DNA of 64,000 nt from Polytrichum commune. Its lineage: Eukaryota > Streptophyta > Polytrichopsida > Polytrichales > Polytrichaceae. The notes under the pieces are model-generated. The model was given only the letters and a program-made list of their open reading frames with translations. It searched no databases and was not told the origin of the DNA. The stretch lies in contig OX485803.1 of assembly GCA_950295325.1 (NCBI GenBank), positions 49,057,554 through 49,121,553 of the forward strand, written 5' to 3'. Positions 1 to 64,000 of the stretch are shown one piece after another (the stretch's first letter is position 1; the number at the start of each line of letters is the position of its first letter). The position numbers and the translations under genes were made by a program.

Positions 1-751
1 CATCAATCATAATATCAAAATCCTTAAGTCTTAGAACCTATTGAAAAAAAAATCGAACCATTGATGAAATGCAAAAAAATCTTTTTACAAATTTTTTTCA
101 TCATAATAAAATTTCTCCATCATATTAGTTTTTGCCTTCATAAGTTAAAAATATAAACCATGAAATTTTAAGAAAATCAAGAATTTATTATTATTATAAT
201 AAGTTATTTGGAACAAAAATGTATCACTTCATCATATATACAAATCGGCTTTGTAATTCATCTTTTCATTCTTTGTTATATTTTATGTATTGCCAAAATT
301 AAAAAACCCATTCTCTTCAATATTTTTATGCTTTCTAGTCTTTCCATGGTCTTGAAAGGCTGATATTCGGATGTTAATGCTACTTGTAGTGGCAAATGTT
401 GATATCATTATTTTTTTCTACAAATTTTGCAATAAACCCTACCCGTTACAAAATCGAATTGAATGCAATCAAATTAATTATATTATAAATCTTTATACTA
501 ATTCACTACAATTTATATTAGAATAAAGCCTGAACAAGAAGAATATGCTTCAAATAATAACGCTGTTCGAATATGTGATATATCATTACTTTAAGAAATT
601 TTTATAAAAACATAATACAAATGTATTTTTATTTTCTCACCATCTAAAAAGAAATATTTTAAATTCAACAAAAAAATAAAATAAAATTAGAAGGAAAATA
701 AAATATTAATATAATAAATAAGAAAAAACCAATACAAGTAAGTTACCAAAA
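1..751. other. AT-rich intergenic DNA
   Basis: Very AT-rich sequence with many A and T runs and no coding stretch. I see no repeat structure or RNA gene. It ends at the target duplication CCTAA of the LTR-type repeat that follows. Confidence 0.6.
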
Positions 752-756
752 CCTAA

Positions 757-1666
757 TGTCACAACTCTTGCTAGCCTCCTTAACAATCTTGCCCATTTTC
801 ATTTCTAGCAAGGGTCACGAGTGCTAATGCTTCGCATTCCGCCATGCAAATGGTTAGCTTCCCATACCGCATACCTTATAATTTATAGGAGGGGGAACCA
901 ACCTTCATGCTTTACTTTCGGAACTCATTTCTTAATCGGTAACCAATTCTTATATGTGGATTTCTATGGATGGAAGTCCAATCTTATGTGAATCATCGTA
1001 TTGCGGGATCCATACTAGGCAACTATGCCCTCACATTGGGCCAATGTCCATGAAGGTTGTGCCATTTGGCCTTGGGTGGGTTTTGCCACACCACCTCACC
1101 ACTATAAGCATTTTGTCTCTCTACCAAGAGTTTGGGCCAAGTAGACATTTATCCTTAGCAGCTAGGACTAGAAGCCCCAGTAGCTTCATAACACCATAAC
1201 TTCCTTGTATAATCTTAAATGTTAACAAGCGACCACTCCATCATCATTTATGCTTTATGTAGATGCCGATGGACCCTTCACTTACCCCATTCGGGCAAGT
1301 ATTGAGGAAGTTATACCTGCTCAAACCTTGGTAGTCTTGGGAGCCACTCTCAGGTCACTACTGTACCATGCGGTGTCCCGGGACAACGTCCCAATTAATT
1401 TGACATTTGTCCTAGCTCACACCTCCAATTAAGGTGTTCTTGAGCATTCTAGAATCAACACGCCATATGCTACGCATAGCTCATGGCCTTATCCTCATGC
1501 CTCATAATTTCCGTGAGTCGGAGGCGTTCCCAACGCCCCGTGCCCTCACCCATACTATGATCAATTGGACCCTCTTATCAATGGCGCCACAAGTCCCGGG
1601 CGTCACTCCGGGGTCCCCCTTGTGCCCATGGTGTTTCAGGCGCTCCTCATGAAGAGGTGCGTGACA
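757..1666. mobile_element. Solo LTR-type repeat (copy 1), 5-bp target duplication
   Basis: The unit begins TGTCACAACTC and ends GTGCGTGACA, so it has TG...CA ends with a short inverted repeat. It is flanked on both sides by CCTAA (752-756 and 1667-1671), the 5-bp duplication left by a retroviral-type integrase. A related copy lies at 59488-60479 in the same orientation; both contain the words CTTGCTAGC and GGTGCGTGACA and share a GC-richer middle. No internal domain or second LTR adjoins it, so a solo LTR formed by recombination is the simplest reading. The start resembles the TGTCACGACC ends seen on many plant Ty3/gypsy LTRs; family placement is inference. It is a fossil; the intact target duplication suggests it is not extremely old. 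Confidence 0.75.
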
Positions 1667-1671
1667 CCTAA

Positions 1672-2462
1672 GCTAATATATTTCACAAAAAAAATCCAAT
1701 TTCAATGTGTTATTGCGTCAATACAATAACATGGATCTATACACCTAATCATAAAAAAGCCTAAAAAATTAGACCAACAAATCCAAAGCCAAACATAAAA
1801 ATCTGCAATATTCAATCATATACATTGATAGTCAATTCATAATTCTAGTTCGAATTTTAAAAATACCTTTAAATCATATTTTAATGTGTAGAATAGTTAT
1901 TTGATAATTCAAGATCGAATGATGAGAAACATCAAAAATTCAGTACCTATAAAAATTTAACAATTAGCCTCAAGTAACATCTAACGAACTGCCTTCATAT
2001 CTCATATGTAAACATAAATTAATCAGTCACTTGGATTTTTAATGATTTTAATATTCTAGAAAATATGACTGAAGTCACTATATATATGTGAGCACATCAG
2101 TACTTAAGTGAGGCTTCATTTAAAAAAAATGAAAACATGTCCCATGTCCTCTTATACGAATATTATAGAATAAGAGGAATCTCTCCCACGTAGGGAGATG
2201 ACTTCACCTTCCATTCTCTCTCCATGGAGGATGATTTTGCATTCAAACAAGTTGAGCACATGTTTAAGTGTCAATTTTTATTTTAGAGACGTAACATTTA
2301 TTGTCTTAAGACAAAATCAATTTTTTGTAACAATTTTTAAAAATATATATATAAATTTTGCTCACTTCCTCGCTATTAAAATTGTACATATCCTCCTTGT
2401 GTGTATAAATCTACCACTAGAATAGTTTGCAATAGTTGTAGCAAAATGCAATATCTTATTAA
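1672..2462. other. AT-rich intergenic DNA
   Basis: No gene or repeat recognised. The stretch lies between the solo LTR and the start of the 4.1-kb inverted-repeat element. It holds only short chance open frames. Confidence 0.5.
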
Positions 2463-2739
2463 CCATTAACACCGGTTTCGTTAAAAGTGCAATTCAATAT
2501 GTAAAAGTGCACATGAACAAATTATTGCAAACGCATAGATTTCAATGAAAATACGACCATATTATAATTGTATTGGATATAAAAATAAAAAAATAAAAAA
2601 TGGGTACATCTAGATCAATGGTCTTGGTCATTAATCAAATTATAATTTGATGATTTTTGTAAAAATACTTCATCCTACAATAAGATGAGGAATTCATTTT
2701 ATGGGAGTTATGTATAATTATAAAATAAAAACCAATTAC

Positions 2740-3560
2740 GGCTCCACAAGGTGTGGCATATGCCTCACCCCTATAAATCTTGAGAAAAACCAATTTCGAC
2801 TTCACAAGGTGAGGCATATGCCACACCCCCTTAACACTTGGAAAAAAAAACTAATTATTGCTTTACAAGGTGAGGCATATGCCACACCCCCTTAAAACTT
2901 GAAAAAAAAACTAATTATTGTTTCACAAGGTGAGGCATATGCCCCACCCCCTTAAAACTTGAAAAAAAACTAATTACTGCTTAACAAGGTGAGGCATATG
3001 CCCCACCCCCTTAAAACTTGAAAAAAAACTAATTACTGCTTGACAAGGTGAGGCATATGCCACACCCCCTTAAAACTTGAAAAAAAAACTAATTATTGCT
3101 TCACAAGGTGAGGCATATGCCCCACCCCCTTAAAACTTGAACAAAAACTAATTACTGCTTCACAAGGTGAGGCATATGCCCCACCCCCTTAAAACTTGAA
3201 AAAAAACTAATTACTGCTTCACAAGGTGAGGCATATGCCCCACCCCCTTAAAACTTGAAAATAAAAACTAATTATTGCTTCACAAGGTGAGGCATATGCC
3301 CCACCCCCTTAAAACTTGAAAAAAAAAACTAATTATTGCTTCACAAGGTGAGGCATATGCCCCACCTCCTTAAAACTTAAAAAAAAACTAATTACTGCTT
3401 GACAAGGTGAGGCATATGCCCCACCCCCTTAAAACTTAAAAAAAAACTAATTACTGCTTGACAAGGTGTGGCATATGCCCCACCCCCTTAAAACTTGAAT
3501 AAAAACTAATTACGGCTCCACAAGGTGTGGCATATGCCTCACCCCTTTAAATCGTGTTTT
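2740..3560. repeat. Tandem array, about 60-bp unit, 14 copies, palindromic core
   Basis: Roughly fourteen near-identical units of 59-61 bp. Each has a core close to GTGAGGCATATGCCCCACC, followed by CCTTAAAACTTG, an A run, and a CTAATTACTGCTTCACAAG-type linker. The core is an imperfect palindrome around the CATATG hexamer. The outermost copies (about 2750 and 3526) are the most divergent and carry GTGTGGCATATGCCTCACC. There is no coding potential beyond chance frames. Confidence 0.9.
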
Positions 3561-4585
3561 TTATAATATATATTATAATAAATTGTATTTTGAAGTTATA
3601 TTATATATATATATATTAGATTAAATATTTATAGAAATTCTATTTTATTTCCAAAAAACTAAATAATGAGTAGATATGAATAGAATAATGCCACCGGCCC
3701 ACCTAAAAAAATTCAAGTGTAACTTCTTAAATCTGTGCATGATAGACCAATACAAAGTTTGTCCACACATATAAAATTAAAAAATAAATGTTTACCCTAA
3801 ACCCTAAAACGCCGCTTAGGGTTAGGTCAAGTTCTTTAGCCACCGTTCTTTTCCAACGCCACTCTTCTCCACCGCCGCTCTTCTCCAACACGGATCTACT
3901 TCGGCGCCTCTTACTCCTACAACTCTTACTCCAACACCTTCTTGTTTATCTCCGATGGTACCTCTTCACTCCTTCTTCTAATTATTATTTATCAAAAGTT
4001 CAGAAGTTTTTCTAGTACTACACCGTCTAACCTATTGCTGCAAATTTTGATCCTTCTGCTCTCTATCATCTTATTGCGTTCAATCCACTCTTCAATAACT
4101 CTAATGTCTTCATTTGCAGCTCAACTGATCTTCGACTCTACTTTCAACTTATATAGGTGCTTCAACATCAACTCTTATTCAATATTCAAATACCATCGTA
4201 TTTTACATATTTTACGCTTATTTTCAACTTTATTCAGAATATACTTCAATTCAACACTCCATTCATGTAATTGTTTAACTCTTCATTTTTTGGGATTCAG
4301 ATCTAAATCTGATTTCGTTTTTCAAAACAACACAATTTATTAATTATTACAAAAGATTACAATATACTTAGTACATGTAGTTCATACTATGAGATTTTCG
4401 TAATAAATGCCTCATCCTCATTTTTCAAACTCTGGAATATATGATGTTTACCCTTATATAATCCTTCAAAATCGGTATTACTCATCCGTATTGCTGAATT
4501 TTATTTTCTTCATTATTGATTACAAAATATTATATCACTTCTCTTCCTTTCAAGTTGAGGTAAATGTTTTGAATTTATTTTTTTG
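3561..4585. other. Unique spacer between the two palindrome arrays
   Basis: AT-rich spacer. It contains pyrimidine-rich sequence at about 3830-4150 and a short CCCTAAACCCTAAAA stretch near 3794. Open frames here read as low-complexity Ser/Leu/Phe-rich peptides and match no family I recognise. A promoter function is possible but not supported. Confidence 0.4.
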
Positions 4586-5525
4586 GGGATGAGGCACATG
4601 CCTCACCCTCCTTGAAAAATGTAAATTTCTCCTTAAGCTTGTGCTTAGATGTGAGGCACATGCCTCACCCTTATGAAATAAAATTCTAAATTTTTATGAA
4701 TTTTTTTTTTTGGGTAAGACACATCCCTCACCCTCTTTAAGAAATCTGAATTTCTTCTTAAGCTTGTGCTTAGAGTTGACGCACATGCCTCACCCTTATG
4801 AAACATAATTCTAAGTTTTGAATTTGTTTTTTGGGGGTGAGACACATACCTCACTTTGCTTGAAAAATCTGAATTTCTCCTTAAGCTTATGCCTAGAGGT
4901 AAGGCACATGCCATACCATTATGAAACAAAATTCTATGTTTTGAATTTGTATTTTTTTGTGGGACACATGCCTCACCTCCTTGAGAAATCTGAATTTCTC
5001 CTTAAGGTTGTACTTAGAGGTGAGGCACATGTCTCACCCTTATGAAAAAAAATTCTATGTTTTGAATTTGTTTTTTTTCGGGTGGGGCACATGCCTCACT
5101 CTCCTTGAGAAATTTGAATTTCTTCCTAAGGTTATGCTTAAAGGTGAGGCATATGCCTCATCGTTAAGAAACAAAGTTCTATGTTTTGAATTTGTTTTTT
5201 TTCGGGTGGGGGTAATGCCTCACTCTCCTTGAGAAATCTAAATTTCTCCCTAAAGTTATGCTTAGAGGTGAGGCATATGCCTCACCCTTATGAAACAAAA
5301 TTCTAAATTTTGAAGGTAAGTCACATGCCTCACTCTCCTTGAGAAATCTGAATTTCTCCTTAAACTTGTGCTTAGAGGTGAGGCACATGCCTCACCCTTA
5401 TGAAACAAAATTCTATGTTTTGGAGTTATTTTTTAGGGATGGGGCACATGCCTCACTCTCCTTGAGAAATCTAAATTTCTCCTTAAGGTGGTGCTTAGAG
5501 GCAAGGCACATGCTTCATCTTTAGT
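4586..5525. repeat. Tandem array, about 120-bp unit with two palindromes per unit
   Basis: About eight units of 115-125 bp. Each unit contains two copies of a GTGAGGCACATGCCTCACC-type palindrome about 60 bp apart, giving roughly sixteen palindromes. The linkers between them (TTGAGAAATCTGAATTTCTC and CTTATGAAACAAAATTC types) differ from those of the first array, but the palindrome and its spacing are the same. Divergence among copies is higher than in the first array. Confidence 0.85.
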
Positions 5526-5745
5526 GAGAAAATCGATTTTTGTTGTGATTGCTTAAAACGTAATGTGTTTAGAGGATATTTTTATGTCTTTAAAATGATT
5601 TATGTGTGCTTGAATGAAGTGAGGGTTGAAGTGATATCATGTGGGACAAGGGGGGTGGGCCTTCCAGGGCCCCCCCGAATAAACATTTGAATCCTTCGAA
5701 TGCTTTTAAGGATTATGGATGGTTTGTCATACGCGATGACAAGTA

Positions 5746-6033
5746 GTGCTCGTAAAAATTTCTACTTATATGTGGATGGAGAACAAAGTATGGTGTTCTA
5801 AAGCATGGTCCAAAGAAGAAATTGTTCAAAAATTTGTTATTCATGCCTATACACAAGATCTTGTTAAATACAAATATGTTGAACGAAGTTTTGGACACAA
5901 TCATGATGAAGAACTTGAAGTAAATGCTAGTATACTTGGAGCAATAGAGTTTGAAGAATATGCATTGATACATCCAGATGTACGAAAAAATATGTTTTCT
6001 CTAGGTTTAGATTTAGGCTCTTTGGATGGTTAA
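5746..6033 (+). CDS. Small open frame inside the 4.1-kb element, unknown product
   Basis: An open frame of 95 codons, downstream of the second palindrome array and inside the inverted-repeat element. Its composition is protein-like, with an acidic middle (HNHDEELEVN) and no low complexity, which sets it apart from the chance frames over the arrays. I recognise no domain. It could be the last exon of a degraded transposase or an unrelated captured fragment. Whether it is expressed is unknown. Confidence 0.25.
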   Translation: MLVKISTYMWMENKVWCSKAWSKEEIVQKFVIHAYTQDLVKYKYVERSFGHNHDEELEVNASILGAIEFEEYALIHPDVRKNMFSLGLDLGSLDG

Positions 6034-6556
6034 AATTATTTTAGTTCATATTTGTATTTTATTATATAGATATATATAGTTTGGAAAGAAAAATATTTGT
6101 TATATTATATATTGATATAATAGTATGTCGTTATTTTTTTTGGAACCATCTACTTCAATATTATTACTTGTATGGTGAAGCAAGTGTTGTATCACTTAGT
6201 TTCAATTTATTTTCATGTGTTTGGTCCAAGGGTGAGGTGTATGTGTCGCACTTTTCATTAAGTTTATAAATAATGTATTTTAAGCTATGCACAAATGGAT
6301 GTGTTTTATTCCTTTGATTTATTTCATAATCTAATTTTTTTTACTAAAAAAATGAAACACAATATAAATATGATGGTCGTATAGTGTATAAGCCTTGTCT
6401 TGGAATTATTTGAAACTAATAATATTTGAAAGTATTTGTATCAAAGTACGAATTTATTGCGCAATCATTCCAAAAGTTGAGAATAAAATATTAAAAAATA
6501 ATCCCCTAAAAAAGTGCACATGCTTATGTGCACTTTTAACGAAGCCGGTGTTCATT

Positions 6557-8045
6557 CTCAACTAGACTACATTGAACTCTAGATTCATGAACTATCATTT
6601 TTGTGGACCACATTTTGTAAAATGTTAGTAATTCATCAAATCATGTGACGCCACGTTCATAATTTATTCACTTAGACCCTAGAGGGGACAGATTGTGAAA
6701 GCCAAAAGTTTGATGTCAACTTCGAAGGTCTCAACAACCACTCACTGGGCACCAATCATCACCAAGTTTTAGTAGTTCTCTACACATGAACACCAATATG
6801 AGTACCATATTTAGCATAGTTATGTTAACAAACCAACCATGCAAGTTTTATGCACATGTAAGCATATAACGAAACAACCTATGCAGCTTGGAACTCAAAT
6901 CTCCACCAAGTTCTCGCAAATTTTTATACATAAACGTAATGTACAAAGTTTTTTATCTGATCACCAAAATGAATGTGATTGGCAACAAAGCTATGTTGAT
7001 GATGTAACCATGGCAAGTTTTTTTACATATGTAGGCATCAAATGACACATTCTATGCAACCTGAAACTTAAATTTGAGTCCATCAAGTTCTTGAAATTCT
7101 TTACACATGAATATTAATTTACAAGATTTGGAAAATGAGTTCCATTTGCAACCGAGTCATGTTGATGCAACCATAGCAAGTTTCACACACGTACAGAATG
7201 GAGAATTGACCATAGCCGAAGAGGGTAGAGTGAAATTGAAGCAAGTGGAAGCCAAGAAAACTAAGAATTTTGCTCAATTCCTTGCTACTCTTGCTCAAAT
7301 CAATTTTCAACAAAGGACAACAAACACAAGCAAGAGCATCTTGAAGCCAAGCTTAAGAAATCTAGTAAGAAAGTCACGGAGAGTAGTGAGGGTGAGCAAA
7401 GAGGGAGCAGCCACAAAAAGCAACGAGGGCAAGCATCGAGGGTAAACATGAGCGAGTGACAATGAGTGCAAAAATGGCGGGGTGAGGGGAATATTGTCGG
7501 CCTATGACCCTCCCCATACATGGCCAAGATCTGGCCCATACCCCAACTGGTGGTCGGCCAATATTTGCTAATACCCTTAGGGGAACGATTAATATCTGGG
7601 GGTTTGCACCTTCAACCCACCAATTATCTGCTAAAATAAATACTGGTCAATATTCGGTTTTCTCCCTTTATACATCAAATGCCCATCGGCTTATCTTCTT
7701 CTATATTCGGTCATCATTTGTCCATAGCAATCGCTTCATTTGTAAAGAACCATCGGTTCTCCACGTTCATTGAACCTCTTACTTGTTTGTCGCAATTATA
7801 GAACGCTCATAAGTTATATTGGTATTGACGTCAAGCTACCATAGATCTATCATAAAACACCTTAGGAAACATTTTAATTTCTATTTGATTCAAATATTTT
7901 AGACAAATTTATTATTATTATTATTATTTTACCTTCTATAAAAATTAAAAATTGTTCATGACCATAGAAAAGGTCATTGTGATAATCACCAATGTGGAGT
8001 AGCTTTTGCTCATAGTCTAGGATACCATAATATTGTAACATAAAT
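6557..8045. other. Intergenic DNA with a degenerate tandem repeat
   Basis: Apart from the tandem repeat at about 6755-7195, nothing is recognised. An open stretch at 7107-7445 is partly built from that repeat and ends in a Lys/Arg-rich tail; I do not call it a gene. A (TTA)n tract lies near 7910-7930. Confidence 0.4.
6755..7195. repeat. Degenerate tandem repeat, about 185-bp unit, about 2.5 copies
   Basis: Words such as CACCAAGTT, TCTTTACACATGAA, ATGTTGATG and CCATGGCAAGTTT recur in the same order at about 185-bp intervals (for example near 6760, 6905 and 7085, and near 6835, 7010 and 7165). The copies are strongly diverged. Confidence 0.55.
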
Positions 8046-8136
8046 TTGGAGGTGTCTTGGGAGGGCGTTTGGACACTTTCAATTGGGCTCCCACAATTTC
8101 ATGGTCACGGCTCTTGGCTCATGCGTGAAGTGGCCC
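8046..8136. mobile_element. Truncated right end of the GGGCCACTTCAC short-element family
   Basis: This segment matches the last 80-90 bp of the complete copy at 47781-48276: it shares TTTGGAGGTGT, ATGGTCACGGCTC, TGGCTC and the terminal GTGAAGTGGCCC. TTA follows it (8137-8139), the same trinucleotide that flanks the complete copy. No matching left end is found upstream, so it is a remnant. Confidence 0.65.
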
Positions 8137-8507
8137 TTATACTCGATAAGATATTCATATGAGCCCTGAAAATAATAAAAGTGGCAAAGGCCTTGACTTT
8201 GGATTCAGCAAGCATCTCATGCTGTCGCGTGCTACATATCCTAGGAGAAGTGGGATAGTCGGTAAAACTAGCCATTTAAGACCCATCTACCGAAGGTGTT
8301 TGTGAGCCTTTACTGCTTCCCTGCTGGATCGCTGTTTCACAATTGCGATGTTAAATGGAGAAACATCCAAAATGGAATGATCCTGTAAGTAGGTGCTACC
8401 TGTGACTGCAGTTGCAAATCGTGATCGCCAATGCTAACTAAATATGGCACCTGCAAGTTTCAAATTGCAGACTCGACGATGTCACAGAAAGTACTTGGCC
8501 GATTACG

Positions 8508-8806
8508 CGCATATATAAGTATGCTCTTAATTGCCAAGTGACTCCGATCGCGTCATGCCACAACTCTGACAGGATAAACCACCATAATCTTATGCAGAAA
8601 CAATAATAATCTAAGTATGATGGGAGGCATGCAGCAACCGAGTCGCTTCTCCGAACAGTTTCTCCCTCCAACTTAAATAGAAGCTGAGAGCTGCCGTTCC
8701 TCACCCTCAATGTGCCAGGCCGCTTGCATTGCATCTTGTTAAGCCTTAGAGATCGATTGAAGGTTCCTGAGGCCTTAGTAGTCGAGATTGAAGCTGATCT
8801 CGCGCA
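8508..8806 (+). promoter_or_regulatory. Candidate promoter of the germin-like gene
   Basis: Two TATA-like sites precede the start codon at 8807: CATATATAAGTATG at about 8509 and TTAAATAGAAG at about 8673. The second would leave a leader of roughly 100 nt and is the better-spaced choice. No other element is recognised with confidence. Confidence 0.35.
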
Positions 8807-10270
8807 ATGGCCGCTACAAGGATGCAGCGAATGGTGATGATGGCGGTGTATTGCTGCGCGGTTCTGATGGTGGCGACATTGCAATTGGCGGTGGCCAGCG
8901 ACGCCGACCCCATCAACGACTACTGCGTGGCGGACCTGGCCTGCACATTGAAGCTGAACGGTCTGCCTTGCAAGAACCCCGCGAACTTGACGGGCGAGGA
9001 CTTCGCGTTCCGCGGGTTCGAAAAGGTGGGCGATGTGGCGGCATCGCCCATCGGAGTTGTCATCACCCCTGGCTTCGCAGGTGTGAACTAGCTTAACTTG
9101 AGCTTGAGCTTGAACTTGAACGTTTAACATCACCCCTGGCTTCACCCGCTTCTTTCACATACTTCAAGTCACCAGCACACACAACCCTTTAGATCCATGT
9201 ATTACGAGAAGTGATGTCACATTGATTGAATCACATAGTTCTAGTGACCACATTGATTGAACGCCTTAGCTGCGAAACACGATATTAGGTTGGCAATATA
9301 AGCAACTTTCCGTTTTCATATTTGTTAGCTATAAGATCGAAATGGTCGAGATGATGTGAGTTGAATTTGGTATTGGATGAATCATTAGCTTAATGTTGAA
9401 TTAAAAATGACGGTACATCTAATGACGCCCACTGAAGTGTAAACAACTTTGTAAATCGATGCAATCAGAAAGTGTAACTTTGTATGGGAGGAATATGATA
9501 GGTGACAGTCAGTAAGTAGGGAGAATGACGTTGAGTAAGCGATGATTAGGCAAGTTATTTCGACACGCAGATGTTTGAGGAATGGAATCTGGCTTTCCAC
9601 ATGAATAATCTAGTCTAGTAACGAACTTGGAGATGAGTCCTCCTTAGTGATAATGCACTCCCAAATTTGCATCCCATGTTGTGTGTTGGTGGAATGCTTC
9701 ACTTTTTTCATGACTTAGATTTCATGGTTTTCCCTTTCTTTTGAAGATTGGCACTGGCATGCTGAAACTTGATGGATCTCAGTTTTGAGAGGGAACCCAT
9801 ACATTTCCATTGCAGATGTGTCCTCAGTGTTGTAATGTTGCAGTTGTGCACCCACATTTGCAGGGATAAACTACCCGGCCCTGAACACCCTTGGCCTGGC
9901 GCTGGCCCGGATCGACGTGGCACCGTACGCTCTGGTCCCTCCCCACACCCACCCGAGAGCAACCGAGAGCTTCTACGTGGTAGCGGGATCATTCTTTGTG
10001 GGATTCGTGGACACCAACGGGAAGTTTTTCTCCGCGTACTTGGGCAAGGGCGATGTGTTCGTGTTCCCCAAGGGTCTCGTCCACTTCCAGCTCAGCACGT
10101 GCAAGGCTGAGGTGTCCACCGCCATCGCCACTTTGAATGCACAAAACCCGGGGACGCAGCTCATTGCCCCTGCTTTGTTCGGGTCTCATGTTCCGGACTA
10201 CGTGCTTGAGAAGGCCTTCGGGCTCGATGCAGAAACTGTGCACAAGATCCAGAAAATTTTCACCCAGTAG
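8807..10270 (+). CDS. GLP: Germin-like protein, secreted cupin (two exons)
   Basis: Exon 1 is 8807-9080 and exon 2 is 9864-10270. The donor is GCAG|GTGTGA and the acceptor TTTGCAG|GG, and the split codon restores glycine in the phrase TPGFAGINYPALNTLG. The protein has 226 residues, the usual germin size. It starts with a hydrophobic signal peptide (about residues 10-30, ending LAVAS), then the N-terminal Cys pair region (NDYCVADLAC, PCKNP), an NLT glycosylation site, germin box 1 (PPHTHPRATE) and box 2 (GDVFVFPKGLVHFQ). The three His and one Glu that bind manganese in germins are present. Germin-like proteins are extracellular oligomeric cupins, some with oxalate oxidase or superoxide dismutase activity; the activity here cannot be told from sequence. 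The start was chosen because it gives the signal peptide. A duplicated 3' end follows at 10485-10737. Confidence 0.95.
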
Positions 10271-10484
10271 AGTAGATAAGCAGGAATTGATATGCCGTCC
10301 GGATGGCGTGGTGAATGATGTGCATGCCTTTAGTTGATCTTACATTCTGGCACCAAACAAATTATTTATTTATTAATGGAGAAGCATTAGGCTCTGGAAA
10401 GTGTGGGTATTTGGTACTGGGTGAACTTGATGACAATGATGATGGATAATTCAGTTGGCCTTGTTGTCGTCTTGTATTCCGGGC

Positions 10485-10737
10485 TGTGTTCTTGAGAAGT
10501 CCACTCATGTGCACAAGTTCCAGAAACTCTTCACCCACTAGGGTAGATCAGCAGGAATTGCTGTGTCGCCCGGATGGCGTGGTGGATCATGTGCGTGCCC
10601 TTAGTTGATCTTACATTCTGGCACCAAGCAATTTTTTATCTATCAATGGGGAAGCATTGGACTCTGGAAACTGTGTGTATTTGGTTTTGGGTGAGCTTGA
10701 TCGCAATGATGATAGATTATTCAGTTGTCTTGTAATA
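10485..10737 (+). pseudogene. Duplicated 3' end of the germin-like gene
   Basis: This stretch repeats the last dozen or so codons and the 3' untranslated region of the gene just upstream (about 10232-10460). Shared words include GTGCACAAG, CAGAAA, TTCACCCA, GCAGGAATTG, CGGATGGCGTGGTG, TTAGTTGATCTTACATTCTG and GGGGAAGCATT or its near match. The coding part is too short to be functional. It is either a local tandem duplication of the 3' end or what remains of a full tandem germin-like copy; germin-like genes often occur in tandem clusters. Confidence 0.85.
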
Positions 10738-12491
10738 ATAATAACAAACTTGATTTGGGAGCCCAGTCCCTGGTGAATAAAACCCAAGCCCAACCGCTCG
10801 AGTCTTTAGCAAGTACGTGCCAAGGATATCATGCCACATTCAGGAGGAGAGCCAAGAATGTGTATGGGTGGCCATTTAAGGCCAAAATGTCATTATTAAG
10901 AATATGACATTCAAATAATACGACACTTTCTTGCACAACCAAGATTGTCTTAAGAAAGAGGAAGATTAGATTATAAAACCCTACAGATGCACTGAGCAAA
11001 CAACATGTGGAGGATTTTGATTGCGACTTACTAAGTTATTTTACTGTACTTGAAATATGGGGGTTTTTATATATGAAGTGAAACCCTAAAAGATGCAAAC
11101 TGGTATGTGAGAATTGGATGGCACGATTTTGGTGAAAGTAGTGGATGTATTGAGATTTGGAGCTTATTTGTTTACATTATTAAACCTTGCAAACTGCAGA
11201 GTTACTATAGTGAAGACTGAGATTACTATAATATGAAACAAATGGCATGTGGAGAAATTTGACTGAAATTTGTGAAAGCTGCAAATGTCTCAAGATTTGG
11301 AGCTTAGAGTAGACAAACCCATTTTTGATAATCCCCCCACGCCAATGTTAATACATGGAGTTCGCTAAAGTTGTGAAGTTCCACACATGTAGTTGTCATT
11401 TTCTAGCGTGATGGAAAAAATCATGAAGAATCACACATGTAGCCATCACATTCAGCATGATGGAAAAATTAAGTTAAAAGGGCACAAAATGGGTTCCTTG
11501 AAAAGGGCACTAATTGTGCTCAGATTTCTCTCTCCCAATCATCGGAAATAGGTCGACCTATAATGTGAATATGGGTTGGGAGAGAATTTTGCCTTTGGAA
11601 ATTTATAATAATTTCAAAGCTTAGAAATAAATTGTGATTTTTCTTTGGGTCAAACATTGTGATATCAACTATTGAACTTGTGAGAAATCATCCCGATATC
11701 ACACATGTACTACACTTATGCGAAATTGCTTAAGTTGACAGAAATAGGTTTGTCTACTCTAATTACCATGTGAAACCCTTGCATACTACAAATTATTGTA
11801 GTGGACATTGACAATACCTATTTATACTTCATATATGGAGCTTAACATGCAAAAGTCTAAAGATTATCATGCAAACAAACGTAAAGGCATGTGGAGAAAT
11901 TCGAGAGTCAAATTGGCGAAAGTTGCAGTTGACCCCTTATAGGTTTGTGGATGTATCATCTCAAATAAGTATTTGCAGGCCCATAATAAAGCAATTGCTT
12001 TGGTGTAGGGAAATAAAGCTATCACATCACTAACTCAACCTAAAACAAGCAACATTCATATTAGCAACATTGGAGTCCTTTAAGAATTGTCTTCACAAGA
12101 GCTTAATTATCAAAAAAAAGATTGAAAATGTCATTGATAATCATCAATGTAAATTGAAAAATCCATTGTATTCTTTTTAATTTCAAATTTTTTTGGGAAT
12201 GTTGTAGTTAGCGAGCCATTGTCCAGTGATATAGATGTAGATATGTTTTTGTCAATATAAATTTTATAGAAAATGGACACTCTTGAAAATCATGGTAAGC
12301 CTCTAAAACATGTTGTTATGAGCAAAATGATATTCTATGTTGTTTCATGAAAATGTCTACAACACCTTACCCAAATCTAGGAATTTTGTTAAAGTCTTTT
12401 TCTTGTAAACAACACTCTAAGATCTATCCAATGAGATGAGGTTTGTAGAAACTGAAATCTCCAGCATAAATATTGTACTAATTTACACTAC
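10738..12491. other. Intergenic DNA
   Basis: AT-rich sequence without a recognisable gene. A pair of similar phrases (CACACATGTAG near 11388 and 11432, each followed by CAT...AGC.TGATGGAAAAA) suggests a short local duplication. The stretch ends with AGTGTTGG (12492-12499), the left target duplication of the giant hAT element. Confidence 0.5.
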
Positions 12492-12534
12492 AGTGTTGGC
12501 AGGGTTGTCTATTGTGTCGTGATGGAGGGTAATC

Positions 12535-12570
12535 CCGGCATAATGTCGTGCCGTCACGACATTATGCCGG
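12535..12570. repeat. Perfect 36-bp hairpin near the left end of the giant hAT
   Basis: The arms are CCGGCATAATGTCGTG and its exact reverse complement, separated by the loop CCGT. The hairpin starts 35 bp from the left terminus and contains the GTCGTG/CACGAC words that recur at both ends of the element. hAT transposases bind short subterminal repeats, so this is a plausible binding site. Confidence 0.85.
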
Positions 12571-12713
12571 ATGCTGTCTTTATCCTGACGGACTTGAATT
12601 TTACCGATTTTTTTGTGTAATTACATTAACCCAATTCGGACACGTAGGATTTACAATGTCCACGTGTGATGACATGTCAGCAAAGTAAAGGTAAAGTGGG
12701 GAAAAATTTACTA

Positions 12714-13010
12714 GAGCCCGTCCGCCCCCGTTCCCAACCCCCGTTCGCCCACGTTCCCCCCCGTCCGCTCCTGCTCCCCGCCCCGTCCCCGCCCCGTCCG
12801 CTCCCCCCCCCTCCGTCCGCTCCCCCCCTCTCCCGTCCACCCCCCCCCGTCCGCTCCCCACCCTCTCCCGTCCACTCCCCCCGTCCGTCCGCTCCCCCCG
12901 TCCGTCCGCTCCCCCCGTCCGTCCGCTCCCCCCGTCCGTCCGCTCCCCCCCCGTCCGTCCGCTCCCTTGTCCGCTCCCCGTCCGCTCCCCGTCCGCTCCC
13001 CCGTCCGATT
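12714..13010. repeat. CCGTCCGC minisatellite 1, upstream of the transposase
   Basis: About 300 bp of short, CpG-rich, pyrimidine-biased repeats built on CGTCCGCTCCCC, with variable C runs. It ends eight bases before the TATA box of the transposase gene. Long proline-rich or Gly/Arg-rich open frames across it on both strands are by-products of the repeat. Confidence 0.9.
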
Positions 13011-13017
13011 CGAATAC

Positions 13018-13023
13018 TATAAA
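13018..13023 (+). promoter_or_regulatory. TATA box of the hAT transposase gene
   Basis: TATAAA sits directly after minisatellite 1 and about 235 bp before the chosen start codon. Similar TATA boxes next to minisatellites precede two other gene units of the element. Confidence 0.6.
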
Positions 13024-13254
13024 TTGAGGGTTCAAGGTGCCATTTTTGCCTCCACTGACATAGTGTATCTCAAGTCTTTTGATTCTCCTTTGAGGAGTGA
13101 GGATTGAATGCGTGAGACCCGAATGCAGAGGATACTTTGTCCAATCTAGTGACTGTGAATTAGGGTTGCCCTTGTGGCACTCTTGAACAGGACCTAGTAT
13201 GCGATCAAAGTTACTTGCTCTAACTTGTTTGTATTTGCAGGTTTTGTTGAAGTC

Positions 13255-15189
13255 ATGCCACGCCGAAATGATGCATGGGATCATTGGTACGAGGATAAGG
13301 GGATGGTTCCCGGTAAATCACAAAGGCAGAATAAATGTAGGTTTTGCCCGTTCGTCATATCTTACCGAGGAAATAGAATGTTGGCCCACCTTGGTTATAG
13401 ACCTCCTGTAGGGGGTGCTTGTGATGTTTCCACATGTAGGATGGTTCCCCCGCATATTAGGGTCTTGTTTAAACATTGCGGAGGCATTGTGCCCTTACAT
13501 ATAGGCATTGTAAATGAGGACTCTCCGGTGCTAGATATTGTACCTCTGGAGCCTATTATAGCGGACTCCGTAATTAGTGAAACAGAGCCTTTGCTTATGT
13601 CCCAATCCACTCAACATTCTGATGTTGTGATATATGGCACACCTCCTCGTGAACTACGTCAACTCAACATAACGGAGGGGTTCAATGTGTCAACAAAACA
13701 ACTCCTTGATAAAGCATGGGCAACGGCTTTTTATGAAGCTAACATTCCTTTCAACATTGTGAGACATCCTGCATTTGTTCATGCTGTGCGTGAAACTGCC
13801 CGTCATCGAATGCCAGCCTACACACCACCATCGTACAATGCCATCCGTACGAAGTTGTTAACTGATAAAAAGGTTGACCTAGATAGGCAAGTGAAGGAGA
13901 AGCTGGGGAATTCCGTTGACAAATATGGCGTTACACTATGTTGCGATGGATGGGACAACGTGGAAAACCGACCTCTCCTAAACGTTCTTCAATGTGGCAC
14001 AAAGGGAGACGTTTTCTTGGGTACCATTGACACCACGGGAAATCACAAGGATCATGTCTACGTTGCTGCTCAAATTCAACCATTTGTGGAAAAAGTTGGT
14101 CGACATAATGTGGTCCAAGTTTGCACCGACAATGCCCCAGTTATGGCCTCCGCTGCTCGCGACTTGATTCAAGCAAATCCCGATCTATATTTTCAAGGAT
14201 GTGCTGCACATTGCCTGGATCTCCTCTTAGAAGATTGGGGGAAGGAGGAATGGGTGAAAAAGTTGGTAAAAAAAGCGCGCCATATTTGTGTATTTGTTAA
14301 AAACCATCATGCTTCTCAAGCTATATTCCGGAGGTTGTCACCAAATCTCTCACTCCGCCTACCTGTAGAGACCCGTTTTGCAACGAACTTCATCATGATA
14401 GAACGTCTTCTCCAAGTACGCAATGCTTTGGAAAGAATGGTGGTTGATGAGGATTGGCCTACTCTAATGCGTGATATGAGGAGGAGATCTCGCACCTCTT
14501 ACATGAAGGGCTCTACTGTGCGAAGCTTTATACGTTCTAATGGATTCTGGAACACGTGCGAATTTTTTTTGTATATGGTGATCCCGGTTGTTAAAGCTCT
14601 TCGTGTATTTGATGGCAAGGCGCCTGCAATGGGAATGGCTTGGAGGGTCATGCATGATTTACAAACCCATATTCGTGGATTCAGTAAACCTCCATTACAC
14701 TTAAGCCCTGAGCTTGCTGCAAATGCTATGCTAACGTTTCAAAATAGATGGAGGTTGATGTTGAATGATCTACATTGGGCTGGAGCGATGTTAAATCCGT
14801 TTCTACGTGGTTGGGCCCCACTCCATGAGGATGACAATTCGAGGACAATCCTAAATCGAGTTCTTCGCAGACTTGCTCAAGATGAGGACACTTATGTCCA
14901 AATCCTCCACCAGTACCAAGATTTCCTTGAAAATCGAGGGCCTTTTGCTGATTCTACTGACCCGAGCGTGCATGCCGCACCTCTCCATGAATGGTGGGAT
15001 GCAATGGGAGGTGGAGCTAAAGCCCTCCAAACAAATGCAAGACGTATCCTTGCACAAGTATGTTCCGCATCCGCATGTGAACACAATTGGAGCATGTACT
15101 CATATGTTCACAACAAGAGTCGCAATCGCTTGAAGCATAGTCGTGCTGAGGACCTCGTCTACATATATACCAATAGTAGGCTCATTTGA
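13255..15189 (+). CDS. hAT transposase (BED finger, RNase H-like core, dimerisation domain)
   Basis: This is the enzyme that would cut and rejoin the 15.9-kb element. The frame is open from 13225, but a good splice acceptor (TTTGTATTTGCAG) ends at 13240, so I place the start at ATG 13255 (MPRRNDAWDHWY). The protein has 644 residues: an N-terminal BED-type zinc finger (KCRFCPF ... RMLAHLGY), a DUF659-type core with CCDGWDN and QVCTDNAP giving the two Asp, a GCAAHCLDLLLEDW Cys/His motif, and a C-terminal hAT dimerisation region with the catalytic Glu in ACEHNWSMYSYVHNKSRNRL. All catalytic residues are visible and the frame runs nearly 2 kb unbroken. It stops where related proteins usually continue, and the continuation is found in another frame (see next entry). 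Confidence 0.93.
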   Translation: MPRRNDAWDHWYEDKGMVPGKSQRQNKCRFCPFVISYRGNRMLAHLGYRPPVGGACDVSTCRMVPPHIRVLFKHCGGIVPLHIGIVNEDSPVLDIVPLEPIIADSVISETEPLLMSQSTQHSDVVIYGTPPRELRQLNITEGFNVSTKQLLDKAWATAFYEANIPFNIVRHPAFVHAVRETARHRMPAYTPPSYNAIRTKLLTDKKVDLDRQVKEKLGNSVDKYGVTLCCDGWDNVENRPLLNVLQCGTKGDVFLGTIDTTGNHKDHVYVAAQIQPFVEKVGRHNVVQVCTDNAPVMASAARDLIQANPDLYFQGCAAHCLDLLLEDWGKEEWVKKLVKKARHICVFVKNHHASQAIFRRLSPNLSLRLPVETRFATNFIMIERLLQVRNALERMVVDEDWPTLMRDMRRRSRTSYMKGSTVRSFIRSNGFWNTCEFFLYMVIPVVKALRVFDGKAPAMGMAWRVMHDLQTHIRGFSKPPLHLSPELAANAMLTFQNRWRLMLNDLHWAGAMLNPFLRGWAPLHEDDNSRTILNRVLRRLAQDEDTYVQILHQYQDFLENRGPFADSTDPSVHAAPLHEWWDAMGGGAKALQTNARRILAQVCSASACEHNWSMYSYVHNKSRNRLKHSRAEDLVYIYTNSRLI

Positions 15190-16453
15190 CATCGGAGGGG
15201 CCCCAAGACCTGCGCAATGGTACGAATTGAATGAGGTCCATTCTGACGATGACCTTGAGGAAGAAGATGACAACGAAGATGACGTGGATCCAAATGATAG
15301 GGCCGGAAATGATGATGACAACAATGTTGATGACATCGACTTTGATTTGGATGACCTCGATTCCGAGAATCATGATTCAGAAGATGAGGATGGCAATGGT
15401 GGTGATGGAAACCTTGGGGTGTTTGATTTTGATGAACCGGATGTCCCCCAACATAACGACGGAATGCATGATGATCATGAGGGGTCTATTGGAGGACCGC
15501 CTTTTGAAACTCTCCACACTGGACAAGGGTTTCGCCCTGACCATAATGTTGCTATGGGGGCAAGTGAGAATGTAGGAATTGAAGTAGATTCCTTGCAACC
15601 TCGGAGCGATTCTCTTTCTTTTGGTGAAAGTGACAATGTACTACCCGCAAATGAGCCAACGCACGTTCAACAGGATCCACTTCCAGCCCGAGTACATTCT
15701 GAATCCATAGACGCCTTCCTCATATCCAACCATCGTGTAGAAGATCAAACGCCCAATGTTCCTGAAATACCTACAACTCGATTCCGTGCTCTTCAAAGAA
15801 CTGCATCCACCTCTATGGTGCAAGTGCATGCACAAGGTCAATGTCGTCCTCTCACTCGAACTATTGTCAATACTTCTAGATTGGGTGTTTCACGTGCAAC
15901 TACAGTGGGTGCTACTTTGGTTGCTATACACAATGTTTCAAGAAATGTTACTACTGAGGCGCCACGTCGTCAATCTGTTCGTCGACATGTTGTTGAGAAC
16001 ATACCAATTGCAATTCCGTCCGCATCAGTTTCACTTCCACACAGTCAATCCAATGGAACATGTGGCCTTGGAGTTGGAGGCGGAAGTACAACGGGGGATG
16101 TTTTTATAGATGGAAGTAGAGATGAAGTGCACTCAAGTCGTGGTACGGGTGGAGGGCGTCAGAGAACTACGAGAGGTGTCAAACGTACTAGGAAGAGGTA
16201 TCAGGGAAGATCGCTTCCGTTTACTGCTGAAGACTACAATGAAGATGAGGGTAGACCACATCTAGATGAAAATGGCATACAGGATGCAGAGGGCTCCCGG
16301 CCGACCAAGAAGATAATTTTCTCACAACGTGACCGAGAGTTGCATCTTCGGAGTGCGATTCCCCAAACGGATGATGATTGCAGCACAGACGAGTCTGAAG
16401 AGGACCCAAGATATGTCGAAGCAAATGATCCCACAGTACGGATTCGAACGTAA
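15190..16453 (+). CDS. Acidic/basic tail of the hAT transposase, in a shifted frame
   Basis: This frame is open from 15143 and so overlaps the transposase end by 47 nt. It has no ATG near its beginning, so it must be reached by splicing or a frame change, or a one-base difference has split a single gene. It begins GGAPRPAQWYELNEVHSD, runs into a strongly acidic stretch (DLEEEDDNEDDVDPND and onward), then a Ser/Thr-rich middle, and ends with a basic cluster (RQRTTRGVKRTRKRYQGR) that could be a nuclear signal, followed by another acidic tail. An acidic tail after the dimerisation domain is common in hAT proteins. No GT-AG pair of normal plant intron length is obvious at the junction. A separate protein is less likely. 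Confidence 0.6.
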
Positions 16454-17200
16454 TGGTTTTGCACAAATGCGGTATTTTGGTCATCCCACGTACTTCCATA
16501 ATTTATTACTTACGTCAAAATTGATACAAGTTACAACCTTAGGGCCTTCGGTAAGACATTTAGACCACAAAGCGAACGTTACCTTCGAAGTTGTATCATT
16601 TTATTATAGTAATAAAATTATTTATTGCATGTTTTTTAAAATTTTTAAAATACAATATGGTTGTCAACTTAGCATTGTAATTAATCTCCAACAACATGTT
16701 ATGCCTTTATTAAGTACTATTTTGTATTATTCTTACTGTGAATGGAGTTTTATGTTTATTTATTGAGCTTCTTAAAGAAATTGCTTTTATAAATATTGCA
16801 ATCCCCTATTGCTCGATTGTACATGCTTTGTTGGTGACATCTTTTTTTTGAGGACCTTTCTATCCGTTTTATATAATTATATCTTTATGTGGTATTCAAT
16901 ATTGACTATGTAGTCAATAGTACTTTTGGTTAGACTATCATATGAATTACTAATATTCAAGTAAGTTTTTAAAAGTTTCGAATAACATTAAAACATGTGG
17001 CATCCATATGCTATCTTTTACACGATCTTAGAAATGACGACTTGTGGGTAAATTCTCTTTATATTACATATTCTTTGAACGTGAAATATGTTCATTGTGT
17101 CCAAAGTCTTCCTCCGTTCCTATACAACTTTCTAAACATGGTACAAAAATGCCTAATCCGAATCTGAATCGAGGTCTATTCTAGCTGAAGTAGATCATCG
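16454..17200. other. Spacer between converging gene units of the giant hAT
   Basis: AT-rich spacer between the 3' ends of the transposase and RING units, which converge here. It probably contains both 3' untranslated regions and poly(A) sites. No gene is seen. Confidence 0.5.
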
Positions 17201-17551
17201 TCATGCTCGAGATGATTCCTCCGCTTCCATGCTTCGCGTTGTTCCACGGGTGAGGTATGGACGACTACCAGGAGACAATGGAACGGCGTTACGTGGTCTA
17301 GGCCCACCATTTAGCCATCTTAATACCGCATCATCCGCAACTCTATGCAAGAGTGCATCAATTGCAGCCAACTGCAGCCTGTTCTTGTGGTACCCCACCA
17401 CTAACTGTAATTCAAATCTCGGATCCCGTTCCGTAGGCATGTCATCTGCATCTTCTTCCAAATCATACTCCGATACTGATTCGAGACCTGCTGCATTGTA
17501 CCAACGAGGATGAATGCCTCTCTTTAATTGTCTGCTGGTTGTATCCCAATG
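17201..17551 (-). CDS. C-terminal part of the RING cargo gene, shifted frame
   Basis: The open stretch directly follows the RING frame but is offset by one base. It reads HWDTTSRQLKRGIHPRW, then an acidic run (YDLEEDADDMPTERD), an amphipathic region (RFELQLVVGYHKNRLQLAA) and a basic end. It has the look of a coding C-terminus rather than a chance frame. It is probably the continuation of the RING protein, split by a small indel or a very short intron. No independent start is evident. Confidence 0.45.
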   Translation of the reverse strand, partial: HWDTTSRQLKRGIHPRWYNAAGLESVSEYDLEEDADDMPTERDPRFELQLVVGYHKNRLQLAAIDALLHRVADDAVLRWLNGGPRPRNAVPLSPGSRPYLTRGTTRSMEAEESSRA

Positions 17552-17555
17552 TCAT

Positions 17556-18209
17556 TCAAGAGTTTGGTACAAAAATCTTTTCAAGCATTGATCGGGGGGG
17601 CTTGTTGGGATACAACTCATCTGCAACATACAAAATTTGACGTGCATTCCGTGTCCAGTCGCCATCTCTGTTCTCGTACCATAGCTCAACCTTGGCACAA
17701 TTGTATAACCAACTCCACTCAACATTCTCCCCATCAAACTCTTGAAGATCGAAGGGAAAGTCCCATGGCTTTAATACCCAGTTGTTAGACATGTAATCCC
17801 GAAGGCCAAATTGGAGGTACAAACGAGGGTGGAAGGGTGATCTGCAATGAGGACATTGGCGTTTCTTGATCATATTTCCTATTAGACATTGTGGATGGAA
17901 TTGGGCCCCACATGATCCAACTTGATAGCATCCTTCCGGGCCAAATGGAGATTGGCAAATCGCACACGCGGTTCCGTCGAAGACCATTGTATGTGGATTT
18001 GGCCATAACAACTCACCCCTCATGCGGAATGGATATTCATGCACTTGGGTCACATCCCAATGGTGATCTGGGTCGGTCACTTGACGCCAATCGATGCTCC
18101 CGTTTGGCAATGTCCACTCATTAGTTATATCCCACCTACTAGGGTACATATGTTCATCTTCTGGCCATGACGTGAGCATCATGTTCCACATTCTCAATTG
18201 CGGTTCCAT
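17556..18209 (-). CDS. RING-finger protein (ubiquitin ligase-like), hAT cargo
   Basis: Open frame of 217 codons. The centre carries a RING-type cysteine/histidine pattern: CAIC, then C at YQVGSC, GAQFHPQCLIG, and CPHCRSPF, so eight candidate zinc ligands are in order. Around it are Trp-rich segments (WPEDEHMYPSRWD, NNWVLKPWDFPF) that I do not recognise. RING fingers usually recruit ubiquitin-conjugating enzymes, which would make this an E3-like protein; that is inference from the motif alone. The frame starts inside the end of the preceding coiled-coil frame (16-nt overlap, ATG within the last codons), so the two are probably one gene now split by a frame change, or are joined by splicing. 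It runs opposite to the transposase. Confidence 0.7.
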   Translation of the reverse strand: MEPQLRMWNMMLTSWPEDEHMYPSRWDITNEWTLPNGSIDWRQVTDPDHHWDVTQVHEYPFRMRGELLWPNPHTMVFDGTACAICQSPFGPEGCYQVGSCGAQFHPQCLIGNMIKKRQCPHCRSPFHPRLYLQFGLRDYMSNNWVLKPWDFPFDLQEFDGENVEWSWLYNCAKVELWYENRDGDWTRNARQILYVADELYPNKPPRSMLEKIFVPNS

Positions 18210-19450
18210 TCTTTCTGGATGCTCTCAAACTCAGCTTCAAATTGACGAGCCTTGGCTATAGCAAGCAATGTGCTTGTCCTCATATTGTTGCGCTCCACAA
18301 TCGCATCCAACAGGAATTTCTTCAACCTTCCATTCTGCTCCTCCAGTCCGCCAATCTTGGCTTCGTGATCAACAACCACTTCATTGACCACTTGAAGTTG
18401 TTGTTGGATGTCTACCACCTCCTTTTGCAAAGCCTCTATCTTTCTTCGCATTACTTCATTCCTCATACATACTTCCAGAGCTTGTGACTTTGCAATCTTG
18501 GCCTCCTGTAAAGCTGCGTCACTCTCTGCTTCCAAAGACTGAAGGTTAAGTGGTGTACTACTTGAACTGCCAGCCTCCCCCATCGTAAGTGTTGCAACTC
18601 GATTTTCCAACTCGAAAATCATCGTTTTATACTCACGAATTTCCAACGCATGTTGCTTACGCAATTCCTCCATTCTGCTCTCCATCGGGTCCGCTCCAAG
18701 TTCACCAAGGTTTACCTCGTCTAGGACCTCGTTAACCACGTCGTTGACCTCGACATTTGTCTCCATGCCCTCATCCATATGCTCAAACGCCTCCTCGATG
18801 GCCATCTCCATGTCATTGGCTGGTCGTTTACGATTACGTGGTTTTTTTGGTTCCCGACCCTCTGGAATTGGGGCCCCAGGCTCATCCACTAGTCGAGGAT
18901 TCCTCCTGAACCACTCCGGAACGAGAGTGTATGGAATATCTGGAACTGTGCATTTAGTTAATGCAATTCCAATACCCCCAAATTTCTGATTATGCAGAGC
19001 AGCCAAACTTGACCAATCCACCCTAACTCGCAACACATGCTCCGCATACATCATACACGCCACCGACTTTGGAATTGCACTCTTGGGCCATCTATCCAAA
19101 TTGGAGATACTTCTGAGTATCATTAGGAATCTCCATTTTGCCTCCACGTCATCAAGCTGCATATAACTCGCACTGATGGCCTTGCAATGTCGTTCGTGAC
19201 AAGGTCTTGGCCACAACCGATCAAAGTGAGGGAAGCCCACGTACTGCATTGCAGTCTTCGCTGACCACGGTTGTGGTACATTCTCCCAACCTGCCCTGGC
19301 TTTTTGGGTGTTGTCATCATAAACATTCCACTCCAACCCAGCGGCCTTGCGTACATGTGATCTGTGACAACCTGATCCTCCACTTGCACTTGCCATGTCT
19401 CCAGATCCTCCACTTGCCATGTCTGGAAATCCTTCACTTGCCGTATCCAC
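18194..19450 (-). CDS. Coiled-coil protein, N-terminal part of the RING cargo gene
   Basis: Open frame of 418 codons starting at an ATG about 440 bp downstream of a TATA box (19886-19893, minus strand). The first 30 residues are Gly/Ser-rich. Residues about 35-200 form a compact Trp-rich domain (GLEWNVYDD, GWENVPQPW, KWRFLMILRSISNLDRW) that I do not recognise. It is followed by a basic NLS-like stretch (EPKKPRNRKRP) and a long coiled coil (about 255-418). It ends as the RING frame begins, suggesting a coiled coil followed by a RING in one protein, an arrangement seen in many E3 ligases. Nothing resembling a transposase is present. It is a good candidate accessory protein of the giant hAT. Confidence 0.75.
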   Translation of the reverse strand: MDTASEGFPDMASGGSGDMASASGGSGCHRSHVRKAAGLEWNVYDDNTQKARAGWENVPQPWSAKTAMQYVGFPHFDRLWPRPCHERHCKAISASYMQLDDVEAKWRFLMILRSISNLDRWPKSAIPKSVACMMYAEHVLRVRVDWSSLAALHNQKFGGIGIALTKCTVPDIPYTLVPEWFRRNPRLVDEPGAPIPEGREPKKPRNRKRPANDMEMAIEEAFEHMDEGMETNVEVNDVVNEVLDEVNLGELGADPMESRMEELRKQHALEIREYKTMIFELENRVATLTMGEAGSSSSTPLNLQSLEAESDAALQEAKIAKSQALEVCMRNEVMRRKIEALQKEVVDIQQQLQVVNEVVVDHEAKIGGLEEQNGRLKKFLLDAIVERNNMRTSTLLAIAKARQFEAEFESIQKEWNRN

Positions 19451-19885
19451 CCAAATTGTAGTTTCTAATTCTAATCTAGAACTCTAATTTTTAAATTACT
19501 AATTGCACTTCATAATAGTGCTACAAAACATCCAAGCATACACTTCAAAATAGCGTTGCTATGGAATTAGTTAAAAAATGTCGTTAAAAATTAAAGTTCA
19601 AAAATTCAGCACACCCTTCGAGCACCCCGCTACCAGCGCTCACGCAGAGGCCAGTTGACTGGGCGCGTCACAAGGAATATGCCAAAAAGGCAATATGCCA
19701 CGTCACAAGGGAACGGGTCCACGTGGATCACACCCACAAACAGGTCAGTAAAAAAAGTATAAGAGGATCCCAAAAAAGGGATCCTTAACTCCTCCAAGCA
19801 CCCCGCTACCCCGCATTTTGTAGTAGAGGAGGGTCGTCCGGGCGCCCACAAGGAGTGGAGTGGGGTATGTAAGTGGTCCCCTCCA

Positions 19886-19893
19886 CTTATATA
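19886..19893 (-). promoter_or_regulatory. TATA box of the coiled-coil/RING gene
   Basis: TATATAAG on the minus strand, ten bases from the edge of minisatellite 2. This is the same arrangement as for the transposase and the kinase, but mirrored. Confidence 0.65.
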
Positions 19894-19903
19894 CCCCTCC
19901 ATC

Positions 19904-20636
19904 CGCTCCCCGTTCCCATCCTGTTCGCACCCGTTCCCCACCCAGTCCGCACCCGTTCCCTACCGTCCGCGCCCGTTCCCCTCCCAGTCCGCACCCGTTC
20001 CCTCCCGTCCGCGCCCGTTCCCCTCCCAGTCCGCACCCGTTCCCGACCCCGTCCGCCCGCGTTCCCCTCCCAGTCCGCACCCGTTCCCTTCCGTCCGCCC
20101 CCTGCGTTCCCCCCCAGTCCGCACCCGTTCCCGCCCGTCCGCCCCCTGCGTTCCCCCCCAGTCCGCACCCGTTCCCGCCCGTCCGCGCCCGTTCCACTCC
20201 CAATCCGCACCCGTTCCCCTCCCCGTCCGCCCGCGTTTCCCTCCCATTCCGCACCCGTTCCCCTCCCAGTCCGCGCCCGTTCCCCTCCTGTCCGCACCCG
20301 TTCCCTCCCGTCCGCGCCCGTTCTCCTCCCAGTCCGCACCCGTTCCCTACCGTCCGCGCTCGTTCCCCCCCAGTCCGCACCCGTTCCCGACCCCGTGCGC
20401 ACCCGTTCCCTTACGTCCGCCCCCTCGTTCCCTACGTCCGCACCCGTTCCCGTACGTCCGCCCCCTCGTTCCCCTCCGTCCGCCCCATGTTCCCCTCCGT
20501 CCGTTCCCCTCAGTCCGCTCCCCTCCGTCCGCCCTATGCTCCCTTACGTCCGCTCCAACGTTCCCTCTCGTCCGCTCGATGTTCCCCTACGTCCGCTTTA
20601 GAGTTCCCATCCGTCCGCTCCCGCGTTCCCCTTGAA
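19904..20636. repeat. CCGTCCGC minisatellite 2 (about 730 bp)
   Basis: The longest of the four arrays. The unit is about 22-24 bp in its first two thirds (CAGTCCGCACCCGTTCCC and variants), turning into shorter CGTCCGC units distally. The pyrimidine-rich strand is the plus strand, as in the other three arrays, even though the adjacent gene is on the minus strand. Confidence 0.9.
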
Positions 20637-20650
20637 TCTGCACTTTTTAA

Positions 20651-20787
20651 CTTTTTTTGGAAGTTTGGACATAGTCTCGGTTTTTTGGCTCTCAAAAATT
20701 CATATGAAGTCCAAAAAATGAGTTCTTGGTATCCATGGATAGGTAATGAAGTCCTCTACATGAATATGCAATAATATTTCTACTGCA
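20651..20787 (+). repeat. Conserved 135-bp repeat beside the minisatellites, copy 1
   Basis: The sequence contains AGTTTGGACATAGTCTCGG, TTGGCTCTCAAAAATTCATA and TGGTATCCATGGATAGG, and ends near CAATAATATTTCTACTGC. It recurs at 24104-24257 and 27521-27690 in the same orientation with few differences. This copy follows minisatellite 2 and is followed by a short degenerate C-rich stretch. Confidence 0.9.
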
Positions 20788-21145
20788 CATTCCCGCGTCC
20801 CCCCATCCGCACCCCATTTAACTTAGGCCCTTCGCAAATAATATATGTGACACTAAATATCATAACCGGTGTACTTATTCACACAAAACTAATGAAGGAT
20901 CCCTCAAGCAACAAAGTAACCAATGTAGTATGATGACCAACAAATTATCACCCCATAGAAGTATGCAATAATTAGCGGTTGGTTGAAATTTTATAAAAAA
21001 TATATATCATAGAAGTGGTACAATATATTGTACAAGTAATAACTTTATTATTGCGACGACGGTATAAATGCCCTTTATAAATCACATACATGAACAAACC
21101 ATGCACGATTTAATATTCCACTTCATTCCGTCAACTTGATTTCTG
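20788..21145. other. Spacer inside the giant hAT
   Basis: AT-rich spacer between the conserved repeat and the 3' end of the small basic-protein gene. It begins with a short remnant of C-rich repeat (to about 20815). Nothing else is seen. Confidence 0.45.
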
Positions 21146-21700
21146 TCATGGCAACCTCGTAGATGCTTGTGGCTTCCGTCGAGGGTCCATTTTTGGGAGA
21201 GGATTCAGTCGAAGTAAATTAACATAGTTAATCGTTCGGTCTTTCATCCGTTCCTTCAATGGTAGCCGATGAGGCGATAATCCTCTCCTTTTCTTACGAA
21301 AAAACAAAGTCCTTGAAGATTCTCCCGCTACCTTGACATCTTCAATGTCGATTGAATTGTCATCCACATCCCCGGGCTTCACCCAAATATCCACGCTCAA
21401 ATCAACCACATCATTTGGATCTCCACCCACGCTTTTTGTTAGGTCCTTTTCCACTGCATTGATCTTGAATTTCGCCGCATATCATTGTTGGTCGTCCTCC
21501 GCCCTCAACTTCCATGCTTGTGTAGATTGTGAGAAGGGGGTCATGACATAGTCATCACGAAATCGATTTCTAGCACTTCTCTCATCTCTTTCACGCTCGG
21601 GTGATGGATTGAATGGAATATCGGGTTCACCTAAATTTTCTATCTCCTCATCACATCTTAGACCCTCAAACATGTCTCTCTTTTCTCCCATCCTATCCAT
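21146..21700 (-). CDS. Small charged protein with basic NLS-like motif, hAT cargo
   Basis: One reading frame of 185 codons, interrupted by a single in-frame TGA at 21480-21482. The first half is highly charged (PSPERERDERSARNRFRDD). The second half is acidic (DDNSIDIEDVKVAG) and then basic (FFRKKRRGLSPHR), which looks like a nuclear localisation signal. No domain is recognised. A TATA box (21742-21749, minus strand) lies about 45 bp upstream, so the leader would be very short unless translation starts at the second Met (MGEKRDMFEG). It could be a nuclear partner of the transposase, in the way some DNA transposons carry a second DNA-binding protein; that is speculation. The in-frame TGA means a pseudogene or a missed intron. 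Confidence 0.5.
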
Positions 21701-21741
21701 GATACTCTACCCTCGTTATATGTATGAGTCTAAATGCTCTA

Positions 21742-21749
21742 CTTATATA
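21742..21749 (-). promoter_or_regulatory. TATA box of the small cargo gene
   Basis: TATATAAG on the minus strand, identical to the box of the coiled-coil/RING gene, and downstream of a tandem-repeat array rather than a CCGTCCGC minisatellite. Confidence 0.5.
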
Positions 21750-21974
21750 CTAAGCTCAAAGGACTTTATGAAATTTATAATATTTGATGTAATCCAAGAT
21801 GTAGAGGATCCAATTCTCGTTGGTAAGATAAAGACAACACAATAGGAATAAAAAGAAAGTCGGTGAAGTCAAAAAGTTAGTTGCACTTTTTGAAAAAGTC
21901 CCCCCGACACCCGCATTGGAAACCTCTTTGATACCTCTTTGAAGCTTCTATATTTGATGGGTTGTTCTTTCATT

Positions 21975-22423
21975 CAACAAATTATATATTTGTGCTTGAA
22001 CCTTAGTGGTTCGTATGGTTTCACAACCCACACGTATTCGAATGTCATTTTAATTCAACAAAGTACATATTTGTGTTTCAACCTTTGTGGTTCATATGGT
22101 TTCACAACGCATTTCAGGCATCCGAATGCCATTTTCATTCAATAAATCACATATTTGTGCTTCAACCTTAGTAGTTCGTATGGTTTCACAACCCACACGC
22201 ATTCGAATGTCATTTTAATTCAACAAAGTACATATTTGTGCTTCAACCTTTGTGGTTCATATGGTTTCACAACGCATTTCAGGCATCCGAATGCCATTTT
22301 CATTCAACAAATCACATATTTGTGCTTCAACCTTAGTGGTTCGTATGGTTTCACAACCCACACGCATCCCCTTGCCCTTTCATTCAACAATTCACATATT
22401 TGTGCTTCAACCTTTGTGGTTCA
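21975..22423. repeat. Tandem array of alternating 79- and 85-bp units
   Basis: Six units beginning with CATATTTGTGCTTCAACCTT-like sequence. Two types alternate: one contains CACAACCCACACGCATTCG, the other CACAACGCATTTCAGGCATC. The true period is therefore a dimer of about 164 bp. The last unit is partial and runs into three telomere-type repeats. Confidence 0.9.
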
Positions 22424-22446
22424 TAAACCCTAAACCCTAAACCCTA
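22424..22446. repeat. Interstitial telomere-type repeat
   Basis: Three consecutive copies of the plant telomere unit (AAACCCT), directly joined to the end of the 79/85-bp array. Confidence 0.85.
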
Positions 22447-23509
22447 CGTCTACGTCATTCCAAATTGCTACCACATATGTGCCATTGTTTTGTTCTCACA
22501 CTCATGTAGAAGTGTTTCCATACATGGTTTGAGGGTTTAGGTTCCCAGCTTTCCAACGAACCCACCCGCTTTTTTTTACGATGCCTACAGCGAAAGATAA
22601 ACGTTCGCAAATCGCGAGGACTACTTCAAGTTGGCACAATCTCTACTTAGACATATAACTTATGGTATACATTGGGGTTTTTAGAAGGGGTCATGAACGC
22701 ACGTGATTCTCAAACATAATGTAGAGTGCATCCCCCGAGTTCCCATAGGCTTCATAAAGATATCTTACCAACACCTTACACAAATTATAACATTCTAGAA
22801 AAATAAATTAATCTGGTCCACATTGATATTAAACTAGGGAATTGGTGTGGGTTTAAATTTAATGTGACCCACATTAGTGATCATTTGGGGGGGGGGTGCA
22901 CTATACTAAATCCGTATGAGTATATGTGAGTGCACAAAAGAGGTATTGATTTGAACTTTGTTGTATTATGTATACATATTCTTCACAAAATTATAAGTTG
23001 TAGTTATGTAAATATATAGAATAATTTAAAAAAATATACAACATCTCTACTAACTTGTATGGTAGTGTCACTAGATTTTATAGAATAAGGTTTATTTTAT
23101 TTTAGTATTGGCTTAAACTGGTACATAAAAAGAACCAACCACATGTGAACATACGATCTTACATATCATTTGATGGTAGACTTCAAAATAATAATTGCAT
23201 TAGCTTTTATGACATGTATTACAAATCAGATTATGGGAGGATTGAATGGAAACATATGCTTAGGGACTTGGAAAAAGGGTCGGACGTGGCCTACCATGAC
23301 ATTCTTAACAAATTTGATTTGATTTGGGGGGTCAAAGGTCTTATTGTGACCCGTAGCAACTTAGTCCCTACTTGGAAGGATAGGCCTCAAATGAGCATTA
23401 TTTATAGATTTCCACTTAGGCTGTGCTGTTTCAGCTGGGTTGGTTGTATTTTGAATTTGAATTTTGAATTTGTGCCAAAAAAAGAATAAGACATGTATTG
23501 CAAATCTAA
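22447..23509. other. Spacer inside the giant hAT
   Basis: AT-rich sequence with no recognisable gene. It contains a G10 run (22888-22897) and, near 22840-22885, short inverted words around GTGTGGGT and GACCCACATTA. It is probably decayed element sequence. Confidence 0.4.
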
Positions 23510-24096
23510 GGGCCGGTTCACAATATGGCCAAACTTTGAGAGGTTCAACATTTGGACCAATGAAAATGCTGAAATGCCCAAAGTCCGTCCTCTCGGCCTT
23601 CATACTAGAGGCCGAAGTCCAAAGGACGTCGCCTCCAAAAGAGCCTAGGTGGCAACACTTTTAGGAAGTTATGGCGCCAAGAGTTCGGCCTCTCGAGCAA
23701 AGTTTGGGTATAGCAAAATGCTCAACCCAAACTTCCGTCGAGAGGCCGAACTTTTTTTTCATTAAAATAATCAATCATTGACAAGATCTTGGCCGTTAGA
23801 TTGGAGGGGTTATTTTGAGCAAGGAATAAAGTGGCATGCTCCTTTGAGTTTGGACTTTGGGCTTGGCCTTTGGAGGCTTCACACTTTGGCCATCCAAGCC
23901 GAGAGGCCGTGGGAGTTCATGGCCAAAGGTTTGGACTTTGCGCTTGGCCTTTGGAGGCTTCACACTATGCCCAACTAAGGCTACCCTTACTATATTTTAT
24001 TGGCTATTTTCAGTTCATTTCTTTGGACTCTCAACAAAGTTGGGCCACTCAATCGCACGGCCTCTCGACTTGGACGGCCATAGTGTGAACTCGGTC
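23510..24096. mobile_element. Nested short inverted-repeat element inside the giant hAT
   Basis: The left end GGGCCGGTTCACAATATGGC is matched by the inverted right end GACCGAGTTCACACTATGGC. The interior contains a repeated phrase (TTTGGACTTTG, GCTTGGCCTTTGGAGGCTTC, twice about 75 bp apart) and several CGGCCTCTCG or CGAGAGGCCG words in both orientations. No coding gene is seen. It resembles the PIF/Harbinger-like short elements elsewhere in the window (GGGCC ends), but the flanks do not give a clean 3-bp duplication. Confidence 0.55.
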
Positions 24097-24103
24097 ATTT
24101 ACA

Positions 24104-24257
24104 CTTTTTTTTAAAAGTTTAGACATAGTGTCCGTTTTTTGGCTCTCAAAAATTCATATGAAGTCCAAAAAATGAGTTCTTGGTATCCATGGATAGGTAA
24201 TGAAGTCCTCTACATGAATATGCAATAATATTTCTACTACCAGAAAATACATGGCCG
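24104..24257 (+). repeat. Conserved repeat beside the minisatellites, copy 2
   Basis: Nearly identical to copies 1 and 3. It ends with a CCAGAAAATACATGGCCGC segment shared with copy 3 and then passes into minisatellite 3. Confidence 0.9.
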
Positions 24258-24281
24258 CAATTCCACGTTGTTCCCCTGCCC

Positions 24282-24600
24282 CCCTTCAACCCGTTCCCTC
24301 CCGTCCGCCTCACGTTCCCCACCCGCCCGCTCCACATTCCCCTCCGTGCGTTCACGTTCCCTCCCGTTCCCTCTCGTCCGCCCCGCGTTCCCCACCCGTC
24401 CGCCCCGCGTTCCCCACCCGTTCGCCCCACGTTCCCCACCCGTCCGCCCCACGTTCCCCTACCGTCCGCCCCACGTTCCCTCCCGTCCGCCCCTCGTTCC
24501 CTCCCGTCCGCCCCACGTTCCCTCCCGTCCGCCCGAGTTCCCCTACGTCCGCCCACTCGTTCCCTCCGTCCGCCCCCGCGTTCCCACGTTCCCCATACGT
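24282..24600. repeat. CCGTCCGC minisatellite 3, upstream of the kinase
   Basis: About 320 bp of CCGTCCGCCCCACGTTCCC-type units of about 20 bp. It ends about 60 bp before the TATA box of the kinase gene. Confidence 0.9.
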
Positions 24601-24661
24601 CCTTTTCGTGCCCCATGTCAAATCCGACCGGGATCCCATAATGATTGTGCACCGCTTTGCC

Positions 24662-24668
24662 TATATAA
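24662..24668 (+). promoter_or_regulatory. TATA box of the kinase cargo gene
   Basis: TATATAA, about 210 bp before the kinase start codon and shortly after minisatellite 3. Confidence 0.65.
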
Positions 24669-24874
24669 AGCCGTGGGGCTTTAGTTCCCCTCACTTTCCT
24701 CTCCTCCCACCACAAAGGGACCCGAGACCTTGTTGCCGTCCCAAGGACAGCGGCACCGCGTGGGTCTCAGGGGGTTTGGGAGGGCAGGGCAAATTGTGGG
24801 GGAACCCTCGCAATTTTTTTTCCAGATTCACTTGCTGATTTCTACATTCACTCACTCACGCAGTTTTTTTCACG

Positions 24875-26791
24875 ATGGAGGGGGAGGACATTGCTCCTTA
24901 CCAAGACGAGGATACGAGGGTGCACCGTGCTTGGCTCCAACGCACTCCATCTACGTATACTGGAGAGGGTACGGGAAGCGATGCCGGAAGTGGAAGTACT
25001 GCAGCCCGTCCCCCACGTCCAGATCCTTTTCGGTTTGACGAAGAGTTCTTTGTTGTTGGTCATTCAGGAGGCAACCAAACACGTGGAAGCCGTGGAACAC
25101 GTGGGAGTCGGGGAAACAGTGGCCTTAGAGGGAGAACATGAAGGGGACCAAGCTCAGGCAGTTCCACAGATACAAATGCAGCCACTCGTGGTGAGTCCGT
25201 GCCACCACGATCTCCGACACTGCAGACATCAAGACCGGAGAGCCCTGCACGTGATGTACCTCAGGGTTCGGAGCATGGTGAAAGACGGGGACAGAAACGC
25301 CCAGCAGTTTCGGAAGGGACGGAGGAGGGGTCCGCGGTATCAGGTTCGCAATCGAGGAAAAAGAAAAATAGAGGCAAACGTGACCCGCAGATCGATGAGG
25401 CTCGAAACCATTGTAGGGTCGTGTTGTTGGAGTGGTTTAGAAATAACAGCATGGTTTATTTGGAAAAAAAATACCTCAATGATGGTACAAAGGGTTTAGA
25501 GTTGGTGAGGAATGAATTGATGCTTATTCTCACGGAAGCCACGGCTGGACCGGAGTTTGAAGAAGCTAGGGGAATGAACGATTGGGACACCTGGATTGAA
25601 CAACAAGCCAGGGAAGCAATCTACAATCCAACAATGGCATATGATGCTCTGCATCTTGGCGAGGGAAATAGTAGTGGCAGGAAGTCCGAGCTGTACATGA
25701 AGCTAGAGAATTGGAAAAGAGGCGTAATAGCAGCAAAAGGAACATCCGCCCGCAACCTTCCCATTTTTATTGACAGGCAGATGGCAGACAACATTGCCAC
25801 TCAGGGCCGGCAAGGTGTCATATGGTTGCCTAGGAATGCGGAGATCAAAGCCTTGGATAAGGAAATCTTCCAAGGGACCTTCGGAGTGGTGCGGAGAGTC
25901 ACAATTCATGGAGCATCATTCATCCCTAGCTGGATAGAGTGGGCTGGGAAGACCATGAAGGCCACGAATAGTCTGGAGAACCGAAAGGAGCGTTCAATTG
26001 AAGCATTGGCGTGTCCAGTAGATCATCCTGGGGTAATCAAGCTACAATACCTCAATATGAAAACATACGAATCCTATTCGATGTGGTGGAATGGAGGCTC
26101 CTTGAAGAACATGAGGGTCTATGACTTCAGCGTTCCGGAAACCCACGAGCGCACAATCCTTCAAATGCCTAGGGCAGACTTTGAAGCACGGAAATGGTTG
26201 GTTGTATATCGAAGGCATCGAGCTTATTTGGCATGGGCTCTAATGTGCATTGTGGATGTAGTGCACAAGCATGACGTGTTGCACAATGACCTTAATCCCA
26301 ACAATGTCATGCTGCATTTCCCACAAGACCGTGATAACACGGTTTATATTGGTGTGTGTGATTGGGGCATGGCATCCTGGGGAAGTGAAGACGCACCCTC
26401 CAACTATGGAAGAGATTCAGTGGATGAGATGAACAAGCACAAAGAAAAATACAACTGTGCTGGTCCAGAATTATTCCATGTACGAGGGCAGCGTGGAACA
26501 TCCACCTCTCCGGTGAGGATGGCTCGGAAACATAGGCACACGTTTCTCTCGGAGTCCTTCTCAGTGGGTGCTTTGGCAAAGAAGATTTATGCCAGGGATG
26601 CGACTTCCCCCTTGTTTCAGCTAAACAGTGATCCAAATGGCTTGAATATGCGGTTTGAGTTAGCATTGGATTCATTGACGAAGACCAATCCAGCGGAAAT
26701 GTCAACCATCACACACGTAGTGAACATTTTGAAGTCCCCTCCATACAACATGGTTAACCCGACAATGTGCTTCCGTGACACTGTAAAATAG
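24875..26791 (+). CDS. Divergent protein kinase, hAT cargo
   Basis: The frame starts at ATG 24875 (MEGEDIAPYQDED) and runs to 26791, with one in-frame TGA at 25139-25141. Downstream of it the same frame is open for 549 codons. The first 150 residues are low-complexity and charged, with a basic stretch (SRKKKNRGKRDP). The kinase domain follows: glycine loop FQGTFGVV, lysine in WAGKTMKA, Glu in RSIEAL, hinge-like YSMWWNGGSL, catalytic loop LHNDLNPNNV, a DWG in place of DFG (VCDWGMAS) and CAGPELFH in the APE position. Lys, catalytic Asp, Asn and metal-binding Asp are all present, so it could be active. Plant receptor kinases use HRD and DFG, so HND with DWG marks an unusual lineage. It runs in the same direction as the transposase. 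The TGA means recent decay or a short missed intron. Confidence 0.8.
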
Positions 26792-27520
26792 ATTTTTTTT
26801 GTTTTTTTTGCAGCAATTTTGAATCATACCAATTTTGTAACCGTTGGAGATGTAAATAAAACCATCATTTTTTCATACAAAACTTGTATATTGTATGAGG
26901 TTTATGGATCTTAGTGCAATGTTCATACTCCATGAGGCTTTTGCTCCATAATCGAGAAGAAGTCTATGGGAGGCTAACCAAGGTTCTCACCTCTCGTGAG
27001 GCCACATCGTTCTTTCACATCGTTGTTATCACATCCATGTGCTAAGTTCAAGTTACCTATAGTTGTTTGTGATATGTCTTGCCAAAATGCAGTTACCTAT
27101 ATTTATTCTAATTTTGGTATGCCACAAAATGTAGTCAACTATAGTTATATCTAGTTAACTAAAGTTGAGCACAATATTGCAATAGTTATATCGGTTGTAC
27201 ACGTGATCCTCAACATCTCTAAATGTTAACTTTCTTCTACTCCCCACATATTGCACACTATAAATGTTAAACGTGTTAAATGTTAACAAAATGGTACTCC
27301 CTTCTTTGTAAATCTGACTCTATAAACGTTAACGGATGAAATACAACCATAATATGGATGATAAAAACTACACATCCAGTTACATTGATTCATATTCACT
27401 CGTGATTTGTAAACTTGATATTGAATAAAGTTTTGATTGGGTGTGCAATTTTATGAATGGTATTCTCTCACAAGGACTCTTCACAATTGCTTATATTTAT
27501 ATTTATATAATTCAGAAACA
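26792..27520. other. Kinase 3' region and spacer
   Basis: AT-rich. It probably includes the kinase 3' untranslated region (AATAAAACC near 26855 is a possible poly(A) signal). Nothing else is recognised. Confidence 0.45.
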
Positions 27521-27690
27521 CTTTTTTTTGGAAGTTTGGACATAGTCTCGGTTTTTTGGCTCTCAAAAATTCATATGAAGTTCAAAAAATGAGTTCTTGG
27601 TATCCATGGATAGGTAATGAAGTCCTCTACATGAATATGCAATATTATTTCTACTGCCAGAAAATATATGGCCGCAATTGCACGCTGTTC
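27521..27690 (+). repeat. Conserved repeat beside the minisatellites, copy 3
   Basis: Same sequence as copies 1 and 2, extended to ATGGCCGCAATTGCACGCTG and passing directly into minisatellite 4. Confidence 0.9.
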
Positions 27691-28104
27691 CCCTCCCCCC
27701 CGCTCCCCTCCGCGTTCCCCCGTCCGCTCCAGCGTTCCCCCCCGTTCCCAACCCCCATCCGCTCGACCCCCCTCCCCCTCCGTCCGCTCCATCCCCCCGT
27801 CCGCCCCACCCCCCTCCGTCCGCCCCACGCCCCACCCCCGTCCGCTCCACCCCCCTCCACCCCCGTCCGCTCCACCCCCCCGCCCCCCCGCCCCCGTCCG
27901 CTCCACCCCCTCCCCCGTCCGCTCCACCCCCCACCCCCGTCCGCTCCACCCCCTCCACCGTCCACTCCACCCCCCTCCGTTCGCCCCACGCCCCACCCCC
28001 GTCCGCTCCACCCCCCTCCGCCGTCCGCACCACCCCCCTCCCCCGTCCGCCCCACCCGTCCGCCCCCGTCCGCCCCACCCGTCCGCCCCCGTCCGCCCCA
28101 CACC
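27691..28104. repeat. CCGTCCGC minisatellite 4, near the right end
   Basis: About 410 bp of CCCCCGTCCGCTCCACCCC-type repeats. Unlike arrays 1-3 no gene follows; only about 270 bp separate it from the right terminus, so a promoter here would point out of the element. Confidence 0.9.
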
Positions 28105-28297
28105 CTCCTTAGTCATATTTTTCTACTTTGATTTTAACAGAATGATAAACACAATGGCAAAATGGTTTACTTGGCAAGGGAAATATGCACATCCACGTCG
28201 GCGTTTTCTGCCACATAGGACGCCACCTTGGCAAGAAGGTAAGTATTTTACCCACCCTAGTCCATTCACCCTATGTTGACCCTACGTGGACCCTATT

Positions 28298-28327
28298 GTG
28301 TCGTGACGGAGGGGTCCGTCACGACAC
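28298..28327. repeat. Perfect hairpin at the right end of the giant hAT
   Basis: The arms are GTGTCGTGACGGA and its exact reverse complement around a GGGG loop. The left arm lies in TATTGTGTCGTGACGGAGGG, which also occurs with one change next to the left terminus (TATTGTGTCGTGATGGAGGG), so the terminal word is present in both orientations at the right end. Confidence 0.85.
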
Positions 28328-28386
28328 GACACGACATGACGGCACGACACCGTCATGACGTCGCGATAGACAACCCTGAGTGTTGG

Positions 28387-29673
28387 AAAAAATCACAAAA
28401 CCCTCAACCTTTCACTTGATGTTTATTTATCAATCTATGGCTTTTAGCAATTATTTAGATCCAGTGTATTCTAGTCGCATATCAAGATGTGGAAACCAAG
28501 AGCCTTTAATGAGTCTTCAAATCATGGTTTAGATGTGGATATAGTGTTGAGACATCCTTTGGAATAATATCGTATGGAAGTGAAATTCTTTCTATGAATA
28601 AACAAATGTTTGGGATGATTTTGATTCCTTGGAGCAAGCAAGCTTGAATTTCCAAGTGTAAGAATATGCACTTTTTGCATAAACCTTTGTCTTCAAGCCT
28701 GAGTGCACCTTTGAAGGCGCTCCAATAAATAAATAAATAAATAAAATCAGAAGGCATCCCCACCATTTTGAAGATTGTCGTTGCGGGAAGCTAGGTAATA
28801 GTGATATCTCACTTTAAAAAAAATATAAGTCTTGACATGTTTTGTGATGCCAAGTTTGCTAAGGTTAACACAAAGAATATGCTTTTATAGTATGCTGCAA
28901 ATGAAGAAGAGTTTGAAAATATGAAAGATGTAGCTACTATTGAAGAGTGTCTCAAAATTGTTACTTTGGCAAGAGTGAGAACCGAAGTTCACATTGTCAC
29001 TAGTATCATTGAAAGCCTTGGGTGTTTTTCTATAGCGTGGAGGTAAAGGACCTTCTGTTTGGATGCAAGACTTACAAACTCAAGGGAATGAAGCTATTTG
29101 TGGGAACCATTGAATCCTTTCAAGGTTGACCAACTAATCCTTGGATGACAGGCACGTGCTTAAATTTGCTAAATTATAATTGTTGTGGAGATAGATTGGA
29201 GTATGAAGATGATGTAGCACATTGACCATGATATCAATGACTAGGAAGGTTGATAGGAAGGGTGAAATAAATGTTTGATGAAATTATTTGTGATGGTGTT
29301 GTCATGGAATTTCAGTTGCAGCATTTGAGGGAAAGTTAGCATGCATGATCTCTATTGCAAGTTTACAAAATTGGAATCAGAAGGAAATTCAGTGACCTTG
29401 GACATGGAGATGCTGAGGTGGGTATATGTTGATGATACATTTCCTAGAGCTTGAGGATGAGCCATCAAGTTGTTGGGAGAGCTTGACATGAATTTCTACT
29501 GCAGAGCCTAGAATTAAGAAACCCATTGTGAGTTTGCGGACGATCAAATGGGGATGCACAAAGCTTGCGATCTTGCAACTAGATAATTTGCATGAATTAA
29601 CTGGAGCCTTGAATCTGAAAGACCTCATTCATTAAAGAAGCTTGTATGTGCATTTGTACAATCCTTACATATA
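28387..29673. other. Intergenic DNA with weak degraded coding traces
   Basis: An AATA tract lies near 28728-28744. Short peptide-like stretches in the plus direction (YAANEEEFENMKDVATIEEC near 28900 and ISTAEPRIKKPIVSLRTIKW near 29500) look protein-like but are broken and match no family I can name. They may be a degraded host gene or transposon. Confidence 0.3.
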
Positions 29674-29822
29674 ACATCACTCAGCACCCACTGTCTGTTC
29701 AGTGGGTCTCCGGAATATAATAGTCAGGTGCTTGAAATGTTGAGCACGAGACTTAACTTTTCAAGCATTTGACTATTATTTTCCGATGACCCATTGAACA
29801 AATAGTAGGTGCTGAGTAATGT
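29674..29822. repeat. Foldback (long hairpin) element, 149 bp
   Basis: Two arms of about 63 nt pair over almost their whole length: ACATCACTCAGCACCCACTG and onward against its inverted partner ending GGTGCTGAGTAATGT. The loop is about 22 nt, and roughly ten mismatches are spread along the arms. Transcribed, it would form a single long hairpin. It could be a small foldback transposon or a microRNA-precursor-like locus; the sequence alone cannot decide. Confidence 0.75.
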
Positions 29823-30580
29823 TCTGCATTCGGTTCAATTAAGGGTTTGAAAACCTTGACTTATTTCAAGATGTGTTGTGGAGTCACATGTACTCATAAG
29901 CTACCAAATGGGGACAATTATTAATAGCACTCAAAACTAAATGTGGAAGGTACACATATTGTTCATGTCTTGTTTAAGCAGGACATACTTTTTTTGTGGG
30001 CACCAACTTGGTAACACTAAAGCTTTGGTATGAAATGAAATTGATCTTAAAGTTCGGGAAGCCAAAAAGGTTAATGGGACTAAAAGCACATCAAGATGGT
30101 TTAAACTAGCTAATACTCTAGAGTCGCAGAGTGCGGTAGCCTCCGTGAGATAGAGGCTAATGTCAAGTTGATGGTCTAATTGAAAGAAAGGTTTTAGGCT
30201 CTCTGGAACTATATTCTCAAATAATCATGAAAATTTATTTCTAGCAGGGTCATATAGGGGGCATTCCAACACAAAATGTGCCTCATTTTCAACTGTATTA
30301 GAGGAGTAAAAGTGGCATAGTATAGTATTTTTCTCCTTCTTTAGTATGACACGTTTGGGACTCACAAAAATGGTCGTATTATTGAGGTGTCGTCTTCTCG
30401 TTAATACAACAAATGCCGTAAAATTGTTGTACTATTGAGGGAATACCAACACATAAGCAATATGAGCTTTAAAATATAAACAATGATTTTAAGCAATATA
30501 GATTGTATGAAATAATAACTTATAACTCCAAACAAAGACAAATATACTCAAGAACTCTTGAAATAGGAGTTCAAAGATCT
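29823..30580. other. Intergenic DNA, probable end of a pogo-type element
   Basis: No gene is seen. Phrases such as TATGACACGTTTGGGACTCAC (near 30340) resemble, in inverted form, sequence near 31890-31930, and may be the worn ends of the pogo-type element between them. Confidence 0.35.
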
Positions 30581-31860
30581 CTAGTGTTGCCTACCCAAGT
30601 TAGCAATTGCCATCTTATCTAAAATCCATACTAGCTTTTGAAAACTAATCATTTCATTAACACCAAAATGTAAAGAGTTGTCTAATAAGAAATTAGACAA
30701 CAATGATGCATGATGTTTAGCATCACTAAGCTTTATTGTAGGTGGAGCAACATCATCCACATATACTAAATGTAGATCAACATTAAGCTCAAAGCCTTGT
30801 GCATAATTGACTCCCAAAGCAACATCCACCAACTCATTAGTGTTCAATTCTAGTTCAATAATCTCTTCCCCTTTCATCTGAATGTAAGTCTCGATTGACA
30901 TCTCATCATCACCCAATCGCAACTTTGAAATCAAAGCACCAAGTTCATCTAATTCTTCTTGCATTCTCTTCTTCTCCCTTTCATCAACTAGGGCAAAATC
31001 AACATTCCATGTTGTAGGTAATATATGCGCCATCCTCCAACAATTCATGGCTATTTGTGCATCCAACTCACTCCATACTTCATAACTCCACATAATACCA
31101 TGTCTGAAGTTGGGCACCATCTTCTTTAAGTCCTTCAATGTAGCATCATTATATTGTGATAAAACCCACTGCAAAAGTTTCTTCTTGTACTAAATTTTGA
31201 AAGATGCTATTATACCTTGATCCAAAGGTTGAACTACGCTTGTAAGATTGGGAGGAAGGAATACCAAGTTCATGTTGCTCAATTCCAAGGTTAAAAAACA
31301 ACAAGACTTACCAACTTTGGCAGAGCTAACAACATGTGAAGATGCATTATCCAAAATCATAAGCATCTTTTGATTTTGGCCTTTGAACTGATTGTTGAGC
31401 TACAAAATCCAAGCTTCAAATATAACCCCCTTCATCCAAGTTGTTTTATTTGAGTGCCACCGAACATACTCATGAGGCTGCCACCTTCCAAAACATTATG
31501 GTTGCTTAGACATATACATCACAAGCAACTTCAACTTATTAGTCCCAGTTGAATTAACAGCAAGAGCAAGTATTACATGCTCCTTCTATAACTTCCGACC
31601 CTTCACCTTCCCTTGTGCTAATGTTTTAATAGGATGTGCTCTAAAATACAATCCAGTCTCATCCATGTTGTAAACATATTCAAGCTGACAAAAAAATAAG
31701 AAGGAGGCCACTCTAACCCTAAACAAGTCCATTCTACACTAGTAACCCTAATTATCATTAAGCTCCCAATGATGGGTGAAGTTTCCAAGTAATTCCCAAG
31801 TGAAAATGGTTGTATTTTAGATGTACATAATATAGATGAAGGGAATTTTAGCATTAATTA
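30581..31860 (-). pseudogene. Decayed pogo/Tigger-type DDE transposase
   Basis: Read on the minus strand, motifs of pogo/Tigger transposases appear in order but in more than one frame: YNMDETGLYFRAHPIKT (about 31680-31620, first catalytic Asp), MILDNASSHVV (about 31360-31310, second Asp), then sequence like FLPPNLTSVVQPLDQGI (about 31260-31200), and finally an open stretch of 197 codons (30581-31174) for the C-terminal region. The N-terminal DNA-binding part was not identified. Several stops and frame changes make it inactive. A Tc1/mariner-superfamily plain DNA transposon is the clear assignment. Confidence 0.8.
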
Positions 31861-34226
31861 CCTCTTTAATATGACAAATATCGTATTATCGAGTGTCGTA
31901 GTCATACAAAAGAGGGAGCCCAAAAATGTGTCATAGTATCGAGGGTGTCGTATTAACAAGGTTAGACTCTAGGTGGGAGCTTGACAACTTTAATTGAGCT
32001 TGGCAACAAGCTCTGCTGCAACCTAATGCAAATCGCTGATCCCCATGCCCCCGTTGGCCATGGCTCCATGTCTCCTAGGACAACACATCAGCCACGAGCC
32101 GTTGGATGCTGGACAAGGCCCGTGCATCAACAGTGGAGAATCTCCTGGCTCGTGATCACACAGGCCTCGTTCATAGTGCCTCAGTGACCCAGGCATTGCG
32201 TTCCAAATTGTAGCATATGCTAAATGGGGATAAATAGTGTAGTAACCCCCGGGATGTTCAAGGGTTTTATGTTGGATGGATGAGAGGTACGTTTGTATGC
32301 AATAATTCAATCTTTTTGATATATTTTGGCATTAAAACCGAGGTCCCATGTTGATCCAACTAAACTACGCTAAATATGATATTTAATGTCCCAATCCTAA
32401 TTGTCTTGCTCAATACTAATATAGTGTCACCAACACTAAACGTTAACCCAACTTTCATTCCTTGTAAAATTTTGGGGGGATTTTAGTTTACAGTGTTGCA
32501 ATTACTGTCACTTACCAAGAAATGTTTTATTCAAATTTCAATCATCCATGACAGTATTTCATCACAAGTTTCTGTCAAGAGAAGGTAGGGTTTTCGCCAA
32601 TGCATGAACTCATCCATCATCCATGACAATATTTATTCACCTATTCATAATAAGTGTCATCCGAAAAGTTATCAAGTGACATAAAATATCATATGACACT
32701 AAAGATCACATTCAGTGTAGTTTCTGTTCACACAACAGAACCTTATATCCTTCGCATGATCAACCTTGACTTACTGCCATCACCCAGGAAGCTCTCTCTG
32801 TTCAGTGAGAATTCTTTATTCCTCTTCCAGGCCAGCTTGCCACAGTCATGGAGTTGTAAAAACTAACCCTCACTACACTGAGGGTGTGTATAACATCCCA
32901 GAATTCACAAATTTTATCAAACAGTGATGAGAACTGACACTAATCCAAATGGCACCTCTAATCATTTGAGTTTCTCAAATCAGGTCCATCACTACTTGAC
33001 ATTATTTATTTATGAACCCACGACAGCCAGGTCAATAAGACCAGCTGCATATACGTGAACAACCTCTGTTCAATTTCAGTCCTCTACTTTCCAAACTTTG
33101 CCTCCAAGGCTTTTCATGCACAGCTCGTATAATTACTTTCCATCACTAGTTTTGTGATGGTGTAATTGGTATAGTATACCACCAAGGTTAAAACCCAGAG
33201 GAAAGCTGAAAAGTGAGGCTTTACATATCCTCCTGTTTTGTTGCCAACTTTACATATAGTCATGGCTGTCAGACTCTAGATTAAAACTTTGCTTACTTTT
33301 GATGAATAAATCGTCAACCATGTACTCAATAATGGTTTCAGCTGCTTCAAAGCATAGTGCTAACCTCCTCCACCACTTGAACTCGGTAAATTCTCCTTTG
33401 ATTTTCCAGTCAGTGTCCTCTGGGACCTTTAATAATATAGCTGCCGAGGTAAATAGCTTGGACATCTTGAAGTCAGTTTTCTGCTAGTTGACTTCCAAGC
33501 CATGTCCATCCTTGGTCCCCATCAGAGGGAGCGCATGTGCTCATGCACATGGTAATTGGTAGTTTTAAACTATCGAGAGGGACAAGACAGCATCTGATAC
33601 AGATGAATCCACAAAATCCAAAAAGAATTTGGAAGAATACACCAGCATCCATTCCATATTGAAACTGTCATGTACCACTCTTCTCCACATGAATACCCAA
33701 AATTTCCTCCAACGCGAAGTCTTCAGCTTCCAAACACAGCAAGCTTTAGAAGTACAAGTTGCTGCTTTGAATCAACGGAAGCCCATCCTGCCCTTGTCAA
33801 TGTTCAGAGTCCGACTATGTAATGGTCTTCTCAGCTCAGATATAAACTGGGGAGCAGGTTGATGTGAATCCTCCCCTGCGGGAAGTTGGGAGTCGTGTAC
33901 AGGAATGGCCATTCCAAACCAACTTAGACACCAATTTTCAGTAGCCATCTCCAATCTCCATGGTATACAAGGCACAACTCCTCAAATCAAGCGCTCCAAA
34001 AGTGCGTAAGTTGCGAAAGTCCAAACCTGAATCATCAGCTTCGCACCTACCATACATTCAGGTCCAATTGGGCAAGTCCCTGCCTAAATCCAACTTCCAC
34101 ATCATGTTAGATAGGTCTAACCAATCACATGATGACATGTGGCACCTTTCAGCAGAAAGTTATGAATTTATGACTAATCCAACCTGCGCATAGGGTATTT
34201 CTGGAACTGCTTTAGACAAAAGCAAT
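31861..34226. other. Intergenic DNA and 3' flank of the histidine kinase
   Basis: No further exon of the histidine kinase and no other gene is recognised. The part next to 34226 should hold the kinase 3' untranslated region. Open frames are short and unconvincing. Confidence 0.4.
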
Positions 34227-37200
34227 CTATGGTGAACCCCTTTCACTCCGCTCTGTCTGCACAACTCTGTTAATGACTCCTGAAAGGCTCTCCCAGTCAA
34301 TCGGTTTCGTCAAATAGCCGTCCAGGCCCATAGCCTCAAGTGTCTTGTCCGCTCGCGTCATGACGTCAGCTGTCAAGGCAAAAATTGGAACATCAGCCAC
34401 TCGACTCCCTAGGGCTCGAATTGCCTTGGTAGCACTCAGACCATCGAGCACAGGCATTTGCAGATCCATTAGTATCATGTCATACTGGCCTGTCTGTATC
34501 TTCTCCACTGCAAGCTGTCCATTGGCTACTAGCTCCACCTGCAAAAAACAACTTACAAAAAAATATATCAATTACCAACCAGGATATGAGAATATGCAAC
34601 AACAGCATTTTTACAAGTACGTGATGAACAAAGGACAATTTGTCATTACCAATTTGAGGTAGCAAACCAACTTTCCAGCGAAAGGTCTCATTAGACTCTG
34701 AACTGCACACTACTTGGAAGCAAAAATAACTGTACCTCATGACCATAATGCTTCAACATCTTTCTGATGAGAAGTTGGTTAACCATATTATCCTCAGCAA
34801 CAAGAACCCGCAAAGTCCTCCCCTTGCTCTTCCAAGATGCCAGCTCCCTCTTGTCTCTTTCAGGTGAAGGAAGCTCCAGTTCTGGCAAGTACCTACTGGA
34901 GTTTAGTGCTGCCCTTAATGGCACACAAAATACAAACGTACTTCCTTTACCAGCTTCACTTTCCACCCATATGCTGCCATTCATCACCTCCACCACGCCT
35001 TTACAGATGGCGAGCCCTAACCCTGTCCCCCCAAACTTCCTCGTAGTGCTACTGTCAGCTTGGGAGAATGATTGAAATAGACGGCCTTGCTGTTCCTTGG
35101 TGAGACCGATTCCAGTGTCAGCCACTCGGACCTCATACCACAAGAATTTCGCCAAATCCTCATCTTCTAAAACAGCTTCATCAATGATCTCATCCTCCAG
35201 ATTCACTGACCCTTCTGCATCATCTATCCCACTCTCTACATGGGAATTCTCCCAAGCATTGGAATCCTCGTGGTGTCTGTCCCCAAATCTCACATACAGA
35301 TCTTTGTCTGGGACTACTTGGGAATCCTCTGAACTCTTTTTCGCATCAATCGTTGACCCTTGTGGTTCAGACAGTGAAGTGCACCTCTTGTCACCGCCAG
35401 ATTGCAGCTGCCATTCCCAAATGCATATGTGAGAATTCAACATTTGCTAAACCCAAATCTCACAGATGATCATGCTGACCTTTAGAACAAGTACTGTGTA
35501 GAGATTGTAATAGCAAGCCACCTGTTGCCATATCCACATAACAAACATTTGATATGGATGAAAAGCGCATATTATGTTCGAAAATCTGTGGCAAGGGCTA
35601 CAACCAATCACTGTATCTGCATCTATATGCGGAAAATCAATGCAGCCATCCACTTTTTCCAACAAAACGAGCCCGTTTGTCACCACCGCACACTCTTAAC
35701 AAACATGATGAGACGAGCATTCAATAACCTTAATTCCCCTAAAGATGTCTCAATCACCTAAAGGTGAATGATTCCCACCTAAAGGTGACTCATTCACCTA
35801 AAATAATCTAGGGTGCTAAAATTGATAAGCTCTTTACCATGTCTTTTTGCAAGACAATGTGAAATAAACAAAGTTTTTCTACAAAATGCAGAAATGGATA
35901 CAGCAACTGTGGGAGACAAAAGTGGATGGATGCAGGAGGATTTATGGATACGGATACAGCAAGGGGTGGATTTGCTCTAGTGCTCCAAGCTGAAGATAGC
36001 ACTTAACTAACCACTTACTTCAACCTATATGTAACAAGGCAGGATAAGTGCACCCACCTCAGTGTCCCCCATTTCTGGATTTTCTGGGTCTTGTGGTGGT
36101 CTTGTGCAACATTCCACACGCTTCCATGTGATTGAAATGACTCCACGCTCAGTGAATTTGATTGCATTGCTCAACAGATTCGTAAGAACCTGTACTTTGT
36201 AGAATATATCATATCCAAACATATAGCCAACCCAACGAACTTCAATATTTGACTTAGGAAACAACATACCATTGAAATGAGCAATTGGCATCACTAAGAA
36301 GAATGTTGTATGACAATGACTTCAGAGAACTAAATATGTATTTTGTAACATGTATAAGAGCACAGAAATAGACAAGCCACTTGACTGAGATCAAATTGAG
36401 TTTCATAAGAAACATGCCTGGCGGAGTCGATTTGGATCACCTCGTACTGCCATCTCAACTTCAGGTGGCTTTGTCACAACCAGACTTAACCTTTTCTCTA
36501 GCAACTTTCCTTGAAATAACGCCTTAACCTACCACGATGTCAAAAACAGAGAAGTCAAAAAAAATCAAGCTTTAATAGGCAATCTAAACAACTTACCACA
36601 AAAAGTATGTAGAATCATGGCACATGACAGGTTCATCCCAACCAACACATCAAACTAATGTATAGACTTGTTTATTTAAACAGGCCCCAAATCATAGGCA
36701 AAAGATCCACTTGTTAAAGAAGTAAATAACAATCCAAGTCCTCACCTGTTCAAGAAGCTCCCCAATGTGGAAGTCTACAATTTCCAAAGCAAGATGGCCT
36801 GACTGAATTTTGGAGAAATCGAGGATTTCATTCAGAACCTGCATAAGACCCTCAGCAGAAACTTGCATGACCTTCACATAACCCCCTTGCTCCGGGGTCA
36901 AAGATGTTAACAGAAGCAAGTCCAGCATGCCCAGAACCCCTGTTACACATGAAAAAGAAGTTTTAATAAATAACAAGCACACAGACAGTACCCTACATGC
37001 ATTGTAAACACATCATGTTGGACATAACTGCAAAATCCTCACATATCAAAATAAAACAAAACACATGCCTGTCATAGGAGTCCGAAGCTCGTGACTCATC
37101 ATGGCCAGAAACTGTGACTTAGCAACGTCTGCTGCTTCTATTGCATCATGTGCGTCACGCTCTCGAGTAATATCATCAAAAAGCCACACCCGGCCATGAG

Positions 37201-39750
37201 TGGCCAAGTTACTTATAGGATAAGACCTCACTCGTAAGACGGACCTTGGATCCTTGAGCTCCCACACCCACTCTTGGTGACGGTCAGGATTTCCAACCAA
37301 GGAATTAAAACACCTGCCCAATGAGAAGCACAAAAGATGAGATGAAAGTATATAAGGCCCAAGGAGATGTGCAGGTGTTTCTAAAGTGAATATGAAATTA
37401 AAGTGCTTTGCATCGGGTTAGTGAATATGTAGAACTTAACATCTCATCCCAACAAATCTACCACAACACACAGAATAGTGCTTCAAACATTACTGTAAAC
37501 AAGAATCAAAACAGCTCCAAATAAAGCAGGACATGCAGGGAAAGACAATATAACGAAGGTGCGCACCGGTAGGTGTTGGCTCGAATCTTGCTGCGATCTG
37601 CTAGTCTTCTCATGCCGTTTGCAACTAATACAGGATCTACTTCGCCAGTATATGGCAGGCCCAATAACTCAGCTGCTGCTGTGTTGATTAGACAAGGAGC
37701 CTTCTTATCATCGACAAATACAACTGCCTGTTGTGCACTTTGATCAGAATACTAGAACATGACACTAACATAAGCCGTGGTGCATTTCCACAAGTTGGCA
37801 CAAATTCCTTAGTGACTCCTCATCAATGTATGGTTGTCAAACTTTGACAAATCAAAAACCTCAGAAGCATTATCATAGAAACACAACAAAATTTGGACAG
37901 AAGTAACACCTGTGGCGTCCTCTTCATAATGGAGTCAAATCTTCGGCCCATACGATCACAGCATTGGGCCCGAACTCGATTTGCAAGCAACAAAGGGAAG
38001 GTTTGGCCTGCGTCTGCCATCACATCCTCTGCTACATCGGGCACCTTGGAAGGGTCCAACCACAAAGCATAACATAACCCTTGGTAATTGCTGTTACACC
38101 AAAAACAAGCACATTCTCCCATCAAAATCATGTACACAGAAAGTTACACTTGAATGTGCCAATATTTTACTTCAGGATTCTTTTAGGTTATTTGCTAAGC
38201 AATCCAAATGGCAAGGTTTATGACATTATCACCACCAAGACCTCAAGCTATCATCATTTCAAACAGCAGTACATTCAGAAATTAGAAACAAAAAAACTAT
38301 TGGATTCAACAGAAAGGAAACCAGAAACTGAGGTCTGGTTCAAGCTTGCTACCCAACCACAACCATTGCAAGATAGAACTGAGAGTCATTGAAAATGCGT
38401 TGGAAAAGGTAAGAACATACCCTTCCGCATTGAATTGGGTGGCAAGATACTTTTTTGGTCTAGATCCCAGGGCAGCAGTGATGACACTCGGAAGCAGTAG
38501 CCCTTGTGTGTCAACAACCTATTATCCCCACCCACAACAACCATTTCCAAATTGGTTCAACCCATGATGTACATAACACTCAACTGGTAAAAGTGGAGCA
38601 GAAACATGACATCTTGGTGCCTGAATTTGAAGTATGGACGTGACTTGAACTTCAGCAGAATATAGCCTCCAGAAATGGCTAACACTTATTGACCAGGAAT
38701 GCCAGAAGGAGGAAATGTCATGTAACCATGGCCTTCCCCATATTCATCAGACTGTGACACCAATTTGTCAACAATTGTGACAATTTTAATGTCTGGATAT
38801 TGGCCTCCCTCTTCAAGACTATAATTCATTCAGAATAGAGTGTAAGGAAATAGTATGACCTAAAGCAAGGTCACCACATACAAACTATTATTTACACAAC
38901 AGGAAAGAAGACTCCCAACACATACTATGATCTGCAATTACAAATGATCATTCTCCAAAATCCCTCCAACTCATGATCATGAATGACCTTCAAGATTCCA
39001 AGTCTCTTTAACCATGCACAGCACATGAATAAGCAAGACACCAACAGAAAGCTTTCCAATGGGCAGGATATGGCTAGTTTTCCGATCTGTCATCTGCAAG
39101 CTTTATTTATTGCTTGAAAATTTAATGCACCACATCATTACACCAATGGGAATAAAAGCCCAGAAAACTGGGAGAAGACCCAAATTTTATTTATTTTCAT
39201 TTTTATTTTTATTTTGAAGTCTAGGAACAAGAAAACAGCAAATCTATCAAATTAATCAGTGACAATCTGACTAAGCAGCTTGAGGAGGTCTTGGTTGCCG
39301 CACCTCACAATTAGACTTTGATAGCAACCCTTTGGACAGCCTGACTGGCACATTGATCAGGTCCCTGGGTACACACAGGACTGTTTCAAGTAGACCGTGT
39401 GGACTATGCAAAAGCCCTGCAACAATTACATCACATTGAAGAGCTGTGGCCACCATCTGTAAAACCGAGTGTGGGAGATCCAAGAATTCCTCTTTCGTCT
39501 GCTTCTGAGATTGCTCTGGTGGTGAATCCTGTAACATTGTTCCAAGTACCGAAGCTGCAACACCCAACCCTTTCTTCTCCAAACCTGTCAGCTGAGAAGA
39601 CTGGCTGCTTGATCCATTTTGATGGATTCCCTTGGTAGATGTTGAGGATGTGGCTGTCGTCTCTGTAATGGAAGAGTATGTGCTTGACAATGTGGATCCA
39701 GCAGAGCTGGAACGTGGCACAGCACTATCACCAACAAACTCTCCCTCCAT
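34227..39750 (-). CDS. PHK-type PAS/hybrid histidine kinase (ten exons)
   Basis: Exons, all in phase: 39304-39750 (open to 39759), 38421-38518, 37910-38090, 37567-37727, 37069-37313, 36746-36939, 36418-36528, 36058-36189, 34736-35407 and 34227-34538, giving about 850 residues. Domains: Ser/Thr-rich N-terminus, GAF-like region (about 90-240), PAS (AVVFVDDKKAPCLINTAAAE, about 243-345), HisKA with H-box FLAMMSHELRTPM (His370), HATPase with N-box NLLSNAIKF (Asn487), ADTGIGL and GGTGLGLAI, an acidic insert of about 85 residues before the G1 box, and a receiver (VLVAEDN, phospho-Asp772 in ILMDLQMP, LTKPID). There are no membrane segments, so it is soluble, and no CHASE or ethylene-binding domain. 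It most resembles the moss PHK1/PHK2 family, which represses light-induced branching. Introns 5 and 7 use GC donors (CAG|GCATGT). The ninth exon could instead start at 35446. It may be fused to the KAI2 domain upstream. Confidence 0.9.
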
Positions 39751-40053
39751 ATTTGGGACCTCAAAAAACCTACAGCTACTATGAAAATATCAAAGAGACA
39801 ATTGCTTTTGAAAAAAAAAAAACCCTTATTTTTGTGTACACCATAAACTACACTAATGATTGGACAATAATCTCAAAGACTTCTGCTGTGACACCTAAGG
39901 ATAAGCCAGAAAGGATCACACAATAAGCTACAATTTGATGTACCAGTGAGTTATCACACTATGTCAAGTTGATTCCGTGTTATTTCAGTCTTATGCCAAG
40001 TTGATTCCATGTTATTTCGGTGTTACACAAAAGTGAAAACTGCATGACATATT

Positions 40054-40101
40054 CCCCCCACCTCCCTCCCTCCCTCCCTCCCTACCCACCCACCCCCCCC
40101 T
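40054..40101 (-). repeat. G-rich (quadruplex-prone) tract between KAI2 and the kinase
   Basis: On the minus (sense) strand this is a run of GGGTGGG and GGGAGGG repeats with more than eight G triplets. It lies in the 389-base stretch between the KAI2 stop and the first kinase exon. RNA from this locus would be strongly quadruplex-prone here, which could affect splicing or 3' end formation. Confidence 0.8.
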
Positions 40102-40139
40102 CTAAATGCACTATCTGCTTAAGGTGCTGAGGTAACTTC

Positions 40140-41367
40140 TCAGTTTACTATATTCCCGACAAGATGTCTCTTCAAGACAGGAATGACAACATCCGGTGAG
40201 CTAAGCTGAGGCAAGTGGCCCTCGGTTGGTAAAACCTCCACAACAGTTGGTCCCCCAAGTGCGTGATGGAGGTATGCTGAAACAACTACTGGAACTGCCA
40301 AATCCTTGGCACTTTGGAGAATATGGCAAGGAACTTCAACCTGCAAGTGACAGAACGCACTGCATGGTTAGTTACTTTAATGGGTGCGATCTTGTGGATT
40401 TTCAACAGGATACAACATTCTGTAAAAAGAGAGAAGCATGATGTGATGTATAAGAACAAATAAACCAAGATTTAGCACCAGATTGAGATCTCAAATAGCA
40501 CTTGTAGATTATGAACACAACCTGATGCAAAATGTTCCGTAAGTCACTTTGGAAGATAGTCCTGGCCACACTAAAAGCAATGTCTGGACGAATATTGAAG
40601 AGAGTTCTGCTAAACTCCTGGACTGCCATAGAGTCTATGTCTGCCCCAACAGCAAGAGGGGCAAAGCCTGAAACCCAAGCCTTGAAGTTGGATTGCATAG
40701 CCAGAAACAGTTGGTTAAGGTCTTCCTGATCCAGACCCCCAAAATAGTTGACATCGTTGAGATACCTTCAAATAGAAGAAAAAAACCACTTGAGTGCACA
40801 CTCTTTATGGGTGAACGCTTGTGAGATACTTCATATGTCTTCACATGCATGCCATTCTTCCCTTTAATTACCTTTTCAGATACTCAGCTCATTCATGACT
40901 CGTATACCAAGTCAAAAAATAGGTTATGAGAACACATGGACATACCTTGGAGAAGCAGATATCATAATAATCTTGGAGAAGATGTGAGGCTGTTCGATTG
41001 AGGCTAAGCATCCAACCATACCTGACACCGAGTGTCCAATGTAAATGCAGGAGTCCACTTCAAGTTCAATTAGGATTGCAAGCAAGTCGTCGGCATAACC
41101 ATACAAGTTGGAGTATCTTTTGACACTAAAGTACTCTGGATCAGTCGTTCCAGCTCCCATATTGTCGAAAAGAATGACTTTGTAGTCATCGACAAGATGG
41201 GGTAAGACATGCTTCCACACAGACTGATCAGTTCCAAAGCCATGGCCAAGAACTACAATCTCCTTCCCATTGCCGACTACCCGCACATTGTGAGCCTCAA
41301 GAAGAGTAGGAAGGTGAGACATGCCCTTGTAAAGTGGTGTGTAAGCAACCGAATTTACCACTTGCAT
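40140..41367 (-). CDS. KAI2: KAI2/D14-family alpha/beta hydrolase receptor (three exons)
   Basis: Exons: 40946-41367, 40522-40765 and 40140-40340, giving 288 residues. The introns are clean (AG|GTATGT to TTTGAAG|G, and CAG|GTTGTG to TTGCAG|G). The protein follows Arabidopsis KAI2 closely: [75 protein letters not shown] and [17 protein letters not shown]. The catalytic triad is Ser113, Asp235 and His264. KAI2 proteins perceive karrikin-derived and endogenous butenolide signals and act with MAX2 and SMXL proteins, although SMXL dependence varies in early plants. The ATG at 41367 directly follows an in-frame TAA; starting at Met16 would give the usual KAI2 length. The first intron position (SPR|Y) is the conserved KAI2 one; the second is extra. 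The stop may be skipped by splicing at ATA|GTAAAC, joining it to the histidine kinase. Confidence 0.95.
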
Positions 41368-41466
41368 TTACAGACTCCTCTATACATGCCCAACTTTGTC
41401 TTCAGGCTCTGCCTGCTTGCACATACATACACATGGTAAGCTTTGAGTCTGTGCATAAAAGCAAAG

Positions 41467-41912
41467 ATCACTCAGATACCAACATCATTCACAGGGCTAA
41501 TAACAGGAGTTAGTGTTTAGTAAACATATATGAAATGCCCAACTCGAGTATATAGGCATCTCATATATAAGAGCATGTCAAGATCTCAACATTATGTCCT
41601 AATGTGCAACTCTTACGACAGCAGAAACTTCACAATTGTCTAAATTTGAACCATCAGACATTGTAAGTCATCAACATAACCTGAAAATGCTTAATCACTC
41701 AGATACCAACATCATTCACCAGGTCTTAAGGCTTAGTAAGCATAATATGAAATGCACAACTCAAATATAAAAGTATCTCACAAGAGCACGTCAAGAGCTC
41801 CATAACATGTCTAATTGTGCAACTCTAAGGACAACAGACACTTCACAATTGTCTAGAACTCAACCATGAGACATTGTAAGTCATCAACACAAACCGAAAA
41901 TGCTTAACCAGC
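41467..41912. repeat. Tandem duplication, about 225 bp, upstream of KAI2
   Basis: Two units (about 41467-41694 and 41695-41912) both begin TCACTCAGATACCAACATCA and end with CATTGTAAGTCATCAACA followed by GAAAATGCTTAA. They are about 80% alike. They lie in the 5' flank or leader intron of KAI2. Confidence 0.85.
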
Positions 41913-43640
41913 TTTTCTTTCGCATACAACGGTGTCCCAATTTCCATACCAAGAGTATAATAACCCTGACTCGGGCTTAACCTTCCTAGAACTCAGGTGC
42001 ACACTACCCAAAGAAGCCCCAGCGCTGCGAAGGATTAGCACCAAAGCTTGGAGTGGATATAGAATTCCAATCCTGAAAACTGAGAACTCTTAACATAAAT
42101 TCCGTTGATAGTGTGCACAAAATCCCATGGTCATAGATGGTGGGCAGCAAAGCGTTAGTCCGTGAGTTCAGACCTCTGTGACATCACCACTTCGGAGAGT
42201 GGCACCATTTTCAGACAATTGCTTCAGAGGTGCGAGGAGCACATATATTTTTGTACGCAATAAACAGGCTAGAAAGAGACTACCAAAAACATATTCAAAA
42301 GCCATCGCTCCAACAAGGGGCAAAGAGAGGAGAGCTCCAAACCCTAGAAAGCTGAGTACACTGAGTTTATCCTAGGAGAAAACTGAACTACCTTGAATTT
42401 CTCCATGACTCCGTTAAGAAGGCAGAAAAATCCTCTCTTCCAAATAAGAGCAAGATTATTTTTTTTCCCCGCCCGAAAAAACAGAAATCTTGAGTGGAAA
42501 ATTGATGTGCTTCGATGAGTGCCACCCCCCACAGACCTAAAAGGAGAGATTCACGGACACACAGAAAAAGAATGGATCTTGGGGGCATGATCTGCATCCA
42601 AGAAACCCAGATGGAGTAAACCTATGATAAATCCCAAGGGATTTCTGTCTCTCAGGCAGAATTGAATGGGAACTTGGATGAGGACCACAAGACTCCGGTT
42701 AGATCTGAGAAACTGCCAACTTACGTCAGACACCAGCTTAGCAACTGCCAAAAGAGTCCCTAGAAGTAGATGACCCGAAGCTCATTAAGATGAGGTTTCT
42801 TGAAAGGCGGAAATGAAATTTTCAAGTCAACTTAAAATGTCTGAGGAACCGAATCATTCCAAAGAACAGAACACTCTCCTCTGGTTGATATCACCTGTAA
42901 TCCCAATTTCCAAACCCGGAACTTACCCCAAATCTGGCAATTCTGAGCAATTTCGGGTTTCGCGCCTGTTTCTACCAGACTGTGAGGTACACATAGCTTA
43001 CATTTCCAGCCCTGGAGTCATTCAGAAGTGACAGACTCATCACAGACTACACCCAAAAAAAGGAGAAGATATGATTTTATTTTATTTTATTTTATGTTAA
43101 AAAAAAGCACAACCAGAATTCTTCCACGAGGTCTGCCCGCATAAATTCGTCAGATAGACGGCAACTGTAGATCGATAGGAGTCGAATTCTCAACCCAAAA
43201 TAGAATTCCAGCAGCAACTTTAGCTCCAGATTCAAAGAAATAAATTGCTGGAAGAAAAGATGAAAGATGAATCATTCACCTCCATGCAACACATGAATCC
43301 ACCACAAAACTCGCTTCAACTCCACACACTTACTCCTTGAATCACCACCGCTAAACTCAAAATTAACGCTTCCGTTCCCTTCCCTTCCCACAAATCCACA
43401 CAAATAAAAAACACACACAAACACTCACACTCCTCTCTCTCCACAGCCACCAACAGTCTCCTACGCAAGCTTAGAATCTTCCTTCACCCCAGCCTACTTT
43501 GCAGATTCGTGGATTCCTTCCTTAAATCTCTCCGAAACTTGTTACTCGCGCACATCAATGCCACTGGTGCCATGAGTTAGTTAAGTTCCTCCTCACCTTG
43601 CAAGAGCAGATGCAGATGCAGATGCAAATCTTCTCATCAT
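41913..43640 (-). promoter_or_regulatory. KAI2 5' region: probable leader exon and promoter
   Basis: No coding sequence is recognised. On the minus strand, pyrimidine/purine-rich leader-like sequence lies at about 43300-43450, followed by a possible donor (GGAG|GTGAATGA near 43280), so a non-coding first exon about 2 kb upstream of the KAI2 ATG is plausible. A (TTTTA)n tract occurs at about 43074-43095. The start of transcription cannot be placed. Confidence 0.3.
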
Positions 43641-43981
43641 TCGAAATCCCAAACCAACCTGAAGAATCGGCAGGCACTCACATCATCACCTTCTCCGTCA
43701 TTGACGATTGCCAAGATCGTAGCGTACACACGCACACACACCAGTGGCATACCTACATACATGTATATATGTGACAGTACCATGTATGTATGTATGTATG
43801 TATGTGGCCATGCGTAGATTAGAGTAGGGTGATGGCAAATGGCAAATGGCAATGGCAATGGCAATGGCACCTTATCATCAAGATGAGATTTGGGTGCCTC
43901 ATTCAAAGGAGGAGCAAGTTCTTGCATAAGGTAGATGGATCTTAAAATGGTTACCTTTTTCCAACTAGCCCACTTCTCTTA
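43641..43981. repeat. Simple-sequence tracts upstream of the KAI2 leader
   Basis: A (TGTA)n tract lies at about 43783-43804 and a GGCAAT/GGCAAAT tract at about 43833-43868. No gene is recognised. Confidence 0.6.
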
Positions 43982-44377
43982 GGGCCAGTGTACCTATGGT
44001 GAAGGAGTGCAACCGGTCAAGAATTTTAGAGGAATGGAGCAATATGATTGGCTATGAAATGATGGGTTTTTCACCAGCCGGGGTTTGCACTCTACAGTCA
44101 GGATTTCTCCGGTGGACACTTCAAGCATGGGCGAAAAATGACGTGGTTGCCAACATGGAAACACTTTTTGCTAGGGGATTTCTCCGGTGGTCAAGTTTCT
44201 TGGGCAATCTCAAACCCTCAGACAATAAACGTACCTTCGGAGAACTCCAATTTTGGGCATTCTTTTATTGTTTTCCCTTCTTGTCCATCACACTAACCAT
44301 TGCCTCAAATAAACATGCCTTGGATTGAAATTCTTGACCAACTAGTGCACTTCTTCATTGTAAGTCTAAATTGGCCC
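43982..44377. mobile_element. PIF/Harbinger-like short element, GGGCCA family copy 1
   Basis: The ends GGGCCAGTG...GAAGGAGTGCA and the inverted GGGCCAATT...GAAGAAGTGCA form the terminal repeats. The flanks are TTA on both sides (43979-43981 and 44378-44380), the duplication typical of PIF/Harbinger. There is no coding gene. It is closely related to 49130-49516, sharing GAGCAATATGATTGGCTA and TGCCAACATGG. Confidence 0.85.
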
Positions 44378-45622
44378 TTAGGATATGAAAGCACACCATT
44401 AGTAGGAGATGGTTACCAAATCCAAAGTAAAGTCATAGTCACTTTCCCCATAAATTTTGGAGCTCATATGAAATGTCTTATTTATTATCAAAGTGCAAAT
44501 TCTCATGTTGATAAATGCTCATATAGGTCCCCCCCCCCAAATTAAGTTCATTATTGAACCTAAAATGGTTATCATATTTTGAGCACACATTCTAGTCTCC
44601 TTTTAACACATGTAATTTTGGTACTTGGAGCCACACACAACCATATACCACTCAAATATAGGTGTCCAAAATAAGATAAGTAATTGACTTAGGCACATCT
44701 ACCTTAGTAGCTAAAGGTGAGAGGTTGGTGATTCGAAATAGTCCCTTGGTGTTGAGTTGTAATGAATTGACCCTCAATCTTGTAACGGAAGAAGGAGGAA
44801 GTGGGAGGGGTGTTTTTACTTTAATCCGTACATCCACAATGAATGAGTTTACATAGACATCACGAACATTAAAAACTTGAGATGATGAGATACTTGTACC
44901 AATGCATGGTACACTAAATAGTTCCACATTAATTTTCAACCCACGTTAAATTTCTAGTAGAAAATTAAAGTGGGCCAGAGTAATTGTTTTCCAGAAAATT
45001 ATTGTGGGTGATTATCTTATTTTCTTTTACTTTTGTCCTACAAAAAATATTCAATGTGTTGAGCATAAGTCTTTATGAAGACTTGGGATCCTAGACCCAC
45101 GTTAATCCTACCTTGACTAGAAAATTGGTGGCGCCCATGCTAATTATTTCCATGCTAATTTTCCACCCACACTAATGGGACTATTTAGTGTAGCTTACTT
45201 TGGGTACCCTTGAAGTTGGTCTAGCAATGAAGGCATTGCACGCGTGGTGAGGTGATGGGAAAATGCCCTTTGAGTTTCTCAAGGAAGTCCACTACACCAA
45301 ATAGTCCTATTATGTGTACGTTATCATTTGGAGTTGCATGTTGTTATATATTTTGAACAAGATCATCGTTTTTTACATGAAATAATTTACTTAGTGAAAA
45401 ATGATAGTCTTAGTTATTCTTTCTTTTTTAAAGTTATGGCAATGTGTAGCCCACGTAAATGATTTTGCAACATTGAGTGCCCACCAAAGAAGGTGCCATG
45501 AGACACTTGATTGTTATGAAGGCCCTCTAACTATTAACATGTGGCGCCAATTTCAATGCCCTATCCAATTGCACGCGTAGTTTATTGGTTGTAAGCATTT
45601 GAAGAACCCCACCTTTTAACAA

Positions 45623-45653
<31 letters not shown>

Positions 45654-45674
45654 CTCACTGACATCATTGTCTTT
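44378..45674. other. Intergenic DNA with small repeats
   Basis: Besides the small element at 44910-45192 it contains a (CTT)n tract (about 45627-45656) and a segment near 45290-45350 (CACCAAATAGTCC...TTTGGAGTTGCATGTTG) related to the inverted-repeat element at 57328-57525. No gene is recognised. Confidence 0.45.
44910..45192. mobile_element. Short inverted-repeat element, CACTAAATAG ends
   Basis: TACACTAAATAGTTCCA at the left is matched in inverted form by TGGGACTATTTAGTGTA at the right. Taking TA as the target duplication leaves CACTAAATAGT ends. The interior holds no gene. A Tc1/mariner-type short element is possible; the class is not certain. Confidence 0.6.
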
Positions 45675-46493
45675 GCACATGCTTAATCCATAAAGGCTCA
45701 ATCTTTTTCTTTTATTAACAAACATTATTCATGTGCTCTAAAATGAGGGTTGCAAGGGTATAAAATAAAATTTGTGAAACAAAAAGAGTGGGTTGAAGAT
45801 CACATACCAAAAAAAATTCCTTAAAAAAAGGCAAACTCAATGTTAGTCCATGTTGGCAAATGTCCATGATCAAATTTCATTTAATTGTCATTTGATGTGC
45901 ATTTCTCATGAGTTTATTATTCTTGGTATAGTTAAAATCAACTATGAGACAAGATAGTGTCCAAGCCATGTATAGCTTGCACAAGTTTTTCTTCTATATA
46001 CATACTTCACACACTTGTTAAAAAATCAATTGACTTTATGAATAAATGAACCTCGTTTTATCCAGCATGTGAAAAAAATCAACAATTCCAGGTGGAATTT
46101 CAAACACATATGTGATTTTGTAATAAATATTGATCATTGCCCATGAAGATTTTGATTGATTACATTGTCACAAGTATGTACATATGCCATATATTGTCAC
46201 ACCTAGAATAACCAAATAGTTAAATAAATGATATGTTAGTCCATTTAGGCTTGAATGTACGGTACCTAGAAGACCATAGTTTGATCTTGTGGGTGGCCAA
46301 CAATCTATTAACCAAGGACCCATTCTAGGGTTTAAGTATGCCAAAATTTGGAGACAAATAATTCCCATATGCAAGCATACCTCTCATCCGTCTAACATAA
46401 AAAGAAAACTTGGACCCTTGCAACCCTCATTTTACAGCACACGAGCAACGTTTGTTAATAAAAGAAAAAAAAATGCAGGGATTAAGTATGCGC
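45675..46493. mobile_element. Inverted-repeat element with arms of about 95 bp
   Basis: The left arm (about 45675-45765) holds GCACATGCTTAATCC, TTTTCTTTTATTAACAAAC and AAAATGAGGGTTGCAAGGGT. The right arm (about 46405-46493) is its inverted copy with few changes. The region between them (about 640 bp) is unique and non-coding. A further partial copy (ATGTGCTATAAAATGAGGGT, 46511-46530) lies just outside the right end. It is probably a non-autonomous DNA transposon; no clean target duplication was found. Confidence 0.75.
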
Positions 46494-46758
46494 AGAGACA
46501 TACAATTGTTCATGTGCTATAAAATGAGGGTTCCAACTAACCGATTCATCTCATATGACCTCATTAAGTATGCTAATTCAGGATTTTTGAAGCTAGTTAT
46601 GGTCAATGATCAGGGAGAACCGACAGTTAGTTACAGATGAACCGGTTGAGTTTGAGAAATAACCGGTTGAAGTTCAAGACTACAAGAAAACTACTGATCA
46701 TTTTAGAGGAATTCATAGAATATGCCCTAATTTAATAAAGGAAAACCGGAGGATGTCA

Positions 46759-47338
46759 GGGCCACTTCACACACAAGGCTGAAGGTCCTTGACCATGGCA
46801 ATGTAAGAGCTCTCATTGGTCGAAAAGGCGGAGACCGTCCAAGTTCACTTCACACTAGGAGGTGAAGGCCTAAAGGCCCAAAGAAAAGTTCGTGGATGAA
46901 AAGTCTACATGGAGTCCTACATGGCTGGTTGTGGATAAGGGTGCATGGTCTACCGGAATTTGCATCAAACCCACCTCCAAGAGGTGGGCTTGACGCATAT
47001 TCCGGGAGACCATGACTTTTTTAATATTTTTTTCGAGCAGGACAGATTTCAGGACAGACTGCATGGCAGATTCCAAGACAGACAAACACCACCAAGTAAT
47101 TATCTTAAATTGATAAACTTGGAGACATATTATATTAAACCAAATCCTCCCCTTCTTTTTCCACCAACAAAATATGCAATGGTCCCGCAACATGGTTCAT
47201 TCTCACTTCACACTATGCTTGAGGGCCCAAGACTACATAAAAGGGCTTTCCCAACACCCATGGTGCGGCTTTTGGATGAGAGTCAAGGGTCCTCACCATT
47301 ACAAGGTCACGGCTCTTGGCTCATGTGTGAAGTGGCCC
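46759..47338. mobile_element. PIF/Harbinger-like short element, GGGCCACTTCAC family copy A
   Basis: The terminal repeats are GGGCCACTTCACACACAAG on the left and GTGTGAAGTGGCCC on the right. The target duplication is TCA on both sides (46756-46758 and 47339-47341). It contains an internal hairpin at about 46946-47011 built from GGTCTACCGGAATTTGC and CCCACCTC/GAGGTGGG. No gene is present. Confidence 0.85.
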
Positions 47339-47341
47339 TCA

Positions 47342-47777
47342 ACATATAACCGTTTGGACTTGCAAACATTAGGATCTCAACCGATTATGCCCAAGAATCT
47401 CCCCGAGCACTGGTTATGGTGTCAAATGAACTAAACAAAACGTTTATCTTTTCTTCAGGTTTCATACTGTTTCAGGGCTTTTATTATTCTTGTGATGGAT
47501 GGATGCATGAGAGGCCTGAAGTACACTCGTGTATATATACGACAATTCCCTGTCTCCGATCTGAACAGGTGTCCCTTGAAATCAGCTCAGCCATGCTTTT
47601 TTACTGCTTGACTTTCGCTGCTGGAATGAAGCCAGTTTGGTCTCCTTTAATTTATGGTTACATGGGATTCGCTGGCCTTGCCAAGTTCACTTTCGTGTGC
47701 ATACTCTTTCTTTCCTCCTTGAAGCATCTTCCCATTTTCTTGACGCACAAGGAGGTCTCGCTTTACACATAACTTAC
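47342..47777. other. Sequence between two related short elements
   Basis: A plus-strand open stretch here (47416-47772) includes VSLEISSAMLFYCLTFAAGM and a hydrophobic continuation. It might be an exon-like fragment, but I recognise no family and see no splice context. Confidence 0.25.
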
Positions 47778-47780
47778 TTA

Positions 47781-48276
47781 GGGCCACTTCACACACGAGA
47801 CTGAGAGCCCCTGACCAGTACACTTCAAGCACTCTCATTGGTGGAAAAGGTGGAGCCGGTCCAAGTTCGCTACTTCACACTGTGCTTGAGGGACCAACGG
47901 AGCGTATACATGTGAATGCAAGATGGATGGAAAGCCTACATGGATTCCTAAATGGTATCACACGGATCATCTTTCATGGTCACTTGGACTATTTTCAAAA
48001 ACCGTCTCTTGGAGGTAGGCCTAACGCAAAACCGGGAGACCATGGCACTCCAAACGCTCACAACCGTTGATTGATTCAATTTCATATTGTGTGAGGACCT
48101 GCATGAATAAGAATTCATTGAAATAGCATCTGGTTGAGGGTCCAGTCATATGTGGCTTCACATTACACTTGAGGAACTGTGACCACACTACATGATTTTG
48201 GAGGTGTGTTGGGACAGCCTTTTTGGGCTCTCACGATGTCATGGTCACGGCTCGTGGCTCGTGTGTGAAGTGGCCC
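47781..48276. mobile_element. PIF/Harbinger-like short element, GGGCCACTTCAC family copy B
   Basis: The terminal repeats are GGGCCACTTCACACACGAG and the inverted GTGTGTGAAGTGGCCC. The target duplication is TTA on both sides (47778-47780 and 48277-48279). It shares interior sequence with copy A (CACTCTCATTGGT or near match, GGTGGAGCCGGTCCAAGTTC or near match, ACCGGGAGACCATG or near match) and its right end with the remnant at 8046-8136. Confidence 0.88.
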
Positions 48277-48279
48277 TTA

Positions 48280-49126
48280 GCACAATCTTGGGTGCAAGGG
48301 CAAAAGAGTTGGAGTGCTTGTCGATGCATAATATTGTTATTTAGTAAGAGCAAGTAGAGTGCATTGGCACTAAAGAGGCACCATAGCACCATAGACCCAT
48401 GACATGATGGATGTAAGCTTTAAAGAAAAGGTCGTCATGTGGATTGTCACCCATGTATTGTACCTACTAGCATGAGGTTATACAAATCACTTTAGTGCAA
48501 CACTTTTGTTGCTCTTGTGAAACAAATTCACTAGAGTGTGGTAAGAGGGATAGTACATATTGAATTTTTTTACATGTGATAGCCCCTAGTGAACACAAAC
48601 AAAGTAGTCGAAATTGCAAAGCAATGATGTGGATTGTGCACAAAACCATCTCACACCAAGCCATGAGGGAAGTAAATACAACGTTCGTCAATTTCAAGGT
48701 GATTGGTTGAATATTTGTTCTCATTTTGTGGTCAAATAACTACACTTACTTGATCTCAATTTGTCTTGACTCCCACCATTGTGAGGTGTGTTTGGGCACT
48801 TGCATTGTTTGGACTATGGAATTTAGTTGTGATTGGCTAATCAAAGAATTCTAACATGGGCAAGGCATGGACTTTCCTCAACTTTCACCCCCTCATCTTT
48901 TATGCCTTCAAAGTCTCTCTGCATTTTCATTCTCACACCATAAGATTTTTTGGCACAATGTGACTTGATTTGAGTAAGATTTTCCTATGAATATGAATTT
49001 TCTTGGATTCTTCCATGAAAATAACTTAGAGAGAGATTGGTCAATGTTGAAAGGAGGGTTTTTAGGGCCGTGAGATCTCGAGATCCAAACCCCATTGATT
49101 CAATTTTTGGCCAAGTCATGAAGAGT
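48280..49126. other. Intergenic DNA
   Basis: No gene, repeat array or RNA gene recognised. Confidence 0.45.
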
Positions 49127-49129
49127 TCA

Positions 49130-49516
49130 GGGCCAATTTAGATTGTGGTGAAGAAGTGCACCTGTCAGGAATTTCAAGGGAATGAAGCAATATGATTGGC
49201 TACGAATTAAGTTCTCCATTGGCCATGGTTTACACTACGGCGAAGACTTCTCTAATGAAGAACTTCAAGGATGGATGAAAAAATGACATGGCTGCCAACA
49301 TGGCAACGTTTTCCATTAGGGGAGTTCTCCGAAGGTCAAATTTCTTGTGCAACCTCAAACCCTTGGACAACAAACTTGACCTATGGAGAACTCCAACTCA
49401 AGGCATTTTTTTTCCCCATCTTGTCCACCATATCAACCATTGCTTTAAATACCCTTGTCTTGGGCATAAGTTCTTGACTGACCAATTCACTTCTTTATCA
49501 TAGTGTATACATGCCC
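49130..49516. mobile_element. PIF/Harbinger-like short element, GGGCCA family copy 2
   Basis: The ends GGGCCAATTTAGATTGTGG and the inverted GGGCATGTATACACTATG are followed inward by GAAGAAGTGCA or a near match. The flanks are TCA (left) and TTA (right), so the duplication is no longer exact. It is a relative of 43982-44377. Confidence 0.8.
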
Positions 49517-49519
49517 TTA

Positions 49520-50931
49520 GCTACTAAAGGGCTGTCATTGACTCACTTTGACTATCATGTGCAAATTTATAGCAAATATCGTAATCATGTGTTGTCATAC
49601 AAGCTTGCAACCATAATAAGAGGGGTTGTTATTTTGTAACTATAGGTTGTAAGGCTTCAACAATGACTAGGTTTTGAAAATAATTTGATAACTTGAGGTT
49701 ATAGCATGCCCCTAACATGCTCAATTTTGACTAAGTTATAGAAAACCATGTTTAACTAGCAAGATGTAACTTGTTCAATTTTCGATGAAATTATAAGAGA
49801 CCATAGGGTATTGGGATCCAAACCCCACGACCTCAATTTTTGTGTTAGGTTGTAAATAAGATTGTAACTTGCTCAAATTCCATGTACATTGTTGGGACAT
49901 AGTTACATGTACATTGTCAATATGTAATTTGTGACATTGAGGAACTTGCTTATTGGCTCCTCTAATAAAGAGTATTCACTAAAAAAAAAAGATTGTGCCT
50001 TGCTCAACTTCCATACACATTGTTTATTTTGGCACAAATTGAGAACTTCCATGTACATTGTTGCAAGCTTACATTGTGGTTTGTAATTTTCTATGTTGAT
50101 AACTCAAGCAACATTGAAAATGGTTGTAAATTGTGTAATCATCTTGGTTTTGTTCTCTTGTCACTTAGAAATCCTTAAATTCCTCCAAATAGTGGGGTGT
50201 GTTGCATAATGACAAGAATGTAGAGGACTTAAACCATCCAAGGACATAAATGTGTTTTATCACTCAATCAGTTTTGGAGTGAGTCGGAACCTTGTGCTTA
50301 TCCTTCATTACTCCATAACAAATCCAATAATTTACAACTTTGTATGGTTGCAAATGCGTTCTAAATATTAGCAAATTACAACTCTTGTGTTACAAACTTC
50401 TTTTCAACATGACTTAGCCTTTGGTTACAACCTCTAGCTATAAGTCATGACCTCTTATTGCAACCATGTAGTTACAAGCAAGTTACAACCCTCTTGGTTA
50501 CAAAATTTTGTTTTGACAACTAAAGCGAGCCAATTGCAACCTTATGGTTCCTAACCTTTTCTCAACTTAACCAAAATTTGAAGCCGGAAGCTTTGGATCT
50601 CAACTTCTCGTGGCCCTAGCCCTCCTTGATGGTGTAACCAACCTCTCTCAAAGCTTCTTTCTTTGCGAGAATCCAATAAATAAATAAATAAATAATCGAA
50701 GTCTTAGGAAATCTTAATAAGCCTAAGTTAACCCATCCAAAAATATTCCTACATGTTGAGACTAAAAAGAAAAGAAACTTTGGAGACAAGAAAAATAAGA
50801 TGCAAAAGTTATGAAAAAACCTTGCCATGCCCATGTCGAAGCTTCTTGATTAGCCAACCACAAATAAGTCCATGGCCCATATAATGTGAGGACTCGTCTA
50901 TATCTTGAAAATGATGAAGTCCTTCTACATC
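49520..50931. other. Intergenic DNA rich in GTTGTAACT/AGTTACAAC words
   Basis: Words like ATGTAACTTG, GTTACAACC and CAAGTTACAACC recur in both orientations between about 49600 and 50570, suggesting a decayed element with inverted halves, though no clean ends were found. An AATA tract lies at about 50675-50692. No gene is seen. Confidence 0.35.
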
Positions 50932-51191
50932 TAATGTGTCGCGGCCCGCATTTTCTTCAATTCTTAAGTAACCTTGTTTTAAGTTTAAAGAATAGGTTTA
51001 GCCAAAGAAAACATAATAAGTATAGTACTCTATAGGTAGATTGTTAGGTAGGTTATTTAGAATTGAAAAGAAAAATTAAAATCCTTAAAGTAGTTAAAAA
51101 TATCAAATTGAGTTAGTGTTAGGAATTCCGTTTCGACTCGGAAACCTTAGAGCGGAGCGGACCGCACAGGCGACGGCGGGCCGCAACCACC

Positions 51192-53072
51192 ATGGCGACC
51201 CAAACACGGAAGAGGATCGCGGACAAGCCGCTAGCCCTCCGCAAGGTGCACGTGGTCACCCCCACTGGTCAAGAGGAGAGCAATGAGTTGGAGGCAGACT
51301 TGAGGCGCATGGGTTGCCTCGGGTTATGGGAAAAATCTTGGAGAGTACGCTGTAAGGAGATGGTGAGGGAGTTGGTCACTGGGGAGGTGGACCAAGTTTA
51401 CGCTTCCACCATCTGGGGCTGACTGGATAGGTGGAATGCGGAATTATGGAGTAGGGTTTACGGGTTCAAGCAGGGAGGGGAAGGTATGGCCACTAAGAGA
51501 GAGGATTGTACCAGGGACAAATTCTCCCAGAGGTTGGATCCAAAGTATGGCTACTTTGTGAAGGATTATAAAGACGAGAGGGAAAGGAGGATGTTAGCTT
51601 TTATAGTGCCTATCTTCAGCCCGGAAAAGCCCTATAACATCACTCTTATCCTTGCCACCACCTTACTTCTTGCATACTCCGAGAAGAAGGTGGTGGATTG
51701 GGGAAGCATCATTGGGGAGTTGGTGCACAAGTTGGCAACCAACACTAAGCGCGGCTAACCTTCCTACATTTGGCCTTTCCTCTTCCACCTTTACGCACAC
51801 GAAAACCTACTCACAGACGAAGAGGAAATCCAATGGACATCGCATCAGTTCATGCGGGAGCTCCAGACTACCGACTCGGAGCCGGAGATGGGCCATAAGG
51901 GTTCGAAGGAGGAAGATATGGTGGAGTTGAGCAACGAAGAGCGGCCCGTGATCAAGAAGCGGAAACTAATGTTGGGGAATCGTGCGACGCGGATCAGGTC
52001 CGCCACCAAGCCGGTAGGAGGTGGAACCTCCACCTTCCCCTTGGAGGACAATCCGGTGGACTCCAATATCCGCGACTTGGAGGGAGTACGGTCCCGGATT
52101 GCGGAATATAAGCTACAAATGCAACAAGTAGGGGAATTGGTGGGCAACCCTCCGCGTGAGAATTTGGTTGCCGCAATACAGGAGGCCATCCAAGATCCGC
52201 GCCGGTTGCGGGAGCTGGAGCGTAAGGTGGACCACCTTACGGCGGAAAAGCGGAAGACCGCGGAACGAGTACGGAAGTTGGAGGCGAAGCAAGAGAAGCT
52301 CCTTAAGCAGGTAAATGATACCACCCTCACGGTACAAAATGTGAGTGATATGGTGGAAATCCCGGGGAATGTGTGGTGGAAAGCCAAGATGTTCGACGCG
52401 GAATTGAAGAATGCGGGCCACGTTTCCGGGTCGAAGATGATTACCTTCATCATGGATCAAGGGAGTAAGATGGACGCATCTTTGAAAGCAATGAAGGCCC
52501 TCATTGCTAGCTGCACGGAGTTGTTTCCCGTCGTAGTTGAGTCATCGGAGGAAAGAGAGTCCTTATCGGGCTACTCCGACTTGACCCCTCATGACATGGT
52601 GGAAATTCAGGGTGCCGTGATAGAAGGTGGAAACCAACATGCGGAAGAGGTGGACTAGGTGGAGGACATCACGGCGATCACGGCCCTGCCGGTTTCCACC
52701 ACTGAGGTGTTCGTTCCCAATGCCACCCCAGTTTCCGCTGCGGTTGGAGAGGAAACCTGGGGTGATTGCCACGTGGCCGAGGTCTCAACACCGAGCCTTG
52801 TCACGGACTTCCAAGTGGTTGTCCGGGATCCGCCGCCACTTACAATTATTGCTCCGGGATTTCCGCCGGACACCCAACTGTCCACACCTCTGGCACCGGA
52901 CGTTGCGGAAACGGTGGAACGCGTGGGAGCGATTCCCGGACCCGATGGACACGAGGTGTCAGTGCCACCACCACGTGCTCCCTCTTTGGCAACAGACAGA
53001 GTGGACCGCCGCGAGGAGCGGAAGCAGAATAAGAAAGAAGCCAAGTTGAAGAAGCGGAAGGATAAGGAGTAG
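51192..53072 (+). pseudogene. Gag-like coding region, fossil copy 1
   Basis: GC-rich coding-type sequence inside an AT-rich neighbourhood. It begins with a conserved N-terminal motif (ELEADLRRMGCLGLWEK), has a long charged coiled-coil region near 52180-52320, a further alpha-helical part, a Pro/Thr-rich region, and a lysine/arginine-rich tail ending KKEAKLKKRKDKE. A second member of the family lies at 61826-63876. No protease, reverse transcriptase or integrase was seen. The gag assignment is an inference from position within an LTR-like element and overall character. The region is a fossil with about three breaks. Confidence 0.5.
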
Positions 53073-54249
53073 ATTTTAATTAGGATTTCATTTTGGGTTG
53101 TTTTGGGCAAGTAGTTAGGTGGCCCCGAGTTAGGGAGCACTTCGGTGTTTTTCTCATCATTTTGCAATACAAGTGTTATTTTGTTCAATTCAGACCTTAT
53201 GCTTTACTCCACCTTCGGTTTGAGTTGAGTCTTAAGTCCATGTGTAATGTAAGTGGTCCCTCCTTTCCGTACTTGAGGTTTCCGAGCTTTCCGCCATTCC
53301 CTATCACTGTGTAGGTTAGTTAGGTTAATATTCCGTGATAGGACAGGGGGCCAGTAATACCCCGAGGTGCGTGTGGTTAAAACGCCCCTGTGTGAGCAGA
53401 TGATGGGCGGAGGAATCTTAAGCACGGAAAGGCGGAAATGATTGGACGAACAAAGGGAAAGAACAACACCGTGGGGTTGTTGGGCAAGGGGAGTTTGTGA
53501 GCCCAAAATGGTGCTTACATGTGTTCTTAACCCTTTGAAACCATTAGAAGTTATGTTTTTATGTTTTATGTTTATTCACAAAAATATAAAAAGAATGAAG
53601 TGTGGTGTTGATTTAAGTTTAGACCTTAGGTCGTGTTGTGTGGTAGTTTTGAAGTGTGATTTTAATAGGGAGTTGCCTTGACTATGTGAGTAAGGCGTAT
53701 GGTGAGGCAAGAGGAGATCCGCGGGTTAAATGCCCACTTTAGGATCCACCTCGTTGGTTTAGGAATTGACAAGCCTTGTGGATGGGATGAGTCCCTACTT
53801 AGAAGGAGAATGTTAAGAGATTGTGATTGGAGGCTCTAATCCTCTCACCCTATTCTTCCCTCATGTGCTCTCCTCCCCTCTCCTCTTATCTTCTACTCTC
53901 TCAATTTTTTTTTCCTTCACCTCTCCACTCTCCCCTTGAGGAGATGGGAGTATGTGAGAGTGCGTGGGTGAGCTTGTGTATGTGTGGAGTAAGAGAGATG
54001 CACGTGTGTGTGCAAGGTTTTAAGGTGAAGAGCCAAGACCAATTAGTCTTGAAGATTAGCCTTACATTATTAGATGTGGTTTAGACTCAATGCATTTATA
54101 AACAAGTGTCTAACTCTAGTGTTTAGATTTTTAGTATTGGAATTATAGTATTTGGATTTATAGTATTCACTCTTCTAGTTTAGACTTATGAGGCTTAGAT
54201 TTGTAGTGTGGAATTTATGATTAAGTAGAAGGACTTGATGGTGGTTAAT

Positions 54250-54590
54250 ATTTGGAGGGGGCTAAGGCCTAAGGCCGAAGGCCACTGGAGCATCTGAGTT
54301 GGGTTAGGCTTAAGGCCACTGGAGCATCTGAGTTGGGTTAGGCCGAAGGCCACTGGAGCATCTGAGTTGGGTTAGGCTTAAGGCCACTGGAGCATCTGAG
54401 CTGGGCTAGGCCGAAGGCCGCTGGAGCATCGGAGTTGGGCTAGGTCGAAGGCCACTGGGAGCATCTGAGCTGGGCTAGGCCGAAGGCCACTGGAGCATCT
54501 CAGCTGCGTTAGGCTTAAGGCCACTGGAGCATCTGAGCTGGGCTAGGCCGAAGGCGCTGGAGTATCTGAGCTGGGCTAAGGCTGAAGGTG
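54250..54590 (+). repeat. Tandem array, about 40-bp unit, about eight copies
   Basis: The units read close to GGCCGAAGGCCACTGGAGCA followed by TCTGAGTTGGGTTAGGC. Two variants (GGCCGAAGGCC and GGCTTAAGGCC) alternate for part of the array. GGCCGAAGGCC is itself near-palindromic. It lies in the non-coding 3' part of the LTR-related fossil. Confidence 0.88.
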
Positions 54591-56125
54591 GTTAGAGCTG
54601 GGGTTAACCCGGGTGTGAGCCTAGCTTGGCTAGATTAACTTTTAATTAGTTAGGCTAGCTAACTAGGTTGTGGGTTAGGCTAAGCCTTTGAGAGATTGCA
54701 ATTTATCAATCAAGGCCTAGCAACTTAGTTGCTTCGCAAACTTAATCTAGACCATACTAGAATTATTTTAGGCGATCTTAGCTTTTAGGTAAGTGTTGGA
54801 TTCATTAGGAGGTAGGTGTGTGTGTGACTTTTGAATGTATTGGTGATTGACCATTGAGGTAAGTGTTTTTAAACACTCGCACTCTTTCGTTGAAATGAAT
54901 CACGTGCACAATTAATGGAGAAGGTGGAGGACCTCCGTGATGGCAAGACAAAGGAGGTTGGGTTAAAAGGTGTAAGAGGGAAATCATTGAAGGCATGTGT
55001 GGCCAAGGCCAAGGGTTGGACCCTTGAGAAGGGCAACTCCCCACCCATTCATGAGGCTAACATTAATAAAATGACTTGATTCTAAGTAAGGTGTGTGCCC
55101 AATGAGATGGCAATCACATTTCACATTACTACAAGTTTACATGGAGTGCATGTGATTCTCAAAACCATCACCCGGACTAGGACACTTAAGGGTGGTGGGT
55201 TTGGCCTCACATAGTTCCGCGCACATGGTAGGTTCTTCCCCACTTACTCCGTCCAACTAGGGACCGACAATGATCAGCAGTGGATAGACCTGTCCAATAG
55301 TAGGGGGAGAGTTCTGGTTTACGCCTTCCGCTTGCCGTGACCTGGAAGTGGATCATACCGATCAACAGTAACGGACTGGTCTAGAACACTCATGGACCTG
55401 GGTCAGGCTGGTTTTGTAGACCCAAAACTTCCTCCACCTTTCCCCCCCGTCAAAGGGGGTGGCACGTGTCGGATACCTGAGTGGGACACCTTCCCGAGGG
55501 AGGGCTGCCCCCATCATAACACCAGTCTAAGGGAGTAGTAGTTAGGAGGAGGAAGTGGAGATATGGAGACAACCCTAAGAAATCAACTCAAAGGGTGAAA
55601 TCCTGATGAACAACTACCAAGTCTCTCTGAGCATTCTAGCCTAAAACACTAGAATTATGGTCCTTGTGACACGGTCAAAAATCTAGCGGATAGTGGAAAT
55701 ACAGGTCCGATCCGCTACCTCTATCGTGGAAACCTTATCCCGGAAGTCGTGATCCGTAATAAAAAATCTTAGAATGGAGTGTATATAGTTATTATACTAT
55801 GGATTCGGGACGCTGAGTCTATTGTTGTTACTACTCTAAGGTGGGAGCTTGTCCATATTTTATGTTGTGTTCACTACCTCGGTCCACTACCGGAAAGACG
55901 GAAATATCCGTGTCATACTTTCCGTAATATCCCGGATTTCTTAATCCGATTTGTGTTGTCTTAGTTTCTGGTGTTTCTTGTGTGTGTGTTAGTGAAAGCT
56001 TTCCTCCCTCTGTGTTGTGAACGACCGCAGGTTCTTCGTGGGAACGAACTTGGCGCGGCTGTGACGTTTTACGCGTTTATCAGGTTAATTTAATGAATAC
56101 GCCACCACCGTGCTACGACATAATG

Positions 56126-57327
56126 TCACCGCCCTTGGGCATGACTACAAATTTTTGTATGAACATACACTTTACTCAGTCCAGTCCCCCCTTGGAAACC
56201 GGTGTTCTTCTCTTGTGAGGGCTCTCCCTCTACCTTCAAAAGGTGTGTAAATATCCTCATGCAATACCTTTTATTTTATTTTATTTTTTATTAACTACTT
56301 GTGTTTTAAAAGATGTGTAAAATTGACTAATTGTTAAGTGCATTTTTTAAATTGGTAGAGTACTTCAAAGTTGTTGAAGATTTAAGTTCAAATTCATAAC
56401 ATAAGTATCTTTGGATGCAAATAATTACTTAATACTTTAATCATCAATGTCACATATAAACATACAATCATTTTCTCTTTGACATCAAATAGCTTTTTGA
56501 AACATGGTTTCAAATTTGATGTGTAAAACAATGAAAACTTGGTGAGGCTCATAGAAATTGTGTGTATAGGTCGTACATTGAACATGTTGGCCCTTTCAAG
56601 GGTTAAAGTATCATATTGACATTGTGGGCGAAAAAAAACAAAGTTCTATGAATGCGCGTTGTTGAAGTGGGTCATTGCGTTCATGAGGTCTAGTACGTAA
56701 TAGATTTGTGGGCATGCACGTGGGCAATCACTCCAAAAATAACAACTGATAATAACAACGGGGCGGTGGCTATACTTGTGGGCACCTTTCTAATTTTGGT
56801 GGGTCAAAATATTTGGACATGAATACTATGGTCAAAAAAGGAAGCAAGGGTGAAGTTTACAACTTCAATGGGCTTCAATGTACATATTCACTTTACACCA
56901 CCCCATTTCATCCACAAAAAAAAGACAAAGTAGGTTTAAACTTTAAACTTTTCAAATGCAAAGAGATGCTTGGCTTACTCCTTTTCTTGAAGTCTTTGTG
57001 AATCCAAGATCTTAAGTCTCCATTCATTAACGGCATGAATCAAATGACAATGTACTATGCACTAGTTGATACATGAGTTGTGGACTCAATATGTTGGATA
57101 TGTGGTCCCTCTCAACTCTACATACATTTTTAGCCATTATATTGGTACATGGATTGTCTCAACTATTCAACAATTGCACAATAACAAAGTTTGTTGTTTG
57201 AAGCATCATAATTGAAATAGAGATGTAGAAATCATAAGAGTCCAAAGTGGAGTTTCTTTTTTAATGTTATTTCAATGATGCAGTACAAAAATGTTTCCCA
57301 AAGAGTTTCTTGGTTACATTGTCTTGT
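56126..57327. other. Intergenic DNA
   Basis: AT-rich, with no recognisable gene or repeat array. Confidence 0.45.
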
Positions 57328-57525
57328 CTAATTAGTGTGGGTTACCATTTGGAGCTACGTGTTGCTATAACTTTTTTCTACTAAGAGTATCATTTTTAAC
57401 CCAAATAACACAAGTAGTTAGTATGCACACCAAAGAATATGATGTAAATTAGTTGGTAAAAAACAATAATGTTGATAAACGGTTACAACAACACGTAACT
57501 TTAACAGTAACCCCCATACTAATTA
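57328..57525. mobile_element. Foldback-type short element, CTAATTAGT ends
   Basis: The left arm (CTAATTAGTGTGGGTTACC, then CTACGTGTTGCTATAAC) pairs with the inverted right arm (CTAATTAGTATGGGGGTTAC, then GTTACGTGTTGTTGTAAC). The arms are about 85 nt each with moderate mismatch. Related sequence occurs near 45290-45350. Confidence 0.6.
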
Positions 57526-59482
57526 GAAAAACAATGGAGTTCACCCCAATAATTGTTTTCCCTTATACATGGCAATAGGGGATACCAATGTGAGACGGGG
57601 GTTCTTAAATGGGGACACAAGAAGTGGACAAAAGAACAATATACTAATGGTCATTGATTCCGATTTGCCCATGCGAACCATGGAGAGCAACACCACTTGC
57701 ACATTTGAACTCATGTGGACCAACATCTAGATGATTGAAATTGGAAGGCAACCACTAAGTAGGTTAGTCACAAAAATGTTTTAGATGTGTGAAGAATATA
57801 GGGGGTATTCACACATATGAGAGATTAATCTTCTTCAATTGGATTATACACTAGTGCACTCACAAGTTTGCAACCAAACTGTCTGGCTAAGAATTGGTTA
57901 CGTTTGTCATGACTTGGATCCCATATTTGTTTTCTTCCATTTGCTAGAACATGTTGGCATTAAAGAGGGGTACTATCAACCAAACCCCAAGACAAAATCT
58001 CATTTTTTTGTTTCCTTTTTTTGTTGTTTAAGAGAGGGGGGTCTTTAATGCATGCCATGGTGGAACAATATGAATAATTCCTATAATCAAATTGAAAACC
58101 CAATATGAACATTGAGGTTTAATGAAATCCATGCACTTGTTGATTTCTTGAAAATCCCACCGCAAATATTTCTTACTTCACCCTCATGTGTGTTGGCACC
58201 GGACCTAAGAGGCCTACAAAACACACTCCCATCTTGGCTCCTCCTACACTCATGCTATGCAACTTGCTACAAAATGTCCCGCTTGCTTGTGTCCGGACAT
58301 CTTTTGCATCTAAGCGCCCCCCCAGCCCCCCGCAGTCCCTTCATCATTCCAACCTATGCCCAACACTTGAATTCACATACTACACCAACTGATTCACGGG
58401 AGTTGCAATTGCTCACAAATGACAAAAATACACACATTTCCTTCACCTCCTATTATCACCACAAGAGTGTGAGGAACTATAAACAAACCCTCCATTGAAC
58501 ATCTTAAGAACCTAGACTTCCCAATCAATAGTATTAAATTTCGCATGACCACCGGTCCACCACCCACCAAATCACCATTAAATATCTTGGTTTTCTTTTA
58601 TTGTAAACAAATGTAAACTCAAGAAGAATAACCTTCATTTTCCTACGCTAGTGTTGTCCTACCTCCACTTGAGCACTTCAATTGCACTTCACCTATTGAA
58701 TGTCAAGTGCAATAGACCCTCCTTCATACAAAAATACATGCTTTTGGCTAAAGGTTGGCCAATAGGCCTTTGCACATTGGTGCTCAAACACCAAAGTCCT
58801 TTCTCTTCTTATGTCTCTTAGATGTTTTATGGAGTAAAATGCAAGCGTTAGAAAGTAGGCCATAAATGTGTAGTTTTGACTACCCATGTTTAGGAATTTG
58901 CATTTGTGTTTCTTCACCTGTCTCCCCCCCCCCCCCCAAAAAAAAAAAAAAAAGAAAGAAAGGAAAAAAAAAAGACAAGTAATGTAAACAACTTAATCTT
59001 ATCTTTGCCACCTTCACGAGCATGTTAAGGGCATGCTAAGGGAATTCTCAATACAATTCAACCTTAAAGGATAGTTGGTATATTGAGTAAAATCTCAACT
59101 GGGATTATTTGGACCAATTGGCATTGTAAGGACTAGGGTTTGCTCTCAACAGTATATAGGGTAGTGGGGATTGCCAAAAGTGTTCATTGTTTTTCTTGTT
59201 TTGTGTCCATCTTGCCTCTCATGTTCTTCTCACAAGCTCTCTTTTCAAGCTAAATTTCTTAAGGCAATTGGATGGCTTAGAGGTTTTCTCTCTCGTTTTG
59301 TTTGTTTCTAGGGCAAATTGAGGTTCATAGAAATTAGTTGGACTAACAACCACTTTTGTGTACAGAACATGCGTGATAGTTTATGTAAAGATGTTGTTAA
59401 AATGGATCTAAAAACTAGACTAGTTGTGGGTATGTTGTTCTTGGTGCTCTTTTGGCAATTGTTGGTGTTGGTTAGGATTGAG
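57526..59482. other. Intergenic DNA
   Basis: No gene recognised. There is a C13A15-type homopolymer junction at about 58925-58953. Open stretches near 58112-58498 and 59318-59506 look like chance frames. Confidence 0.4.
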
Positions 59483-59487
59483 AGATC

Positions 59488-60479
59488 ATGTCACGACCCT
59501 TGCTAGCTCCCTTTAACTTATCTTTACCGTTTTGCAACTTTAGCAAGTGTCACGAGCACTAACCTTGCACATCCCACACACGCGCATGGTTAACTCCCCA
59601 CACCAACCTCTAAGCTAATAGCTTGGTTACCAAACCCTCCTACACATGCATTCAAGACTCTACCCTTAGTAGGTAGCCAATGGTTAAGTGCAAACTTCCA
59701 TACATATCCATCCAATCTTGAGTTGATCATCGCATTGCCGAAGCAACACTATAACAATCCGAAGCATATTTGGCAACTTTGCCCTCATGTTGGGCCAACA
59801 CCCGTAAAAGCCATGTTGTTATGCAGAGGGTAGGGTAGCCGCATCCCCATATAAGCTTTTAGGACTTTGGGCAAGGCCCCTACCCCACCGTCAAGTAACC
59901 ATTTGTCTCTTTCCTAAGAGTTGGGGCCACGTAGACGTTTTCCTCTAGCCGCTTGGACTAGAGCCCACCAACAACTTCAAACCTCCATAACTCTGTTGTC
60001 CAATCTCCGATTTTGTCCAGCAACCAGCCCACCAACATCTACTCTTTGTGTAGATGCCGATAAATTCCTCACTTGCCCCATTTAGGTAAGTATTGCGGGA
60101 GCTATGGTTGTCCTAACCTCGGAAGTCTTGGGCACCACTCCCACGTCATTGTTGTCCATCACAACGTCCATTCGAGTGTTGGGCGATGTCCCTAGGCAAT
60201 GCCCCACTCAAATTGCCATATCTCTTGGCTCACACCTCTGATTGGGGAGGTCTTGAGCATTTTAGAATCCGGACATCATAAGCTACCCAATGCTCATGGC
60301 CTTACTCTTGTGACTCCTAGTCTCCATGGGTGGGAGGCATTCTCAATGCTTGGGGCCCTCATCCACACTAGGATCACTTGGGGCCTCTCACTTATGGCGC
60401 CACAAGTCCCAAGTGTCACTCCGGGATCCCCGTTGTGCCCATGGTGTTGTGGGCACTCCTCATAAAGAGGTGCGTGACA
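59488..60479. mobile_element. LTR-type repeat (copy 2)
   Basis: It begins TGTCACGACCCTTGCTAGC and ends GGTGCGTGACA, and is about 990 bp long. It is collinear with copy 1 at 757-1666 and shares many words, including CGCCACAAGTCCC or near match, CACTCCGGG and TGTGCCCATGGTGTT. The two flanks (GATCA and TATCC) are not a duplication, so this copy has lost one flank or arose by recombination. It is a fossil with no adjoining internal domain. It is older or more rearranged than copy 1, judging by the flanks only. Confidence 0.7.
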
Positions 60480-61825
60480 TATCCACTCCCTTTTGGATTG
60501 TGTTTATGAAAGGACACATTGGACAAAGGGATCTTTGTTATCCACATTTGCAATGAGAGAGCTTAGCCATCTTTGTGAAAGTGAGTCTAGATTTGAACTA
60601 TGGGGATTCATGGAAGAGCATTAGAGTTTGTAACATCTAAGGTAGAGGCATCTATAACCAATAAAATAAGAGAGTTTGCATTTGTTTTGGAGGACTAATA
60701 GCAGGAAATTTTTCTTGCGAAAAGACACAAATTCTAATGAGAATGCAAAAAGGTTGTGTTTTTTTTATTAAAAAAATCTAAATTTTTTTAGCGGTAACGT
60801 AAGGGTAACAAACATTCGATTTATAGGTTAACCCATAACCGCTCATCTAAATACTAATGTTTGGCTATGGAAATTGTGAAAACTCTTATGAGGGTAACCA
60901 ATCAGAAGTTGCCATCACATAAACCTTAACTCTATTCGCCTAAAAAATATAGGTCTCATCCATGTCAACATAACATGACATTGGTGAGCGGTTAAATGGA
61001 CTTGGTCAACTATGGATGCCTCAACCTTAGACAACGCATGTTGCTTATTGTTGGGCATGGAGAGGCTTACCATTCAAGGTTTCCACATGTCCAAAAAGTG
61101 TAGTTTTCGTAAGGTTTGTAGCCGCCACGCTTAATACTCACACGAAAGGCTCTAAATATTGCAACAAGAGCATGTTGGCATGGTAAATTTGACAACAAAG
61201 ATTCACCAAGTAGACAATGTGGGAGTCCAAATTCGATGGAAATACGGAAATATGGATTCATTTTTCCGTATTTTACCCTACTTGTATGAAGATAATAGGG
61301 TCTCTTAGGATAAATTAATTGTATTAGGAAATAGGGCATTCTAAACCCGCCTTGCGCGATAAAAAGGATAAAAAGGAGTATTATTACCGGTCCGTCAAAT
61401 TGAATTAGGGGGACCGTTTAATCATGGTCCGAACCGCTGGTCCGGACCAAGTAACGGTTGCGCCAAGATTAACCAACGGTCCAGAAGTGGTGGTTACAAC
61501 GGATTTATGACGGTTGGGGGAAAACCGTCAGAAAACGGTTGGCAACCGTTTTCCGTTAAACCCTAACGGTAACAGGGGGAAGGATATTTAAGGGTCCCTT
61601 CCTTCTCCTCCCCACTTTTTGCAAGGAGAAAAATTATTGAGGGAACGAGTGGTGAGGCTGTGTTTTTTTTTTTCGAGCCGCCAACAATTGGATTGCTGGG
61701 ACTCCGTAATTTCCAGTCACCGGCAGTTGGCTTGCCGGGACTCCGTAGCAGTTGAGCGGAAGAGAGGGTACCCGGAGGGGAGAGAGTTTCCGTAATTGAG
61801 ACGGAAGTTAAGAGAAGAGAGGAAG
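60480..61825. other. Intergenic DNA and leader of the second gag-like fossil
   Basis: AT-rich up to about 61300, then GC-richer leader-like sequence (from about 61330) with repeated GGTCCGGACC-like and AACGGTT words. The boundary of the second fossil was not located. No gene is seen. Confidence 0.4.
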
Positions 61826-63876
61826 ATGCCGGAAACACGGGAAGAGGATCAGAGGGAACCCATCCCGATTCCACTCAAAGCCCTCGTCCCTGCAATTCCA
61901 AGGGAGGACATGGAGTTGCAGGAGCTAGCGGAGGATCTCCGGGTTATGGGCTGTGCGGGGTTGCTCGCCAAACCCTGAAACCTCCGGGCGGAAGATACCC
62001 TCCGGGAGTTTAAGTTTGAGAGAGGTAATCAGTGGCTAGGGACCAAGAGGAGGGATCCGGATAATTGGACTCCGGATGTTTGGAATAGGGTCTACGGGTT
62101 CCCGAGGGGAATTGCAGAGGGATGGGCCGGACGCCGTGATGGCCTGTTCGCCGGAAAATTTAGAGGGGACGCGGATCCGAAGGACGGCTTCCACCCCGGG
62201 AACTGCTAGAACCTGAGAGAGCGGAGGGTGTTAGAGTTCCTCCTGCCCATCCTTAACCCGGACAAGCCGAAGCGGATTAGCCTTACCATGGCTAACACCC
62301 TGTTTGGTGCTATGTCCGGAGTCCGGCCAGTGAATTGGGGTCTGATAATTCAGGAGATAGTAGGGTGGGCCCTCCCCATATAGGCCGGAAACCCTCCTTC
62401 CTCTCCCCCTTCATTTTGCACCTCTATCAGCACTTTGGCTGTTTTACAGCCGAGGAGGAGGACCTGCTGACGATAGCGGCGGACGAGGTCACCTACAAGC
62501 TCCATCCGGAAGCAGGAGACCTCGAGACGGAGACTTCCAGCGATCCCATCATTCTGGAAGCACCTCCCTCTTCACCCGGAAGTCCGCCGCCACCCCTCCA
62601 GAGGCCAATCTCTCCTCCCCCTCATCATCATCCGGAACCTGGGCCCAACCGGGAGACCACCTGGTGGAATGTGGATCTCTCCGCTTGGGACTTTCCGGAA
62701 AATCCCTTCAAGCGGGTCTAGGAGGGGATGGAGGATCTGCAGAAGCAGTACTACCGGCTGGAACACATCGTCCGAGGAGCGAACCAGGCCCTAGACGACT
62801 ACGGACCCGGAAATATTCTCCGGGAGTTGGCAAAGAGGGCGGACAGGAAAGAGCTCGAGCAGGCCAAGACGGAGAATGCTCACCTGACCGCGCAGGTAGC
62901 AGCCATGACTCAGGAGCTGAGTCAAAAGAGCGAAGAGATCCGGAAGTACCACGCGGAGCAGGCAGTGGTCTTCAGTCGGATCCGGGAGCTGGTTGGGCAT
63001 CCGGCAGAGATTGTCAACAAGGCGCATCTCTACGACCGGATGATGGAGTCCGGAGAACCCGCTTCCGCTAGGCAGACCCTCCCCATCCTCGTGAAATACT
63101 CACGGACGATGAAGGATGTCCTGGCGGAAATCCAAAAGGTGGTTCCGCCAAGCGGAACACCCCGGAGGGTGCTCTATCCGGGTCCGCCCGGGTCACCAAC
63201 CGGAACCCTGTACGAGGTGGTTGGTGAAGTCGCCCTAGTCCAGAATCCGCCAACGTCTGCCGGACCCAGCCAGCAGGGAGGCGGCTCTCGGCCCGCTAGT
63301 TCTGGAAGAGCTCCGGAGAGGATGCGCTCTCCCCAGGTGAGGCGGAAGAGCACCGGGTCTGTTAGATCCGGACGAGGCCAGTCCCCTGTCCCGTGGACTT
63401 CGGATCGGTCCCGGACCCCGGACAGGGCTAGGACGCCGATAAGACACTAGACTTCGGACCGGGAAGCTACTCCGAGCTGGGGTAAGGCCCCTATGACCCA
63501 AGCCTCGCCGTCGTCTCCTCCGGACTGCCAAATGGTTAGCCCATTCCCTCCACCACCCTCGAGGGCGGCCTCCAACAGGGATCCGCGGACTGCCTCGATC
63601 TCGGGCGGGCAGAATCCGGAACAGCGCACCGGAAGCGATCCTTCCCCAATCCGGAGCGTCCGGAAGGGGAATACAGTTTCCGGAACACCAGGGACCGGAA
63701 CACCGCGGACCGAAGGAGCAGCGGACTCGGAGGATGAGGTTGCCCCGTCTCTGAACATGAGGAGGATGCTCACGCGGTTACAGAAGGCATCGCCGGGAGG
63801 GGGCTCATCCGCCGTCAGTGGACTCGACAGCCATTCGAAGGAGGGAGCAGCTCAGAAGAAGCACCGCTCTTCTTAG
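61826..63876 (+). pseudogene. Gag-like coding region, fossil copy 2
   Basis: This is a relative of 51192-53072. It shares the N-terminal motif (ELAEDLRVMGCAGLL against ELEADLRRMGCLGLW), a mid-region of the WNRVYGFPRG / FLLPILNPDKP kind matched by MLAFIVPIFSPEKPYN in copy 1, a central coiled coil, and a Pro/Ser/Arg-rich tail. It is strongly GC-rich compared with its surroundings. It is broken in about three places and probably continues as an element beyond the window edge. It is a fossil of the same LTR-related family, clearly diverged from copy 1. Confidence 0.5.
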
Positions 63877-64000
63877 CCTAGGATGGTAGTTAGATTAGTT
63901 AAGCAGAATAGAGGTAGGAAGATAGGACTTAGGAGTTTTTGAAGATGAGAAATAAAACTCTCCCTTGGGTTTTGTCAGCGGAAAATCCGGATCTTGATCT
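63877..64000. other. Downstream flank of gag-like fossil 2
   Basis: Non-coding sequence after the gag-like region, cut by the window edge. No feature is recognised. Confidence 0.4.

Follow-up and report, generated by a model that had tools for sequence, protein, structure and literature searches.

Introduction

Elements of the hAT superfamily (Ac, Tam3, hobo) have in common a transposase that contains DUF659 and a hAT dimerisation domain, short terminal inverted repeats (TIRs) starting with CAGGG, 8-bp target duplications and short derivatives, and the transposase is usually the only gene described in them. Among 276 plant hAT sequences surveyed, the longest is Gulliver, with 7144 bp (PMC6027215). 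The family that we describe here, from Polytrichum commune, shares these structural features and differs from the rest of the superfamily in its length of 12.2-18.4 kb (20 loci with both ends read) and in its four genes.

Several other transposons invite comparison. VANDAL/Hiun elements of Arabidopsis, with their anti-silencing protein VANC, are likewise DNA transposons with an accessory gene; to our knowledge VANC is neither a RING protein nor a kinase. The target motifs of VANC form tandem repeats (PMC5735166), and VANDAL elements are MULEs (PMC13317346), whereas the present family has a hAT transposase. The KIU genes of Vandal elements, in which a Ulp1 domain has been transduplicated into VANC, also represent accessory genes with a ubiquitin-like-pathway domain, but they belong to MULEs, the domain is of the protease type and the accessible text mentions no kinase (PMC13317346). 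In fungi, ToxhAT/ToxTA is also a multi-gene DNA transposon, of 14 kbp and formerly named as a hAT, but it has TA duplications, is likely Tc1/mariner and is a non-autonomous single copy (PMC12506042). Fungal Starships are also large eukaryotic transposons with cargo, but they use a tyrosine recombinase, extend over tens to hundreds of kb and carry varied cargo. Finally, a RING-type motif has also been noted in the giant Gypsy element Burro of planarians, which differs in being an LTR retrotransposon (PMC6431247). The initial annotation of our locus knew of no hAT family with such content, and we likewise found no comparable hAT element in the literature searched, a body of text with most subscription journals outside its coverage.

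Results

Ends, target duplications and copies of the element

The element lies in a 64,000-nucleotide stretch of DNA, here called the window. The window copy, of 15,879 bp, belongs to a hAT family whose host genome measures 408 Mb, and the family occurs in three arrangements (types A, B and C), each with the complete gene set. The 13-bp termini and the exact 8-bp duplication that had been proposed to bound ~15.9 kb were located as follows:

12492..12499, no strand: left 8-bp target-site duplication, AGTGTTGG
12500..12512, plus strand: left 13-bp TIR, CAGGGTTGTCTAT
28366..28378, minus strand: right 13-bp TIR, exact inverse of CAGGGTTGTCTAT
28379..28386, no strand: right 8-bp target-site duplication, AGTGTTGG

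The TIRs are perfect over 13 bp in the window and the other copies share the same ends, with near-identical right ends and one-base changes at the left end of copy A8 and of a type C copy. By eye, repeated GTCGTGAC/GTCACGAC motifs occupy the ~80 bp that follow the left TIR. When the 30-bp left end was searched with up to two mismatches we obtained 550 genomic occurrences, against 0 for a reversed control pattern; together with the duplications, this ruled out chance repeats as the source of the ends. Of 20 independent loci for which we read both ends, 17 had exact 8-bp duplications, all different, one had a duplication with one mismatch and two had no matching 8-bp duplication. The expectation of other copies with the same ends was borne out. 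Thirteen whole regions were read, and A7 and B1 yielded one end only. Empty sites, which the initial annotation had also anticipated, were found for two other insertions but not for the AGTGTTGG site of the window copy, nor for the insertion C3:30.0; these two absences weigh little because 40 of 385 candidates were scored. The empty sites and the near-identical right ends are indirect signs of transposition.

The four genes

The element encloses four genes:

13255..16453, plus strand: hAT transposase gene (T), with DUF659 and the hAT dimerisation domain
17556..19420, minus strand: coiled-coil/RING gene (RC), with zf-RING_2 in its C-terminal part
21149..21700, minus strand: small ORF (S), previously noted as a small basic protein
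24875..26791, plus strand: protein-kinase-like gene (K)

All four are broken in the window copy, while all four frames are open at two other loci. T, with ~1065 codons in whole copies, is split in the window by a frameshift near 15.15-15.19 kb and is damaged in 9 of the 13 copies read. Some of the other copies have RC as a single open frame; in the window it has a frameshift near 18.2 kb. S, of 184-188 codons in whole copies, has one internal stop in the window copy, and K, of ~638 codons, has an N-terminal in-frame stop near 25140 and is open from 25142.

The presence of a hAT transposase was confirmed by matches of T to DUF659 (9e-35) and to the hAT dimerisation domain (1.7e-8). PF05699 scored 34.6 bits in the window and 35.3 in copy A1, with a cut-off of 21.4, and PF04937 likewise exceeded its cut-off. 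The dimerisation domain, the 8-bp duplications and the short TIRs of the hAT superfamily are all present, and T is a hAT transposase rather than a Mutator-like one as in VANDAL/VANC. By eye, and in comparison with known motifs, the candidate D, D and E of a DDE catalytic triad lie in CDGWDN, CTDNA and ACERNW (ACEHNW in the window). Among solved structures, the 644-residue window part of T had no match at E ≤ 0.1.

RC matched zf-RING_2 with 1.4e-6 (28.9 bits, curated cut-off 27.3) and, among solved structures, an RNF38 chain with E 3.6e-4. The RING of the proposed RING/coiled-coil unit is therefore present, with the correction that both parts form one frameshifted gene. In the RNF38 alignment RC departs from the canonical eight zinc ligands by an Ala at the fourth ligand position; an extra upstream Cys, judged by eye, may stand in as ligand and give a C4HC3-like order.

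K matched Pkinase with 8.9e-7, but its 29.0 and 30.7 bits are just below the Pfam cut-off of 31.7; we thus call kinase-like what had been annotated as a protein kinase. PknI (E 0.005) was its sole match among solved structures. The HND..N and DWG of K align with the HND..N and DFG of PknI, an alignment that places in K the catalytic-loop Asp/Asn and the metal-binding Asp, and the same catalytic letters are found in the K of copies A5, B2 and C2. A search of viral_contigs for a viral origin of K, with the single window protein and a reach of close relatives, returned no match.

Among the S relatives listed, 30 have 48-54% identity, and for 13 of these 30 a gene belonging to a different, abundant element is found at a distance of no more than 4 kb. 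The S family is probably common to another abundant mobile element, and S is probably a further accessory factor.

Linkage of the genes across the family

The DUF659 search gave 132 rows, corresponding to 100 strong and 28 weak places after four second pieces were dropped; its counts are lower bounds. The other lists comprised 103 places for RC (149 matches, minus weak generic RING matches and second pieces), 95 for K (96 rows) and 148 for S (151 matches, including ~50% relatives from outside the family). RC was nearby at 91 of the 100 strong DUF659 matches, S at 83 and K at 76, compared with chance expectations of 1.3 for RC and 1.4 for K, which rules out that these genes are unrelated neighbours. 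All three other genes were nearby at 66 of the 100 matches, in agreement with the prediction that other copies carry the same genes; the predicted common order holds only within each arrangement. Four strong matches had no other family gene in their vicinity; with open frames of a mere 389-526 codons, we rejected them as cargo-less relatives. Of the weaker places, 7 were near other family genes and 21 were not. No whole DUF659 gene apart from family genes was found in this search.

Minisatellite arrays and promoters

The element also contains the following repeats:

12720..12996, plus strand: GTCCGC minisatellite array 1; the T ATG lies 259 bp downstream
19945..20618, plus strand: GTCCGC minisatellite array 2, upstream of RC
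20647..20830, plus strand: first of three copies of a 184-bp direct repeat
21968..22425, plus strand: 81-84-bp tandem repeats upstream of S
24101-24284 and 27518-27701: the other two copies of the 184-bp direct repeat
24303..24573, plus strand: GTCCGC minisatellite array 3; the K ATG lies 302 bp downstream
27722..28096, plus strand: GTCCGC minisatellite array 4, right subterminal

T, RC and K are each preceded by a GTCCGC-type minisatellite followed by a TATA-like box (CTATAAAT at -238 of T, GTATATAA at -474 of RC and CTATATAAAG at -213 of K). S has a TATA-like sequence at -50 and no array within 700 bp upstream; among the copies read, those of types B and C contain repeats related to the 81-84-bp units. 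Each 184-bp direct repeat adjoins an array, and on the inversion of K its GTCCGC-type minisatellite travelled with it.

Selection on the genes

Between lineages B and C we obtained dN/dS values of 0.47 for K, 0.46 for RC and 0.43 for T, each from a single pair and with different copies per gene. Within type A the values were 0.96 for T, 0.55 for RC and 0.76 for K, and the one K pair within type C gave 1.03. The gene blocks differ in synonymous divergence. Copy A8 was left out of one mutation count because of its poor K alignment (19 frameshifts), and a separate count included it. The purifying selection on RC and K supports a cargo that serves the element, in line with the initial suggestion of an element that manipulates host signalling or depends on its own accessory factors.

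Discussion

We consider it likely that the window element belongs to a giant hAT family with accessory genes of its own, of which it represents a decayed copy. The linked RC, K and S cargo suggests that a hAT element evolved its own helper genes. T would cut and paste the element and mobilise short derivatives in trans, while RC and K would be produced together with T and serve the element, not the host. Their likeliest role, which we offer tentatively, would be the relief of host silencing or the regulation of transposition: the target would be either the transposase or a chromatin repressor, which K would modify and which RC, possibly an E3 ligase that its coiled coil keeps in complexes, would remove or modify. 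RC and K may also act on host ubiquitin or phosphorylation signalling, as the initial annotation suggested, a role that we keep conditional because RC departs from the usual zinc ligands at one position and K scores under the Pfam cut-off. The arrays could be docking sites for an element-encoded DNA-binding protein, in which case the three promoters would be switched on jointly. The complete picture, a possible one that we offer with reserve, would be a multi-gene selfish hAT with a T/RC/K regulon under minisatellite promoters, in which RC and K act in counter-defence or transposition control and the cassettes are reordered via the arrays while the set is kept.

It is very unlikely that the unit is a composite of hAT, RING, kinase and S elements inserted into one another and amplified by the outer ends. 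The arrays and 184-bp repeats that lie between the gene blocks, their unequal synonymous divergence and the proximity of 13 of the 30 listed S relatives (48-54% identity, ≤4 kb) to the gene of a different abundant element would fit such an origin, but none of the three arrangements lacks any of the genes, a common promoter design ties T, RC and K together and, on reading through the copies, no termini stood out inside the element next to RC or K. A nested origin may apply to S.

Equally improbable is that selection on the host keeps RC and K, as proposed for the cargo of fungal Starships. Purifying selection on both genes, including their values within type A (RC 0.55, K 0.76), agrees with a benefit to the host; the decay of the copies, with T damaged in 9 of 13 read, and a gene set that is uniform rather than varied across the family argue against it.

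Plant DNA transposons frequently bear gene pieces. We regard as very improbable the passive capture and amplification of host RING and kinase genes without function for the element (Pack-type transduplication), for which the stops or frameshifts of many copies and the near-neutral drift of some within-type pairs (T in A, 0.96; K in C, one pair, 1.03) could speak, since RC and K, instead of captured fragments without selection of their own, are long open frames in copies of type C and of type A or B, with a B-C dN/dS of 0.46-0.47 near the transposase value, gene linkage and a promoter design common to T, RC and K. Drift among copies together with constraint between lineages is expected of decaying copies of functional transposon genes.

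The element that we propose as a hAT with its own accessory genes exceeds most of its hAT relatives several-fold in length and has many copies in the genome, and it shows an unusual regulatory design, with one minisatellite type ahead of all three constrained genes. With RC and K constrained about as much as T, and with three arrangements to compare, counter-defence or transposition control in plant DNA transposons becomes testable.

Ends and target duplications of the giant element

As the initial annotation had described, the window contains a giant hAT of ~15.9 kb with matching 13-bp termini and an exact 8-bp duplication. We located both ends, at 12500 and 28378 of the window (G000:C1:49057554-49121553, in a 408 Mb genome of 64 contigs, the large ones being C1-C7). 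They delimit 15,879 bp with perfect 13-bp terminal inverted repeats, and the 8-bp target duplication AGTGTTGG flanks the element on both sides. Its neighbours in the window are a cupin (9836-10270), a histidine-kinase-type ATPase domain (34691-35446) and an alpha/beta hydrolase (40924-41367); tandem arrays lie outside it at 2723-3551 (59-bp units), 4564-5517 (123-bp) and 54272-54588 (34-bp).

Besides the window, we fetched 10 regions with its gene arrangement (type A), copy B1 with an inverted kinase gene and copy C1 with a third arrangement, for a total of 13. Both ends were present in 11 of these, while only one was found in A7 and in B1. Because three neighbouring copies have one duplication, CTTTTTGG, in common, which we read as a segmental duplication, the 11 regions count as nine independent loci. 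Eight of the nine carry exact 8-bp duplications, A5 being the exception. End slices of nine further loci gave seven exact duplications, one with one mismatch and one unmatched, and the duplications were exact at both loci with open genes. The search for other copies with the same ends thus reached 20 independent loci, with element lengths of 12,245 to 18,404 bp; the duplication was exact at 17, and all 17 differ from one another.

Empty sites were sought for four junctions at once, each composed of two flanks and a single duplication, and 40 matches were scored of 385 candidates. The junction at C6:31.2 (large contig:Mb) was crossed by 37 of the 40 (97-98% identity), in some cases with no difference in length, as at C1:28643006 (259/259 bases), and that at C6:13.0 by the other three (271/271 bases, 97% identity). 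Since the matches run through both junctions, these two elements sit in repeats of which other copies lack them. The expected empty sites were therefore recovered for two other insertions but not for the window's own AGTGTTGG site: none was found for it or for the C3:30.0 insertion among the 40 scored of 385 candidates.

Linkage and order of the four genes

A genome-wide search with DUF659, in which all 138 first-look candidates were scored, yielded 132 matches, of which 100 were strong (>=108 bits) and 32 weaker. Around the strong hits, which mark the transposase gene (T), the coiled-coil/RING gene (RC) was matched within 25 kb of 91, the small ORF (S) within 25 kb of 83 and the protein-kinase-like gene (K) within 30 kb of at least 76, the last a lower bound because 95 of the 210 candidates were scored in the search for the kinase. 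Random placement would give 1.3 (RC) and 1.4 (K) per 100. All three genes lie near 66 of the 100 hits and none of them near four. The expectation that copies carry the same genes in the same order consequently stood for the gene set, which is usually together, but not for the order: the window's type A (T+ RC- K+) accounts for 14 of 125 clusters, type B (T+ RC- K-) for 27 and type C (K+ T+ RC-) for three, the remainder being partial or mixed.

The T product (~1065 residues) has DUF659 and hAT dimerisation domains. RC encodes one protein of at least 620 residues; its C-terminal part contains a RING, and its middle is, by eye, a coiled coil. The best solved relative of this RING is RNF38, and the alignment places Ala at the fourth zinc ligand; by eye, an extra upstream Cys could possibly substitute for it, giving a C4HC3-like site. 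The K product (~638 residues) has a kinase domain with HND..N and DWG that aligns with PknI and scores slightly below the Pfam cut-off. The window copy is damaged by frameshifts in T and RC and by one stop each in S and the K N-terminus; of the 13 copies read, nine have a damaged T. Open frames of 1093 (T), 788 (RC), 188 (S) and 940 (K) codons were found at C1:32.57, and of 1084, 734, 188 and 708 codons at C2:2.24. Synonymous divergence between B1/B2 and type C copies is 0.11 for T and S, 0.19-0.20 for K and 0.29-0.32 for RC, values that look as though the lineages had swapped blocks of genes.

The S product (184-188 residues) had no Pfam match at E <= 0.5. Among the matches listed were 30 relatives at 48-54% identity, 13 of which have a listed gene belonging to another element within 4 kb, mostly at 2.0-2.6 kb; that element is very abundant in the genome (146 of 1757 candidates scored). 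The neighbouring gene looks MULE-like by eye, and a Pfam search with its product gave no match. Because its relatives adjoin the other element's gene, S belongs to a transposon-associated protein family common to two element families. We read one of these loci, G000:C7:7651000-7656500; the other 12 places have such a neighbour too. Upstream of S in the window, three telomere-like AAACCCT units (22424-22446) follow 81-84-bp tandem repeats.

Upstream arrays and putative promoters

An array of GTCCGC-containing units lies 258-259 bp upstream of the T start and 442-597 bp upstream of the conserved RC start region in all 12 A and B copies, and 298-322 bp upstream of K in 11 of the 12 (1282 bp in A1). 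In B1 the array is inverted together with K, and the distance is still 302 bp. Copy C1 falls below the same motif threshold; related CCCGTCCGA/CGTTCCC arrays precede T, RC and K there. TATA-like boxes, as raw occurrence counts in seven of the 13 copies, were present in 7/7 upstream of T (-238), RC (-335 to -481), K (-213 to -233) and S (about -50), the last having no array. We read this layout as a putative regulon of T, RC and K, whose cassettes may have been re-ordered via the arrays.

Surplus ends and sequence decay

At <=2 mismatches, the genome contains 550 matches to the 30-bp left end and 0 to the reversed control pattern. A strong DUF659 hit is present within 12 kb of 35 of the first 100 places, the ones that were listed; the other 65 have none at that distance. 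With 550 termini against ~100 strong hits, and 65 of 100 unlinked, the ends outnumber transposase genes several-fold. Short derivatives are likely one reason, and several hundred left ends probably belong to derivatives without a transposase nearby. A 568-bp derivative read directly has both family ends and its own exact duplication, CTTGAGAA; it lies in the region of the C7:0.5 M copy (L048+L031+L032+L047, oriented 18038-18606), ~0.9 kb from the type C element. By eye, many GTCGTGAC/GTCACGAC repeats occur subterminally (window 12500-12600 and 28290-28365), and these are candidate transposase binding sites.

Where a change was confined to a single A copy, it was C>T or G>A in 160/206 cases in T, 148/224 in RC and 97/223 in K over nine copies, and 140/176, 121/164 and 80/98 over eight (A8 left out). 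Per-site rates in T were 0.148 (CG), 0.124 (CHG) and 0.093 (CHH). This pattern is compatible with cytosine methylation and also with a general bias. CpG observed/expected in the window was 1.40-1.62 for the arrays; the genes T, RC and K had values of 0.65-0.77, and the two flanks 0.63 and 0.32.

Relation to known elements and possible function

The assertion that no described hAT family has this content agreed with our searches of the mostly open-access literature, which listed no hAT with these gene contents. In a plant hAT survey of 276 sequences, the longest was Gulliver, at 7144 bp (PMC6027215). ToxhAT, a large fungal 'hAT', carries TA duplications and is currently assigned to Tc1/mariner (PMC12506042). 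The words hAT and kinase are absent from the main text of a 2019 giant-transposon review (PMC6431247), as are hAT, kinase, RING and ubiquitin from that of a 2026 review of plant gene capture (PMC13317346). This four-gene giant hAT may thus be newly described, an earlier account being possible.

This hAT is present in many copies and has four genes, of which three are under clear shared constraint. RC and K would act on the element's behalf. The closest working analogy is VANC, a VANDAL accessory protein whose target motifs occur as tandem repeats (PMC5735166); Vandals are MULEs whereas the giant family is hAT, so the likeness is one of analogy and not of membership. Our first, tentative choice for the role of RC and K is that they relieve silencing or control transposition; they may have other accessory roles instead.
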